Positions 1 to 64,000 of a DNA stretch of 64,000 nt are shown here, piece by piece (position 1 is the stretch's first letter; the number at the start of each line of letters is the position of its first letter). The position numbers were made by a program, and so were the translations under genes. Location: assembly GCA_948567375.1 (NCBI GenBank), contig OX419755.1:26862517-26926516 (forward strand). The letters run 5' to 3'. The stretch comes from Lunularia cruciata (lineage: Eukaryota > Streptophyta > Marchantiopsida > Lunulariales > Lunulariaceae). The notes under the pieces were generated by a model. That model had not been told where the DNA came from, did not search any database, and was given only the letters and a program-made list of their open reading frames with translations.

Positions 1-2030
1 GCCTCCAATTCCAAATTACACAGTGATTTATCCTAAGTTCCTACAAATATCAAATAAGCGCAAGAAAATAACAATTACAGTCAACTTCAATCCTAGGTTT
101 CCAACACGTTCTCTCTCACTTTCATGTCCTGTTCAGGTCAATTTAGCTGCAAACCTTTATCTCTTCATCTGTCACTGTCTAGGCAAACTCAACTGCAAGA
201 CTTCCTCTCATCCTATATCACATCAAGATCTAGTTCCTATCACAGGCAAACTCAGTTCTCTTGAAGCTTTCTATCCCTCTTCTGCCTTGTCATAGCCAAG
301 ATCTAAGCTATGTTACAGTCAAGACTTCAGCTCCTATCACAATCATGACCAAATCAACTTCAAGGATTCTTCTCTTCCTCTTACCTCTTTGTCCATGTAA
401 TTTCAACTACAAAGTGTTGTCTTTTCCTCTATTGCTCTCCGGCCAGACATTTGAACTCTCTATTGTCTTGCTTCCTCTCAAGCACGTTTCTTTTCTCTTT
501 GAGAGTTCTCCCAGCCAAAACTCTTTCTCCAAAACCCCTTGCTCAGGTCAAAAGTCTCTCCCTTTGATATTTCTCCTCTTCTGTCCTTGCTCACCTTCAA
601 ATTCTTGCACAACCAGCCTTCTCTTGTAATTTCCTTCTGTCCTGTCTCAGCCAACTCACATCACAACCTTCTCTTCTCTTCTCTGCCCTAGCTCAGCCAA
701 AGACACCCCTCTCAAAGCATTTTCCCCTTCTTTCTCTACCCTGTTACAACCAAAGACAATCCTCTTGAAGCATTTTCCTCCTCTTCCCTTCTCTCTTTCA
801 CAACCAAGACTCTCCCAAAGCATTTTTCTTCCCTGCAAAAATTCTATAGCAGCCCTCTCTCTCCAACTTTCCCTATCAAAATTCCACTCTTGCAGCCCTT
901 CACAATCCCTCTCTCCTTCAAAATCTTCCTATTAGCACCTTGTTCTCCTCTCTCTTCTTTTCCCTACAAAAATTCCATTTCTTGCAGTCGAAGCCCAGCC
1001 CTATGTTTCTCCAAAGCTCTTCCCTTCTCCTCACTCTTCCTTGACTCTTTTCTGCCCTGCACTATCACACCCAAGTCCTTCCCCTGCAAAAACTCTACTG
1101 CAGTCCTCCCTCTCCAGCTTTTCCCTGCAAAAATTTCACTGTTCTAGCCCTCACAATCCCTCTCTCCTTTGAAATCTTCCTATCAGCACCTTGTTCCCCT
1201 CTCTCCTCTTTTCCCTAAGAAAATTCCTCTTCTTGCAGTCCTCACAATCCCCCTCTCCTTCAAAATCTTCCTATCTTGTTCACTCCCTTTTCCCTTGATT
1301 CCTTTCTATTAATGCTCCTAAGTTCTTGATACTTCCTTGTTTTCCCTTGGTCCTTCCGATACTTCACAAACCTTCTCCTTTCAAAAAAAATTTCTTGTCT
1401 TTGCTGTCCTATTGAGAAACCTTTTTCAGCAATTCCTTTCTTCTCCTCCTCAATTCCCTCTCCTAGTTTCTAGTTTCTAGTTCTTCCTCTGGGAAATTTT
1501 CCTGTCCACCCTCTTGTCCAAACCCTGCTCCTTCAAAATCTCTCCCTTCACCAAAACCCTGGCATTGGTTCTTGAGCTCATGCACACCTTCTCATTCAAA
1601 AATCTCCTCTCCTCTCAACCAGCCACTTCACTTCAAAATTGCATTCCTCTTCTTCCTGTCCAAGTTCTTCTGAGCTCACTATCCTTCAAAAACCCTCATC
1701 TCTCTCCCTCACTCTTCTCCTATGTCCAATGCTCAAAACCCTATCCTCTTGCACCCCAAAAAAAAACCCTCTCTTCCTCTTTCCACATGCACTTCCTTTG
1801 GGAATTTTCCCTGCCAGCCCTTTTGTCCTGCCTTGCTCCATTGAAAAAAAAAGGTAGAACCCCCTTCTATTTCTGCCAGGCCTCTTCCACTTATCTCTCA
1901 AAAAAAATCTCCTTTCCAGTAGGCCCTCATCTATTAAATCCAAAACCCTCTTTTCTCTCAGTCCTCTTCAGACTTTTCCTTGAAGACCCCAAACTTCTCT
2001 TGTTCAGCCTTCAGCTCAAGTAACACATAA
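1..2030. repeat. Polypyrimidine degenerate tandem repeat block
   Basis: The plus strand is almost continuously C/T-rich with short A-runs, so the minus strand is purine-rich. Recurrent words show degenerate tandem structure. A unit containing CCCTGCAAAA recurs at 831 and 1082, about 251 bp apart. The phrase around CACAATCCCTCTCTCC recurs near 895, 1150 and 1240. A shorter unit of about 55-60 bp, with CAAAG and CATTTTC words, repeats between 690 and 830. Open frames here lack plausible codon structure and follow from the stop-poor pyrimidine composition, so I do not call genes. It could be an old satellite or a low-complexity part of a large element. Confidence 0.6.
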
Positions 2031-2059
2031 AATCTTGAGTTTTTGAACATCCCAAAGAA

Positions 2060-2180
2060 CTCCTGAGCTTATGTCACATAAGAAAAACAGTTGAGCTTAT
2101 GTACCATACGAGAAACACTTTGAGCTTATCTAACACTCAAAACTCTCCCGAGCTTATGTAACACTCTAAAATAAGTCTTG
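2060..2180. repeat. 28-bp minisatellite (GAGCTTATG repeat)
   Basis: GAGCTTAT starts at 2065, 2093, 2122 and 2150, a spacing of 28, 29 and 28 bp. Each copy is followed by degenerate ACA/CTC text. A fainter CTTGAG copy follows near 2180. The array lies between the pyrimidine block and the 5' truncation point of element A. Confidence 0.7.
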
Positions 2181-2345
2181 AGTTTAGAGCAACACAAAAC
2201 AACCTCCGACTTACCAATGACATAAACAACACTCCCGGGATGCAATAACATGAAATGCCAAGTCATCGTACCATAAGAAAAAAAAACCCTCACACCAAAT
2301 GGCACCAATAGTACATGTGGATTATTTTCTTGATGATAGTGTTAG

Positions 2346-2432
2346 GTGTTAGGTCAAGCTATGGACTTCAACTATTTGACTTGGATTGTGAGTCTTGGCT
2401 TGGCAAGGCAGCATAGGATGCGCTTGATAGGC
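2346..2432 (+). pseudogene. C-terminal end of a retrotransposon C5-cytosine methyltransferase (element A)
   Basis: The frame from 2346 begins VLGQAMDFNYLTW and continues IVSLGLARQH. The corresponding frame in element B (40140-40081, minus) reads GLG*AMDLNCLTWIVSLGLE, directly downstream of the other methyltransferase motifs. In the C5 methyltransferase family this is motif X, normally a GNAV/GQAM-type loop that completes the AdoMet pocket. Only this last piece survives the 5' truncation. Taken alone it would not be diagnostic; the call rests on colinearity with B. Confidence 0.7.
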
Positions 2433-2789
2433 ATCACCACTCGGGCATTTGTGAGCCCTATGCCTATCAAGACAATTCAGGCACATGATGGGGGCGATGG
2501 ACCAAGTGGACATGGTATTCTTGGGACACAACTAGTAGCTACTAGGGAGAGTGGTCTACTTGGAGTCCATCTAGGTGAGCGTGGGCTACTTGGATTACAC
2601 CCTTGGTCTACTTGGAATGCTGCTAGAGGACGTGTGGAGCTTGTAGCTAGAGTGGAGGGAGCTTTTCACATCAAGGTTGGGACCTCTAGTGGTCAAGGCC
2701 ATGACACTACTACTCCCAAGGGCCTAGTGTAGCAGCCAATCAGTATGTCTTCTACTCTTAGGATAGTTATAGAGGATACTTGGGAGCCA

Positions 2790-3640
2790 AATCTTGGCCC
2801 AAGCTTACAAGAGAGGAAAGACGGACAGTTTGGAGGTTCTTGAGGAACCAGACGAGTTGTTTTGCCTTCAGTATGAAGGATTTGGGCGCTCTAAAAGGAC
2901 ATGGTATTTGGATTGACCTGACTAGTGATGTATCAATTTTCAACATCCTTATCAATATAGTGATATGGAGAGGACATTGATTTAGAGTTAGAGTAGAGAT
3001 ATTTTTTAGGCTAGTTTGGTGGAGATTTCACATAGAGAATATGCATCAACCATAGTGATGCCAGCCAATAAGGATATGCATAGCAACTACAAAGATGGGC
3101 AGATGTGTGGAGATAACTGTCCTATCAACTGACAGACTAGGGCTGATCGGTATGCCATGCTTACACCAGAGGAGATCTTTGATGCAATTGGGCATACAAA
3201 AGTCTTCAATACTTTGGATTTTTGAGCAAGATATCATCAATTGCCAATAAGGGATGAGGATAAGTTCAAGATAACATTTTGGGCTATTGATTCTCACGAT
3301 AAGGATGTCTTATATCAATGGAGGTTCTTACCATTTGGATTAAAGAATGGTCCTATTGAGTTCCAAAGGGTCATGGATAGGATCTTAGAAGGATTGGATT
3401 TTGCTTGAGGCTATATTGATGACATTTTGGTCTAAAGCACTACTGTGGAGTAGCATGAGAGACAATTGTTGGAGGTGTTGAGAGATTGAGATCTCATGGA
3501 CTCAAATTACATCTTGGGAAGTGTAGGTTCTTCCATGAGCAGGTTGAGTATTTGGGTCACACTATCTACCCCGGAGGACTTCGTGTTCAACAGACCAAGG
3601 TGGAGGCTATTGCACAAATCCTTGACCTACGGATGTGAGT
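2790..3640 (+). pseudogene. Ty3/gypsy reverse transcriptase (element A), degenerate
   Basis: Recognisable RT blocks run in order: a lead-in WRFLRNQ/KDLGALKGH segment (about 2830-2900), TKVFNTLDF near 3200, a WRFLPFGLKN segment near 3320-3350, EFQRVMDRILEGLDF, and the catalytic YIDD box at 3412-3423. The thumb follows with a GKCRFFHEQVEYLGHTIYPG segment (about 3520-3570). The enzyme would copy element RNA into DNA. Stops interrupt it, for example after LDF and just before the YIDD box, so no functional product is expected. The YIDD box differs from the FLDD of the chromoviruses in this window. Confidence 0.9.
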
Positions 3641-3829
3641 AGAGTTCGAGCATTCCTTGGGTTGGCAAACTTCTATCACCGCTATGTTAGAGGATTTAGA
3701 GCCATTGCAAAGGCTTTTGCAAAGCTGACCAAGCTTACACAAGAGTAGTGTTGGAGAGATGAGTAGGAGAGAGCTTTTGTAGAGCTCAAGGAGAGCAAGG
3801 AGGAGAGGTTGACATTTGCTCCTATTTTG

Positions 3830-4215
3830 AGGAGACCGATCAGAGGACAACCATTTCAAGTTCATAGTGATTAGAGTATGTTGGGGCTTGGAGGAGTACT
3901 TACCCATCATGATGATGAGGGGAAGGAGTTTGTGGTGGCCTATGCTAGTTGCTCCAAGAATTAAGCGGAAGCAAAGTATAATTCATATGAGAGAGAGTGC
4001 TTGGCAGCAGTTTGGGCAATAGCACATTTCCAATGTTACCTATTTGGTAACCCCTGTACTCTCATCACTGATCATCAGCCACTAAAGTGTTGATGGAGTC
4101 TGATAAGCATTCAAGGAAGCTTGTACAATGGACTTTGATTTTAGAGGAGTATGATTTCACGGTTATTCATAGACCTGGAATGGTGAACCATGATGTAGAT
4201 GGGTTGAGTAGAAAC
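3830..4215 (+). pseudogene. RNase H domain (element A), degenerate
   Basis: The segment RRPIRGQPFQVHSD leads into the first catalytic aspartate at about 3868, followed at once by an in-frame TAG. GGVLTHHDDEGKEFVVAYAS, a YSSYERECLA-like segment and an ITDHQPL segment with the third-acidic-residue motif follow. This is the canonical order of gypsy RNase H after RT. The stop in the first active-site block, plus frame breaks near 3960, make it non-functional. Confidence 0.85.
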
Positions 4216-4589
4216 CCATGTCCCAGCTAGTAAGATCAGACCAATGCACATTGGCATGGATAGATGAGGAAATGGTACTAGGTTGGCATGCATCTGCCTT
4301 TCTTTGTGTAGTTTTTAAGGCTTTGGTGGTATCTCTCTCAATGCATAGAGGAGGAGTTATTGAGGTTACAAATCCAAAGGGTGAAGATATTGCTGCAATT
4401 CAGCAAGACATTCATGATGATGTCTTAGTGATAGACTATCTTGCACTGGTGTTGTGGGTGGCATAGTTGGGGCCAAGGAAAGAGATCATGTCCTTCAGCA
4501 AGCTAGGCAGTTCAGAATGGAGTGCAGCCACCTTCTTTGTATATGGGAGGATGGAAGAGTGAGAGTAGTACCACTTCCATCTCAAAGAC

Positions 4590-5160
4590 CACAGTTGGTC
4601 TATCATGCTCATGAGGACCTAAGACATTTTGCAGTAAAGCATACATATAGCTTACTCCAAAGTCATTATTGTTGGCCCGGTATGCAGACCAATATACAAT
4701 AGTTTGTTGCCAAATCTGAGGTTTGTTGCCAGATCTGGGGTATGTGACCAAGTTAGAGCATCACTTAAAGCTCCTATGCCACAACTACACCCATTACCTA
4801 TCATAAGATTAGGTTACCACTAGATTTTAGGCTTTCTTAGACCTTCACCGTTAATTGTGAGACATCATTGGTATGTTTTGGTGATGGTGGAGCACTTCTC
4901 CAAGTGGATTGAGTTGGTGGTACTTCTTGACAAGTCCAATGAAGGGACGGCTTATTTGCTCCTAGATCGGATTCTCAATCATTTTGGTGCACCAATTGAG
5001 GTTTTGACTAATCAAGGTATAGAGTTCTTAGGGGAGTTTAATGTCTTGTGTGACAAGACTTTGATTGATCATCATACTACCTCCCAAGATCACTCTGAGG
5101 AAAATGGCTTAGCAAAGAGAGTGGTTTAGATGATGAAGAGAGGATTACAAAAGTATAGTT
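4590..5160 (+). pseudogene. Integrase zinc domain and catalytic core (element A)
   Basis: The HHCC zinc domain is visible as YHAHEDLRHF, then HYCWPGMQ, with trailing cysteines near 4720-4745. The core follows: a LDF segment with the first Asp near 4820, VMVEHFSKWIELV, then VLTNQGIEF near 5010-5030, and NGLAKRVV near 5104-5127. In gypsy integrases the triad is D, D, E. The second Asp is Asn here (TNQG rather than TDQG) and the Glu of the GLAER block is Lys. Both changes are G-to-A on the coding strand. The enzyme would be dead even without the stops. Confidence 0.85.
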
Positions 5161-5354
5161 TGTAGACATGCCACTTGGGAGATCGGGATCTCTAGTTACC
5201 ATGCTTGGCCATGGGTTATCGATTTAGCTAGCAAGCCTCCTTACCATCCTTCTCTCCTTACTTCCTACTTGATGGACAAGAGCCAGATTTACTTGCAGCC
5301 ATTCATCAAGATGCTACTGTAGTCTTGGACTTGGATGATCTAGATGTTGTATGA

Positions 5355-5870
5355 GTGTATGTTCTCAACAAGAAAAGATCTTTCAGAGTGATGCCAATGG
5401 CCTTTGAGAAGTTGGCAATTACCCAACATAGGGATACCTTACGTTATGCTACTATTCAAGGAGGAGGTTATAGATCCTTGATCCGTCAATTTCATCTAGG
5501 TAATTATGTATATCTACAACAGACAACACCAATGACACTTGATGTTTCTATAGGCCGCACTATCTTAAAAGGGCGTGAGGTTTTTCCATCTAGAGTCCTT
5601 GTATTGGAATGACATGATGGTGTTGTTTGGAAGGAACATGTGTGCAATTGTACGCAATTGTGTGCCATGCCACCTCCCAAACATTGATGGTACTATGGAT
5701 CCAAGCTTAGCACTTGTACGGGTAGGCTTGAGGTGTATGTTATGTAGCTCTTTTGAAGGAGCTGCTATTATGTTAGTATGTGATAGCTGTTTGAGAGGAT
5801 GGCATATGGTATGTATGACTCCTCCCCTCACGGTGGTTCCTCAAGGATAGTGGTTATATCCTAGATGTAC
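5355..5870 (+). pseudogene. Integrase C-terminal domain fused to a PHD zinc finger (element A)
   Basis: A DNA-binding C-terminal module (HLGNYVYLQQ, TLDVSIGRTIL, about 5490-5570) continues through HLPNIDGTMDPSLALV into a PHD-type finger. The ligands in order are CMLC (about 5732-5743), CDSC (about 5779-5790), H then C in GWHMVC, and a final YPRC where the first Cys is Tyr. Spacing and the TPPL/VP/G/W residues between the H-x2-C and the last pair match C4HC3 PHD fingers, which bind histone H3 tails. The open frame runs from about 5575 to a stop at 5848, with the last ligands just beyond it. Chromoviruses carry a chromodomain in this position; I see none here. Confidence 0.85.
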
Positions 5871-6051
5871 TTGACCTATAGCTAGTTCATCCTTTATATG
5901 GTATAAACTGCAGACATGGATTACCAACAGGGCTCAATAGCACCTGGCCTCCTGATCTTTGCACATCATAGGGTATACCATATACTTGGAAAAGATGGCT
6001 ATCTAGAATTAGAGGGACCTAACCGCTAGCTAGGAGGGCAATTGTGGCACT

Positions 6052-6144
6052 TTAGAGTTTATGTATGACTTATGTGTGAGTTGTGCTTCTATAGTGTATG
6101 ATGCTAACAACAATGTATGTTGTGTAGCTATGTTGTGTAGCACA
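6052..6144 (+). repeat. Truncated 3' LTR of element A
   Basis: It starts TGTGGCACTTTAGAG after a purine-rich stretch (AGGAGGGCAAT) that can serve as polypurine tract. The same start appears in element B on the minus strand at 36533. It stops after about 93 bp, where C1's LTR end begins. Confidence 0.75.
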
Positions 6145-6264
6145 ACAAGGTACCAAGTAGCTTCCTAGATGCTTCTAGAATATACTTATAATTCTTGGCT
6201 AATTTGACCTATTTGCTACTTTGTTAGTCTTGATTAACTCGTCTATAAACTCCATATTGTTACA
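6145..6264 (-). repeat. Truncated 3' LTR of C1 with adjacent polypurine tract
   Basis: The segment ends CTCCATATTGTTACA at 6264, the same terminus as the LTRs ending at 11254, 23448 and 63403. Immediately inside (6265-6280), the minus strand reads GCGGTGGTGGAATT. It corresponds to the cleaner GCGGAGGAGGAAT of C2 and is the expected polypurine tract. Confidence 0.8.
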
Positions 6265-6344
6265 AATTCCACCACCGCTAGTTAGTGATGTCATTGTCAC
6301 CATGGAAGCTTCAAACACATGGATGGTTGTTTGTGCATTGTAGA

Positions 6345-7700
6345 GATGAGAAAGAGACTCCCAAGTGGCATCATGAAGGAGATCCTCTTTCCAAAGGCCT
6401 TTGTACTAAAATATGTTGTTGGTAGCCATATTAAATATGGCAACATGCAAGGATACGATCAACTTCATACTCCTCATGATTGTTGATAGGGATGGGAGGA
6501 GGAGGTAATTGGATACAAGAGGAAAAGGAAGATGGATTAGAAAGAAAAGGCTTCAACTTGGAAATATGAAAGACAAGGTGGATTTACATATGATAAGGTA
6601 AGGCAAGTAGATAAGCAACAAGAGAAATGATTTGGGTGATATCAAATGAACCCGTCCAATTAGTAGCAAGTTTAAAAACTTGGGTATCAAGAGTAGATTA
6701 CTAGAAAAAATCATGACCTTATCATTAAGTTGAAAGTTGAGATCATGATGATGTTGGTTTGCATATTGTTTTTGACAATTTTGAATAAGAAGGAGATGAG
6801 ATTTGGCTTGTTATAGAGATTGAGATATTTTGGTCAAGAAGGTAGATGTATGAGGGACATGAGTTGGAGGAAGAGCAAGAAGAGAATATAGAACAAGTAG
6901 GTCGTGGGCAAAATTAAGGAAGAAGGGAGAGAATCCAATGCTGCATGTTGGGAGTTATTGTAGGCAAACTCAATAGCTACAAGACATTCATTGTAGTTTG
7001 TATGGTGAATGTTGGCAAAGGCACGAAGCATATCCTCCAAGATGTGATTTTCATGTTTAGCTTGTCCATTAGTTTGAGGATAATAGGTTGTGCACAAAGC
7101 AAGCTTGGTGTTGAGTAGCTAGAAGAGTGCTTGCAAATTTTTTTTTATGAATTGAGGATCAGGGTCAAAGATGAATACACAAGGTATCCCGTTATACTTG
7201 AAGATATTTTCAAAATAGATCTAGACCAATTTTGGAGCATCCATTGTATGAAATGTTGGTATCAAATGGATTTTCTTACTAAGCTTATTGACAAACACCA
7301 CAATTTTTGTGTGACCATGCTTTGTTGTGTGCAAGGATGTGATGAGATTTAAGCTCACATGATCCTATCAAGCAAACAAGATGGGAAGTAGTTGAAGGAG
7401 TCCACTTGGTTTTTAGTTATTAAACTTGTTGCATTGGCAGCTCTCATAAGAGTGGACAAACTCTTGAAACCTCTGATGCCATGTTGAGCCACCACCATTG
7501 TTGTTGTATGGTACCCAAGGTCTTGTCCACACCCATGTGGCCAACAATTGGTAAGTCATGGGCTTCTTGAAGGTGGACAAGCTGAAAACCACTCTTGGAT
7601 GGAACATAGATTCTCATAGAATAGAAGGCCCTCCTTGAAGGAGAAGGTGTTGTATTCCTTATAGTGTGCTGCAAGATGACCTTGTATCATTTGAAGAGGT
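6345..7700 (-). pseudogene. Integrase with C-terminal chromodomain (C1)
   Basis: Minus-strand segments show an HHCC domain (GHMGVDKTLGTIQQQWWW, about 7490-7560, then a cysteine pair near 7430). Core text around 6990-7090 reads YPQTNGQAKHENHILEDMLRAF, with Glu of the catalytic block replaced by Lys. The C-terminal domain is near 6520-6680. A chromodomain lies at about 6345-6490: EYEVDRILACCHI, a stop, then after a frame change YKGLWKEDLLHDATWESL. Chromodomains bind methylated histone H3 and bias integration towards heterochromatin. Stops and frameshifts make the copy inactive. The plus-strand frame at 7131-7352 is its antisense shadow. Confidence 0.85.
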
Positions 7701-7739
7701 CTTGTTGTAAAGTGGTCTTAAAATCAATTTGGACTTTGA

Positions 7740-9010
7740 GTCAATTGACACTATTGTGATTACCACCGTGATGAGAGTAAGAGTTTGAAATTATGTTGTT
7801 GTGATAAGGCATCAAGGATGACATGGAAAAAATTAGGTTTGTACTCAAGTTTGATGTCAAACAACTAAAGTTTTTCCTCCCATTGATAATGTTGACTCTG
7901 CATGTGCTCCAAATGTAATATTTGCAACAAGGATTTGTGATTGGTTTGCATGATTGTTTGTTTCTCCAAGAGATAATATCTCCATATCTTGGTGGCATAT
8001 ACTATTGCTAGTTGTTCTTGATCTCAAGCAGAGTAATTTCTTTCTATGATGTTTAGTCAACAAGACACAAAGGCAATTGGATGTAACCCATCTAGAGATT
8101 CCTATTGCAACATAGCTCTAATGGTAAAGTTAGAGCATCAAAATCAACCACACAAGGTAGTTGAGGATCATATGGTTGAAGAATGGGTCTTGAAGACACC
8201 ATATGTGTGAGATTCCAAAATGCTTCTTCATGCTTGATGGTCTACTAAAAGCTTGAGGTCTTCTCCAAGAGGTCAATCAATGTTGTGGTCACATGAGCAT
8301 ATAATAGTGGATGAATGTTGATAAAAACTTACCAATCCATTAAATTCATGTACTTCTATGGCATCCTTTAGAGTAGGCCAATCAATAATGATCTTGATTT
8401 CTCCTCTTCCATCTTGATCCTCTTTGATGAGACCTTATGACCCAAGAAGGTAACTTCTTTCTACTAAAAGACACACTTTGACTTCTTGCAATAAAACTTC
8501 CATTGACATAGTCATCTTAGAACTTCTTGCACGTGCCTTGTGTGTTTTGCCTCCAACTTACTATAGACTAAAATATCATCCAAGAACACCACCATGTACC
8601 AATCCAATCACCCATCCAACACTTGATGCATTTGATCCATGAAGACTACCAAAGCATAAGAGAGCCCAAAAGGTAGAATTCTCCATTCAAAATGCCCATA
8701 CCTTGTGCTAAAGGTAATCTTTTACACATCCTTTCTATCAATGGGAATTTGCTAATAATTGGTTTGGAGATCAAACTTAGAGAAGTATCATGCTCCACTT
8801 AATTGATCTACCAATTCATCAATGCAAGGCAAGGGATATGCATTCTTCATTATTTGTTTATTGTGACCAATCAACTCATAGAATTCTGGCCCTCATCAGA
8901 TTTTCTATGCATAATTGGCTTGATCTAAACCACAAAAATAAGAATATCTTTGTTCAAAGCTTGCTTTATGGTTGCTTTACTAATAACTTTTCATCTTGAG
9001 ATTGACTATT
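7740..9010 (-). pseudogene. Reverse transcriptase and RNase H (C1)
   Basis: The RT box FLDDILVYS is encoded at about 8561-8590 on the minus strand. Flanking RT sequence covers about 8300-9000, and RNase H follows to 7740, with a VVDFDA segment near 8130-8160 for the first catalytic Asp. The same arrangement and wording recur in C2 at 24871-26340. Numerous indels break the frame. Confidence 0.8.
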
Positions 9011-9049
9011 CTTAGGTGTCTTACTCAAAGATGCTAGACAAACTAATTT

Positions 9050-10450
9050 TTAATTCTTACTGCGCTGTTGTATTTGAATTTTTTGTTAGATCTAATCAAA
9101 TTGAGCCTAATGACATTCAAACCAAGGCAAACCTAAAATGACAATATAGTGCAAAGGTGCCACTACAAACCTCATATACTCCAAATACTCCTTCCCGCTC
9201 TTGAATATAATAAGATGTGAGGTATGGGATGCAAAACCCTTTCTACCATCTACCATCATCAATCTACTCTCAATTATTGGCTTGATACAAAAATCTAATT
9301 CCTTTGTTAACTACATGGATATGTAGGTCTTTGAACTTCCAAAATTAACCAAAGTTCTACAACCATAATTTGATATCAACCTTGCAAGTGAAATAAACTT
9401 GTATAGATCAAGCTTTCAATCCTATTGGGAACTAATCAAGTTCCCAATAGGTGGCTCAAATTGTCCAACAGGGATTCTTTGTTCCTTGATCATCATGCTC
9501 CACAAACTCTATTTGGGTGATTTGTCACAGTCATCCATTCTTGAGTGGATATTAAGCAATGCAATGTCCAATTTGGCAACAATAAAGGCAACCACCATTT
9601 TTTTCACAATTTTCTTTATTTGTAGTGCCAAGTGGTCTCCAATGGATGGTATCAATCTCCATTGGTGCCGGCTCCTCCATCCATGTGTAGTGTGTTGGTA
9701 GGTTTTGTGAAGGTTGAGGTCAAGACCAAGTTGCCACAACCAAGGAATCAAAGCACTCAACTAACTACATGGCTTCTTCCAAGTGTTTGGGCTCCTGCAT
9801 GGTCACTTCCAATTTGGTGTGTGGCTTCAAGCCCCTCACAAATTGATCCAAAGCTTCACTTTCTATTATATCTAAAATTTTCATTATGGTGTTCTAGAAT
9901 TAAGTGATATAGTTTCTCACAAAACCAATCTGCTTCAATTCTACTAATCTATTTTGTGCAACTTGTGTAACATTTATAGCGTGAAATCTCCCAATTATTG
10001 CACTCTTGAATTCTTTCCATGTTAAGATTGGCATAACAAGCTATTTCAGCTTGCTCCACTTGGGATTGCCACCATAATTTTGCCGTTCCATCCAATTGGC
10101 TTGAAGCCAAAAGAATTTATCTCCATTCATCATGAAGATTTGTAGCTTCATGATAACATTCACAATCAAACAAAAAAATCTCCACTATGCTTGGGGGAGA
10201 TTCTTACCTTGAAATATCTTAGGTTTTGGAATTGGATTTGCTCTTTTCCTTCTTGAAATGGTGCTCTTTTTTCATGCTCTTATCATTGATAGTCTCTTTC
10301 TTCCAACAATTGAGTAAGGTGCTTGATTTGTTTCTCCATGGAAATGATAACTTCAAGCATTGCCACCATGGCTATTACTCTATCAAACTATCTAGAATTA
10401 TCTAAGTTAATATATAGATACAACAAGCCTACCATTCTTTGTAAGTTATA
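9050..10450 (-). pseudogene. Protease and gag (C1)
   Basis: A retropepsin-like active site is visible near 9330-9345 as LVNFGSSKT, where D-S-G is expected; both Asp and Ser are changed. Gag lies at about 9500-10450. Its CCHC knuckle is near 9560-9600 (a C-x2-C, QIGH pattern on the minus strand), broken by a stop. C2 retains the Asp-Ser (LVDSR) at the homologous site. Confidence 0.7.
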
Positions 10451-10599
10451 ATTAAAAGTATTGAGGGTTCATCGGACAAGGTGATCAAATTCTGCCCAAA
10501 GTGTGAGATGATGAACTCTGTGAAATGGTGCTTGGGTAGTACATGGATACAAAAATCCTAATGGTTTGGGGGGAAATGGATTTGGTGGTCCATAAATTT

Positions 10600-10773
10600 C
10601 ATCTATCCCATTCTTGTTTTAATACCAATATAAAAGATGGAGGAGAGAATAAGGAGAATGGAAGATCACATTGGAACTATTGAGTGAGAGAAACTCTAAA
10701 TACCTAGAGGATGAATAGCACCATGTGGATGGTTCCTACAATATGATAAGATTGCACTATCTACTATCACTAT
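10600..10773 (-). repeat. Decayed primer site and partial extra LTR copy (C1)
   Basis: GTTTTAATACCA ends at 10627. It is a mutated complement of the initiator-Met tRNA primer site TGGTATCAAAGC that is clean in C2. An LTR start (TATAAAAGATGGAGG, from 10629) follows, but only about 85 bp of LTR are present. After about 60 bp of other sequence, a full LTR starts at 10774. The 5' side therefore carries an LTR piece plus a complete LTR. Confidence 0.65.
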
Positions 10774-11254
10774 TGTAAAGGACCAAGGAGAGAAATAAGA
10801 GAATAGAAGATCACATTAGAACGCTTGAATGAGAGAAATTCTTAATGCCTAGCACAAGCTTGGGCTTTGGTATTTATAGGGAATGTACAAGCCTCTTGAG
10901 AAGCTTCCTAAGAGCCACGTTCTTAGAGTGCAAGCTAAACTAAGTGGGAAGCTTCTCAAGAAGCTTCCTTCTAGAAGCCACCAACTTGGCATGAAAGCTA
11001 AGCTAATTAGACGTGTCCTAAGAAGTTTCATTCTAGAAACCACTTACTTGGTGTGAAAATTAAGTTAATTAGGAAGCTTTCCAAGAAGTTTCCTCCTAGA
11101 AGTCACCACTTAGCATACACATTGCCCAATACTTAGAAGGTATGAAGTAGCTTCCTAGATGTTTCTAGAATATTCTTATAATTTTTGGCTAATTTGGTCC
11201 ATTTTCTACTTTATTAGTCTTGATTAATTCATCTATAAACTCCATATTGTTACA
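10774..11254 (-). repeat. 5' LTR of C1
   Basis: The 481 bp run from TGTAAAGGACC to CATATTGTTACA. Read on the minus strand it contains a CTATAAATACC TATA-like box (complement of GGTATTTATAG near 10870). Internal degenerate repeats of about 70 bp carry AGAAGCTTCC and TTGGCATG.CAAGCTAAGCTAA words. Such internal repeats are shared by all LTRs of this family. Confidence 0.85.
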
Positions 11255-11308
11255 ACTACATTGCATAACCCTAAGCCTATAACCATAAATGCATTATAAG
11301 GTCTAACA

Positions 11309-11979
11309 CTAGTCTCTTAATTGGTCTTGGTATCCATCCAGATCATCAAACACCCCCATGAGGCAAGCGACAATGTATATATACTCAAGTAAGAAACCAT
11401 AACTCCACATGTCTCTCAACAAATGCTCACAATCTTGCCTCGTGCTATTTGTCGAAATGAGTACCTCAAAATGAGTCACACAAAACTCCATGAACTCTCT
11501 AACACCAAGATGGGAGATATATCTTAAAGTACTTCTTGCTCTAAAGGGGATCCATCTATCCCTCTCTACCAATCTAGACCATTGGCCCAAGATACTATTA
11601 CTATCCCATATGATGTCTCTCAAACATCCAATATCCGAAACCAAGATCTTCCTTTTTTTTTGGTAGGCATAAACCAAGCAAAGAATAAACTCTCCTAACT
11701 CACTCATCCTCTATTGCAACATAGACAATCTAGAAGCTTCACTAGTGAGTGTTTCTCTCCTCTCCTTTAACCACTCAATCTCTTGGAAAATATGACTAAA
11801 AGGGAGCAAGATCATCCAAAGGTCAAGGTCTCCAAGCTATGATGTCTATACTATATGTCATCACACATGGCTCTCATCTAGGCACTCCATGCAAGTGAGC
11901 TTGTCTATACCTCTATAGATCTCATCTCTAATCTATGCTCAAGTCCATCTATATAAGTCTCTTCACTAATCATGTCAAG
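11309..11979 (-). pseudogene. X-minus, 3' part: unknown repeated protein-like sequence
   Basis: A 132-residue open frame (11707-11309) continues an upstream decayed frame (LKERRETLTSEASRLSM). It carries RARSTLRYISHLGVREFMEF and CVTHFEVLI. This matches KASTSLWYIPHPGMKEFMEY and CIAYFEVI in X-plus at about 52340-52425. I do not recognise the family. It may be a plant transposon-associated gene. The upstream continuation is displaced by element E, whose TCAAG target duplication ends at 11979. It is not expected to be functional. Confidence 0.6.
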
Positions 11980-12605
11980 TGTATTGTTCTGAGGATTGGA
12001 GAAACCCCAAGAGAAACATAAGAAAAGAAATACAAGAGAAACACAAAGCTTTAACCCTCAATACTTTGATGCCCCAAAGGAGCACCTTGTCTTTATTATA
12101 TAAGAAAGGAGGTCCATTTGAAGGGAGCTCCACCCTTGGATTAGATACATGGATTGGTGATATGCCAGCAAGGTCCACCCTTAGATTAGATGTATGGATT
12201 GGTGACATGTTGATCCTTGTCTTATTTGGTTGGTCAGACAAGTTTGACCAAAGAGAATCTTTGAGGAATCTTCTTGTAAGAAACTTTGATTAGCATGGGC
12301 GAGGTACCATTGGAAAGCTCTTAATGAGACAAGCAAGGGGGACAAGATAGTGCTATTTCTTTCAAAGAGGAAGAAAATCTTTCATTTTTCAAGACTTATT
12401 TCCTTTGTTTAGGACTCTAAAGTTGGCTCTAAAGTTTTTATGGTGTTTTTGGCTTCTGCTCTATTAGTAGAAGTACTATTTTGGTGACACCTCTCTCTTA
12501 TCTACTTAGACTATCATATATACCATAACTCAAGGTATTACTAAGCCCAAGTCCACATTTAGATAATATGTCTAGCTAATGGTATTACAAACCTCCCTCT
12601 TTTAA
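11980..12605 (-). repeat. 3' LTR of E plus polypurine tract
   Basis: The 610-bp LTR runs, on the minus strand, from TGTAATACCATTAGC to CCTCAGAACAATACA. It has a TATA-like box (complement of TTATTATATAAG near 12095). The polypurine tract TTAAAAGAGGGAGGTT (12590-12605) abuts the LTR start exactly as in D (48899-48915). Confidence 0.9.
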
Positions 12606-12679
12606 AATGCAACATCCTCATTCCACAACTATTGGTCAAAAGATTGCACTAACACCAATGCATGGGTCAAGTTAGCTAT

Positions 12680-13650
12680 TGGTTCCCACATTGCCTAATA
12701 CAATGGGTACCCTTTCCAATGTACAAGATACTTTTACACATGGATGGCAAGTACAAGAGATGTATTTCTAGAGAATGCTTTTGTCTTTGTATTCTTCTAT
12801 GCCATCAATGAGTGTTGGACAAGGTCTAACTTCTTGTATGGAAGGAAAGTGATGCGGCCGGGATGCATATCTATGTAATAAGGAAACATGGAACATTGGA
12901 TGGATCTTCATATGTGGCAATAGCTCAAGGTGATAGGCCATTGTGCCGATTTGATAGAGGATAGAAAAAAAGCCAATAAAATGAGGTCTAAGCTTATAAG
13001 GGCCAACTAATGTGAGGTTAGTTTTGGACAACCACACTTGATTGCCAATGTTAAACTCTATGTGCTGGTGATGTGCATCTACATATTATTTCTATTGATT
13101 TTTGGTGATTTGCAACCTATTCTTGGTGTTCTCTATACCTTCTTGGATTCTAGAAACAAAAGTGTTGACAATGTCAACTTTTGTAGCCATTGGGTGGATC
13201 TTTACCAAGCTAGAAGGTGTGAAAAAGTATTCTCTATACATGAGGAAGAATGGTGTGATCTATGTAGATGCATTCACTAAATTGCTATATGAAAATTCCA
13301 TTAGTGGAAGTAAGGTGTCCTACCTTTCTTGCTCTTCTAAGGTGAAGCCCGATAACATGTCCTTGATAGTGTGATTGGCCAACTCTATTTGTTGATAGAG
13401 TATTGTTTTTTGACAAAGTATTTATTTTTTTAACATAATAGCTAGCTTTGAACATACTCCATCACATTGTTACTCCTCTTGGGCCAATAATAATGGCATT
13501 TGATTTCATCCAAGGTCTTGTCTACTCCAACATGATCTATAATGGCAAAATCACAATATTCCACTAGGATGGTGGTTCTTAGGTCTAGGGCATCTGGGAT
13601 CCATAACTTGCCATCATAAAAGGTGAGTCCTTGGGTATTAGTTATGCCTT
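12680..13650 (-). pseudogene. Integrase with chromodomain (E)
   Basis: The HHCC zinc domain is at about 13440-13610 (GVDKTLDEIKCHYYWP). The end of the core is near 13200-13330 (ASTxITPFFLMY). The C-terminal domain open frame at 13037-12768 begins MWLSKTNLTLVGPYKLRPH and includes MKIHPMFHVSLLHRY. A chromodomain end, VHWKGYPLY*AMWEP, lies near 12680-12735. The Trp and KGYP residues are typical of chromovirus chromodomains, which recognise methylated H3. The core is the most decayed part. Confidence 0.85.
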
Positions 13651-13652
13651 TG

Positions 13653-14246
13653 TGTAATGCTCAGAGGACAAGAGAAGAGAGAAAACACAGATTGCACTCT
13701 CAAACATTTGATGCTCCAGGGAGCACCTTCTCTTTATTATATAGACAAAGAGGATCTCCTCCAAGGAAGCTCCACCCTAGGATTAGGGACACATATAGAT
13801 GACATGTCAGCAAGTTCCACCCTTGGATTACTTACTTGGATGGGTGACATGCCTGGTCTAGGTCCTATCTGGCTGGTCAAACAAGCTTTGACCAGAGGGA
13901 ATCTTTTAGAGAATCTTCCTATAGGAATCTCAGAATCACGTGAGTAAGGTACCGTTGGAAAGCTCTTAACAAGACAAAGCAGGAGGGAGGGAAGACCAGC
14001 CTTTCCTCTGTTGGGGGGGGGATCTGCACATTTTTGAGGCCTAATTCATCCGTTTAGGCCTCCAAAATTGCCTCCAAAATTGCCTTCAAAGATTTCAAGC
14101 ATATTTTGGTTCCTACTCTATTAGTAGAAGTCCCCTTTTGGTGATAATTCTATTTTATCTATTTTGACCATCATGTATAACATCATTCTAGATGTTACCA
14201 AACCAAATTTCACATCTAGATCATATGGCTAGCTCTTGGTATTACA
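13653..14246 (-). repeat. Solo LTR (D/E family) inside E, TSD CTTTG
   Basis: The 594-bp LTR starts TGTAATGCTCAGAGG and ends TTGGTATTACA. It is flanked by CTTTG at 13648-13652 and 14247-14251. It sits in the integrase region of E in the same orientation and is best read as a solo LTR left by LTR-LTR recombination. A run of nine G lies near 14020. Confidence 0.92.
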
Positions 14247-14251
14247 CTTTG

Positions 14252-16155
14252 GATGATTGAGTTCCTACAATCTATGGGTCAATCTTTGTAGTAATAAGAA
14301 TCCTTGGCCAAAATTCCAGTTTCATCTTGAAATCTACCACCTGATTTTTCATCATAGGGATTAGGATGAATGCATTTTCAAGGTGCTTCTTGCAATCCAC
14401 ATATGTTATTGTCATGTTAAGCCGTTATTTCCACTCTACCCAACAAATATATTGATGGGATAGATCTTTTTATATCTCAAGGTAGACTAGATATTTGTGG
14501 TTTATCTACACCACAAATGCCTTCTTGCTAAAATAGTGCTTCCAATGCTTGGTTGCAAGAACAATAGCAAACTCTTCTCATTTGGTGGTATGATGATAGT
14601 TGTTCTTTAGCAATAATAGCTTTTGAGAGAAATATGCAACTAGATGCCATCTATCATTCCATTCTTATTGTAGGACTACTCTTATTGCAATGTTTGATGC
14701 ATTTATTGCTAGCTTTATTTGATATTTTGGATCATACTATTTCAAGATTGGTCCATGTAGTAATGCATCTTTCAATTCATGAAAGGCCAATTCCTATGTG
14801 GTTCCCTATATCCACTTCTTTCCCTTGCCAAGTAGTGCCATTAGAGATTGTGTGACCTTAGAGAAGTCCTTGAAATTTTGATGATAGAACCCCATCAATC
14901 CAATGAAACTCTTGAGTTGAGTTTGATCTTTTAGAGCACTCCATTTCTAAATGGCCTCTATTTTATCTATTAACATTTGGATACCATTTTCACTTACTCT
15001 ATGCCCCAAGTAATCTACTTCAAACTTGCCAAACTCACACTTTGAGACTTTGGCATACAATTAGATTTTGGCATACTTTGGCATACCATAGGATTTGGAG
15101 GACTTCTTGTAGATGTTGCATGTGCTCCTTCATTGTCTTACTATAGACTAAGATATCATCAAGAAAATTGATAATAAACTTATCCAAATATGAACAAAAT
15201 ATATCATTCGTCAAACTCATGAAAGTGATTGGTGCATTGGTGAGGCCAAACATCATACCTAGGTACTCAAAGTGATCATACCTAGTTCAAAAGATAATTT
15301 TGTATACATCTTCCTTTGTGATTCTCATTTGGTTATAACCACTCCATAGATCAAGTTTGGTGAAGTGTTTTGCACCATTGAGTTGATCAAATAAGTCATC
15401 CATGCAAAGTAATGGGTATTTGTTCTTCACTATTTGTTGATTTAGGCCCCGATAGTCAATGCATATGCATATTGTATCATCTCTCTTCTTCAAAAACAAG
15501 ACAAGAGCACCATAAGGTGATAAGTTGGATTGGATAAAACTTTTCTATAACATATCCTTGATTTGAGCCTTGCACTCTTCCAACTCATGAGGTGATAGTC
15601 AATATGAGGCCTTACAAAGAAGTGTCTTCCCAAGAAGTATCTTGATTTTGTGATCTATTCTTGTTTTTGGTGGTAATCTTGAGGGTAAATCATCAAGAAA
15701 GACATCTTGAAATTCATTGACCATACCTTTCAAATTCTTAAGAATTTGTCCATCAAGTTGTGCACTCTAAACTTCTCTTATTAGATCCATGAAACATTTG
15801 TCTATCTTATTGATAGTTGTTGTATGTATTATATAAAGAGATAATTATTGCCTTTGTGAATTTTCTCTATCTCTAATGATCTTCCATTGGCTAGTTCTTA
15901 TTATTTTCTTTCTCTAATTGACAGTGGGGTTGTAGTGTTCCCTCCATGATATGTCTAAGATTGCATTGTAACAAGCTAATTTTATCACTTGCTACTCAAT
16001 TTCTTCTTGATACTCTTTTACAAAGAGTGTTACTTTTCTAGGTAATGACTCAATCTGACCATTAGGTAACTTTACTTCTTCATTTTCATCCTTCTTTGGT
16101 TCCATCTCCAACCTTATTGCAATAGAGCAAGACAAGAAATTCTTTATTGCCCTAA
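14252..16155 (-). pseudogene. RNase H, reverse transcriptase and C-terminal protease half (E)
   Basis: RT is well recognisable. CIDYRGLNQQIVKNKYPL, DDLFDQLNGAKHFTKLDLWSGYNQ lie in 15499-15287. [13 protein letters not shown] and the catalytic FLDDILVYS lie in 15256-15035. RNase H is downstream (about 14252-14900). Towards 16155, protease-side text SIAIRLEMEPKKDENEEV matches D at about 45827-45878. That sequence was joined to the half at 16629 before the solo LTR inserted. Confidence 0.85.
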
Positions 16156-16628
16156 TGTAACAATATGGAGTTTAATGATGAGTTAGTCAAGGCTAATGAA
16201 GTAGAAGGCAAATTAGCCTAGAATATTCTAAAAGTATCTATGAAGCTACTTTGTACCTTCCAAGTATTGGATAATGTGTATGCCAAGTGGCAACTTTTAA
16301 GAAGAAGCTTCTAGAGAAGATTACTGACTAGCTTAGCTTGCACTCCAAGTAAGTAGCTTCTCTTTGGAAGCTTCTAACTAGCTTAGCTTGTATGCCAAGT
16401 AGGTGGCTTCTAGAAAGAAGCCTCCCGGTTAATTTTACTTGCACTCCAAGAAGGTGGTTTTAGGAAGCTTCTTGCGAAGCTTCTCAAGAGCCTTGTATAC
16501 TCCCTATAAATACCAAAGCCCAAGCTCATGCTAGGCATTTGGAGTTTTCCTCATGCAAGTATCCCAATGTAGTCTTCCACTCTAGTCTTCCATCCTCTTA
16601 TATCTCTCCTTAGTCTTGGTCTTTTACA
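16156..16628 (+). repeat. Solo LTR (C family) in the protease region of E
   Basis: The 473 bp run from TGTAACAATATGG to CTTTTACA in plus orientation, with CCTATAAATACC near 16503 as TATA box. The flanks CCTAA (16151-16155) and CCTAG (16629-16633) agree at 4 of 5 bases, a decayed target duplication. The protease frame, interrupted after VLIDP, resumes on the other side. Confidence 0.88.
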
Positions 16629-17656
16629 CCTAGGGTCTATCAATACTCTCATCTTATTGCCTTTTAGGATTCCATTTACAAAAATCAGTTGTCTATTTGT
16701 CTTCCTCAACCTTTGCACACTTTTCCTCTTCCTCCCCTCACTTTTACTTCCCTCCATTGGGGCAATAAGGCAATGAGGTACATTTATTGGTGATCTTTTT
16801 TTTCCAATGTGATTTTAGCATCTTTCTCTTCAAATTTTCTTTCCAAGTTGTTCAAAAGTTGCTTGTATGGAGGCCGAGTGCCTCTAGGAAGGCAAGCATG
16901 ACAATTGATGGCTATGGCCCAACTTGGCTGCAATTATAACAACATCATTGTTTTGCTTAAGCCCCTTCTCCTTGTGTGACTCCATCTTTCCTTTCTTTGA
17001 CCTATCCCCGTTCTCCTTGGAGCTGTCATGCTCCTTGGTCTTGAAACCAAATATTGCCTAGTTCTATAAGAATTGGTCCACCAAAGTGCAGTGTTTCAGC
17101 TTGATAGTGTTGAGTTAGGACTATCTCTCCACCTCCTCCAAGAGCTCTTGGCTATCAATGGTTATCACTCATTGATAATATTCCTCATCAAAATTGTGAA
17201 TTACAAAATCCCTAAACATCACCTTTGGTCTAATTGCATAAGAGATTTCTGCTTGAGTATTGAAAGGGAGAGGATGTGGTATATTCAGATCTATTGCATC
17301 ATAAAACAATTTAAATTTTCAAATTCCACTCTTTATTATATATCACCATAGGTAGAATCATCAAGTTTGGTGAATTCATTATGTCCATGAACTATACTCC
17401 AAAATTATAAATGAGATATACTCTCACATGCTCATATTGGATGTTCATAATTTTGACATGAAATAGATTCAAAAATAGATATTAAGGTGCAAGAAATTTT
17501 CCTCCAAGAGAATCCATCCCATGCTCTCTCTAAAACACCCCCAATCTATCAATTGCACTATGTTTCCTTCCCTCAAAATTACTTGATCTTATTGGTCTAT
17601 GTTCTTCCAAAAAGGGTGATCCACTCTCTTGGATTAAAACACCTACTCTAATACCA
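16629..17656 (-). pseudogene. N-terminal protease half, zinc knuckle, gag and primer site (E)
   Basis: KTNRQLIFVNGIL...MRVLIDP (16757-16629) is the protease N-terminal half and its active-site Asp, with Pro where Ser/Thr is expected. A CYNCSQVGH knuckle lies near 16890-16930, with a 1-nt frame break relative to D. Gag is degenerate to about 17450. The complement of the primer site (ACTCTAATACCA, 17645-17656) ends 1 bp before the LTR. It matches the initiator-Met tRNA type, TGGTATTAGAGT. Confidence 0.75.
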
Positions 17657-17657
17657 T

Positions 17658-18244
17658 TATAATGTTCCAAAGACAAGAGAAACCCAAGAAAAACACAAGA
17701 GAAACATAAGGCTTCAACCCTCAATACTCTAATATCACAAAGAATCACCTTGTCTTTATTATATAACAAAGAGGATCCACTCAAGGAGAGCTCCATTCTT
17801 AGATCAGATACATGGATTTGTGACATGTCAATAAGCTCCATGTTTAGATTAGTTGTATGGATCAATGACATATTGATCCTCATCCTATTTGGTTGGTCAA
17901 ACAAGTTTAACCAAATAGAATCTTTGGGGAATTTTCTTGTAGGAAGCTCAAAATAGCATAAGTGATGTATGATTGGAGAGCTCTTGATGAGATAAATAAA
18001 GGTAATGCCTTTTCTCTTTAGGGAGGTGAGAATTTTTGATTTTTTGAGGCCTAATTTCTCCAATTAGGTCTCTACAATTGACTTTGAAATTTTTAGGGTG
18101 TTTTTAGCCTCTACTCTATTAGTAGAAATATTCTTTTGGTGGCACTTCTGTTGGATATATTTAGACTATCACATATAACATCCCTCAAGATATTACCAAG
18201 CCAATTTCCACTACTAGATAATATATCTAGTTAATGATATAACA
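17658..18244 (-). repeat. 5' LTR of E
   Basis: The 587 bp run from TATAATGTTCC (decayed TGTAAT) to GATATAACA (decayed GGTATTACA), followed directly by the TCAAG duplication. TTATTATATAAC near 17756 is the TATA box on the minus strand. Confidence 0.9.
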
Positions 18245-19106
18245 TCAAGCCTCTACGTTTAGGTCTCCTCATGCATAGCAAACTCTCCTTGAGATCATCT
18301 CAATGGGTACTCTTAAGAAAAGGGCCCTTGTATCCTCATTAGCCCTCTTTAAAGATGTCCTTGCCTTGACCAACTTAACCTAAGATCTCACCAACCCAAG
18401 AGCTCCAACTCTCCCATGGAGAGTTGGAGCTCTTGACAATAGTTATGTATCTATAACCTATAAGCATCCACCACTATTGTCTCCTAGCTTTGAGCTCATT
18501 GAATGCACTCATCAAATCATCTCTCACCAAAGTCATAAATAAACTCTCTCTCTCTCTCTCTCAATTTGCTCTTGGTCTCTCCTTTGCAACTCCCTCTTCC
18601 TCTCTCCCAAGCCTCCCAAAGAACACTCTCTCCCTCTCCTCTAGGCATCCCATGGCACTCTCTCTCTTTCTCTCTCTCTCTACAAGGGCAAACTCTCTCT
18701 TAGCAAGAGCTCTCTCTCTCCTCCAAGTCCCTCTATGAATCTCAAGCCAATTGCTCCCTCTCACTAGAGTCTACAACTCTAGCACTAACATCCAAAATCA
18801 CATTTATATCACTCTTTCTCCACACTCTAGAGCTATGTGTGGGAGTGGGTGGTACCTTGTGTATGGGTAATTGAAACTCTAGAGGAATTCTCTCCTTGCA
18901 CCAAGAATGACTTTCTAGTTGTCAATGGAACATCCTCTACATGGGACTCTACCAACATGGGTTCAATCTCATGCTCCTTGGACTCCATCTCCCTAGTTCC
19001 CCAAATCTTCTTTCCAAGTCCCATGCTCTCTCCAAACAATGAAGAAAGAAATAGAGAAGAAAGCTAATCCATTTGTATAGGAGAAGGAGGTAAGGTAGAA
19101 CGTTAT
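18245..19106 (-). pseudogene. X-minus, middle part: coiled-coil coding remnant and GA-rich tract
   Basis: This piece lies between E and C2. Minus-strand frames give a charged segment with GLGKKIW and EIEPMLVESHVEDVPL (19039-18833), then a highly charged helix-prone stretch ERALAKREFALVERERKRES (18764-18561) from GA-rich DNA, then LVKARTSLKRANEDTRALF near 18300-18380. X-plus has a comparable charged coiled-coil region at about 50590-50900. I do not recognise the protein. The CT/GA microsatellite at 18540-18560 and 18660-18725 is part of it. Confidence 0.5.
18398..18434. repeat. Perfect 17-bp inverted repeat with 3-nt loop
   Basis: AAGAGCTCCAACTCTCC (18398-18414), loop CAT, then its exact reverse complement (18418-18434). 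It lies in the X-minus remnant. It could be a foldback created by repair; no function is visible. Confidence 0.9.
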
Positions 19107-20068
19107 TGTAAAAGACCAAGGAGAGAAATAGGAGAATGGAAGATCAAAGTGAAAGATCATATTGAGACTCTTGAATGAAGGAAACTCCAAATGCCTAGCA
19201 TAAACTTAGGCTTTGTTATTTATAGGGAAGCATACAAGGCTCTTGAGAAGCTTCCTAAAAGTTGCTTTCTTAGAGCGTAAGCCAAGCTAATTGTGACAAC
19301 CCAACAAATACCACTTTTGCGGTAATCAGGTAAGTAAAGTTTGTTCCCATAGAGATACAATTTAGAAATGTCCAAATACAAAGTCAAATGTAGTCATGCT
19401 TGATTTTTTCTTTAATCTCTCAAGTAGCAACTACACCTAGAAGAGAGTAACAAGCACTAACTCGCATTCTCATCACAACAATTTGTCACCTATAATCACA
19501 ACTTCATCAAATCTTTCCAAACAATCTTGATTGTGATAATTCAAATTCTCTTGAAAATGGCACTTTGCTGCAAAATGACTTTGCCTCATAATTGTGTTCC
19601 ACCCTTCTATTGAAGGCACAACTTCCTTGATCAAAATTGCTTTACATCAACTTTTCATTGCACTTACAATTGTAGAATATTACCAACACTACAATTCCTC
19701 TCAGATCTATCAAGGTATTGCTCCGATTGCACTTCACTCATGATCAAACACACAAAATGAAGATTAAAGCTATGGAATCCAACACCCAACAAACACACTG
19801 ACTTGCACTTTGGAATTCTCCACACACTCACAATGTTGATATTCAAAATCAAGCTCAAGCGATGAGCATTGAAATCAGCACTTTGCTTTATCTATCTTCA
19901 GAAATTATGAATACTGAACAACATTTTACTATGAATGCCTCTTTTAAATAGGTAGAGCACTTGACATTTACTAACAACTATGCCATTTCCTAACAACTCT
20001 TCCTACCTACAGATCCAAAATGACAATGCACCTCTTCATATTTGCCTTTTCAAATCTCAAAATTGTTA

Positions 20069-21357
20069 CTATTCCGATACCTCTTCCTCGGCTTCTAATC
20101 CCAAAGTAACCTCACATACTACTCTATCCTTGGGTTTCACATCTACTAATTCTTCTATCAATTCTAACACTTCTTCCTCCTGATCTACAATTCCTATCAT
20201 AGTTAACACTTCTACTTCTTTATCTTTTGACCCACTCTTCTCTAATATCTCCAATGGTAACTCCAAAGATATTTGTACTCCTATCTCATCTACTTTGGGC
20301 TTTGCTCTTACATCTTTCCAAAGTTTATCTATCTCTAACTTAACCAAATCTAATCTGATTGTGATATTGTCTTCCACTTCCAATATCTTCCTATCTACAC
20401 AAGCTCTGAGATTGATTAATAATGAATTCAAATCTTTATCGTTCATAGATCTCCTCTGCATCTCTTGCACCAAAAAATTCAACTTGTGCAATCTCGTTTC
20501 CTCAATCTGCACATTGGCTTCCATACTTAGCATCGCATTCATCCTCATTACAATCTCCTTCAATGGCTTGAATCTCATCCTTCTCTCACATTCTCGATCC
20601 GCCAGCCAATCTTCCCTATACATTGCCAGTTCTGCTTCAAATTTGGCTTTCACCATCTCTTTCTCCTTCTCCTTCTCTTTTTGAACAATCGTCTCTTCCA
20701 GATTACCCAATAACTCCTGCAATCTCTCTTCTTCTCTATACCTCATTGTCAACTCTCTTTGCTAGAGCTGCTTCTTCTCTTCTACATTCTCCATCACTCT
20801 ATTGAGCTCTTGCTCCTTCTCTACTACTCTTGCCATAGCATGGATGATTTCTAATCGGGAATTAGCAATTTTTTGTTTCAAGATTTCATACTCAGCTATT
20901 TGTCTTTCCTTTGCTATGACATTCTGCTCTATTACTTGCTCTTTACTTCCCACTTCCTTCTTTAAATTTTTAAATTTTTAATTACTTGGTTTTGTACTAC
21001 TGCATCTACTCGTAGCACTTCCCTCCACTCCTCACCTTGGGTTATGCTCTCCTTGAACTCCAAGTTCTCTTTCTCTAATCTTACCAACACCTACAGCATA
21101 GTCTTCACCTCTGGACATTACAACTACATGTCTTTCTTCTTCTCCTCTAACTTCACTAACAAAGGGCATACAACATCCCACAGATACTCTACTCCTTTGC
21201 TATGTTTTACCTTGACTTGCGGGCTTTTCTCCTTCTTTGCTTCTTCTTCATTGGACACTCTTCTTCTTAGCCGTAGTCGCCTTATGAAGATGGATTCTTT
21301 GCTCCCCAAACTTCCACTCTCCACCTCTCTTCTTCTACTTGGTCCCGCCTCATACAT
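20069..21357 (-). pseudogene. Coiled-coil protein of insertion F
   Basis: The best-preserved frame is 227 residues (20752-20069), rich in Glu and Lys with heptad-like runs. The same frame continues upstream across a single TAG (20762-20764) to about 20953. A 1-nt shift in an A/T run near 20965-20985 then joins it to VLVRLEKENLEFKE and on to a frame starting at 21357 (MYEAGPSRRREVE). The whole reads as one long coiled-coil protein of about 400 residues with few lesions, the youngest-looking coding sequence in the window. There is no enzymatic motif. A structural, gag-like or scaffold role is conjecture. Confidence 0.6.
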
Positions 21358-21783
21358 TGCCTTCCTTCTAGAATGGACTCATCTTTGAATGGTCACCATC
21401 TTCTCCTCCTTCTTTGGAACTTTGTCTTCTTGTCTCGGGTTACATTCTTCTGCTATTTCTAGCTTTTCTTCTTCCTCCTTTGGTACCGGCTTTGTCTCTA
21501 CGCCATCTTCACTCTCACTACTTCACCACTTTGCAACATGAGTTTTGGTACTTCCTCCTTCTTTGAGTCTTTTGACTTGTACTTGGCTTTGCCTTCTGAT
21601 TCTTCACCTGACAACACGTTTACCACTAGGTCTTTCCTTGGGTTTACCTTTCTGGTCTTCCGAGGTATTGTCACCGCTACTTCTTCTTCTTCTTCTTCTC
21701 ATCGACTCCTCTTCTTCAACTTTGGAGTATTCATCTTCAACCGCATGCTCTACCTTGTCTACGCGTAGTACTTGTCACTACTT

Positions 21784-22657
21784 CTAATCTGCAAAATGTA
21801 TTGCTACTCCTCCGCATCGGCATCTCTTTTCAAGTCGGGATGGAAGTGCAATACCATCTTGTGTCTCTCCGCCACATTCAACAAATTCAATCCCAAGTAG
21901 AAGTGGGGCTGCAAACAACACAATGTAATGCAGAGGTGACTTGTCCCACAAGTTCCACACCATTTGTCTTGTATGCTGATGAAAGCACTTTGTCCAATTG
22001 ATTGGCTTCCCTGCAAACATCTTATGAAAGAACACTACTTGATGTTTCATCACATAAGTAGTTTTCTTTGGCTTGAAGATAGCCATCATTGCTCCTACGA
22101 TGCCTCTCCAAAGGGTCCTTGTACCTCTCAACTTTGTAGCCATTCTTCATGCGCTTTGAAGAAAAGGAGTCCCTCAATTCTTGGGTTTCTTCAACTACTT
22201 CTCCTTTCCCCAAGAATGTGGCTCCCTACTCCTCAACCGCCTCTCTTCCAAGTACTACCCTCCAATCCAACTCTGTCTAGCATGCCGGATTTCCTCTCTT
22301 ACCTTCTTCCTTGGGTCCATCGAGACATTTACTCTTGATGATCTCGGTCATGAAACTTGGAAAACTAAGGTTTCAGTTCCATGCCAAGAACATGATCCAA
22401 AGCCTGCTCAAGACTTCAATTCTTGCCATCAAATCTAATCTCCGAATCGCATGATTTCTCTCTTTGAATTTTGAGTTCTTCTTCACACCTCCCATCTTAC
22501 TCTCTTCCACTTTGGGTTGGTGGCTACTCTTCCAATTGATTCCCAGATTAACTTTCCTAACTTCCTCTCGACACACCAGCGCGTCTCTTACTACAATTCC
22601 TTTTCCATGAGCTCCCTCAAGACGACTCCTTAATGGCGATGGAAAATTACTTGTCAT
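21784..22657 (-). pseudogene. Upstream coding remnant of insertion F, unknown
   Basis: Overlapping frames at 22657-22373, 22213-22022 and 22143-21784 appear to be parts of one protein broken by shifts. A conspicuous aromatic segment reads VFFHKMFAGKPINW, then TKCFHQHTRQMVWNLWDKSPL, then LLLGIEFVE. Its density of Trp and Phe suggests a folded domain, but I cannot assign a family. Confidence 0.4.
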
Positions 22658-23462
22658 CTCTTTGTCTCTATCCTAATTCTTATAGTGGCATGCTTCTTCC
22701 ATCTTTCTTCACTTTGAGTTTCTCCCAAGAAATCACACCTCCTTCATGCTCCTGTCACTATCAATTTTCTCCTGCACATAGGCCAGCCAATTTTGTGTGC
22801 TATACCTTCTTGAATTTCCAACCTTAAAGGAAAGTTGTTACATTGTCTTCACCTTGGGCTGAGCACTCCCAAACCAAAGTCTCCTTACTTCGGATTGAAT
22901 GTTGACAACGCCACTCCGAGTACTTTGTCTTTTGATACAAAGTCACTTTTCCTTGGATTACAACCCAAAGACACCTTTCTTTGCCTTCTAATGTCATACA
23001 AGCGCAATACAACTTCATCTATACACTTCTTCTTCAAAAATAAGAAAAAAACAAAAATGTGGATACCACACAAAAATTGCAATGCTTCTCAAGAAACTTC
23101 TTTCTAGAAGCCGTCTACTTGGCATGCAAGGTAAACTATTTGGGAAGTTTACCAAGGAGCTTCTTTCTAGAAGTCATCTACTTGGCATGCAAGCTAAGCT
23201 AGCCGAGAAGCTTCCCAAGAAGCTTCTTTCTAAAGCCATCTACTTGGCATGCAAGCTAAGTTAGCCAAGAAGCTTCCTAAGAAACTTCCTCCTAGAAGTC
23301 ACCACTTGGCATGCACATTACCCAATACTTGAAAAGGTATCAAGTAGCTTACTAGATGCTTTTAGAATATTCTTATAATTCTTGGCTAATTTGGCCTATT
23401 ATTTTGCTAGTCTTGACTAGCCAAATTGATAACCTCCATATTGTTACATATTCCTCCTCCGC

Positions 23463-24870
23463 TAGTTGGTGATGTCCTCATCACCATGGAAGCTTTAAAC
23501 TCTTAGATGGTTGTTTGTGCATTTTAGAGATGAGAAAAAGGCTCCCAAGTGGCATCATGAAGGAGATACCCTTTCCAAACTTTGTACTTTGTACATTATT
23601 GGTGGCAATGTTATACAATCAACTTCATACTCCTCATGATCCTTGATAAGGATGGGAAGAGGAGGGGGTTAGACACAAGAGAAATGGAAGATGGATAAGA
23701 AACAAGGAGTTTCAACTTGGAATATAAATGATAGGGTGGATTTGCATATGACAAGGCAAGGCAAGTCGATAAACAACAAGAGAAATGATTTGGTTGACAT
23801 CAAAAAGACCTATCTAATTAGGACCAAGTTTATGAACTTGGGTACCAAGTGTGATGGGTAGGTTAATAGAAGAAAAAATGACCTTATCATTGAGTTGAAA
23901 GGTAAGATCACAATGCTATTGGTTTGCGTATTGCTTCAAACAATTTTGAGCAACAAGGAGATGAGATTTGATGTGTTGTAGAGATTGGGATATTGTAGTC
24001 AAGAAGGTAGAAGTATGAGAGATATGAGATGGAAGAGGAACAAAGAGAGATTTTGGAACAAGTAGGTCTTGGCCAAAATTAAGGAAGAAAGGAGAGAATC
24101 CAGTCCTTAATTTGAATTATTGTACGTAAACTCAACAACTATAAGAGATTCATCTCAATTGGTATGTTGAACATTTAGAAATGCACAAAGCATATCCTCC
24201 AAGGTGTGATTTGCATGTTTGGTTTGTCCATATTTTTAAGGATTATAAGTCATGGAGAAAACAAGCTGTTGCCAAGTTGTTGGAAGAGTGCTTGTTAATT
24301 TTTTTTGGTGAATCAAGGTTCACAAACAAAGCTGAGTTCACAAGGTATCCTATGATGCTTGAAGACATTGTCAAAGTAGATCTAGGCCAATGTTGGAGAA
24401 TCCACTATATCAAAGATTGGTGCCAAATGGATTTTCTTATTAAACTTATTGACAAACACCATGATTGTTATGTGACATTGCTTTATTATGGGCAAAGATG
24501 TGATGAGATTTAAGCTCATGTGTTCCCATCAAGTAGATGGGATGGGAAGTGGTTGAAGAAGTTTAATTGGCATTTTAATGATGGTCTCATTGCATTGAAA
24601 AATCTCACAAGATTGGACAAACTCTTGAACATCTTATGCCATTTTGGACCACCACCATTGACATTGTAAGGTACCCAAGGTCTTGTCTATACCCATGTGA
24701 CCAACAACATAAGTCATGGGTTTCTTGAACATGCTCAAGTTGTAAATCACCCTTGGCTATAACATAGATCCAATTCTCACATAATAGAAGACATTCCTTA
24801 AAGGAAAAGGTTTTGTATTCCTTATTGTGTACTGCAAGACAACCTTGTACCATCTAAAAAAAGAGGTCTT
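23463..24870 (-). pseudogene. Integrase with chromodomain remnant (C2)
   Basis: This aligns with C1's integrase in order and wording. An HHCC zinc domain is at 24853-24605 region. Core text occupies about 23990-24200. Chromodomain residues at 23500-23640 (EVDCI ... near the sequence complementary to CAAGTGGCATCATGAAGG) are more decayed than in C1. The plus-strand frame at 24181-24513 is an antisense shadow shared with C1's 7131-7352. Confidence 0.75.
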
Positions 24871-26340
24871 CTTCTAAAGCTATCCTAAACTCAATTTGGA
24901 CCTGTGAGTTGACTAACAAAATCATAATTGCCACCATGATGAGAGGAAGAGACTTCAAACAAGGTCATCATGATAGGGCATTAGGGATGGCATGGAACCT
25001 ATTGGGTTTATTCTCAAGTTTGAGGTCAAAATACTATAGTTATTCCTCTCATTAATGATATCAATTTGTCATGTGCTCCAAATGTAATGTCCACAAGGAT
25101 TTATGATTGGTTTTCATGATCACTTGTTTTCCCTAAAGATAATGCCCCTATACCTTGGTGGCATAAACCATTGCTAGTTGTTCTTGATCTTGTGCAGAGT
25201 AATTCCTTTTTGTGTTGTTTAGTCGATGAGATACAAAGGCAATGGGATGTAACTCATGTGGAAATTCTTGTTGCAACATAACTCCAATGGCAAATTTAGT
25301 AGTATCAAAATCAACCACACAAGGTAGCTAAAGATCATATGGTTAAAGAATGGGTCTTGAAGACACCATATGTTTGAGCTTCCGGAATGCTTTTTCATAC
25401 TTGGTGGTCCATTGAAAACTTAAGGTCTTCTCCAAAAGGTTGGTCAATGGTGCAGCCACATGAGTAGTGGATGAAATGTCAATAAAAACTTGGCAATCTA
25501 TTAAATGCCTGCATTTCTATGGCATCCATTAGAGTAAACCAATCAATAATGGCCTTGATTTTCTACTCTTACATCTTGATCTTCTTTGATGAGGTGTTAT
25601 GACCCAAGAAGATATCTTCCTTCTAGCCAAAGATACACTTTGACTTTTTGTAGTAAAAATTCCAACGACTTAGTCATCTTAGGACTTCTAATGCATGATT
25701 TGTATGTTCTATAACCATGTTGTTAAAGATTAAAATATCATCCAAGAAGACCACCATGTACTGATCCAATAAACCATCCAACACCTGATGCATCTAATCC
25801 ATGAAGACTACTTGAACATTAGCAAACCTCAAAGCTAGAACTCTCCATTCAAAATGCATATATCTTGTGCAAAAGGTCATCTTTTGCACAAGTCTTTTAC
25901 CTCTCTATCAATGGGAATTTGCCAAAAGCCATTTTAAAGATCCAACTTCAAGAAGTACCATGCTCCACCCAATTGATCAAGCACGTCATCAATTTGAGAC
26001 AAGGGATATGCATTCTTCATTATTTGTTTATTGAGGCCAAGGTAATCAATAAAAAAGTCTTCTATCCCTCTTTAGAACAAATAGTACTGGTGCTCTCCGG
26101 CGAGATGTACTATATTGTATGAAATCCTTCTTTAACAACTCCCTTAGTGTAATTCAAAGCTCATCCAACTCCTTTGGTGAGAGTTGATAGATTGATCTAC
26201 TCATTAGAGTACTTACTAGCAATAATTCAATCTTGAAGGCCATACCATGATTGGAAGGTAATCTGTTTGGCAAATCATCCAAAAACACATCTACAAACTC
26301 TTGAACAATTTGATCAACCATTGCTTGATGAGGTTTTTAG
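24871..26340 (-). pseudogene. Reverse transcriptase and RNase H (C2)
   Basis: The FLDDILI box is on the minus strand at about 25725-25755 (complement of AAAATATCATCCAAGAAGAC). RT fingers and palm extend to about 26330 and RNase H to about 24900. It is colinear with C1 over its full length. There are many frame breaks. Confidence 0.8.
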
Positions 26341-26499
26341 CCCTCATTAGATTTTCCATGTGGAATCAGCTTGATCCACAACAAAAAATTAAGCTTATCT
26401 TCCTCCAAGGTTTGCTCTATGGCTACTTTATTGATAAACTTCCCATCTTGGGATTGATTATTCTTAGATGTTTTACTCAAAGATGCCACACAACTTAAT

Positions 26500-27730
26500 T
26501 GGTAATTCCTATCTTGGTATTGTCTTTGAATTTATTGTTGGGTCCAATCAAATTGAACCTTATAACATTTAATCCAAGACAAACCTAGAATGATATCATA
26601 GTGTAGAGTCTCCACTACAAACCTCATACACTCCAAATACTCCTTCCTAATCTTGAATGTAACAAGATGTGACGTATGAAATGTAGAGACCTTTCTACCA
26701 TCTAACACCATCAATCTATTTCTAATTATTGATAGGATAGGAACACCTAATTCCATTGCTTATTGCATGATATGCAATTCCTTGACCTTCTAGAATCAAC
26801 TAAAGTTTTATAATCATAGTCAAATATCATACATTGCAAGTGAAGTAAACTTCCATAGGTTGAGCTTTCAATCCATTAGAACTAATCAAGCTCCAAATAG
26901 GTGACTTAAATTCTCATACTAGGATTATTTTTTTCCTTAATCATCACGTTTCATGAACTCCATTTGGGCAATTTGTTGAGGTCATCTATTCTTGAGTGGA
27001 CATTCAACAATGTGATGTCCAATTTGGCAATATTTGTCCAATTGTCTAATATTGCCAAATTGGACATCACATCACAACCACCATTTTGTTGTAATCTTTC
27101 CAATTTACTATGTCAAGTGACTCCATTGGATGGCATCAATCTCCATTGCTGTTGGCTCCTCCACCCAATGTAGTGTATTGGCAGGTTCTATGAAGATCAA
27201 GGTCAAGATCAAGTTGTTGCAACCAAGGAATCAAAGTGTTAACCCAATTGCATGTCTTCTTCCAAGTGTTTTGGGCTCCCACATTATTACTTCCAATTTG
27301 GTGCATGACTTTAAAACCCCTCCCAAATTGATCTAGACCTTCACCTTCCAGTATATTTGGGATTTTCATTATGGTGAACTAGAATTGAGTAATATAGCTT
27401 CTTATAGAACCAATGTGCTTCAACTCTACCAACTTATCGTGTGTAGCTTGTGTGATATTTATAGCTTGGGATCATCCAATTATTGTACTCTTGGATTCTT
27501 CTCATTTTGAGATTGGTGTAACAAATTATTGTTTAGCTTGCTCCACTCAGAACCACCACTATAGTTTTGCTATTCCTTCCAATTGGCTTGAAGCTAAGAG
27601 TTTATCTTTGTTTATCTTGAAGATTTGTGGTTTTCAAATAATTTTCATAGTCAAGCATAAAATTCTCCATGGTGCTTGGAAGATTCTTGCATTCAATTAC
27701 CTTGGGCTTTAGAAATCAGATTTGCACTTC
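26500..27730 (-). pseudogene. Protease and gag (C2)
   Basis: The protease C-terminal half is the open frame 26756-26532, with FKIRKEYLECMRFVVETLHY and DIILGLSWIKCYKVQFDW, typical of gypsy retropepsins. The active site near 26790 reads LVDSR, keeping Asp-Ser but with Gly changed to Arg. Gag spans about 26950-27730. Its zinc knuckle is disrupted by the palindrome at 27011-27071. Confidence 0.75.
27011..27071. repeat. Perfect 24-bp palindrome with 13-nt loop in C2 gag
   Basis: The arm at 27011-27034 begins TGTGATGTCCAATTTGG, and 27048-27071 is its exact reverse complement. The loop is 27035-27047. C1 at the same position (about 9560) has only one arm, so the inverted copy arose in C2 after the two diverged, probably by templated repair. 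It interrupts the gag zinc knuckle. Confidence 0.92.
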
Positions 27731-28102
27731 TCCCTTTCAAAGTGGTGCTCTCCTTACATGCTCTTGTTGTTGATCATCTCATTCTTCCAACAATTGAGTA
27801 AGGTGCTCAATTTGTTATTGCATAGCAATGATAAATTTAGGCATTGTCACCATGGATACTACTCTATCACTACCTAAAATCTATCTAAGTTAACATGTAG
27901 ATACAACACGTCCACTGTTCTTTGTAAGTTACAATTGAAGGTACTAAGGGTTCATTGGACAAGATGATTGCATTCAAAAAATTCCAAAGTGTGAGATGAT
28001 GAATTGTGTGAAATGATGTTTGCGTAGTATATGGATACAAAAATCCCAATGGCTTGGTGGAAATGAATTTGGTGGTCCATAAATTGCATCCATCCAATTC
28101 TT

Positions 28103-28114
28103 GCTTTGATACCA
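28103..28114 (-). promoter_or_regulatory. Primer binding site, initiator Met tRNA (C2)
   Basis: On the minus strand TGGTATCAAAGC lies 1 nt inside the 5' LTR end. It matches the common plant primer site TGGTATCAGAGC at 11 of 12 positions, which is complementary to the 3' end of tRNA-iMet. Confidence 0.88.
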
Positions 28115-28115
28115 A

Positions 28116-28631
28116 TGTAAAAGACTGAAAAGAGAAATAAGAGAATGGAACATTAGAATGAAAGATCACATCAGGATTCTTGGACAATGGAAATTCCAAA
28201 TGCCTATTATTAGCTAAGGCTTTGGTATTTATAAGGAAGCATACAAGGCTCTTGAAAAACTTTGATATTTATAAGGAAGCTTCCTAAAAGTTGCCATCTT
28301 AGAATGCAAGCCAAGCTAATAGAAAAGCTTCTCAAAATTTTCCTTTTAAAAGCCATTTACTTGGCATGCAAGCTGAGCTAGTTAGGAAGTTTCCCAAGAA
28401 GCTTTCTTTTAGAAACAACCTACTTGGTGTGCAAGCTAAGCTAACTGTGAAGCTTCCCAAGAAGTTTCCTCCTAGAAGTCACCACTTGGGTAGCCACATT
28501 ACCCTATACTTGGAATGTACCAAGTAACTATCTAGATGCTTCTAGAATGTTCTTATGATTCTTGGTTAATTTTGCCTATTTGCTATTTCATTAATCTTGA
28601 TTAACTCATCTATAACCTCCATATTGTTATA
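28116..28631 (-). repeat. 5' LTR of C2
   Basis: The 516 bp run from TGTAAAAGACTG to CATATTGTTATA (terminal CA decayed to TA). TATTTATAAGG near 28225 is the complement of the TATA region. Internally repeated AGCTTCC/TTGGCATGCAAGC words are present as in the other C-family LTRs. Confidence 0.85.
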
Positions 28632-29760
28632 GTTGCTATGAAGGTGATGTAAAAGACCCTTGCCTCCTCTCTCTCTAGGTAACATCATATGTATATACAT
28701 AGCTTGTACATAATACTTTCATTCATGAAACTCAAGAAAAAATTCAAGTGAATCCAAGGCAATACTCAATATATAATATCATTTATTTATACCATACCAT
28801 GGTACATGAAGAAAGATAAAATGATGTGTTTCTAATAAACATGCTTACTAATTGACTCTCATTCACTCTCCATGTCTTTGCTCTTTTCCTCAACTCCCTT
28901 ATTGTGAAGATATGTTCCCTCTTGGACTACGGTGTCATAGTCTACCTCTCTCTCATCTAGGAGTCCACTCTCCATGAACATGTCAGTGAGAAATTGAATC
29001 ACAAATTTCACCTTGTATCTCTGACTATTTGGCCAACATATCTATTTTTGTAAGAAGGCCATAGCTAAATTTACTACTTGGAGCATGAATTCCACCAAAT
29101 CATCATCCTCTCCTGCTTGCTACAAGTGTACCCTAGATCTCTTGACCTTCCATTTCACCATAAGGGCAAGTACCCATGCACCACCTTTGGCCAGCATGTA
29201 GAGACATAGTCTACCTCTCTCTCATCTAGGAGTCCACTCTCCATGAACACACAAGCGAGAAATTGAATCACAAATTTCACCTTGTATCTCTGACCATTTG
29301 GCCAACATATCTATTTTTGTAAGAAGGCCATAGCTAAACTTACTACTTGGAGCATGAATTCCACCAAATCATAATCCTCTCCTGCTTGCTACAAGTGTAC
29401 CCTAGACCTCTTGACCTTCCACTTTACCATAAGGGCAAGTACCCATTCACCACCTTTGGCCAGCATGTAGAGACAATGAGAGCAACAATCATGAAGAAAA
29501 ATGGCCTCCATATGGGATAAATCCATTGCTATGCCAAGTACCTTCTTGTTGTGTGATCCCGTATAGGAAACCAATCTTGAAAAAGGGAGTAAGGGACAAA
29601 CCTCTTCCTTGCATTCCCAAGAAGAAATGCTTGAATCATCTCAAGAGTTAAAGTGAATGGCCTACCACTCATTGTACTTGCATGTGTAGTGGCATCCCAT
29701 GTCCTCACAAACTCAATGGAGGAATGAATCTGCATGCAAAACACAAGAGAAAAAACAAAG
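28632..29760 (-). pseudogene. X-minus, 5' part: unknown protein-like sequence
   Basis: The open frame at 29744-29529 has SGRPFTLTLEMIQAFLLG, FQDWFPIRDHTTRRYLA. Frame-shifted continuations downstream give ALMVKWKVKRSRVHL and FVIQFL.CVFMESGLLDERE, ending EEKSKDMESE and a stop. X-plus at 33470-33930 has DWFSMRDHN, HPKVVHGNVILIVKSKM, FMGSGLVGKGE and a stop at the same place. The layout vaguely resembles the domain annotated as putative plant transposon protein. That is an inference, not a recognised match. Confidence 0.55.
28936..29475. repeat. 269-bp tandem duplication within X-minus
   Basis: CATAGTCTACCTCTCTCTC starts at 28936 and again at 29205. The units are nearly identical and end in CCAGCATGTAGAGA. 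Near identity indicates a recent duplication relative to the surrounding decay. Confidence 0.92.
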
Positions 29761-32073
29761 AAACAAAATGAGAAATGTCAATCCCACCAAAGAGAAATAG
29801 ATTTTGGCTAGGTTTCACAAGGGTTCAATTAAGGCATTGGTATTTGCTAGGGTTTCATGGAAGTAAGGGATTTTTCCTAAGTTTTGCAAGGGATTTTGGT
29901 TCTTCTAGGGCTTTGCATGGGTTTTGCTAGGGATTTGTCAAAACTTTGGCTAGAGTTCTGTCAAAAATCCAAGGTGTCATTGAGGTTTTGCGGAAATCAA
30001 GAGGTACCAAAGAGGTTTCATAGAAATTAGGTGGGTTTAGGATAGGTTTTGGAACATGATGACCAGGGTTGAGGAGGTGGGGTTTAAGTATACCAAAATT
30101 TGAATATCCTAGTTGAAATGTGAATTCAAATAATAAATCAAAGAACTTACATGGGAGCATGATAATGCAATCCAATTGCAATTCTCAAGCCCAATGAACC
30201 CAAATCCACTTCTTTTATAGACTCCACTTATCATTGGATTTGAGTCTGATTCAGCCAAATCCGCCTGATAAGAGTCATGTTATCAACCATGTTTGCAAGT
30301 ACTAAACTTTAGAGTTATGGGGACAAAAATTCTGGTTTTTCATGAAGCATAGCAAGAATTTGTTGATCATTTGGAAGGTTTTCATTTAGTGGCATGAAAC
30401 TTAAAAGGCTTCAGCTTGTGGATCTAAGAGGAGAGGTTTGTATGGCTAAGAGAGGGTTTTGGAAAGTTTGCTCATTTGAAAATATGAAATTTAGAAGGTT
30501 TTTGACACAATAAAAGATGTTGAGAGAAAGTGGTTTAGGGAATGTGCAAGGAGTTTAAGGAAAATTTAGAGAGAAGAAGAAGGGTTTAGGAAATTGACCC
30601 AAAGAGAAGAAGGTCTAGGAAATCAATCCAAAGAGAAGAAAAGGGAAAATCAAGAGAAGAAGGGTTTAATGCCAAATGACCTAAAAGAGAAAGTAAAGCT
30701 TTAGAGAATTGGCAAGAACAATGAGCATCAAACTTGCTATTGGCAATTGTAAGAACAAGCTACTTGCAAAAGCTCACTAATTGCAAGATTTTGTAGAAGT
30801 TCAAACTCACACTACCCAGCTTGGAGATATTCAACCAAGTGCCCAAGATTAGTGATTCATGGACAAAAAAAGGGAGAAAGGAAAGTAAGAGGAGAGAAAA
30901 AAGACTTAGAAAATAGAGAGCTAAGAAAGATATGAAATAGAAAATAGAGAGAGAAAAAATAGAGAACAAAGCAAAGAATAAACCAACCAAGACAATGCAA
31001 GGGTATGAGAGAGTGCTTGAAGAAGATGAGAAGAGGGTAGCCAAAACAATTGAAGGACCTTGGTTGTCAAGATTTAACACATTGATTGATTACATGCTCT
31101 ACGTGAAATGGTGTTGGATAGACATACTACAAATCAAGGAAGCTATAGAAAGAATACAAAGAACAATTTGGATGTGCTCAAATTGAAAATTGCACTTTGA
31201 ATGGAGTATCCACAACCCCATGTGAGATTTTCATTCTCAAATTGTCAATCTAAAAGTTGCATTATGTGATTCTTGAATAAAATTTTAAATTCAAAATTTT
31301 GGACATCCCACAACCATACACAAACTCTAGAGCTGATTCATGCAAGCCAGCCGGTGATTTGCATAAGCGTAGCAATTTGCTTGGGGTTGTGGGATGTTTC
31401 TTTCATTCCTTTCACAAGTTTGCATGATTAACAATAGATTTAATCTTGAGTGGGACTTTCATATTTGGACCAATAAAACATAAGGAAAAGGCAACTTCTT
31501 ATAGTTATACAACATAAAAGCATAACATAAGGTCCTCTATTCTAATTAGCACTACATTTAAATTTTGTGTTGTTTGGAAAATGAAAATAGAATTTTAGGT
31601 CTCACTCACCTAGAATGTATATGCATATCTCCTTCAAGCATATCTGTATATCTATACCACTTTGAGTGTTTGAGCATTGAGTACTTTCTTTAGCAATTGC
31701 ATTTATATTTGGTGTTGCTTGGAAAATGAAAATAGAAATTGAAGTCTTACTCAGCTTTGGAGTATATATGCAGTTTGAGTTTGAGCCTATTTGTATATAT
31801 GTACCAATTTGAGTGTTTGAGCATAGAGTATTTGGCACTTGCATTTATCAACTTGAGCATATATCAGATCAATTAATCAAATTCATGTACATTGATAGGA
31901 GTGTGGCTAGGTGTTCTTAGCCATCTTTATATTGAATTAAATCCTTCAATGCTAGCTTTGGAGTTTGTGCACCTTGTTCAACATAAGAGCACCATATTTC
32001 TAAACCACTTTTTGTGTTTTGAGGTGAAGGTGCAATTGTATAACAAATGTGCATGGATATAGAACAAGGATTT
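29761..32073. other. Spacer between the two X copies; no gene recognised
   Basis: 29800-29950 contains degenerate GCTAGGGTTTCA / TTTTGCTAGGGATTT words. 30480-30980 is purine-rich (AGAGAAGAAGG) and stop-rich. 31561-31850 holds two degenerate copies of a unit of about 145 bp, with GGAAAATGAAAATAG at 31576 and 31721. The minus-strand frame at 31080-30760 is hydrophobic because the opposite strand is A/G-rich, and I do not call it a gene. Confidence 0.5.
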
Positions 32074-33359
32074 TGTAATACCATTAGCTAGACATATTAT
32101 CTAGATTTGGGAATTGGCTTGGTAATATATGAAATGATGTTATATATGATGGTCTAAGTAGATTAGATAGAGGTGTCACCAAAAGATTACTTCCACTAAT
32201 AAGGTAGAAGTCAGAAACATCCTAGAAACTTCAAAGCCAATTTTGGAGGCCTAAATGGATGGATTAGGCCTCAAATAATGGGTGAATCCTTCTCTCAAGA
32301 GGAAAGGTGATGCCTTCTTCCCTCCCTATTTTTTTTCATCAAGAGCTTTCCAATAGTACTTCACCCATGCTATTTTGACTTCGTACAAAATATTCCCCAA
32401 AGATTCCCTCTAGTCTATGAACCAACATGTCTCTCAAGCAGAATGAACAGCTGATGGCTTTTATGGTAGCACACCATGGACTAAAAAGGCAAAGAACCCC
32501 AACTCCATTATACTCCTCCAAGGCTAACACTCCAAGACTCAAGACATTGCTCACTAGAGAACTCAATAAGAGAGAGATTGTTGCAAATCAAAGAATGATG
32601 AGTACCTCCTCACTCTTAATTGATATACTTGTGAATAGTTACATACCAAAGTTACTAATTATTGGAGTAACTCAAGTTACTAGTCTAAAAGTCAAATAAA
32701 GTCAAAAAGCTGAAGGAATATCTACACTCATGGGAATATTCTCCTAAGCATGTGGTCTTATCTTAACCCAAACACTAAGTCAAGGATTCTTTTACATGTG
32801 TTATCCTTAGACTATAAGAATCCAAAATAAAAAGGCTTGTTGGCCCAAGAGTTCTGAATTATTTCCTCAAAGCCAAACACCTAGGAATAATACCAAGTCA
32901 ACACACTAGAATCTAAAATAGTGGTGCTCATCTTTTCCACTTCCTCTAAAGTAAGGTCCCCTCTATCTTAGCTATGAATATCTTTAGCAAATCATGACTA
33001 ATGTAGAACCATCCTTTATCTCTATATAAATAATATCTTTGAAGTACTTATAATACCAAACCAAATATTAGACTAACACATACATGCACAAATGGGTGTT
33101 ATAGGTCAAAACTTGTTTGACCAACCAGATATGACAAGGATCAACATGTCACCAATCCATACAACTAATCTTAGAGTGGACTTTGTTGACATGCTACCAT
33201 TCTATATATCTGATCCAAGGATGAAGCTCCTTTTGATTGGATCCTCTTTGCTTTATAATAAAGACAAGGTGCTCCTTTGGGGCATCAAAGTATTGAAGGA
33301 TGAAGCCTTATGTTTCTCTTGTGTTTCTCTTGGGGGTTCTTTGTCCTTGGAACATTACA
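32074..33359 (+). repeat. LTR of the D/E family with a 0.69-kb internal insertion
   Basis: It starts TGTAATACCATTAGC at 32074 and ends GGAACATTACA at 33359. LTR homology is interrupted between about 32415 and 33104, where an unrecognised segment (starting near TATGAACCAACATG) is inserted. The outer flanks (GATTT and AATTC) match at only 3 of 5 positions, so a target duplication is not established. CTTTATAATAAAG near 33248 is the TATA box. Confidence 0.8.
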
Positions 33360-34010
33360 AATTCTTATTGAGAGAGCATTAGAGGGAGGAAGTTAGTCTA
33401 AGTATTGAGAGGAGTTGGGAAGCATTTTGTTTGCCTGGAGGGAGTACACCTAAGAAGAAGATAGTACCACAAAGTTTGGTTGAAGATTGGTTTTCAATGA
33501 GGGACCATAATGCATGAAGATATTTAGCATGACATTTTACATATGGGGCATTTAGGCCAGTCTTTCAAATGTTATGCTCTCTTCATATTCCATCTAGGCA
33601 TCCCAAAGTAGTACATGGGAATGTCATTTTGATAGTGAAGAGTAAGATGGAGTGCTCTACCTCTATCTTCTATGATTGAGCAAGGCTTATCTTAGCAACT
33701 ATTGCATCCAATCTAGTTGTAATTCAGAGTCAGCTTCATCACCAAGTTTTGAGGCACTTTTGTGTGACCCATGTAGGTCAAATCCTCACCCACTTGTTCA
33801 TGGGAAGTGGACTTGTGGGTAAAGGAGAGCTTGTATGTCGTCCTAGAGAGATAAAAGAAGTTTATGGCATTGTGTGTGAGGATGACAAAGAAGGTGCACC
33901 TGATGAACACAATGACATCAAGTGTGAGTGAGAGTGACTTGTATAGAACATGGACTTGCATCTATATATAGATATAGTTATATATTTTTGGATTTATGAT
34001 GGAGCATATA
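33360..34010 (+). pseudogene. X-plus, 5' part: unknown protein-like sequence
   Basis: The coding-like frame is colinear with X-minus: DWFSMRDHN near 33490, RPVFQMLCSLHIPSRHPKVV near 33555-33610, then RHFCVTHVGQILTHLFMGSG in the frame 33749-33931, ending NDIKCE and a stop. Element D inserted at 34010, 80 bp after the stop. The sequence lies head-to-head with X-minus. Confidence 0.55.
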
Positions 34011-34623
34011 TATAATACCAATAGTCAAATATATTATCTAAAGGTGGAAATTAGCTTGCTAATATCTAGAAAGATGTTATGTATGATATACTAAGTAGAT
34101 TAGATAGAGATATCAACAAACGAGTACTACTAATAGTGCAGAAGTCAAAAACACCTTGAAAATTTTAGAGCCATTTTTGAACGCCTAAACGGATGAATAA
34201 GGCCTTGAAAATGGAATGATTCCCCCACTAAGGATGAAGCTTTGCCTTCTTTCCTCCATTATTTTTCTTGTTAAGAGCTTTCCAATGGTACCTCACCCAT
34301 GTGATTTTGAGCTTCCTAAGAAGATTCTCTAAAGATTCTCTGAAGATTCCCTTTAGTCAAACCTATTTGACCAACTATATAGGACAAGGACCAACATATC
34401 ACCCATCCATGCAACTACTATAAAGGTGTTGCTCATTGACATATCACCAATCCATATATTTGATCCAAGGGTGGAGCTTCCTTTGAGGATATCCTCTTTG
34501 CTATATAATAAAGACAAGGTGCCTTTGGAGCATTGGAGTATTGAGTGTGAAGTTTTGTGTTTCTTCTCTTGTGTTTCTCTTGGGGGTTCTCATATCCTTG
34601 GAATATTACAATGGTATCAGAGT
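34011..34623 (+). repeat. 5' LTR and primer binding site of D
   Basis: The 600-bp LTR runs from TATAATACCAATAG (decayed TGTAAT) to GGAATATTACA. A CTATATAATAAAG TATA box is near 34501. One base later comes TGGTATCAGAGT (34612-34623), matching the plant initiator-Met tRNA primer site at 11 of 12 bases. Confidence 0.92.
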
Positions 34624-34799
34624 GAGTGTTTTCATCCAAGGGAGTGGATCACCTTTCTTGGAAGAACACGCACTATTGTGAGTAATTTTGAAGAGAGAAA
34701 GCATAGTACAATTGATAGACATGGGTTGTTTTAAAGAGACAATGCAATAGAGGCATCTAGAGACACTTTCATGTACCTTGCTTTCCATTATTGAATCCA

Positions 34800-35897
34800 T
34801 TTCACATCAAGATTATTTACATCCAGCATGAGCAAGTGAGAGTATATCTTGTTTATCATTTTGGAGTAAAGTTCATGGACATAATGATGAATTCACCCAA
34901 ACCCCAATTATTCTACCTATGGTGATATACAATGGAGAGTGGATTCAACAATCTACATTTTGTTATGATGCAATGAATCTAAATGTACCAAATCCTTTCC
35001 CTTTCAACATGCAAGTAGAAATCCATTATGTGGTTAGACCGAGATGGATGTTTAGGGATTTTGTAGTCCACAATTTCAATGAAGAATATTATCAACAAGT
35101 GATAGCCTTTGAGGTTCCAATGGTAGTCCTAAAAGTGTGTGCTCCCTCTTGAGTGATCATATTAACCCTTTATTGAAGTAGAAAGTAGGAATTGAGTGTT
35201 TGCAATATGTAGAAATCATGGAGCCGTAGTTGCAAGATCTGATGCAAGGAATACAAGGGATATTGAATAGTGTTAGGAAATCAAGATGACCATGGAGGCA
35301 TTGAAAAGTCAAGTATATACCTTCAAGAATGATCAAACAATGCAAGAAGGAGAACTATCCCACAACCCAATACCAACTACCAAAGTACTTGGAGAGTCAC
35401 TCATGTTGTTGATCCCAACTTCGATCAACAATGAAGCCACACTATTACTACAAATGAAAAAGACATGAAACATTGAGCCTTACAAAGGACAATGTTCCAT
35501 GGGAGTAGTGGAAAATGATTTCAAGAATGAATCAATACTTTTGATTATTCACAAGTGAGATCATTGACCATTTCACAAGCATGTTTGCATGTGGGTACTT
35601 GATTGATAAAGCCCTTGCATGGTATGCTGCTTGGGAACAATCAATGTTGATAGAAGGAAGAGAGATCACTTGGACAACAATGCAAGAATGGTTGTTGAAG
35701 AATTTTCACTCCATAGATTCAATGAAAATGGCCCAAACTTGACTATGGAGTTGAAGAAAAAGAATAGCATACAAGAATACACAAAGGCATTTCTTGATTT
35801 GTAGATCGTGATAATTGATACGAGTCTAGTTGAAGCTCTTGACAATTTCAAATAGGGGCTTTAAGAGCAAACTTGCTAAGAGATAATGGTACAAAAT
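34800..35897 (+). pseudogene. Gag, N-terminal part (D)
   Basis: Capsid-type segments are visible: ALAWYAAWEQS and ITWTTMQEWLLKNF in one frame (around 35620-35705), LKKKNSIQEYTKAFLDL (about 35752-35803), and EALDNFK before the break. This is the usual order of the retrotransposon gag capsid domain. It ends at VQN, where element B interrupts. The continuation NPCTVYEAIACAQRIARV begins at about 45230. Confidence 0.7.
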
Positions 35898-36533
35898 TTT
35901 TCGTGCATATACACATTGCATACATCGTTGTCAACATCACACACTATAGAAGAATAACTCACACATAAGTCATACATTGATTCTAAAGTGCCACAATAAT
36001 CAATTTTTTCACATAACTCAAATCACACTCAATCAGATCAATACTTGATCTATCACTCAATAATATGCAAACAACTGAGCATTGATTACAATCAAGCCCC
36101 ATCCACTCTAGCTAAGAGACTCCAAGTGATACTTGCTGGCTTTCTATCTACTCTAGCTAGGAACTCAAAGGCTCAACAACAAAAAAGTGAGCTTTCTAGA
36201 GCTGCACTTCTAGGGTATACTCTTGATTTTGACCTAGCTCTCACCCCAATGGTCCCATTGACGGCACACCCAACCGTACAAACAATGCAAATGATGGTGG
36301 GTCTCAGCATGTAGTAGTACCCAAAATATGAAATCTGACTGTTTGAAAGTAGTCTATGAGTAATTGCCAAAATACCTCTAACTACTATCACTACTACTCT
36401 AGTGTCCGAGCAATTTAGATTTGAAGCTACAAATGGTGTGATAGCTATCATGTGTATACACATCACTACACAACATCACACACTATAGAAGCACAACTAA
36501 CACATAAGTCGTACATGGACTCTAAAGTGCCAC
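35898..36533 (-). repeat. Full 3' LTR of B followed by an extra LTR start
   Basis: On the minus strand the LTR runs from TGTGGCACTTTAGAGTCC at 36533 to about 35997 (537 bp). A second LTR start, TGTGGCACTTTAGAATC, then runs from 35996 to 35898 and stops. The part from about 36437 to 35997 is homologous to 45227-44787. The outer fragment (about 99 bp) is just the LTR portion that the 5' LTR lacks. Confidence 0.75.
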
Positions 36534-37330
36534 AATTGTCTCCCCAATTGGCGGTTAGGTTCCTCTAACTCCAAATAGTCATCTACTCCAAATATGTGGT
36601 ATACCCTATGATGGGCAAAAGATTAGGAGGTTGAGTGCTATTGAGCCCGTCGTTAGTTGCTTGTCTGTAATCCATTCCGTATAAAGGATGAACTAGCTAC
36701 ATGTCAAGTACATCTATGACATAACCACTATCCCTAAGGAACCATCGTGAGGAGAGGAGTCATAAGTGCCATATGCCATCTTCTCAAATAGCTATCACAA
36801 ACTAATATAGTAGCAACTCCACCAAAAGAGCCGTATAACCTACACCGCAAGCCTACATGTACAAGTGCCAAGCTTGGGTCCATAGTACCATCAATGTTTG
36901 GGAGGTGGCATGGCGCACAATTGCACATATAATCCTTCCACATAGCACCATCATGTCCTTCCAACACAAGGATTCCAGATGGCAAAGTTCACACACTCTC
37001 AAGATAATGTGGCATGTAGAAACATCAAGTGTCATTGGTGTTGTCTACTATAGATATACATAGTCACTTGGATGAAATCAACGGATTGAGGGTCTATAAC
37101 CTCCTCCTCAAATGGTAGCATAGCATAAGGCATCCCTACGTTGAGCAATCACCAAGTTTTCAAAGGCCATTGGCATCACTCTCCAAAAGATCTCTACCCA
37201 TTGAGAACATGCACTCATCCATACATCTGGATCATCCAAGTCCAACACTATGATAGCATCTTGATGAATGGCTATAGGTAAATTTGGATCTCATCCAAAG
37301 AGTAGAAAGGAGAGATGGATATTAAGGAGT
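36534..37330 (-). pseudogene. Integrase C-terminal domain and PHD finger (B)
   Basis: The open frame 36985-36734 contains NCAPCHLPNIDGTMDPSLALV, then the PHD region: LRC with the second Cys changed to Tyr, ILVCDSY, RRWHMAL, and after a stop WLCHRC at about 36705-36725. B lost ligands 2, 4 and 6 that A keeps, but retains the seventh ligand (Cys in WLC) that A lost. Across the two copies every zinc ligand of a C4HC3 finger is attested. A PTLDV/GRTIL-type integrase C-terminal segment lies upstream near 37035. Confidence 0.8.
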
Positions 37331-37880
37331 CTTGCCGGCTAAACCGATAGCCCATGGTCAACCAAGGTAATTGGAGATCCCAATCTCCCAAGGGGCCTCT
37401 CTACAAACTTCTGCAATGCTTTCTTCATTGTTTGAACCACTCTCTCTATTAAGGCATCTACCTCGAGGTGATCTTGAGAGGTAGTATTATGATCAATCAA
37501 AGCCTTGTCACACAAGACCTGAAATTCCACTAAGAACTATGTACCCTAATTAGTCAAAACATCAATTGGTGAACCAAATGACTAAAAACTAGATCCAAGG
37601 ATGAGTAAGTTGTCCCTTCATTGGACTTGTCAAGAAGTGCCACCAATTCAATCCACTTGGAGAAGTGCTCCACCATCACCAAAATGTATAAATGATGTCT
37701 CATAGTCAATGGTAAAGGTCTAGCAAAGTCCAAACTCCAATGGTGACCCAATCCCATGATAGGTAATGGGTGTGATTGTGGCATAAGAGCATTAAATGAT
37801 GCTCTAACTTAGTCACAAACCACACATTTGGCAACAAACTACATATTGCACCACCAATAGTGACTCTAGAGTAAGCTATA
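37331..37880 (-). pseudogene. Integrase zinc domain and catalytic core (B)
   Basis: WSLDFARPLPL (first catalytic Asp, near 37735), VMVEHFSKWIELVALLDKSNEG, and downstream ALIDHNTTSQDHLEVDALIERVVQTMKKAL, where the catalytic Glu of the GLAER-type block is kept (near 37450). The HHCC domain is seen upstream near 37820-37930. The block with the second Asp is broken by a stop and frame change near 37545-37570. Confidence 0.82.
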
Positions 37881-39600
37881 TGTATGCTTTACTCCAAAAT
37901 GGCCTAGCTCCTCATGAGCATGATGGACCAACTATGGTCTATGAGGTGGAAGTGGTACTACTCTCACTCTACCATCCTTTCATACACAAAGAAGATGTTT
38001 GCTCTCCTATGTGAACTGCTTGGCATGGTGAAGAACATGGTCTCTCTTTTGAGCTCCAACTATACCACCCACAACACCAATGCAAAGATAGTCCATCACT
38101 AAGATATCATCATGAATGTCTTGCTAAACTAAACCACTATCTCCACTCTCTAGATCTGTGACCTCAACACCTCTTCTTATATGCACTAAGAGAGACACCA
38201 CCAAAGCCTTAGAAAATATGTAGAGAAAGGTAGATGCATGTCAACATGGCACCATCTATCTCACCATGCCAACACACTCTAGTCTGATCTTGCTGGCTAG
38301 GACATGGGTTGTTTCTACTCAACCTATCTGCATCATGGTTCACCACTCCAAGTCTGTGAATAACCATGAAATCATACTCCTATAAAATCAAAGCCCATCA
38401 TGCAAGTTTCCTTGAAAACTTATTGGACTCTATCAACCACTTTATTGGCTGATGATTAGTGATGAGAGTAAAGAGGTTACAAAATAGATAACATTGGAAA
38501 TGTGTTACTGCACATATTGCTACCAAGCACTCTCTCTCATATGAACTATACTTTGCCTCCACTAGACTATTGGAGAAACTAGCATAGGCCACCACAAACT
38601 CCTTCCCCTCATCATCATGTTGGGTAAGCACTACTTCATGCCCAAACATACTCCAATCAATGTGAATCTGAAATGGCCATCCTCTGATCGGTCTCCTCAA
38701 AATAGGAGTAGATGTCAACTTCTCCTTGAGCTCTACAAAAGCTCTCTCTTACTCATCTCCCCAACACCACTCTTGTGTAAGCTTGGTCAGCTTTGTCAAG
38801 GCCTTGGCAATGGCACTAAATCCTCTAACATAACGGTGATAGAAGTTTGCCAACCCAAGGATGCTTGCACTCTGCTCACATCAGTAAGCCAAGGAATACA
38901 TACAATAGCCTCCACCTTGGTTTTCTGAACACCAAGTTCTCCAGGGTAGATAGTGTGACCCAAATACTCAACCTGTTCATGGAAGAACCTACACTTCCCA
39001 AGATGTAATTTGAGTCCATGAGATCCCAACCTCTCAAACACCTCCAACAATTGTCTCTCATGCTCCTCTACAGTAGTAATATAGACCAAAATGTCATCAA
39101 TATAGCATCATGAAAAATCCAATCTAACTAGGATCTTATCCATGATCCTCTAGAACTTGACAAGAGTGTTTTTTAACCCCAATGGTAAGAACCTCCACTA
39201 CTAAAACACATCCTTACTGTGAGGATCAATAGCCCAAAATGTTGTCTTGGACTTATCCTCCTCTTTGATTGGCAAACTGATGATATCCTACTCAAAGATG
39301 CAAAGTACTGAAGACCTTTGCATGTCCAATGACCTTTGCATCTAAGATCTCCTCTGGTGTAGGCATGACATACCAATCAGCCCTAGTTTGTTGATTGATA
39401 GGATGTTAATCTCTACACATCTGCCTATTTGTGTAGTTGCCATGCATATCCTTCTTGGCTGGTATCCCTGTAGTTGATGCATACTCTCCATGTGAAATCT
39501 CTACCAACCTAGCCTCAAAAAGGTCACTACTCCGGCTCTAAATCAATGCTTGCTCCATGTCATTATATTTGTAGGGACGTCAAAAAACTGGTGTATTGCT
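37881..39600 (-). pseudogene. Reverse transcriptase and RNase H (B)
   Basis: RT shows YIDDILVY at about 39075-39101 and a thumb open frame 39089-38796 with GLKLHLGKCRFFHEQVEYLGHTIYPG (split here only by wording). RNase H is the open frame 38718-38398: RRPIRGWPFQIHIDWS, EFVVAYASFSN, YSSYERECLVAI, LITNHQPIKW. The third acidic position is Asn (TNHQ instead of TDHQ), again a G-to-A type loss. It is colinear with A. Confidence 0.85.
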
Positions 39601-40074
39601 AGTCAACTCAATCCGTATACCAGGTCCTTTTGGAGCACCCAAATCCTTCATATTGAAGGTAAAACAACTCGTGTAGCTCCTCAAGAACCTCCAAACCCTT
39701 TGTCTTTTCTCTCTTGTAAGCTTGGGTCCAAGATCTAACTCTCAAGTATCCTCTATAACTATCATAGGAGTGGAAAACACATAGATTGGCTGTTACATTG
39801 GGCCCTTTGGAGCAATAGTGTCATGCCCCCAACCATTAGAGGTCCCAACCTCATTGTGAAAAACTCCCTCTAATTTGGTTGCAAGCTCCATATGTCCTCT
39901 AGCTACATCCCAAGTAGACCAAGGGTGTAATCTAAGTAGACCACTCTCCCTAGTAGCCATTGGTTGTGTCCCAAGAATACCATGCCCACTCGGTCCATCA
40001 TCCCTAGCATATGCTCAAATTGTCTCAATGGGCATAGAGCTCACAAGTGTCTGAGATGGCTATCAAGCACATCT
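39601..40074 (-). other. Linker between methyltransferase and RT (B), unrecognised
   Basis: Homologous to 2433-2790 of element A (for example ESGLL, HPWSTW and VELVA segments on the coding strand), so it is part of the family's polyprotein. I see no domain motif. The Gly/His-rich text suggests a disordered linker. Confidence 0.5.
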
Positions 40075-41090
40075 ATGATGCTTTTCCAAACCAAGGCTCA
40101 CAATCCAAGTCAAACAATTTAGGTCCATAGCCTAACCTAACCCTTGATGCCTAGATGCCTCTTACACTATTGGAACAATGGTAATATTGGTGCTAAAACC
40201 CATTGCCTACTATCTCTCATTGGCATTGGGCTCCACTAACTACTATAAGTGTGAGTTGCAAACCAATCCAAGACCTCCCTCTCAAAAAGCATGGGAACCT
40301 GGGAAACTCATAAGTGTGGAAAAAGTAGCTCTAGGTTATCCAACTAGATTCACCACTGCCATAGGTGACTTATCAGCCACTACCACCATCTAAGTCTGAC
40401 GCCCAACATCCAAGATGCCATCAACAATGATGTGGTCTAGTTGTTGAATCCCGTCATAAGTGCAATCTAGAACCTCTTTGGGTAAGAGGTCTGTCCACTA
40501 AAGAAAAGACAATGAGCCCTTGATCTTACTCAGGCTACATCTAACAATACAATATGTCCCATCCAAGAATGGACTTGATGCATACTTGCCACTACATGGA
40601 TGCAAGAATCACCCATCAAAGGGACGTTCTCCAAAAGGTAAGCTGGAGAAATGGATTGATGAACATAGAGATGTCATAGTATCTGTAACATCTCCCAAAA
40701 CACACCAGAATGGGGATCTTGAAGACTTAAACTTTGACCAACATGTATATGTCCTTGACATGGCCATCTAGAAATCACCATATCCCATGAATGAATAGGT
40801 CCATGTCTCTCCAAATCAAGCATCCTTAGCAAGGAAATGTTTGCTGGTAGGGCCTTCTTGTAATCCTTGACTGCTAACATTGGTAATAACTTAGGATACC
40901 AATAGGCCAAGTGTGCCACATGATGGAGAGAGACTCGTCTAGCAGTCTCACTTCTCTGCACATACAAGTACTTCTTTACTCGTATACCCACCTATAGTAC
41001 CGTAGCTAGTCTAGTGCTAATCCCTCCGAACAACTCCAATACACATACTCTCTCTATTGGATATGGCCAAGCAATGAGTGTGGTATTTAG
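40075..41090 (-). pseudogene. Retrotransposon-encoded C5-cytosine DNA methyltransferase (B)
   Basis: Canonical motifs occur in order on the minus strand. Motif I is VLELFGGIS at 41042-41019, the AdoMet-binding FxGxG-type loop. A YVQRSETARRV acidic/motif II region follows. Motif IV is WPCQG, with PCQ at 40763-40755 and the catalytic Cys at 40760-40758, followed by LQDPHSGVFWEML. Motif VI is YLLENVP, with ENV at 40631-40623. A motif VIII-like LLDVA*VRSRAH lies near 40520-40550. After a frame change near 40400 come FSTLMSFPGSHAF, NANERQ*AMGF and motif X AMDLNCLTW (about 40130-40095). The enzyme would methylate cytosine C5. It is broken by several stops. It sits between protease and RT, in frame direction with both, so it was part of the polyprotein rather than a later insertion. 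Confidence 0.88.
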
Positions 41091-41379
41091 AGGTCTCAAG
41101 GTAATCAACTTTGGATGCTCATCCTCACACTGGTCTCCTGGTGGCACAAAGGCTCCACTCCAAGCCTGTTGCACTAATTCATATGCATGATGTTGCAATG
41201 TCTCCTCTGAACTCCACAATGGAACATCCAAGGTGGATGGAACAATCCTACTCATACTCCAAATCCGAGTGATCTCCTTTGGTATTGGAGTCTCCTCTAC
41301 ATGGGCGTTCCCCTCCAATAAATCACTAGGCCAAGTAATAGAACCATTGAAAGCTAAAATTGATGCCGCCATGATCCCA

Positions 41380-42000
41380 GACTATAATGAGCCAAGACTG
41401 CCACTACTGAATTGTATTGGTAGGCAACATACTCACCCCTCACTAGACTGCCAACCTAGTCTATAGGAGGCTATCTCCTCCCAATAGTCAATACTGAAAT
41501 CCATGGGGTATAACAATGCTCGCCCAACTAACACATCATACAACTCAACTATGGTCGCAATGGCTTGAGCTCTCACCATAGAGCTATCAATTGGATGACC
41601 GGGCCAAATCTGAACAACCAGCTCTCCACATGTGATGTACTATGTAGAACCACCACCTAGAGATGTTTGGATCTGAAATGGACACCTCTCCACATTGATC
41701 TTCCGTAACTCTAGACCGACAAGTGTAGCCTTCTCCAACATAAGGGGTTGTGCACCAAAGTTTAATAAGACCCTCTATGGTGTATAAAATTTCCTTGAAG
41801 GTCCCACCAACAAAAAAATACCACTCTGGTTATCCAAAAAGACAACTCTAAGTGTAAACTGTGCTTGCTCAAAGGCCGGTCTAGCTAGTAACTCATCCAA
41901 CTAGCCGGTGTTGCTTGCCATAAGCCATTGGTCACTAAGTGGATCCCATGCTCCTCAACCAAGTCAACTCCACTATTAACCACCTCTGCTCTGATGTGAG
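41380..42000 (-). pseudogene. Aspartic protease (B)
   Basis: VLLNFGAQPLMLEKATLVGLEL with the active-site triplet near 41754-41762 is clearly a retropepsin, but D-S-G reads N-F-G. Further on come CGELVVQIWPGHP and YDVLVGRALLYPM, which resemble the flap and C-terminal LVGR block, then DFSIDYW near 41490. The active-site Asp-to-Asn change alone would abolish activity. The domain is followed by about 300 bp leading into methyltransferase motif I. Confidence 0.75.
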
Positions 42001-42299
42001 CCCTAGCTCACATCATCCCTACTCTCACAAAGCATGGCAGCCAACTAGAACATTGGAGTTGTGTTAACTCCTAGTGTACACATGTCATTGGCTAAGAATA
42101 ATGGAAAGCGCATAATCAGCTCGGCCACCCCCAACATTGTGCTAGACTCAATCTATGTAGTAGTAGGTAGCTAACTAGTAGGTAGTCCATCATGCACCCT
42201 ATCACCACCTACCACACCTGCACTAGGACGTCTAGGAGCCATGAATATTGTTGTAGTAGCTTAGAGAGTGTAAACGATTGGGAAAGTCTGACCTTTCTA

Positions 42300-43900
42300 C
42301 CAACCTCTCCTCTTTGTGGATCCAACTCCACTAATGCTCCTCTATGCTTTGGAGCACATACTACACTCCTAGTCATTGTGGCAGATCATCCACCTTCTAC
42401 ACATGAAATGCAAGGCATCTTTATCACCAACATATGAGGTGGAAGCCTTAGCACCCAAATCTGGTCTCCTCTGAGCAATGGCCATGCTAGCCAATCTTTA
42501 CTCCAATTGCTCAATCCAAGTAGCCATGGCTGTATTAGAAGTAAAGGCAGGTACTGCACCTCTACTAGGTGTGGATCCTCTACTACCACCTTGTCCTCCA
42601 TGACCTAGAGCTCCTCTACCACTTGCCATAGCAGCCCTACCACTCCGTAACTTTGGGTGTAGGTCAAAGCTTTGGTCACTAGTGTGACCAAATCTGCGGC
42701 AATGCTTACACTATCTTTGTGTTGGGAGAGATGCACCAGAGGTATCAGATCCACTGCCCTAAGTGCACTCTCTCTTGTGATGAGGTCCACCACAATTCCG
42801 ACAAGCAACACCACCACTCATTGGCTGATGTTGACTCAAAAATGAAGGTAAGGGTTTGGCCACACTAGGCTCTCCACTCACTCCATAGGATCTAGGTTGT
42901 CCACCTTGGCTTGAGAAACCAATATGGCGTGGTGCATGTTGGAAGAAGTAATAGCTATGGGTAAGGTCTCCCTACCAAACCTAGATGTCACCACTCTCTC
43001 CTCCACCATGTTGAGCTCAATATGCTCAGCCAAACCAAAGACCATTGCCAAAGTAGGCAAAGTAGCCTGTAGCAATGTAACATCACAAACTTTACATCTC
43101 AATTCCTTGCCTAGTATCTTATACCAAAATTGGACTGCTTGGGCCTCAATAACTCCTTGAGTAACATTGATCAACCATCTCATGCAAGTATATGCCTTGC
43201 GTGGGCTCTCTCCAGCCTTCCATTGGAACTCCTACAGGCTCCTCAGCTCATCAATCCGCACTCCTTGGTAGTTCTGCCTCAAACATGGGAAGAACTCCAC
43301 CATGGAGTTAAACCTCGGTACTACACCACTTCTTTTAGTAGTACCTCCACTTGTAGTAGCACCATCTCCAAGAGATCCACCAATACTACTAGAGCTTGAA
43401 CTTGTAAGTACTGCCAATCTTCCCCTAAAAATTGTGCCTTAAGTGATGAAGACATAGTTTGGAGACCAATACTATCTCCATAGCTCAATCTCTTCCAAGT
43501 GAGTTCTCTTGAACTCATGGTAGTTATCCATTGGCGGACCTTCCAAGTGCTGAATTAACCCTTTCCATGAACAAAGCTGGGGTCCGCATTTGTTGCAGAT
43601 CACACCAGCTATCAAACTTTTGGATGAAGTCATCTAACTCAATGGTACCCATTGTACTAGAGTAATGCTTGGGATCTTGACCCCATAAATCTTGTCCATG
43701 TTCAACAACAACGGTGCGGACACAACAAATGCACTCTCAATTAAATCAGCTCTTATGTCAAACTCCAACTAAGAGTCAATCTCCTCTTCCATTGGGAACT
43801 GAGATACAAGTTGATATCGAGTGCCACTTCAAGTAAACCCATTATGTATTGTAGTGTTATCTCCTTTGGAATCCCCAAAGAACTCTATTGTGACAAAGTA
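42300..43900 (-). pseudogene. Gag with two zinc knuckles (B)
   Basis: The capsid part, NYQGVRIDELRSL near 43240-43280, continues to the open frame 43183-42878 (MRWLINVTQGVIEAQAVQF, then RETLPIAI). Zinc knuckles follow on the minus strand: CRNCGGPHHKREC near 42770-42808 and CKHCRRFGH near 42680-42710, the latter with its last Cys changed to Ser. Tail text includes GRGALGHGGQGGSRG. This is the usual Gag order: capsid then nucleocapsid. Several stops are present. Confidence 0.8.
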
Positions 43901-44786
43901 ACCAAAAACTTCAACCCGTAACTATAACCTCCTCAAGTACCCCACCAAGTGCCAACACTACCAACTAAATGTCACCAGCTAATGTAGCTCTAACTATGAC
44001 AACTACACTAGGGGAAAAGGTAACCTATAACCTGCCACCACAACACGCACTCTCACTGTCTGTAGATCATCACTTCTTGCCTCACCAAAGAGAAACATAA
44101 GAAGTCTGACTGGTCATCACTCTAGCTTCACTACCGGAGTACACCAAAACACCAATGGTCTAAATTCAAGGCACCTCACACAAACATGGTGCACAAATAG
44201 GAAGTAGAGAATGAGGGGTCCAATCACAAGAAGGCTAAACAAAAACACTCTATCTCATAAATCAACACCGGATTGACTCTGTCACTATTTTTCATTTGAT
44301 ATAATTGGAGTACCTTTCTACTTCTTGAGCTACAATGATCACTAAGAATGAGATCAAAGTTCTTCTTGGCAAAATCTGGTGTAAACTCTCACAAAATTTG
44401 ACATAAATTTGATATAAAATTTGATGTAAATCCCTAAATTTGGTTGATTGCAAAATCCTCTACTAACTCTTCACTCAAGCCAAATTGGAAATATGGGATT
44501 GTCAACTCTATAATTTGCAAGAATGGGTTCCCAACTCCACCTTCAATTTCACTTTCTAAGCTCAACTTGCACCAGATTGATCCTATGTCACCTCTTGAGC
44601 TCAAAATCACAACTATCACTTGAAATTGACTCTCTCTGGCTCCAAATTTGGCCATCACTATTGCACACGATCATTCCCAAGGAAATCAGAACTCCAATCA
44701 AGGTACCACAATCCACCGAGCTTGGAGATAGCACCACCACCCTCAATTTTTGCACCCGATTTCCCCCTAACTCTTACTTCTCTATT
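43901..44786 (-). other. 5' leader region of B, no domain recognised
   Basis: Between the partial LTR and gag. Repeated small words (AAATTTGACATAAATTTGATATAAAATTTGATG near 44395-44430, split by a few bases) and a short minus-strand frame (44658-44434) are present, without recognisable protein features. Confidence 0.4.
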
Positions 44787-45227
44787 GTAATCAGTACTTT
44801 CACACCACTCAAATCACACTCAATCAGATCAATACTTGATCTATCACTTAATAATTTGCCAACAATTGGGCACCTATTACAGTCAAGCTACATCCACTCT
44901 AGCTAAGAGACTCCATGTGATGCTCACCGGCTTTCTATCCACTCTAGCTAGGAACTTGAAGGCTGAACAACAAAGAAGTGAGCTCTCTAGAACTGCACTT
45001 CCAAGGTATACTCCTAATTTTGACCTAAGTCTCACCCCAATGGTACCACTAATGGTACACCCAAAGGTGCAAACGGTGCAAGTGACAATGGACCCCATCA
45101 TGCAGTTAGTACCCAAAACATTAAATCTGACCGTCGGAAAGTAGTCTATGAGTAATTGCCAAAATACCTCTAACTACTATCATTGTTACTCTAATGTCCA
45201 AGCAATGTGAAGCTACAAATAGTGTGA
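44787..45227 (-). repeat. 5' partial LTR of B
   Basis: Homologous to about 35997-36437, including GAAGCTACAAATAGTGTGA at its outer edge. It lacks the first about 95 bp (the TGTGGCAC start). The inner boundary reads TGATTACA on the minus strand, a plausible CA-type LTR end. Confidence 0.75.
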
Positions 45228-45640
45228 CAAATCCTTGCACTGTTTATGAAGCCATTGCTTGTGCTCAAAGAATAGCAAGGGTGCTTGGAGGAGGTGAAGG
45301 GGTAGTCTTGACTCAACACTATTGGGCTAAAACACCGCACTCTGGAAGACCAATTCTTATGAGATTGGGCAACATTTGGTTTCAAGACCGAGGAGCATGA
45401 CTACGCCAAAGAGAACAGGGATGGGTCAAAGAAAGGAGAGATGGAGTCCAATGAGGAGAAGGGGCTAGAGTAGAACAACAATGTTGCTATAATTACGGCC
45501 AAGTTGGACACATAGACATCAATTGTTGTACTTGTCTTCTTAGAGGCCCTTGTCCTCCATAGAAGTGACCTTTGAACAACATGGAGAGACAAATTAAAGA
45601 GGAAGATGATGAAATGACATTGGAAAACATAGATTTCTAG
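45228..45640 (+). pseudogene. Gag, C-terminal part with zinc knuckle (D)
   Basis: NPCTVYEAIACAQRIARVL resumes the frame interrupted at 35897. A knuckle CYNYGQVGHIDINC lies near 45480-45530, in which the second zinc-binding Cys is Tyr. The E copy keeps the Cys at the same place. EEDDEMTLENI precedes the stop near 45640. Confidence 0.8.
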
Positions 45641-46229
45641 TAAATGTACTCCATGGCCTTATTGGCTTGATGGAGAAGAGTAAAAGCGGAGGAAAGAAGA
45701 GGTCAAGTGTGCAAAGGTGGAGGAAGACAAAAACACAACTAATTATCATAAATACAGTCCTAACTGAAAATCAAGTGAAAGTATTGATAGACCCTGAAAC
45801 AACAAATAATTTCTTGTTTCACTCTATAACAATAAGATTGGAGATGAAACTAAAAAAGGATGAGAATGAAGAAGTAGATTTACCAAATGGTCAGAAAAAG
45901 AGGATTGAAACGTTGCCTACAAAGGTAACACTCTTGATAGGAGAGTATCATGAAGCAATTGAGTGATATGGTTAGCTTGGTATGATGCAATCTTAGGCAT
46001 GTTGTGGATGGGGCACTATAAGCACACGGTCAATTGGAGAAAGAAAGTAATGAGAACTAGCTAATTGAAGATCTTTGTAATTAAAGAAAAATCACAAAGG
46101 CAAGAACTACCTCTCTATGTCATAGGAACAACATATATTGGTAAGACAGATAGATCTTTCATGGGTCTAACAAGACAAGTATAGAGTGTGCAACTCAAAA
46201 GGACAGATTTGTGAGAAATTGAAAGTTAT
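45641..46229 (+). pseudogene. Aspartic protease (D)
   Basis: The open frame 45667-45966 carries KTQLIIINTVLTENQVKVLIDPETTNNFLF, written in family order: strand, then active site LIDP, where D-S/T-G is expected. SITIRLEMKLKKDENEEVDL and LIGEYHEAIE follow. Matching E at both sides of E's solo LTR confirms the homology. The missing Gly/Ser predicts inactivity. Confidence 0.78.
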
Positions 46230-47360
46230 GACCAATGAGTTTCACAATGTCTTTTTAGATGATTTACCCTTAAGATTACCACCAAAAAAGTGAGTAGATC
46301 ATAAATTTGAGATGCTTCCAAGGAAGACAACTCCTTGTAAGGCCCCATATAGACTATCATCTCATGAGTTGGAGGAGTTTAATGCTCACATCAAGGATAT
46401 GTTATAGAAAGGGTTTATCCAACCCAACGTATAACCATATGGGGCTCTTGTCTTGTTTGTGAAGAAGAAAGATGGGACAATGCGCATGTGCATTGACTAC
46501 CAAGAACTAAATCAACTAATGGTGAAGAATAAATACCCATTACCTTGCATGGATGATCTATAGATATAACTCAACGAGGCCAAGCATTTCATCAAATTTG
46601 ATCTATGGAGCAATTACAACCAAATCAAGATTGCAAAGAAAGATATACATAAAAATTGCCTTTCAAACAAGTTATGGTCACTTTGAGTACCTAGCACTGC
46701 CATTTGGCTTTATTAACATACCATCCACTTTCATGAGTTTGATAAATGACATATTTTATCCATACTTGGATAAAAATTTATTATTGTTTTCCTTGATGAT
46801 ATCTTATCTACAACAAGATCATGATGTAGCACAAGCAACATCTATAAGAATTCCTTTAGATTCTACAACAAAATATGATACTATTTGGCAAGGAGAAGAA
46901 GTGGATATGGTGAACAACACAAGAATTGGCCTTTCATAAATTGAAGATGCATTACTACATGCACCAATCTTGAAATAATTTGACCCAAAATGTCCAATCA
47001 AGTTGGCTATAGGTACATCAGGTGTTGCTATAAGATCAGTCCTACAATAGGAAAAGAATCAATGATGGTACCCAATTGTATATTTCTCTCAAAAACTATT
47101 ATTGTCAAAATGTAACTATCACACCACCAAATGAGAAGAGTAGATCACTGTCCTTGCAACCAAGCATTGGAAGCACTATCTTAGCATGAAAGCATTTGTA
47201 ATGGAGATAGACCACAAACCTCTAGTCTACCTTGAGACACAAAAATATCTATCTCATCAATAGATTTGAATGGTAGAGTGGAAACAATGGTTCAACATGA
47301 TGATCAAGCATGTGGAAGGCAAGAAGCAACTTGCAAATGCATTCACCTGAATACTTATGG
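46230..47360 (+). pseudogene. Reverse transcriptase and RNase H (D)
   Basis: RT blocks: [72 protein letters not shown], and the active site FLDDIL at 46789-46806. RNase H: KLAIGTSGVAIRSVLQ, IVYFSQKLLLSK, EIDHKPLVYL. There are several single-base indels, for example near 46655 and 46840. The order and wording match E. Confidence 0.88.
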
Positions 47361-47469
47361 CAAATAATCTGGTGGTAGAGGTCAAGATGAACCCAAAATT
47401 TTAGCCAAGGATTCTTGCTACTAGAAAAATTGTAGGAGCTCAACCATCCAAAGGTGTAACCATTACCCA

Positions 47470-48840
47470 AGGACTCACCTTTTATGATGGCAAGTTATGG
47501 ATCTTGGATGCTATAGATATAAGAATCGATATCCTAGCAAAATGTCATGATTCCACCATTGTAGGTCATGTTGGAGTGGACAAGACCTTAACAATCAAAT
47601 GCCATTACTATTGGCCCAAGATGAGCAACAATATGACAAAGTATGTTTGAAGTTGCCTACTCTATCAAAAAATAAGCTTATAATCAAGCACCCACATAAA
47701 CTCATTCAACCCCTCCCTACTCCTACATAACATTGGGAATAGGTAAGCATGGATCTGGTTTGTAAATTGCCCAAGATAACCTCAAGATTTGACTCCATCA
47801 TAATCTTTGTTGCCCAATAGGTAAGCATGGATCTAGTTTGTGAATTGCTCAAGATCACCTCAAGGTTTGACTCCATCATAGTCTTTGTTGATAAACTCAA
47901 AAAATTGATTCATATATGTCCTACCACCAAGAACATGTCTACTCCACAATTAACTCAATTGTACTTAGTTTTAGTCTCTTCTTATCATGGCTTATCTCGA
48001 GTGCTTATCATCGATAGAGGCACTCAATTCATTAGTTTGTTTTGGAGAACACTTTGGCATCTTCAAAACCAAATTGGCCATATCCATGGCTTAACATCAA
48101 CAAACCAATGGACAAACCATGTAGGCTAATTGCACTATTGAGGACATGCGCCATGGCTTCACCTTAGTGGAGCAGCAGAGGTAAGACACCTTACTTCCAC
48201 TAGTGGAATTTGCTGACAACAATGCAATGAATGCATCTACACAAGTCACACCATTCTTCCTCATGTATAAAGAGCATCCTTTCATACCTTGAGCTTGATG
48301 AAGATCCACCCAATGACTACCAAGATTGACATTGTCAACACTTTTGTTTCTAAAATCCAACATTGTGTGTAAAACACCAAGCATAGGTTGTAGATTGCCC
48401 AAAATTGATAGAAAAAATATGTAGATGCAGAATTGCTAGCACATGGAGTTCAGTGTTGGGGATCAAGTATGGTTATCCACAACCAACCTCACATTAGTTA
48501 GCCCTTGGAAGCTCAAACCTCATTTCATTGAGCCTTTTCCCATCCTTCATCAAATCGGGCGTAGTGGCCTATCACCTTGAGCTACTGCCATATATGAAGA
48601 TCTATTTAATATTCCATTGTTCCTTACTATGCAGATATGCACTCCAACCACCCCATTTTCCTTCTATATAAGAAGTTAAACCTTCTCCAACACTCCTTGA
48701 TGGCACAAAGGAATATGAAGTCAAATGTATTCTCCAAAAACACATCCATGGTACTTGCCATCTACGTGTGGAATATTTGGTACATTAGAAAGGGTACCCA
48801 TTGTATGAGGCAACATGGGAGCTAACAATCAACTTGACCC
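47470..48840 (+). pseudogene. Integrase with chromodomain (D)
   Basis: HHCC: HDSTIVGHVGVDKTL then CHYYWPKMS (about 47545-47630). The core has SMDLV with the first catalytic Asp inside a 78-bp tandem duplication (47738-47893) and VLIIDRGTQF for the second Asp near 48005-48030. The Glu block is lost near 48110. The C-terminal domain has VGDQVWLSTTNLTLV. A chromodomain lies at about 48706-48830: EYEVKCILQKHIHG, RVEYLVH*KGYPLYEATWE. It is one of the best-preserved chromodomains in the window. Confidence 0.88.
47738..47893 (+). repeat. 78-bp in-frame tandem duplication in D integrase
   Basis: AATAGGTAAGCATGGATCT starts at 47738 and again at 47816. The 78-bp period is 26 codons, and the copies differ at several positions. 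The unit contains the SMDLV block with the first catalytic Asp. Confidence 0.92.
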
Positions 48841-48898
48841 ATGCATCGATGTTAGTGCAATCTTTTGAGCAATAGCTTTGCAATGAGGATGCTACTTC

Positions 48899-48915
48899 TT
48901 AAAAGGGGGGAGGTT
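48899..48915 (+). promoter_or_regulatory. Polypurine tract of D
   Basis: TTAAAAGGGGGGAGGTT immediately precedes the 3' LTR start TGTAATACC at 48916. It is the expected plus-strand primer and is homologous to the tract of E (12590-12605). Confidence 0.93.
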
Positions 48916-50273
48916 TGTAATACCAATAGCTAGACATATTATCTAGAGGTAAAAATTAGCTTGATAACATCTAGAATGGTGTTATATATTATGTACTAAG
49001 TAGACTAGATAGAGGTGTCACCAAAAGAGTACTTACACCAATAGTGCAAGAGTAAGAAACACCTTATAAACTTCAAAGCCAATTTTGGAAGCCTAATGGA
49101 TGAATTAGGCCTTGAAACTAGAAAAAAATCCTACTTTTGTTGGAGAAAAGGCTAGCCTTAACCCTTGCCCCCACCACTATTTGTCTTATCAAGAGCTTTC
49201 CAAAGGTACTTCATCTATGCAATTCTAAACTTCCTACATGAAGATTCTCTAAAGATTCCCTTTGGTCAAACCTATTTGACCAACTAGATAGGACAAGGAC
49301 CAATATGTCATCCATCCATATAACTACTCTAATGGTGGAGCTCACTTACATGTTACCATTGTAATACCAATAGCTAAACGTATGATCTAGAGATGAAATT
49401 TGGTTTGGTAACATCTTGGAGGATATTATACATGATGGAATAAGTAGATCATATAGAGGTATCACCAAAAGAGTACTTCTACTAATAGGCCAAAAACCAA
49501 AACATGCTTGAAGACTTTAGAATCAATTGCTAGACATATGATCTAAAGGTAGAATTTGAGTTGGTGACATCTGGAAGGATGGTACACATAATGGGCAAAG
49601 TAGATCAGGAAGAGGTATCACCAAAAGAGCACTTCTTCTAATAGGGAAAAAACAAAAATAGGCCTGAAAACTTTAGAGGCAATTTCAAAGGTTAAATGAA
49701 TGAATAAGGCCTCAAAAATATGCAGACCCCCCCCCCCCCCCTAAATGGAGGAAAGGCTGGCCTTCCCTCCCCCATGGTTTGTCTCACCAAGAACTTTCCA
49801 ATGGTACCTCACCCATGTGATTATGAGATTCCTATATGAAGATTCCCTAAAATATTCTCTTTAGTCAAAGCCTGTTTGGCCAACCAGATGGGACTAGGAT
49901 GAACATGTCACCCGTTCAAGCATTTAATCTAAGGATGGAGCTTGTTGTTAGGTCACCTATCCATGTACTTAATCCTATGGTGGAGCATCCTTGGAAGAGA
50001 TCTTCTTTGGCTCTATAATAAAAAGGTGCTCCCTTGGAGCACCAAAGTTTGAGTGTGAAATCTGTGTTTTCTGTTTTGTGTTTCTTTGTTATCCTCAGAA
50101 TATTACACCAATCTATGTATCTGGTCCAAGAGTGGAACTTCTTTTGAGTTGATCTTCTTTGCTATATAATAAAGACAAGGTGCTCCTTTGGAGCATTAGA
50201 GTATTGAGTGTGAAGCTTGTGTTTCTTCTCTTGTGTTTCTCTTGGGGGTTTCTCCTATCCTCAAAATATTACA
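48916..50273 (+). repeat. 3' LTR of D, interrupted by a solo LTR
   Basis: 48916-49359 is the first part, and 50108-50273 the end (CCAATCTATG ... CAAAATATTACA) with the TATA box CTATATAATAAAG near 50162. The interruption lies exactly between TTACCAT and CCAATCT of the LTR consensus. Confidence 0.9.
49360..50107 (+). repeat. Solo LTR (D/E family) with internal partial duplication and C-run
   Basis: The 748 bp run from TGTAATACCAATAGC to CAGAATATTACA. The first about 165 bp are repeated in degenerate form from about 49530 (TAGACATATGATCTAAAGG), making the LTR longer than its relatives. A run of about 14 C starts near 49728. CCAAT at 50108-50112 and CCAT at 49356-49359 suggest a target duplication with one base lost. 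Confidence 0.85.
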
Positions 50274-50278
50274 ATATG

Positions 50279-51155
50279 ATGGTTATGATTGTATAAGAGT
50301 GTTCTCTAAAGTCATTGATATGATTTTGTTATAAGATGATGTGTATGAATCATTGTGAGGTTTGATAATGTATAGATTTTGTGTCTAGGTCATCATCCTT
50401 ACTCTTCACATGAGATCACTCCACTCCAATTGAATTCCCATGAGGGAGCTCTTTATGCATTTGTGGTCCATGAGAACACTCCCCATGAGAGTTTTTCTAT
50501 GGAAGTTGAGCCCCTTACTCTACCTAGAGAGACTTATGTGTCTATACCTGTAGAGGCTTCCCTAGTTGAGACAAGACAAGAGGACTTTTTTCCTAAGCAA
50601 CGTAGACTAGGTGAGTATGAGTTTAGGTTGAGTGCTCATGAGAGTAGACTAGGAGCGAGGGAAGAGCGATTGTGGCTTGAAGAGCATATTCTTGTGAAGG
50701 GAGACAAGACTAGCCAAGCAAAAGATGCACTTATATGGTAAGGAGAGTATTATTCATGGGAGGTTAGCACAATTAATTAGTGCTATTAGAGAGAGGGAGA
50801 GAGAAGGAGGTTGACAATTGCAAAGTTGGATAGCCTTATTGGTGAAAGCATTGAGAGGATTGATGAGTTGGATAGACTTGTGAGAGAAGAGGGAGTTAAT
50901 GGGTGAGGGATATGGAATTCAAGAAATTTTTTATTTGAGAGAGTTTGCCATTATTATGGAGCTATTGGAAAGTACCTAAAGAAATATAAATGATACGAAA
51001 ACTTTGCAAGATTCTCTATATGAGGAGGCTTACATATGAGGATGTTTGTGAGGAAGCAACTACATGGTTGGAGGGGGAGATGTTATACTTCCTTGGGCAA
51101 TTCCCTCACATTGATGTGGGTACTTAGATAATAGAGAGCATACATGGTGGGGTAG
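50279..51155 (+). pseudogene. X-plus, middle part: coiled-coil coding remnant
   Basis: The open frame 50379-50741 has ENTPHESFSMEVEPLTL and a charged helix EFRLSAHESRLGAREERLWL. In other frames, LDSLIGESIERIDELDRLV follows near 50822-50880. This corresponds to the GA-rich coiled-coil region of X-minus at 18561-19039. The family is unknown. Confidence 0.5.
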
Positions 51156-51751
51156 TGTAATACCAATATAGACATATTATCTAGAGGTGAAAATTGGCTT
51201 AGTATTATCTAGAAGGATGTTATATATAATGGAGAAAGTAGATTAGATAAACATATCACCAAAAGAGTACTTCTATTAATAAGATAGAAGCCAAAAATTG
51301 CTTGAAAATTTTAGAGCCAATTTTGGAAGCCTGAACAAAAGAATTAGGCCTTGAAAATGTGCAAGTGCAGTCCTTTCCAAGAGAAACAACAAACTTCTTT
51401 CCCCCTTGTTTGTCTCAGCAAGAGCTTTCTAATAGTACCTCACCCATGAGATTCTAAGATTCTTACAAGAAGATTCTCTAAATATTCCCTTTGGTCAAAG
51501 CTTGTTTGACCAATCAGATAGGACAAGAACCAACATGTCACCCATGCATGCAACTAATCTAAGGGTAGAGCTTGCTGACATGTACCAATCCATGTATCTG
51601 AGCCAAAGGTGGAGCTTCCTTTGAAGGAATCCTCTTTGTTATATAATGAAGACAAGGTGCTCCTTTGTGGCATCAGAGTTTTGAGTGTGAAGCTTTGTGT
51701 TTCTTCTTTTGGCTTTTCTCTTGGGGGTTCTCTTGTCCTCAAAACATTATA
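51156..51751 (+). repeat. Solo LTR (D/E family) with TSD GGTAG
   Basis: TGTAATACCAATATAG to CAAAACATTATA, 596 bp, flanked by GGTAG at 51151-51155 and 51752-51756. TTATATAATGAAG near 51638 is the TATA box. It interrupts X-plus. Confidence 0.95.
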
Positions 51752-51756
51752 GGTAG

Positions 51757-52430
51757 GGTTTAGAGATCATAGGGTTAGATCTTATAAAGGTTCATTCTCT
51801 CACTATGTTTTGTATATGGGCACTCATACCCCAAGTGGTATCCATTGTGAGACTAGAGCTACTACTACCACTATTGAATTGAGAGATTGCAGATATTATG
51901 AGACTAGAGCTACTTAGACTTCATCTTCTAACCCAATTGGGAGAGCTACTTGTGGAAGTCAAACTTTGTTGACTCTCATAAGCAAGCCTAGTGAAGAGCC
52001 TTATTTGCATATAGGAGAAGACATTGTATCTTGGAGATCTCGCACAAGTGATGATATGGCCACCTCTTTGTGCTTTTATGGTACTACACGTGAGTTCCTT
52101 TGACTTCAAGGGAGGAAATAATTATTGTGGGATGAAGTCTTGAGTCTCACTAATCTTAGAGAGAGGATGAGCATGTGTATAGTATTCATCCCATATCCAC
52201 TTTTGGACATAGATTTGAGAAGGAGGATTATAGGATTGGACTTGCGTTGTCTTCTTGACTTGAGAGCCCCTACTAGACTTATATTACCTCCATTCTTGGA
52301 GTGGTATGCAAAGACCAGTACAAGAGGATGACAATATTACAAAGCTAGTACTTCTTTATGGTATATCCCACATCCTGGTATGAAGGAGTTCATGGAGTAT
52401 TGCATTGCATACTTTGAGGTTATTGCATCA
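51757..52430 (+). pseudogene. X-plus, 3' part: unknown protein-like sequence
   Basis: Frames after the solo LTR contain YETRAT, GEDIVSWRSRTSDDMATSLC, LWDEVLSLTNLRERMS, then LEWYAKTSTRG and KASTSLWYIPHPGMKEFMEY with CIAYFEVI. The last match is to X-minus at 11460-11560. Similarity ends at about 52430, while X-minus continues about 60 codons, so X-plus is truncated there. There are several stops. Confidence 0.5.
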
Positions 52431-52749
52431 CTACTCATCTCTAATTTGCAAATTCCACTCCAGTTGGATCTCTTTGCATCACTGGCTCTTTCATTCCTTG
52501 CTTGCTACACTCAGAGACATGAGAGATGCACTTTCCACTCCAAATCATTTCATTTCACATAGCATTCATTTCTCTAATTGGAATCCTCTTAAAGCTACTA
52601 CTTTTCTTAGTTCTCTGGACACAAGTAACCATTCTCGAATAAGGAGTTCTCTCATTCTAACTCAAAGTTCAAAGTTGTCAAATGTGGGAGGATTCATGTC
52701 TCGTCTATGGGATGTCAAACTCATTTTAAATCCAAATTCCTTTCATTTG

Positions 52750-52779
52750 GACATGTCATCAAAGTCTTGATGACATGTC
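52750..52779. repeat. 13-bp perfect hairpin near the end of the X-plus flank
   Basis: GACATGTCATCAA (52750-52762), loop AGTC, and the exact reverse complement (52767-52779). It lies about 50 bp before the CpG-retaining stretch. No function is evident. Confidence 0.85.
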
Positions 52780-52829
52780 ACCATGCCACATAGGCGACAT
52801 AAGTCACCTCTGACAAAAATTAATAGCTA

Positions 52830-55800
52830 AATGAAAATGATTAATAGTAACGGGACCGTGGGATTCCGCTGTAAAACTCCACGCGTCACCTTTTGGATCT
52901 CCCGTCGATAATTTACAATGACCGGCCCACTCCCCTAATAATCTTAAATACCTTTCACCCGTACTAAATTACCTTTTTTGTTACCTTAATGTTACCTTTT
53001 TTTCTCCCTCTTGTACGGATTGATGGGGTTTTCCCATCCTTCATTTTTCCTACGCAGTAACCTTTTTCACCTTACTAAATTTGGAAATCTCCTATACTCA
53101 TTTGTATAGGATATTTACATGAGATGACAAAACTATTCTTTAAATGCCGGATTGGATTAACCAGAGCCTTCAGTACCCATAAGTTTATTATAAAGAATTT
53201 TATAGTATTTTGTGAAAGTGTTACCGGGTACGCAGCAAGGGGTACCTACGATTTACGGGAAAATGTTTGTAGTTGTAGGAAATTCTACAGGTAGTTTAAA
53301 ACAAAAGGGTTACATTAATGAATTTAAATTCGCCTACAAATTTTGCCTTAAAAATGCTTTGCATGAAATTGTAATTTGTTATGGCAGCATTCAGAAATTA
53401 ACTCAATTATTTCTATAGGTACCCGTTAATATTTTTATGGTAAAGGGAGTCTATCAGTAGAAAAAAATATAAAATCTGCAACTGGAACCCCACAATCTTT
53501 AGTGGCCCTTACAATTTTAATTTTAAGGGTCCTTAGAAACCCTAGAAAAGATTCGGCCAAAACTTCTGCATATTTAGTTTTACGGGGTCAAAAGTCGCGG
53601 GTCAAAATTTTCTTTAAACTAGAGTCAAATAAGCACGCATTCCGGTCCCTTTCACAACATGTGCTTCCTTTGTGTCGGATCGTTCAAATCGGTCGTGAGG
53701 AGGTCATGCAGTCATTCAAACGCTTAACTCTTCCTTCTATAGTTTATAGTTATTGAAATCTGGAGACGGGCTGTGAAATTTCTCATTGATTCCGTGATCA
53801 AATAAAGTGGTTCGCAAAGTCTCTACACGTTAACACGCATTAGAAAGTGAATATTTTGCACGTGTGGGTTTGACAATATCTTATAAACATAACCACAAAA
53901 CATATTTTGGAAAATTTATAATGAATTTGTGCAAGAAACTCATCATTCACCAGAACGAACTCCTGATTGGGAGCAAATTGATCAACACCGTTCGTACCTT
54001 GTGATCTACTATTATTTATCATATTTCCCTAAACATACCCCTCGTACCCGCGAGTTTAATACCCATTTAATTTACATCACGTCCCTTATTTCACGATTTA
54101 GAGAAAATCTCACTTTTAGTTTGCGAACTACGTGAATGTAGTGCGTGCGATTTTAAAGCTCTACAAGTAAAGTTATTACCTCTTTTAATTCTTGATGATG
54201 CCCTGCCGTAGTACTGTTGCACTACCGGGATCATTTTCCGTTAAAATGTCAAATGAAAGCTTGTACTTTTTCTATAGTTGCCTTGCAGATTCCTGTACTT
54301 TGCTTGTCGGGGTCAAAGGGAACTACTTAAATAATTATGGTTTTTCTAGAATATTTGATTGGAGTTAATTTTGGCTTTTAAAGGTTACATGTGAATATTT
54401 TTAAACAACAAAGTAACCATAAGAAGGGGGAGGGGTGGGACGAAGGATGGGAAGAACCCACCAAACAATACAAGGGTGAGACAAAATAGATAAAATGGGC
54501 CTAAGTTCCAATAGAGTAGATTTGAGAAGTTTGCACTATTACACCTAAGATATCCAAGTTATGCAAGTCAGTCTGTCAACAAAGAAGTTTATGAAGAAAC
54601 ATCATCTAGTGTGATTGTTCTCCAATGGATTACACCAACCATTGCACTCAATAGAACAATGGACACACATTATCTAAAATATACTAGAAAGCATGAGAGT
54701 GAGAGTGATACCCACGGCGCTTAACATGATAAGCTCTCTTGCACTCCTTGACAAATGTGTCGATTGTTGTGTTCATCGCTCCACATAACTCCAATGTTAG
54801 AGGAACAAAGAGGTGACCTTGCTACATACCTCTATACTTGGAGACCTTGCGAGTTGTTGTTGCATTTGCTGCCAATCAGGGGGATGGGTAATCACTCCTT
54901 CTAAAATTGTATCACGCATAGGGTCTGTAACCACCACATCCGCTACTATCATCTGATCATCTCGGTCCAAGTATAAATCTGCCCTGATATATATTGTCTG
55001 CAAAATATACAAACGCTCTCTCCAAGTCAAGTATCCACTCTCTTGTGCCATAGTAAACACTATGTTCCTAATAGCATCACGGTTGCCATAATAAACATTA
55101 TGTCCCTAACAGAACCATGGGTAACTATCTAAAGTAACCTTTTATTAGAATTAGGGGACTTCCCCCAATACATTCCCTATGGTGCAATCAATTTTCTCAT
55201 TGGCACTATCTTTTCCTTCACTAAACCATGGATTGTACTACATAGAATTATGTCTATATAAGGGGGTTTCACTTAAAGGTTCTCGGTAAACGTAAAATAA
55301 AATAACAAGACATTTAAAGGGTGTATCTAGATCTTCCATGAAAAATTCTGTAACCCTTTAACAGGTCACGTTTTTCATGACCCATATGTATTTACGGGAG
55401 GTACAGTAGTCCATAATGACCGAAAAAACCAGGCCTAAGTTTGTAACTTATGAAAAAAAGACTCAAACCCTAAATCTTTATGAGATCGTTCATACATATT
55501 CATGTTTCGGCATACTGGACCTCTTGTAAGAGATACGGGAAGTTTACAGGATCAACCTACCTCCCGTCATTTCCAGAAGTGAAGACCCCCCTAGTTATGT
55601 ATGTATAGTACTAAGAACATGGTCAAAATTTTCCATGGTGGTTAAAGTTTAATTAACTGAGAATGCAATTTTCCCTTGATAGTTGAAGAGAGTCTATCCT
55701 TGGATATCTACTGTCAACGACCGTCCAAATCACTCACTTCAATGCGAGTGTTTTGGACAAAGTGAACTTCACAGACTTCTTACTAATTAATTTGAGTAAA

Positions 55801-56560
55801 TTTAGTTAACCATGACCTAATGATATGAGTAGTTACTTGAGATGATTTCAAGAAGACAATATTAATCCTATTAACTACTACTTGAATTGAGTAGAGTTAT
55901 TTAATCACGAATGAGTAGTTTGACAGTTCTCTTCTATGGATAATGAGAAGTTTTGAGAATGGAATCCGAAGATGACACAAATAAAGATTAGAAAGGCAAA
56001 GTAAATGATGGAAATCTCACTTGTCGGCACACCATGAGATGATGTTTGGAGCAGAGTCGGTTGGAGTCGTGTCATATTCGAACTTCAAGTTATCTAGTTC
56101 ATATCATAGATTTGATAATTCTAGATGGAATTTGTTTCAAAGAATTTATAACGTAGTCTGCAAAATCCCTAAAAACACCTTAAACTCGCATTAAACGTTG
56201 ATCATTCTAGACGTGTAAAACGGTTATTTTGCGGGTTTCACAAATCTCACATACACTCTGAAAATGATCTCGCATGAGTTAACGGTGATGTATTTGAACA
56301 GGAAACTCGTTATAGCCGACAAGAACTTCCGATCCGAAGCAAAATGATGTGTGCCGTCCGTGCCTTCAAATCTACCATTAAGTATCCTCATTTTCTTTTG
56401 CACATACCCATGGCAGTAGCGATTTAATGCTGATTTAATTCTCTCATTTTACTTTACATCATGTAAATTATACCCAAATCTGGCTGTTACTCTGCGGACA
56501 ACAATAATGAATACTAATTTTATTCCTTATGATCAATTGCCAACCAAAATGTGCAATTTA
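52830..56560. other. CpG-retaining stretch without recognised gene
   Basis: Base use differs from everything around it. I counted 14 CpG in 53521-53820 but only 1 in 46501-46800. No LTR, transposase or convincing long gene is visible. Short frames at 53212-53418, 53502-53756 (plus) and 55060-54797 (minus; RADLYLDRDDQMIVADVVVTDPMRD) could be exon or pseudo-exon pieces. The last is the most protein-like. The CpG content implies low historical methylation or recent arrival. It may be the only euchromatic, host-derived part of the window. Confidence 0.55.
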
Positions 56561-57956
56561 TCACTTCCATTGATGGTCTTGATCCATCTTTCAAGTAAAA
56601 ACTCTAACAATTAATGTAAGTTTTGTTCTTTTGACCCAAATTTCTTCTTTTATCATATTCCCTTATTCCAAGATTCAATCCAAAAAATGGAAGCACTAAA
56701 TACTGAACAAATAGTATCATACATATAAGTGAATTTACATAAAAAACCACCAAAATCAAAATTATATACAAATAGAGGTGCAATTTAAGAATATTTACAA
56801 ATAGGGGCACACTTTCCTGCTCATGCCTGATCACGATGCACTCACCTTTGCTCAACACCACCCTTGTTCTTTTTCCTCTCAATGATAGATATCTTAGCTT
56901 TTACCATGGCACACATCTTTCAAGTAGGAGTAATCTATAGTAATGTAGAAGAAGCATGAATAGCATGTTCCAAGTATTCAATTGCTACATTAGCTCCCTA
57001 TAAGTTCATGAGTAATAAACCGTGGAACAACAACAATAAGCAGCACTCACAAGAGGTAGACTCTATGCTTTTAGGAAGCAATGTAGCAAGCACATTGAAA
57101 TCTGATGCGTGCAAAATTTGAGTATCAACCAACCATTGCAAAGATGGTCTATTGCATGTAGTTCTTTTACCGCACATGATGCAACTTGCATGACGTTTGC
57201 AAAAGCATTTCAAGTATGCAGGCATAGTCTAGTAGAGTTTGCTGGCCACTTGTTTGCAATTTTCAAAAGCTCACACTAAAAGACGTTGTCAATCGTTCCT
57301 AATCTGAACTTCTTGCACAAACATTTTATATGGTTGCATGGCGTAGCAAGGAAGTAAAAAAGAAGAGACTAGCCAATAAATACTACAACAACTTTCAAAA
57401 AATCTCTCTCCTCTTAGCTGTCTCAAGAATTGCAAACCCAAGAAGCATAACATTCTTTCAAGTGAATTTTGATAATCACTTCAAGCAAACATTTATATAG
57501 CTTACTCCTTAGGTGCAAGCAATATGCTTTTCTTGCATTATATAAAAAATTGATGCATTCTATGCCAAAGAAACATACAAGGGTATATTCCTCACTATGC
57601 GTTTTCTTGATGGAATAGGCCGGTACTTCCAATTTCATTTGCTATAATGCCAATTCAGAACACAAGGAATTGGACAGAGTTTTGTGCATTCATTGTAAAA
57701 GCCATGGGATTTTTGAACTTAGAGGTAGTGTCTATCATAAGCAACTAAGAACAAGTATGTAGTTGTAGAAAAAAATGGCCAAAGACTTCCATCATAGAAG
57801 TGATATAGGAACTCTAAGCGGGGATCATGGCACTTCTCATAGAACCTTAGTGATGCAATGAGTCCAAAATAATAGGAATGAAGATAGGAAGCATAGACCA
57901 AGGAGAATGCAATGGAATAATCATAAAGATTATGATAAAAGGGTAGTCTTGTATAG
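56561..57956. other. No gene recognised
   Basis: A/T-rich sequence with short frames only. A minus-strand frame (57225-56998) has a Cys-rich start (KCFCKRHASCIMCGKRTTC) without a family match. The last few hundred bases may belong to the upstream part of the MULE remnant that follows. Confidence 0.35.
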
Positions 57957-58910
57957 ATGGTGTTGTCAAATCATTTATATATGGCTAATGTATATTATGT
58001 AATTTCTTTATGTGGCATCATAGACACAATAGCATCAAAGATACCTAATGCACACCATGACACTTGTGTTTGGCATATAGAAAATAATGTTAGTGCACAA
58101 TTTAAAACAAAGCTCAATGGCAAGATTCGGGCAACTACACAAACTCTAACCATTGATGCATTTGAAGCTTCAATGGATCAAATAGCTAAGATGAATGAGG
58201 AGACAACCTCATATCTTTGTAGAATATCATTACCAACATGGACGCTTAGCCGTGCTCCAATTCCATGATTTTTCACATTGAAGTAAAAAATATCTAAGAC
58301 TACCAACTCTTGGATCCTAGAAGCAAGTGATGTTGAGCTGCTTGAACAAATTATGCAAGTTGTGGAGAAAAGTAGTGTGCTCATCCACCAACAATGCATG
58401 GAGCTAACAAACACTAGTAAACTCATTTTGATCCCAAAAGATGTTTGATTGAGAATTCAATAGACTTTCAAGTTGCATGTGCTTGTATAGTGCATCGAGT
58501 TGGTCCTAGCAACTTCAAAGTCATGCATCAAGGCAAGAGTGGATTTCATGTTGTTAACCTCACCAAATGAACTTTTTTATGCAAGGCTTTCCAATAGCAC
58601 CAACTTCCATACATCCATGCATGTGCCACTATAAGGAAAGCCTACCAACAACAAATTAATCGGGTGCATACATTTTACTTGATTTTTAAGCTTCAAAAAG
58701 TATACAATGTAGTTATTTAGTGGACTTGGAAACATGTATAGAGGACAATCTAACTTATCCTTGCGTATATAAGGAAAGCCTACCAACAACAAACTAACCG
58801 GGTGCATACATTTTACTTGATTTTTAAGCTTCAAAAAGTATACAATGTAGTTATTTAGTGGACTCGGAAACACGTAGAGAGGACAATCTAACTTATCCTT
58901 GCGTATATAT
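57957..58910 (+). pseudogene. Mutator-like (MULE) transposase remnant with SWIM-type tail
   Basis: The frame 57957-58268 reads IDTIASKIPNAHHDTCVWH, IENNVSAQFKTKL and FEASMDQIAKMNEETTSYL, the C-terminal catalytic half of MULE transposases (P-x-A-x-H-x2-C-x-W-H block). After frame loss, VACACIVHRVGPSNFKVMH and GFHVVNLTK lead into a SWIM-type zinc finger: T-F-L-C, then LPYIHACATI, where the first and third metal ligands (Cys) read Phe and Tyr. MULEs move by cut and paste. No terminal inverted repeats were found. A tandem duplication repeats the segment after the SWIM motif. Confidence 0.75.
58632..58907 (+). repeat. 138-bp tandem duplication downstream of the SWIM motif
   Basis: TAAGGAAAGCCTACCAACAA starts at 58632 and 58770. 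The copies differ at about six or seven positions. 138 bp is 46 codons, so the duplication is in frame and repeats RKAYQQQ...FYLIFKLQKVYN. Confidence 0.93.
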
Positions 58911-59202
58911 AAAGCAAGCAGGCCAACCCAAGAAAATTAGAATTTGAAGCCATAGAGAAACAACATTGTACGATAAGCTTTCCTATGGCAAGTACATAGA
59001 AAAAGGCATAATAGCCAAACATATGACCATTATCATTGCATTCCATTATTTTAGTTCAAAGCCATAATAAAATCTTCAATGGAGTAGAATTCAATTAACC
59101 AACTTAGCTTGTCTAATCCTGTGGTTATGCTACACGTAAAGTTGAGAGTTCAATCATGTGATTGTAACAAAAGAAAAAAAGTGGTGGATATAGTGGATAA
59201 GC

Positions 59203-59244
59203 ACCTTGAGTGACCTAGAACAAGTGTTCTAGATCACTCAAGGT
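59203..59244. repeat. 19-bp hairpin (one mismatch, 4-nt loop)
   Basis: ACCTTGAGTGACCTAGAAC (59203-59221), loop AAGT, then GTTCTAGATCACTCAAGGT (59226-59244). 18 of 19 positions pair. It could be a remnant of a foldback element. Confidence 0.88.
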
Positions 59245-59249
59245 TACAG

Positions 59250-62200
59250 ATCTTGGTGGTAGTGAAGTGTGTCCCTATCTAGAAATGCTCTTGTGTGGAG
59301 CTCTTATTTGTACATATTTTAGATTTTTGTACCTCTATATGTAAATTTCCCTTTTATATAATAAGACACTAAATCTGGTTAGAGGAATTTGATATTGTAG
59401 TCTTCTAGGGTATTTTATTATATGTAGGAATCTAGATTAGTATTCAAAATTTCTCTATTTGACTTCAAGCTAACAATGGTAAGACTAACAATGATGATGG
59501 CAAATAATGTTATTCTCAATACGTGCGATACCAATTTCCAATCAGTGCAATACCTTGATGGACATGAGCTTTTACTTTGGAGAGAAAAATATAAGCAAGT
59601 TATGATGGAGCAAGCACTAGCATTGGTGGACAAGTAATCAAAATAGTGACTTTTGGAATTGGATCCAATTGTATCTTTGTGATTAGATTCATGTTTGAGA
59701 AGGTCTTCTTTGGATGGTTGAATAAAAATGAAGTTGGTGAGACTCATCTAGTCTTCAAACAAAAACAACTCAAGCTTTCTTATTTTAGAGCCTAAGAGAA
59801 CTAGGCAATAGTAAGCCACATGCACATAGGGCACAAAATAAAAGAAAAATATATCTATTCAAGTTTTAGTAGTGTTTGAATTGAGTGGAGCTTAAATTAT
59901 GGATGTCAATTGGAGCTATATTAGGGGTTGTGAGTGATGTTCAGTTTATGATTTACATTGGTACTAAGAGCTGGAGTTGTGTTTGGAGGAGTGAGGATCT
60001 CCTTTGATTGGAAATATGCACATTTCACATCACTTCTTTTTATTCTCATATTGGTTTCTCCTTATATTCTTTCTTTTTGGTTTTCAATTCATGCTTGTAT
60101 TTTGTTCCATCTATTGTCTATGTGTTTCTCCTTGTGTTATTTTGTTTGAGGATATTTTAAGTAGTATTCCTTAAAATAACTTCTTTTTATATTTTAGCAT
60201 AAAGACTAAAAAGATTAACATAAGCAATACTCCTTATATAGTAATCCATATTCCTTCTATGAAATCTAAGAATAGATCATGCTATTAACTTTTCAACATA
60301 AGCATATAGTTGACCAAATTCATCTAGATGAAGTCTCTCTTTTCCCTACATCATGCACTTGATTCTCACTAGCAAAAGATCCTATACATATTGACTCCTT
60401 ATGCCCTTTATCATATCCATTCATAATCCCCTACCACAACTTCTTTTCCTAGCTCTACCAACAACCCCTTCTATAGGCTCATAGTTTTTCATGTATTTCC
60501 TTAACATATCTATACATTTTGCTTCATTAATGGTCCACATACTCTTGTCCAAATTGTCTCAAAGGTAGAGATTACCTTAAATTGTATAGAGTGATATTTA
60601 GATGCTTACACATAAGAGTGGAAGACATTTCTCTTTCTATCCTCCAAAACCTCTACTCCAATCATATCTATTCAACCCCCATTAGACTCCTATTCATAAC
60701 TCCATTTTCTAGACCATATTCAAGATTTTCTTCATGATTTACCTAGAGAATATATATTAGGATCCCTAGGCCTTTATGGTACATAATAGGCTCTACTCTC
60801 CCCTTATTACTACAAGCTTTTTGGTAGATGAAAAAGAGAGAGATGCTGCCACTTGGACTTTGTTAGTTCTTTTTTGTAGTGGACCTTACTCTTTCCAACT
60901 CAAGATATAAGTGACCATTTCTAGGATCTATGTTTTTTGTAAGATGATTGGTTAGCTATGGAAGATAATTATATCATATGGGCCCAAAAACTTGCTAAGA
61001 GGGTCATAAGGTTTATATAGTCCCACACTCTACTTCCAAAGCATCATTGTCTTCATTGTTCCTTGATGTTAGTCAAGGTACATAAGTATTGATATGCAAT
61101 CCAGGTGCTATCATTCTCCAAATTAACCCCTTTTTCCATTCATAGTTATTTTCTTTATAGAGTCTTCATCCACTTGCCACTCTTTCATTTTACTCTATTA
61201 CTATCATCTAGATGAAAAACTACAACTTATGGAGTCTTTCTTTACATATGAATTACTCCATACTCTACATTTCTCTACAAGTGGGTTGTTGGCATTGGTT
61301 TTTAACATTTGTGTGATTTTTTATCACCAAATACACAAGATTCTGGTTTCTCCCTTCTATTTGCTTTTTGATTAGGGTATTACCTTGATTCTAGTGCTAC
61401 TTGGAGTTGCATATTTGTTTGGCCTTGTTATCTCCTTGTTTTTTCAAAGGAGACATTTGGTGTTTACACTATGACTTTTGGACATGTTCTCCTAATTTAG
61501 TCACACATTCTATTTATTTATAGCTTTGATAGTACTTCTCATCCTTTTTGTCTCACACTAGCTTGATGTGGCTACTTTTGGAGGTTGTAATTCAATTATT
61601 ACTTACATTTAGGCATCCTTGAACCTCCATCTTGATTAGAAGGTTGTCCAAGATGATATCTCAAATACCGTTGAGACCATTTCTTCTTTGGCTTTGTTTT
61701 TTTTCTCTTCATTCAACAAGGGATTCAATCTCCTCATATGTGCATTCTTGTGATTACATAAAGATACCTTTGTTGTATAACCATCACAATACCATAAGGA
61801 GTTTAACAAAGTTTGCATCGATTGAAGGTGTATGATTGGGAGATCCCTTAGGTTTGCCTCTATTTATCATAGCTCACTTCATTCCTTTGAGAGAATTTGT
61901 AGTCATTCTTCTGTCATGATTTTTCCTCTTTCTCTCAAATGATATTCACATATTGAGCTTTTTTGAGGATATAGTTAGAGCTTTGTCCTTTACACTTATC
62001 TTGGGGATCTTGGATTACAAGTCCAAACTCTTAAATTCAAGGTTGGAATCCACAAGCAATCCTCACTCTCTTGGACCTTCTACTAGAGATCCAATTTCCA
62101 TTGGGATCTTTGAGTGTTTTGGGTTCTCTTCTAAGAGAGAATGGTTTTGTAGCTCATTCATCTCAAACTCTTTGGTCCAAGCCATAGTTCATGCTCATTT

Positions 62201-63040
62201 ATTCATTTTTTTAGAGGAATGCGCAAATAGCCTATTCAATTTTGATGGGACGGTATGTCACTGGAACTTCCTACCTGGCACATACTTACCTACTCACATA
62301 TATAGTCCTACCACATCTACATATATTTGATCATATCATTCACTAGATTTTCTATACTTTGTTAGTACCATGTATGCTTCAATAGCTATCAAATGAGTGG
62401 TGTAGGCTACATATTGCTCTTCTTGTAGCTTTGGGAGGATGTGGTCTTACATTGTAAAAGGCTATTGTACCATCAAATTATTTAAGAGTATGTGCTTTAA
62501 TAATCCTTCTACTATTAGATAGTGTTTTATATCAAGATTGCTTATTTCTCTTGGTACCTTTAACAATAAAAAATTTGGGTACCTATGATTTCAAATCATA
62601 TATTTGGTTTTCTTGCAATATATTATTTGGCACTACTTAGCATAAAATTCATTTCTTCCATATACTACTTATCCTTAGATGCTACAAAGATTCATGCACA
62701 TCTTCATGAGTGTATGCATACTCATATCCTTATCAACATCCATATTGATAGATTTTTACCTGATAAAGGTAAGATTCTCTCTTGTAGAGGGAGAGGCTTC
62801 AAAGCTTTGCTACATGCTCCTCTTTGATTGAAGACTTTTGCTTCACATCCAAGTAGTTTACCATGGTATTCCATCTATGACTAGGTTTACCTCTTATCAT
62901 TTTTAGGTCCATTAGACTATTGTGGTCTATATATGATACACATAACATATATATTTTACATATGCTTGATGTAGAGAGCACATTAAAGTTAATGATGTTA
63001 TCAAAGACCCAAAGACACAAGTTATATGATTTACATGATC
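59250..63040. other. T-rich sequence, no gene or element recognised
   Basis: I searched both strands for RT, integrase, transposase and gag motifs and found none. Frames at 61632-61835 and 61953-62330 lack recognisable features. The text is likely ancient decayed repeat. Confidence 0.4.
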
Positions 63041-63403
63041 TGTAAAATACCGAGACCAAGAAAAGAAATAAGAGAATGGAAACTCACATTGGGACACTTA
63101 AATGTGGGAAAATTCCAAATGCCTATCATGAGTTTTGGCTTTGGTATTTATAGGTAGCATACAAGGCCCTTGAGCCGCTTTCTTAGAGTGCAAGCCAAGT
63201 TAACCAGGAAGCTTCCTTCTAGAAGTTGTCTACTTGGTGTGCAAGCTAAGCTAGTTGGAAGTTTCTAGAAGCTACCTACTTGGGGTGCAAGTTAAGCTAG
63301 TCAAGAAGCTTCCTAGATGCTTCTAGAATATTTTGGGTTAATTTGGCTCACTCTCTACTTTGTTAGCCTTATTAACTATGTTGCTAAAATCCATATTGTT
63401 ACA
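63041..63403 (-). repeat. Solo LTR (C family) with TSD TGATC
   Basis: TGTAAAATACC to CATATTGTTACA, 363 bp, flanked by TGATC at 63036-63040 and 63404-63408. GGTATTTATAGG near 63143 is the complement of its TATA box. It is shorter than C1/C2 LTRs because of fewer internal AGAAGCTTCC-type repeat units. Confidence 0.95.
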
Positions 63404-64000
63404 TGATCTCTAGTATAGATGGAGTGATGGTTGGACAAACTTGGACCACCTCCTCAAGTTGTGAGAGAAAATATAGTGACTTTCATAAAATATGATGTAC
63501 TTTGTTTGATATGATGATTGCCAATCCATTACAAGTAAGGAAATTGGCACAAGCAAGCAGCTAGGTGAGAGCAACACCAAGGATGAAGAAGACCGATATG
63601 CACCACAATTATCCTTTGATGCCTTTGATAATCCTTTGCTTTAGAGAATTTTGTGCATCTTCATCACTATTTTTATGGTCACATTGAGAAATAACATGAG
63701 GTTCCTTGTAGAGAAAAGGAGTTATAATTGTCTCACTACCTACGTTTATTTCCTATATTAGATAGTGAATCTCAACCACTTTTTAATATTCTTGGTAGTG
63801 GATCTTTATAGATATAGAGTAGTATTATAAACTTCCATTCATGTTTAGGACCTTGATATATAAAGTTCAATAGTGGGTTACTTTGGTTCTAACTTTGACC
63901 ATGACTTGATAGTGTGATTATTCACTTATGATGATATTAAGAAGATTCAAGAAACAATCTAAAATAATAACAATAGTGTGTTTCATATGTCATGATGTTT
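63404..64000. other. No feature recognised
   Basis: A/T-rich sequence after the solo LTR. No open frame of note and no repeat similarity found by eye. Confidence 0.4.

What the first reader, a model, noticed from the sequence alone, without database searches (positions are those of the whole stretch)
40075..41090. C5-cytosine DNA methyltransferase encoded inside a Ty3/gypsy retrotransposon
Seen: minus-strand motifs in the correct order and spacing: VLELFGGIS (I), WPCQG (IV, catalytic Cys at 40760-40758), LLENVP (VI), a VIII-like LLDVA/RSRAH block, and AMDLNCLTW (X). They lie between the protease and the RT of element B, in the same direction. Known: this motif set defines C5 methyltransferases, and retrotransposon-encoded examples have been reported in dinoflagellates and charophyte algae. 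Inference: a land-plant gypsy lineage carried its own cytosine methyltransferase, which might methylate its own new DNA copies or alter host silencing.
Basis: partly seen in the sequence, partly recalled or inferred. Interest (0 to 1): 0.95.

Follow-up and report, generated by a model that had tools for sequence, protein, structure and literature searches.

The report
Retrotransposon carrying its own DNA methyltransferase
A jumping gene in what is probably a liverwort genome carries its own DNA-methylating enzyme; the copy in this window is dead, but about three thousand places in the same genome carry the same enzyme sequence, and it may let the element mark its own new DNA.

Summary
Window 41048-40090 (minus) is a decayed DNMT3-type C5 methyltransferase inside a full-length Ty3/gypsy element (45229 to about 35900), between protease and RT. 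It is not a private insertion: a DNMT 30-mer occurs at 3,005 places in the same genome and an RT 30-mer at 3,267. All 12 copies fetched hold the whole DNMT domain, 8 of them without a stop. Relatives are named from liverworts, Sphagnum, Closterium and two chlorophytes.

Three structural points go beyond the finding. (1) The repeats are split (A1-ORF-B1-A2-B2), as stated for Klebsormidium KnitGypsy-Dnmt3, but the ends are TG...CA with 4-bp target duplications in 5 of 6 copies. (2) DNMT sits on the Gag side: gag-PR-DNMT ends at a TAG, followed by CAGCCA in 11 of 12, with RT-RH-INT-PHD in the same frame behind it. DNMT would then be made with Gag, and Pol by readthrough. (3) A PHD finger follows the integrase.

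Activity is untested; selection evidence within this genome is modest. Precedent exists in a charophyte alga: new variant of a known kind.

The parts
44788..45229 (-). A1: 5' repeat of element B; element starts TGTCAC at 45229
   Evidence: 84% to A2; aligned to A1 of copy L017, 77%
42926..43679 (-). gag (decayed)
   Evidence: tblastn with Marchantia P0058 residues 9-275, 51-62%
41436..42152 (-). region up to and including the aspartic protease (decayed)
   Evidence: tblastn with Marchantia P0073 residues 25-237, 37%
40090..41048 (-). DNMT3-type C5 cytosine methyltransferase (decayed: 13 in-frame stops in the aligned frames, a frameshift near 40500)
40758..40760 (-). catalytic Cys codon of motif IV (PCQ)
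   Evidence: Cys in 57 of 57 relatives with a residue there
39793..39795 (-). stop between DNMT and RT: TAA followed by CAGCCA; TAG at this spot in the 12 fetched copies
38862..39732 (-). reverse transcriptase region (decayed)
   Evidence: tblastn with Marchantia P0063, 60-65%; PF00078 E 1.9e-12 on one open piece
38242..38865 (-). RNase H
   Evidence: PF17919 E 1e-22; tblastn with P0063 61% and P0073 59%
36985..38216 (-). DDE integrase (decayed)
   Evidence: PF00665 E 3.3e-4, 21.3 bits, below its cut-off of 32.6; tblastn with P0030 and P0153
36707..36985 (-). end of integrase plus PHD finger
   Evidence: tblastn with P0030, 59%; Cys and His columns shared with 7 relatives. No Pfam hit on the decayed open piece
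36448..36536 (-). B1 repeat
   Evidence: 66 bp at 91% to B2; 77% to B1 of L017
35997..36441 (-). A2 repeat
   Evidence: 445 bp, 83.9% to A1, K2P 0.169
35901..35997 (-). B2: 3' end of element B
2341..6147 (+). element A: second copy, cut at the 5' side, DNMT remnant 2346-2414, RT to PHD, single B repeat 6041-6147, no A2 found

Best explanation
Element B is a dead member of a Ty3/gypsy family that codes for a DNMT3-type cytosine methyltransferase as part of its Gag-side product. Shown by anatomy: one reading frame gag-PR-DNMT up to 1,428 aa, then a TAG in a known readthrough context, then RT-RNaseH-DDE integrase-PHD finger in the same frame; split direct repeats; TG...CA ends; 4-bp target duplications. 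Inferred: DNMT is made and packaged in about the amount of Gag, far more than RT. Inside the particle it methylates the new double-stranded cDNA at CG before integration, so the copy arrives with the mark that host DNA carries. The PHD finger on the integrase reads a histone state at the target. How the split repeats are copied is not solved. One fitting scheme: the internal B1-A2 junction (ACGACA-GC-TGTCACG) has the form of two element ends joined, and serves as template for the outer ends, after which the DDE integrase inserts them.
For: Domain order in window B matches Marchantia proteins, and one alignment to copy L017 runs over 8,625 bp at 82.7%. Of 12 fetched copies, 12 have the whole DNMT and PHD; RT and integrase are each whole in 11 and in two pieces in 1. 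Own-genome counts: DNMT 3,005, RT 3,267, B1-A2 junction 1,679, stop context 3,672, reversed-pattern controls 0 (mismatches allowed, so not every stop-context place keeps the TAG). In 12 of 12 copies DNMT and RT share a frame across a TAG, followed by CAGCCA in 11 and CAGCTT in 1. In L014 and L018 gag (P0058 residues 1-420, 56%) and DNMT lie in one open frame of 1,428 aa. CAR-YYA is the plant-virus readthrough signal (PMC2194720, one passage). Target duplications in 5 of 6 copies. Catalytic Cys 57 of 57, motif VI Glu 59 of 60 relatives. Best PDB matches are DNMT3A/B. DNMT is 72% identical to Marchantia; RT 79%, PR 61%, spacer 53%. Symbiodinium DIRS DNMT3 domains methylate CG in yeast (PMC5890265, passages).
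Against: No activity, expression, particle or readthrough data. The K. nitens Gypsy DNMT gave no methylation in yeast, which the authors call inconclusive. Within-genome selection on DNMT is weak: dN/dS 0.45, and shared N/S is 0.62 of neutral against 0.12-0.21 for PR, RT and RH, with 4 shared stop variants. Many copies have a broken DNMT: by my count 45 of 111 scored places have stops in it, and 4 of the 12 fetched copies do. Three of the 12 copies have a further in-frame stop before RT. In the chlorophyte-type relatives DNMT sits between RNase H and integrase, so a Gag-side dose is not general.
Confidence: 0.55

Rival explanations
1. The DNMT is aimed at chromatin, not at cDNA: it lowers the element's own expression or that of rivals, or blurs the host's methylation pattern, so the family persists at a tolerable level.
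For: The family reached thousands of places with DNMT about as frequent as RT (3,005 vs 3,267), which fits a long truce. De Mendoza et al. name slowing of retrotransposition as an option (Discussion read).
Against: A Gag-side, particle-directed position is a poor way to make a nuclear regulator (inference). No nuclear signal or expression was tested.
Confidence: 0.2
2. DNMT acts on RNA or as a structural or binding module, not as a DNA methylase.
For: Gag-side position would put it next to genomic RNA; the K. nitens domain showed no activity in yeast, which the authors call inconclusive.
Against: Catalytic Cys and motif VI Glu are kept in 57 of 57 and 59 of 60 relatives; nearest solved relatives are DNA enzymes.
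Confidence: 0.12
3. DNMT is a passenger captured once and carried along without use.
For: Weak within-genome constraint; stops in 45 of 111 scored places.
Against: In-frame DNMT is kept in Marchantia and Calypogeia (whole domain), Sphagnum P0012 (85% of the domain) and the Chrzof1 alga P0161 (whole domain), at 36-73% identity to copy L014; more conserved than the protease.
Confidence: 0.08
4. Chance motifs or a private host-gene insertion in element B.
For: Window copy alone falls below the PF00145 cut-off.
Against: control; 12 of 12 fetched copies and 3,005 places carry it.
Confidence: 0.005

Closest known systems
KnitGypsy-Dnmt3 of the charophyte Klebsormidium nitens (de Mendoza et al. 2018, PMC5890265)
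   Same: LTR Gypsy element with an unrearranged Dnmt3-type DNMT, and repeats described as DIRS-like (section 9 with Fig. 4 legend read)
   Different: There DNMT is said to lie in the Pol polyprotein ORF. Here it ends the gag-PR ORF before a readthrough-type stop. The host is a land plant, copy number is in the thousands, and a PHD finger is present (0 mentions of PHD in their main text). Their sequence was not in hand, so common descent is untested.
SymbioDIRS-Dnmt3 of Symbiodinium (same paper, passages)
   Same: Retroelement-coded Dnmt3-type enzyme, shown active on CG in yeast
   Different: Tyrosine recombinase, DNMT in Pol with RT, dinoflagellate host
Ordinary Ty3/gypsy LTR elements
   Same: PR, RT, RNase H, DDE integrase, TG...CA ends, 4-bp target duplications
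   Different: Split repeats instead of identical LTRs at both ends; DNMT and PHD added; PR-DNMT-RT order
PAT-type DIRS elements with split direct repeats (recalled)
   Same: Repeat order A1-ORF-B1-A2-B2
   Different: DIRS use a tyrosine recombinase and make no target duplication (recalled)
Orchid Ty3/gypsy with an AlkB-type m6A demethylase (PMC9289625, passages)
   Same: Plant gypsy lineage that took up a nucleic-acid-modifying enzyme
   Different: Different enzyme, extra ORF, angiosperm

Membership tests
KnitGypsy-Dnmt3 type | Ty3/gypsy RT, RNase H and DDE integrase | tested here: met
KnitGypsy-Dnmt3 type | Dnmt3-type DNMT with unrearranged motif order | tested here: met
   nearest solved relatives DNMT3A/B
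KnitGypsy-Dnmt3 type | DIRS-like repeat structure | tested here: met
   A1-ORF-B1-A2-B2 in window B and in the 6 copies with both ends held
KnitGypsy-Dnmt3 type | DNMT inside the Pol ORF | tested here: not met
   12 of 12 copies: TAG between DNMT and RT
KnitGypsy-Dnmt3 type | same clade as the K. nitens sequences | not tested
   no K. nitens protein among the names shown
Ty3/gypsy LTR retrotransposon | TG...CA ends and 4-6 bp target duplication | tested here: met
   5 of 6 copies, 4 bp, read by eye
Ty3/gypsy LTR retrotransposon | same LTR at both ends | tested here: not met
   5' end is A, 3' end is B
Ty3/gypsy LTR retrotransposon | tRNA primer binding site after the 5' repeat | tested here: inconclusive
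   ATCAGAG shared with the initiator-Met site (recalled) but no TGG; by eye only
DIRS order | tyrosine recombinase, no DDE integrase | tested here: not met
   rve-type integrase present; a search for a tyrosine recombinase was not made
DNMT3 family | PCQ, ENV, SxAHRxR and motif X in canonical order | tested here: met
   (59 columns at 90% or more in relatives; window B identical at 43, X or gap at 2)
DNMT3 family | branches with host DNMT3 rather than DRM | tested here: inconclusive
   31% vs host DNMT3-like, 35% vs host DRM-like over 108 aa for L014; PDB favours DNMT3
DRM | rearranged motif order (VI-X before I-IV) | tested here: not met
   the host locus L003 does show the rearranged order
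active C5 methyltransferase | methyl transfer to DNA | not testable with these tools
   needs an assay

The most novel reading that the evidence does not exclude
A lineage of DDE-integrase retroelements with split direct repeats, older than land plants and present from chlorophytes to bryophytes, carries a DNMT3-type enzyme. In land plants the enzyme is produced as a Gag fusion at structural-protein dose, with Pol made by UAG readthrough, so that every new cDNA is methylated inside the particle before it meets the host. In the host of this window (probably Lunularia cruciata) this lineage is part of the Ty3/gypsy burst that nearly doubled the genome. (Split repeats were seen only in this genome; those of the algal relatives were not examined.)
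Probability: 0.35. Interest if true: 0.9.

Novelty: new variant of a known kind. Interest (0 to 1): 0.74.

Why it matters
Cytosine methylation is a main plant mark for silencing transposons, so a land-plant transposon that writes the mark itself turns the usual arms race around. With thousands of copies in what is probably a small liverwort, and many open frames, the question left open since 2018 (why a retrotransposon keeps a DNMT) could be tested in a land plant. The Gag-side position gives a sharp prediction about dose and place of action. The split repeats with a DDE integrase and target duplications also link DIRS-like and gypsy-like life cycles, which are usually kept apart.

Tried and rejected
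Chance motifs: rejected. Private insertion: rejected. DRM-type: rejected by motif order. Ordinary LTR pair: I first took 35997-36441 / 44788-45227 as LTRs, then found the B1/B2 pair and corrected this. Viral contigs: three scans gave one weak DNMT fragment (L001, 39%) and no other relative. Tails of two relatives (P0154, P0164) looked like a second methyltransferase; Pfam gave nothing. Structure prediction never ran. dN/dS among close copies has little power; the integrase ratio came out at or above neutral on few changes, and 0.82, and I do not interpret it.

Prior-print searches: (10 of 10). Judged by the titles and abstract starts listed (6 of the 10 lists were cut short of all matches: 38, 40, 67, 102, 106, 120) and by the passages read, I saw no paper that describes a DNMT in a land-plant gypsy element; subscription journals are mostly not held. 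PMC12344493 was read in passages only: it says some DNMT3 members sit in 'LTR Copia and DIRS' elements 'as previously reported'. PMC6453930 and PMC9516144 (passages) do not connect plant DNMT3 with retrotransposons in the passages shown.

Full report
WHAT IS THERE. One open piece alone (40991-40674) reaches only 10.6 bits against PF00145, and the read-through of the whole domain 14.4 bits against a cut-off of 22, because the copy is decayed. A profile of 16 relatives, none from the window, scores the separate open pieces 11.8, 105.6, 36.2 and 19.5 bits from N- to C-terminal side; the best value in 20 first-order Markov windows of the same length is 8.7. The read-through finds 57 proteins at E up to 1, the best at E 4.9e-133 with 52% identity over 99%. 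So this is a real C5 methyltransferase relic.

THE ELEMENT. tblastn with Marchantia proteins lays gag (43679-42926), protease region (to 41436), DNMT (41048-40090), RT (39732-38862), RNase H (38865-38242) and, with P0030 and the alga-type P0153, integrase (38216-36985) and PHD finger (to 36707) in one line on the minus strand. A second copy, A, lies on the plus strand at 2341-6147 and keeps only about the last 20 codons of DNMT before its RT. Copy B is old: its A repeats differ by K2P 0.169. In its DNMT part 9 of 13 in-frame stops stand where relatives have Q, R or W and fit one C-to-T (or G-to-A) change; over the whole of B it is 27 of 71 and in A 14 of 23. CpG observed/expected is 0.17 in B and in the window at large. 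This fits decay of methylated DNA; the count over the whole of B is less striking than in DNMT alone.

REPEATS. B does not have plain LTRs. Besides the 445-bp pair (A1 45229-44788, A2 36441-35997) there is a 66-bp pair at 91% (B1 from 36536, B2 from 35997), in the order A1-ORF-B1-A2-B2. Ten of 12 fetched copies show the B1/B2 pair within the stretch held (not L020, L021; in L010 three B-like copies make the picture complex). Six copies have A1 and B2 both in hand: L011, L012, L013, L014, L016 and L017. The element runs from TGTCACG to ACGACA, the inner junction reads ACGACA-GC-TGTCACG, and B1 follows a G-run. Reading the flanks by eye, 4-bp target duplications are seen in 5 of 6: TCCT, AATC, ACTC, GAGG, CATA; L012 is unclear. 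In window B the flanks read GATT and AATT, at best a decayed duplication. De Mendoza et al. state for KnitGypsy-Dnmt3 that the repeats are those of a DIRS element while the domains are gypsy (legend read). That peculiarity is shared here.

THE FAMILY IN THIS GENOME. The window is G000:C1:26862517-26926516 of a 565,766,749-bp assembly. A 30-mer of DNMT (up to 3 mismatches) occurs 3,005 times, one of RT 3,267 times, the B1-A2 junction (21 bases, 2 mismatches) 1,679 times and the stop context (20 bases, 2 mismatches) 3,672 times; reversed-pattern controls are 0. A protein search scored 111 places; all cover at least 365 of 368 residues of the query at 72-74% identity, and by my count 66 of 111 have no stop inside. 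The first look gave 13,361 candidates, of which only these were scored. Twelve copies were read; they were picked mostly for long open frames, so they are not a random sample. All 12 have the whole DNMT domain (476-497 bits), 8 without a stop in it, and window B is 81-82% identical to each over ~1.1 kb. If every one of the ~3,000 places were a full element (9.6 kb, L017) the family would be ~29 Mb, about 5% of the genome; surely not all are, and more diverged copies are not counted, so this is a rough figure.

GAG-SIDE POSITION. In 12 of 12 copies DNMT and RT are in the same frame with a TAG 343 nt (319 in L021) after DNMT. The context is TAG CAG CCA in 11 and TAG CAG CTT in L011; three copies (L013, L014, L021) have one further stop before RT. 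In L014 and L018 one open frame of 1,428 aa holds gag (P0058 residues 1-420 at 56%), protease and DNMT; in six further copies the DNMT frame holds part of gag, in four none. The signal CAR-YYA 3' of a stop directs readthrough in tobacco mosaic and other plant viruses (PMC2194720, one passage). Window B has TAA CAG CCA at 39795. Of 24 PR-DNMT-type proteins of relatives without RT, 19 end 65-150 residues after DNMT (range 23 to 484; some may be cut by contig ends or gene models), so the break is probably not special to this genome. Inference: DNMT is a Gag-side product, Pol needs readthrough.

RELATIVES. Names given by sources: Marchantia polymorpha, Calypogeia fissa, Riccia sorocarpa, several Sphagnum, Closterium sp. 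NIES-53/54, Monoraphidium neglectum, and a label jgi/Chrzof1 that I take as Chromochloris zofingiensis (recalled). Of 140 database proteins with DNMT, 20 also carry RT, RNase H, integrase or PHD: 6 with DNMT ahead of these, 13 with DNMT after RNase H or directly before the integrase, and 1 (P0164) with DNMT at the N-terminus; one extra PHD hit at the start of P0153 I treat as spurious. In the domain tree (51 of 61 long rows; 10 gappy rows dropped; rooted by me on the second arrangement) the two main arrangements separate at 100/98 and window B falls in a 100/99 clade with Calypogeia, Marchantia and Sphagnum. With 10 own-genome copies added (quick tree, SH-aLRT only) it joins them at 100. So the DNMT moved within the polyprotein, or was taken up more than once; the present data do not decide.

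ENZYME TYPE AND CONSTRAINT. Best solved relatives of P0001 are DNMT3A and 3B (best E 8e-11), then a DRM-type enzyme (4e-7), then bacterial enzymes; the profile agrees in the main. The decayed window copy alone finds only DNMT2-type chains at E about 0.5. Motif order is not rearranged. Against the host's own exons L014 is 31% identical to the DNMT3-like and 35% to the DRM-like one over 108 residues, which does not decide descent. Between L014 and Marchantia DNMT is 72% identical, RT 79, RNase H 82, integrase C-part 85, PHD 69, protease 61, spacer 53. Within the genome, summed dN/dS at low divergence is 0.45 for DNMT, 0.15 RT, 0.25 RNase H, 0.35 PR, 0.52 PHD and 0.82 integrase; variants shared by copies give N/S 0.62 of neutral for DNMT and 0.12-0.21 for PR, RT and RH. 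DNMT is thus kept over long times but is under weaker constraint than RT among recent copies.

HOST. Inference only: eight large contigs seen, 565.77 Mb. [quoted passage not shown] If right, this family is one carrier of that burst.

MECHANISM. Shown: the anatomy above. Inferred: packaging with Gag, methylation of cDNA in the particle, histone reading by the PHD finger. The split repeats with a DDE integrase need a copying scheme that differs from ordinary LTR strand transfers; I offer the inner B1-A2 junction as template for the ends as a working idea only.

KNOWN OR NEW. Retrotransposon-coded DNMTs are known in dinoflagellates and one charophyte (PMC5890265; sections 9 and 11 read, other passages). 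I saw no report for land plants in ten library searches (listed under tried and rejected, with their limits). New here as far as those searches reach: land-plant members in thousands of copies, Gag-side position with a readthrough-type stop, 4-bp target duplications with split repeats, the PHD finger, and a second domain order in chlorophyte-type relatives.

Counts were gone over again; one search was added to test gag in the DNMT frame.

Noticed in passing
P0150, P0151, P0153-P0162 (relatives; P0161 labelled Chrzof1): In chlorophyte-type relatives DNMT lies between RNase H and integrase, not between protease and RT. Either the domain moved or it was captured again.
   Followed up: partly
P0154, P0160, P0164 C-terminal tails: Tails after the PHD finger have DPW.G...(A/S)P-type motifs like a second, amino-type methyltransferase (motif likeness recalled); no Pfam match for the two tested, P0154 and P0164.
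   Followed up: partly
window 6041-6147: Element A ends in a single B repeat without A2, as recombination between B1 and B2 would leave it.
   Followed up: no
window 7799-8862, 14479-15466, 25085-26047 (minus) and 46339-46939 (plus): Other gypsy-like RT/RNase H relics, no DNMT profile match near them. Direct repeats link about 6-11 kb with 23-28 kb (64-90%), inverted ones about 12-18 kb with 32-34 and 45-51 kb (76-84%).
   Followed up: no
window 28936-29473: 269-bp tandem duplication, 96% identical.
   Followed up: no
window 234-2023 plus: Open frames rich in S, F, L and P just upstream of element A; no Pfam hit for the one piece tested.
   Followed up: no
L002, L003, L004, L005 (own genome): Host enzymes by look of the motifs: DNMT3-like exons (L002, L005), a DRM with rearranged order (L003), a CMT-like piece (L004). 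Only L002 was compared with the PDB, and its best matches are DNMT3 chains.
   Followed up: partly
integrase of L010-L021: Among close copies the integrase shows few synonymous changes and many nonsynonymous and stop changes (17 N, 7 stop, 4 S singletons). Small numbers, unexplained.
   Followed up: no
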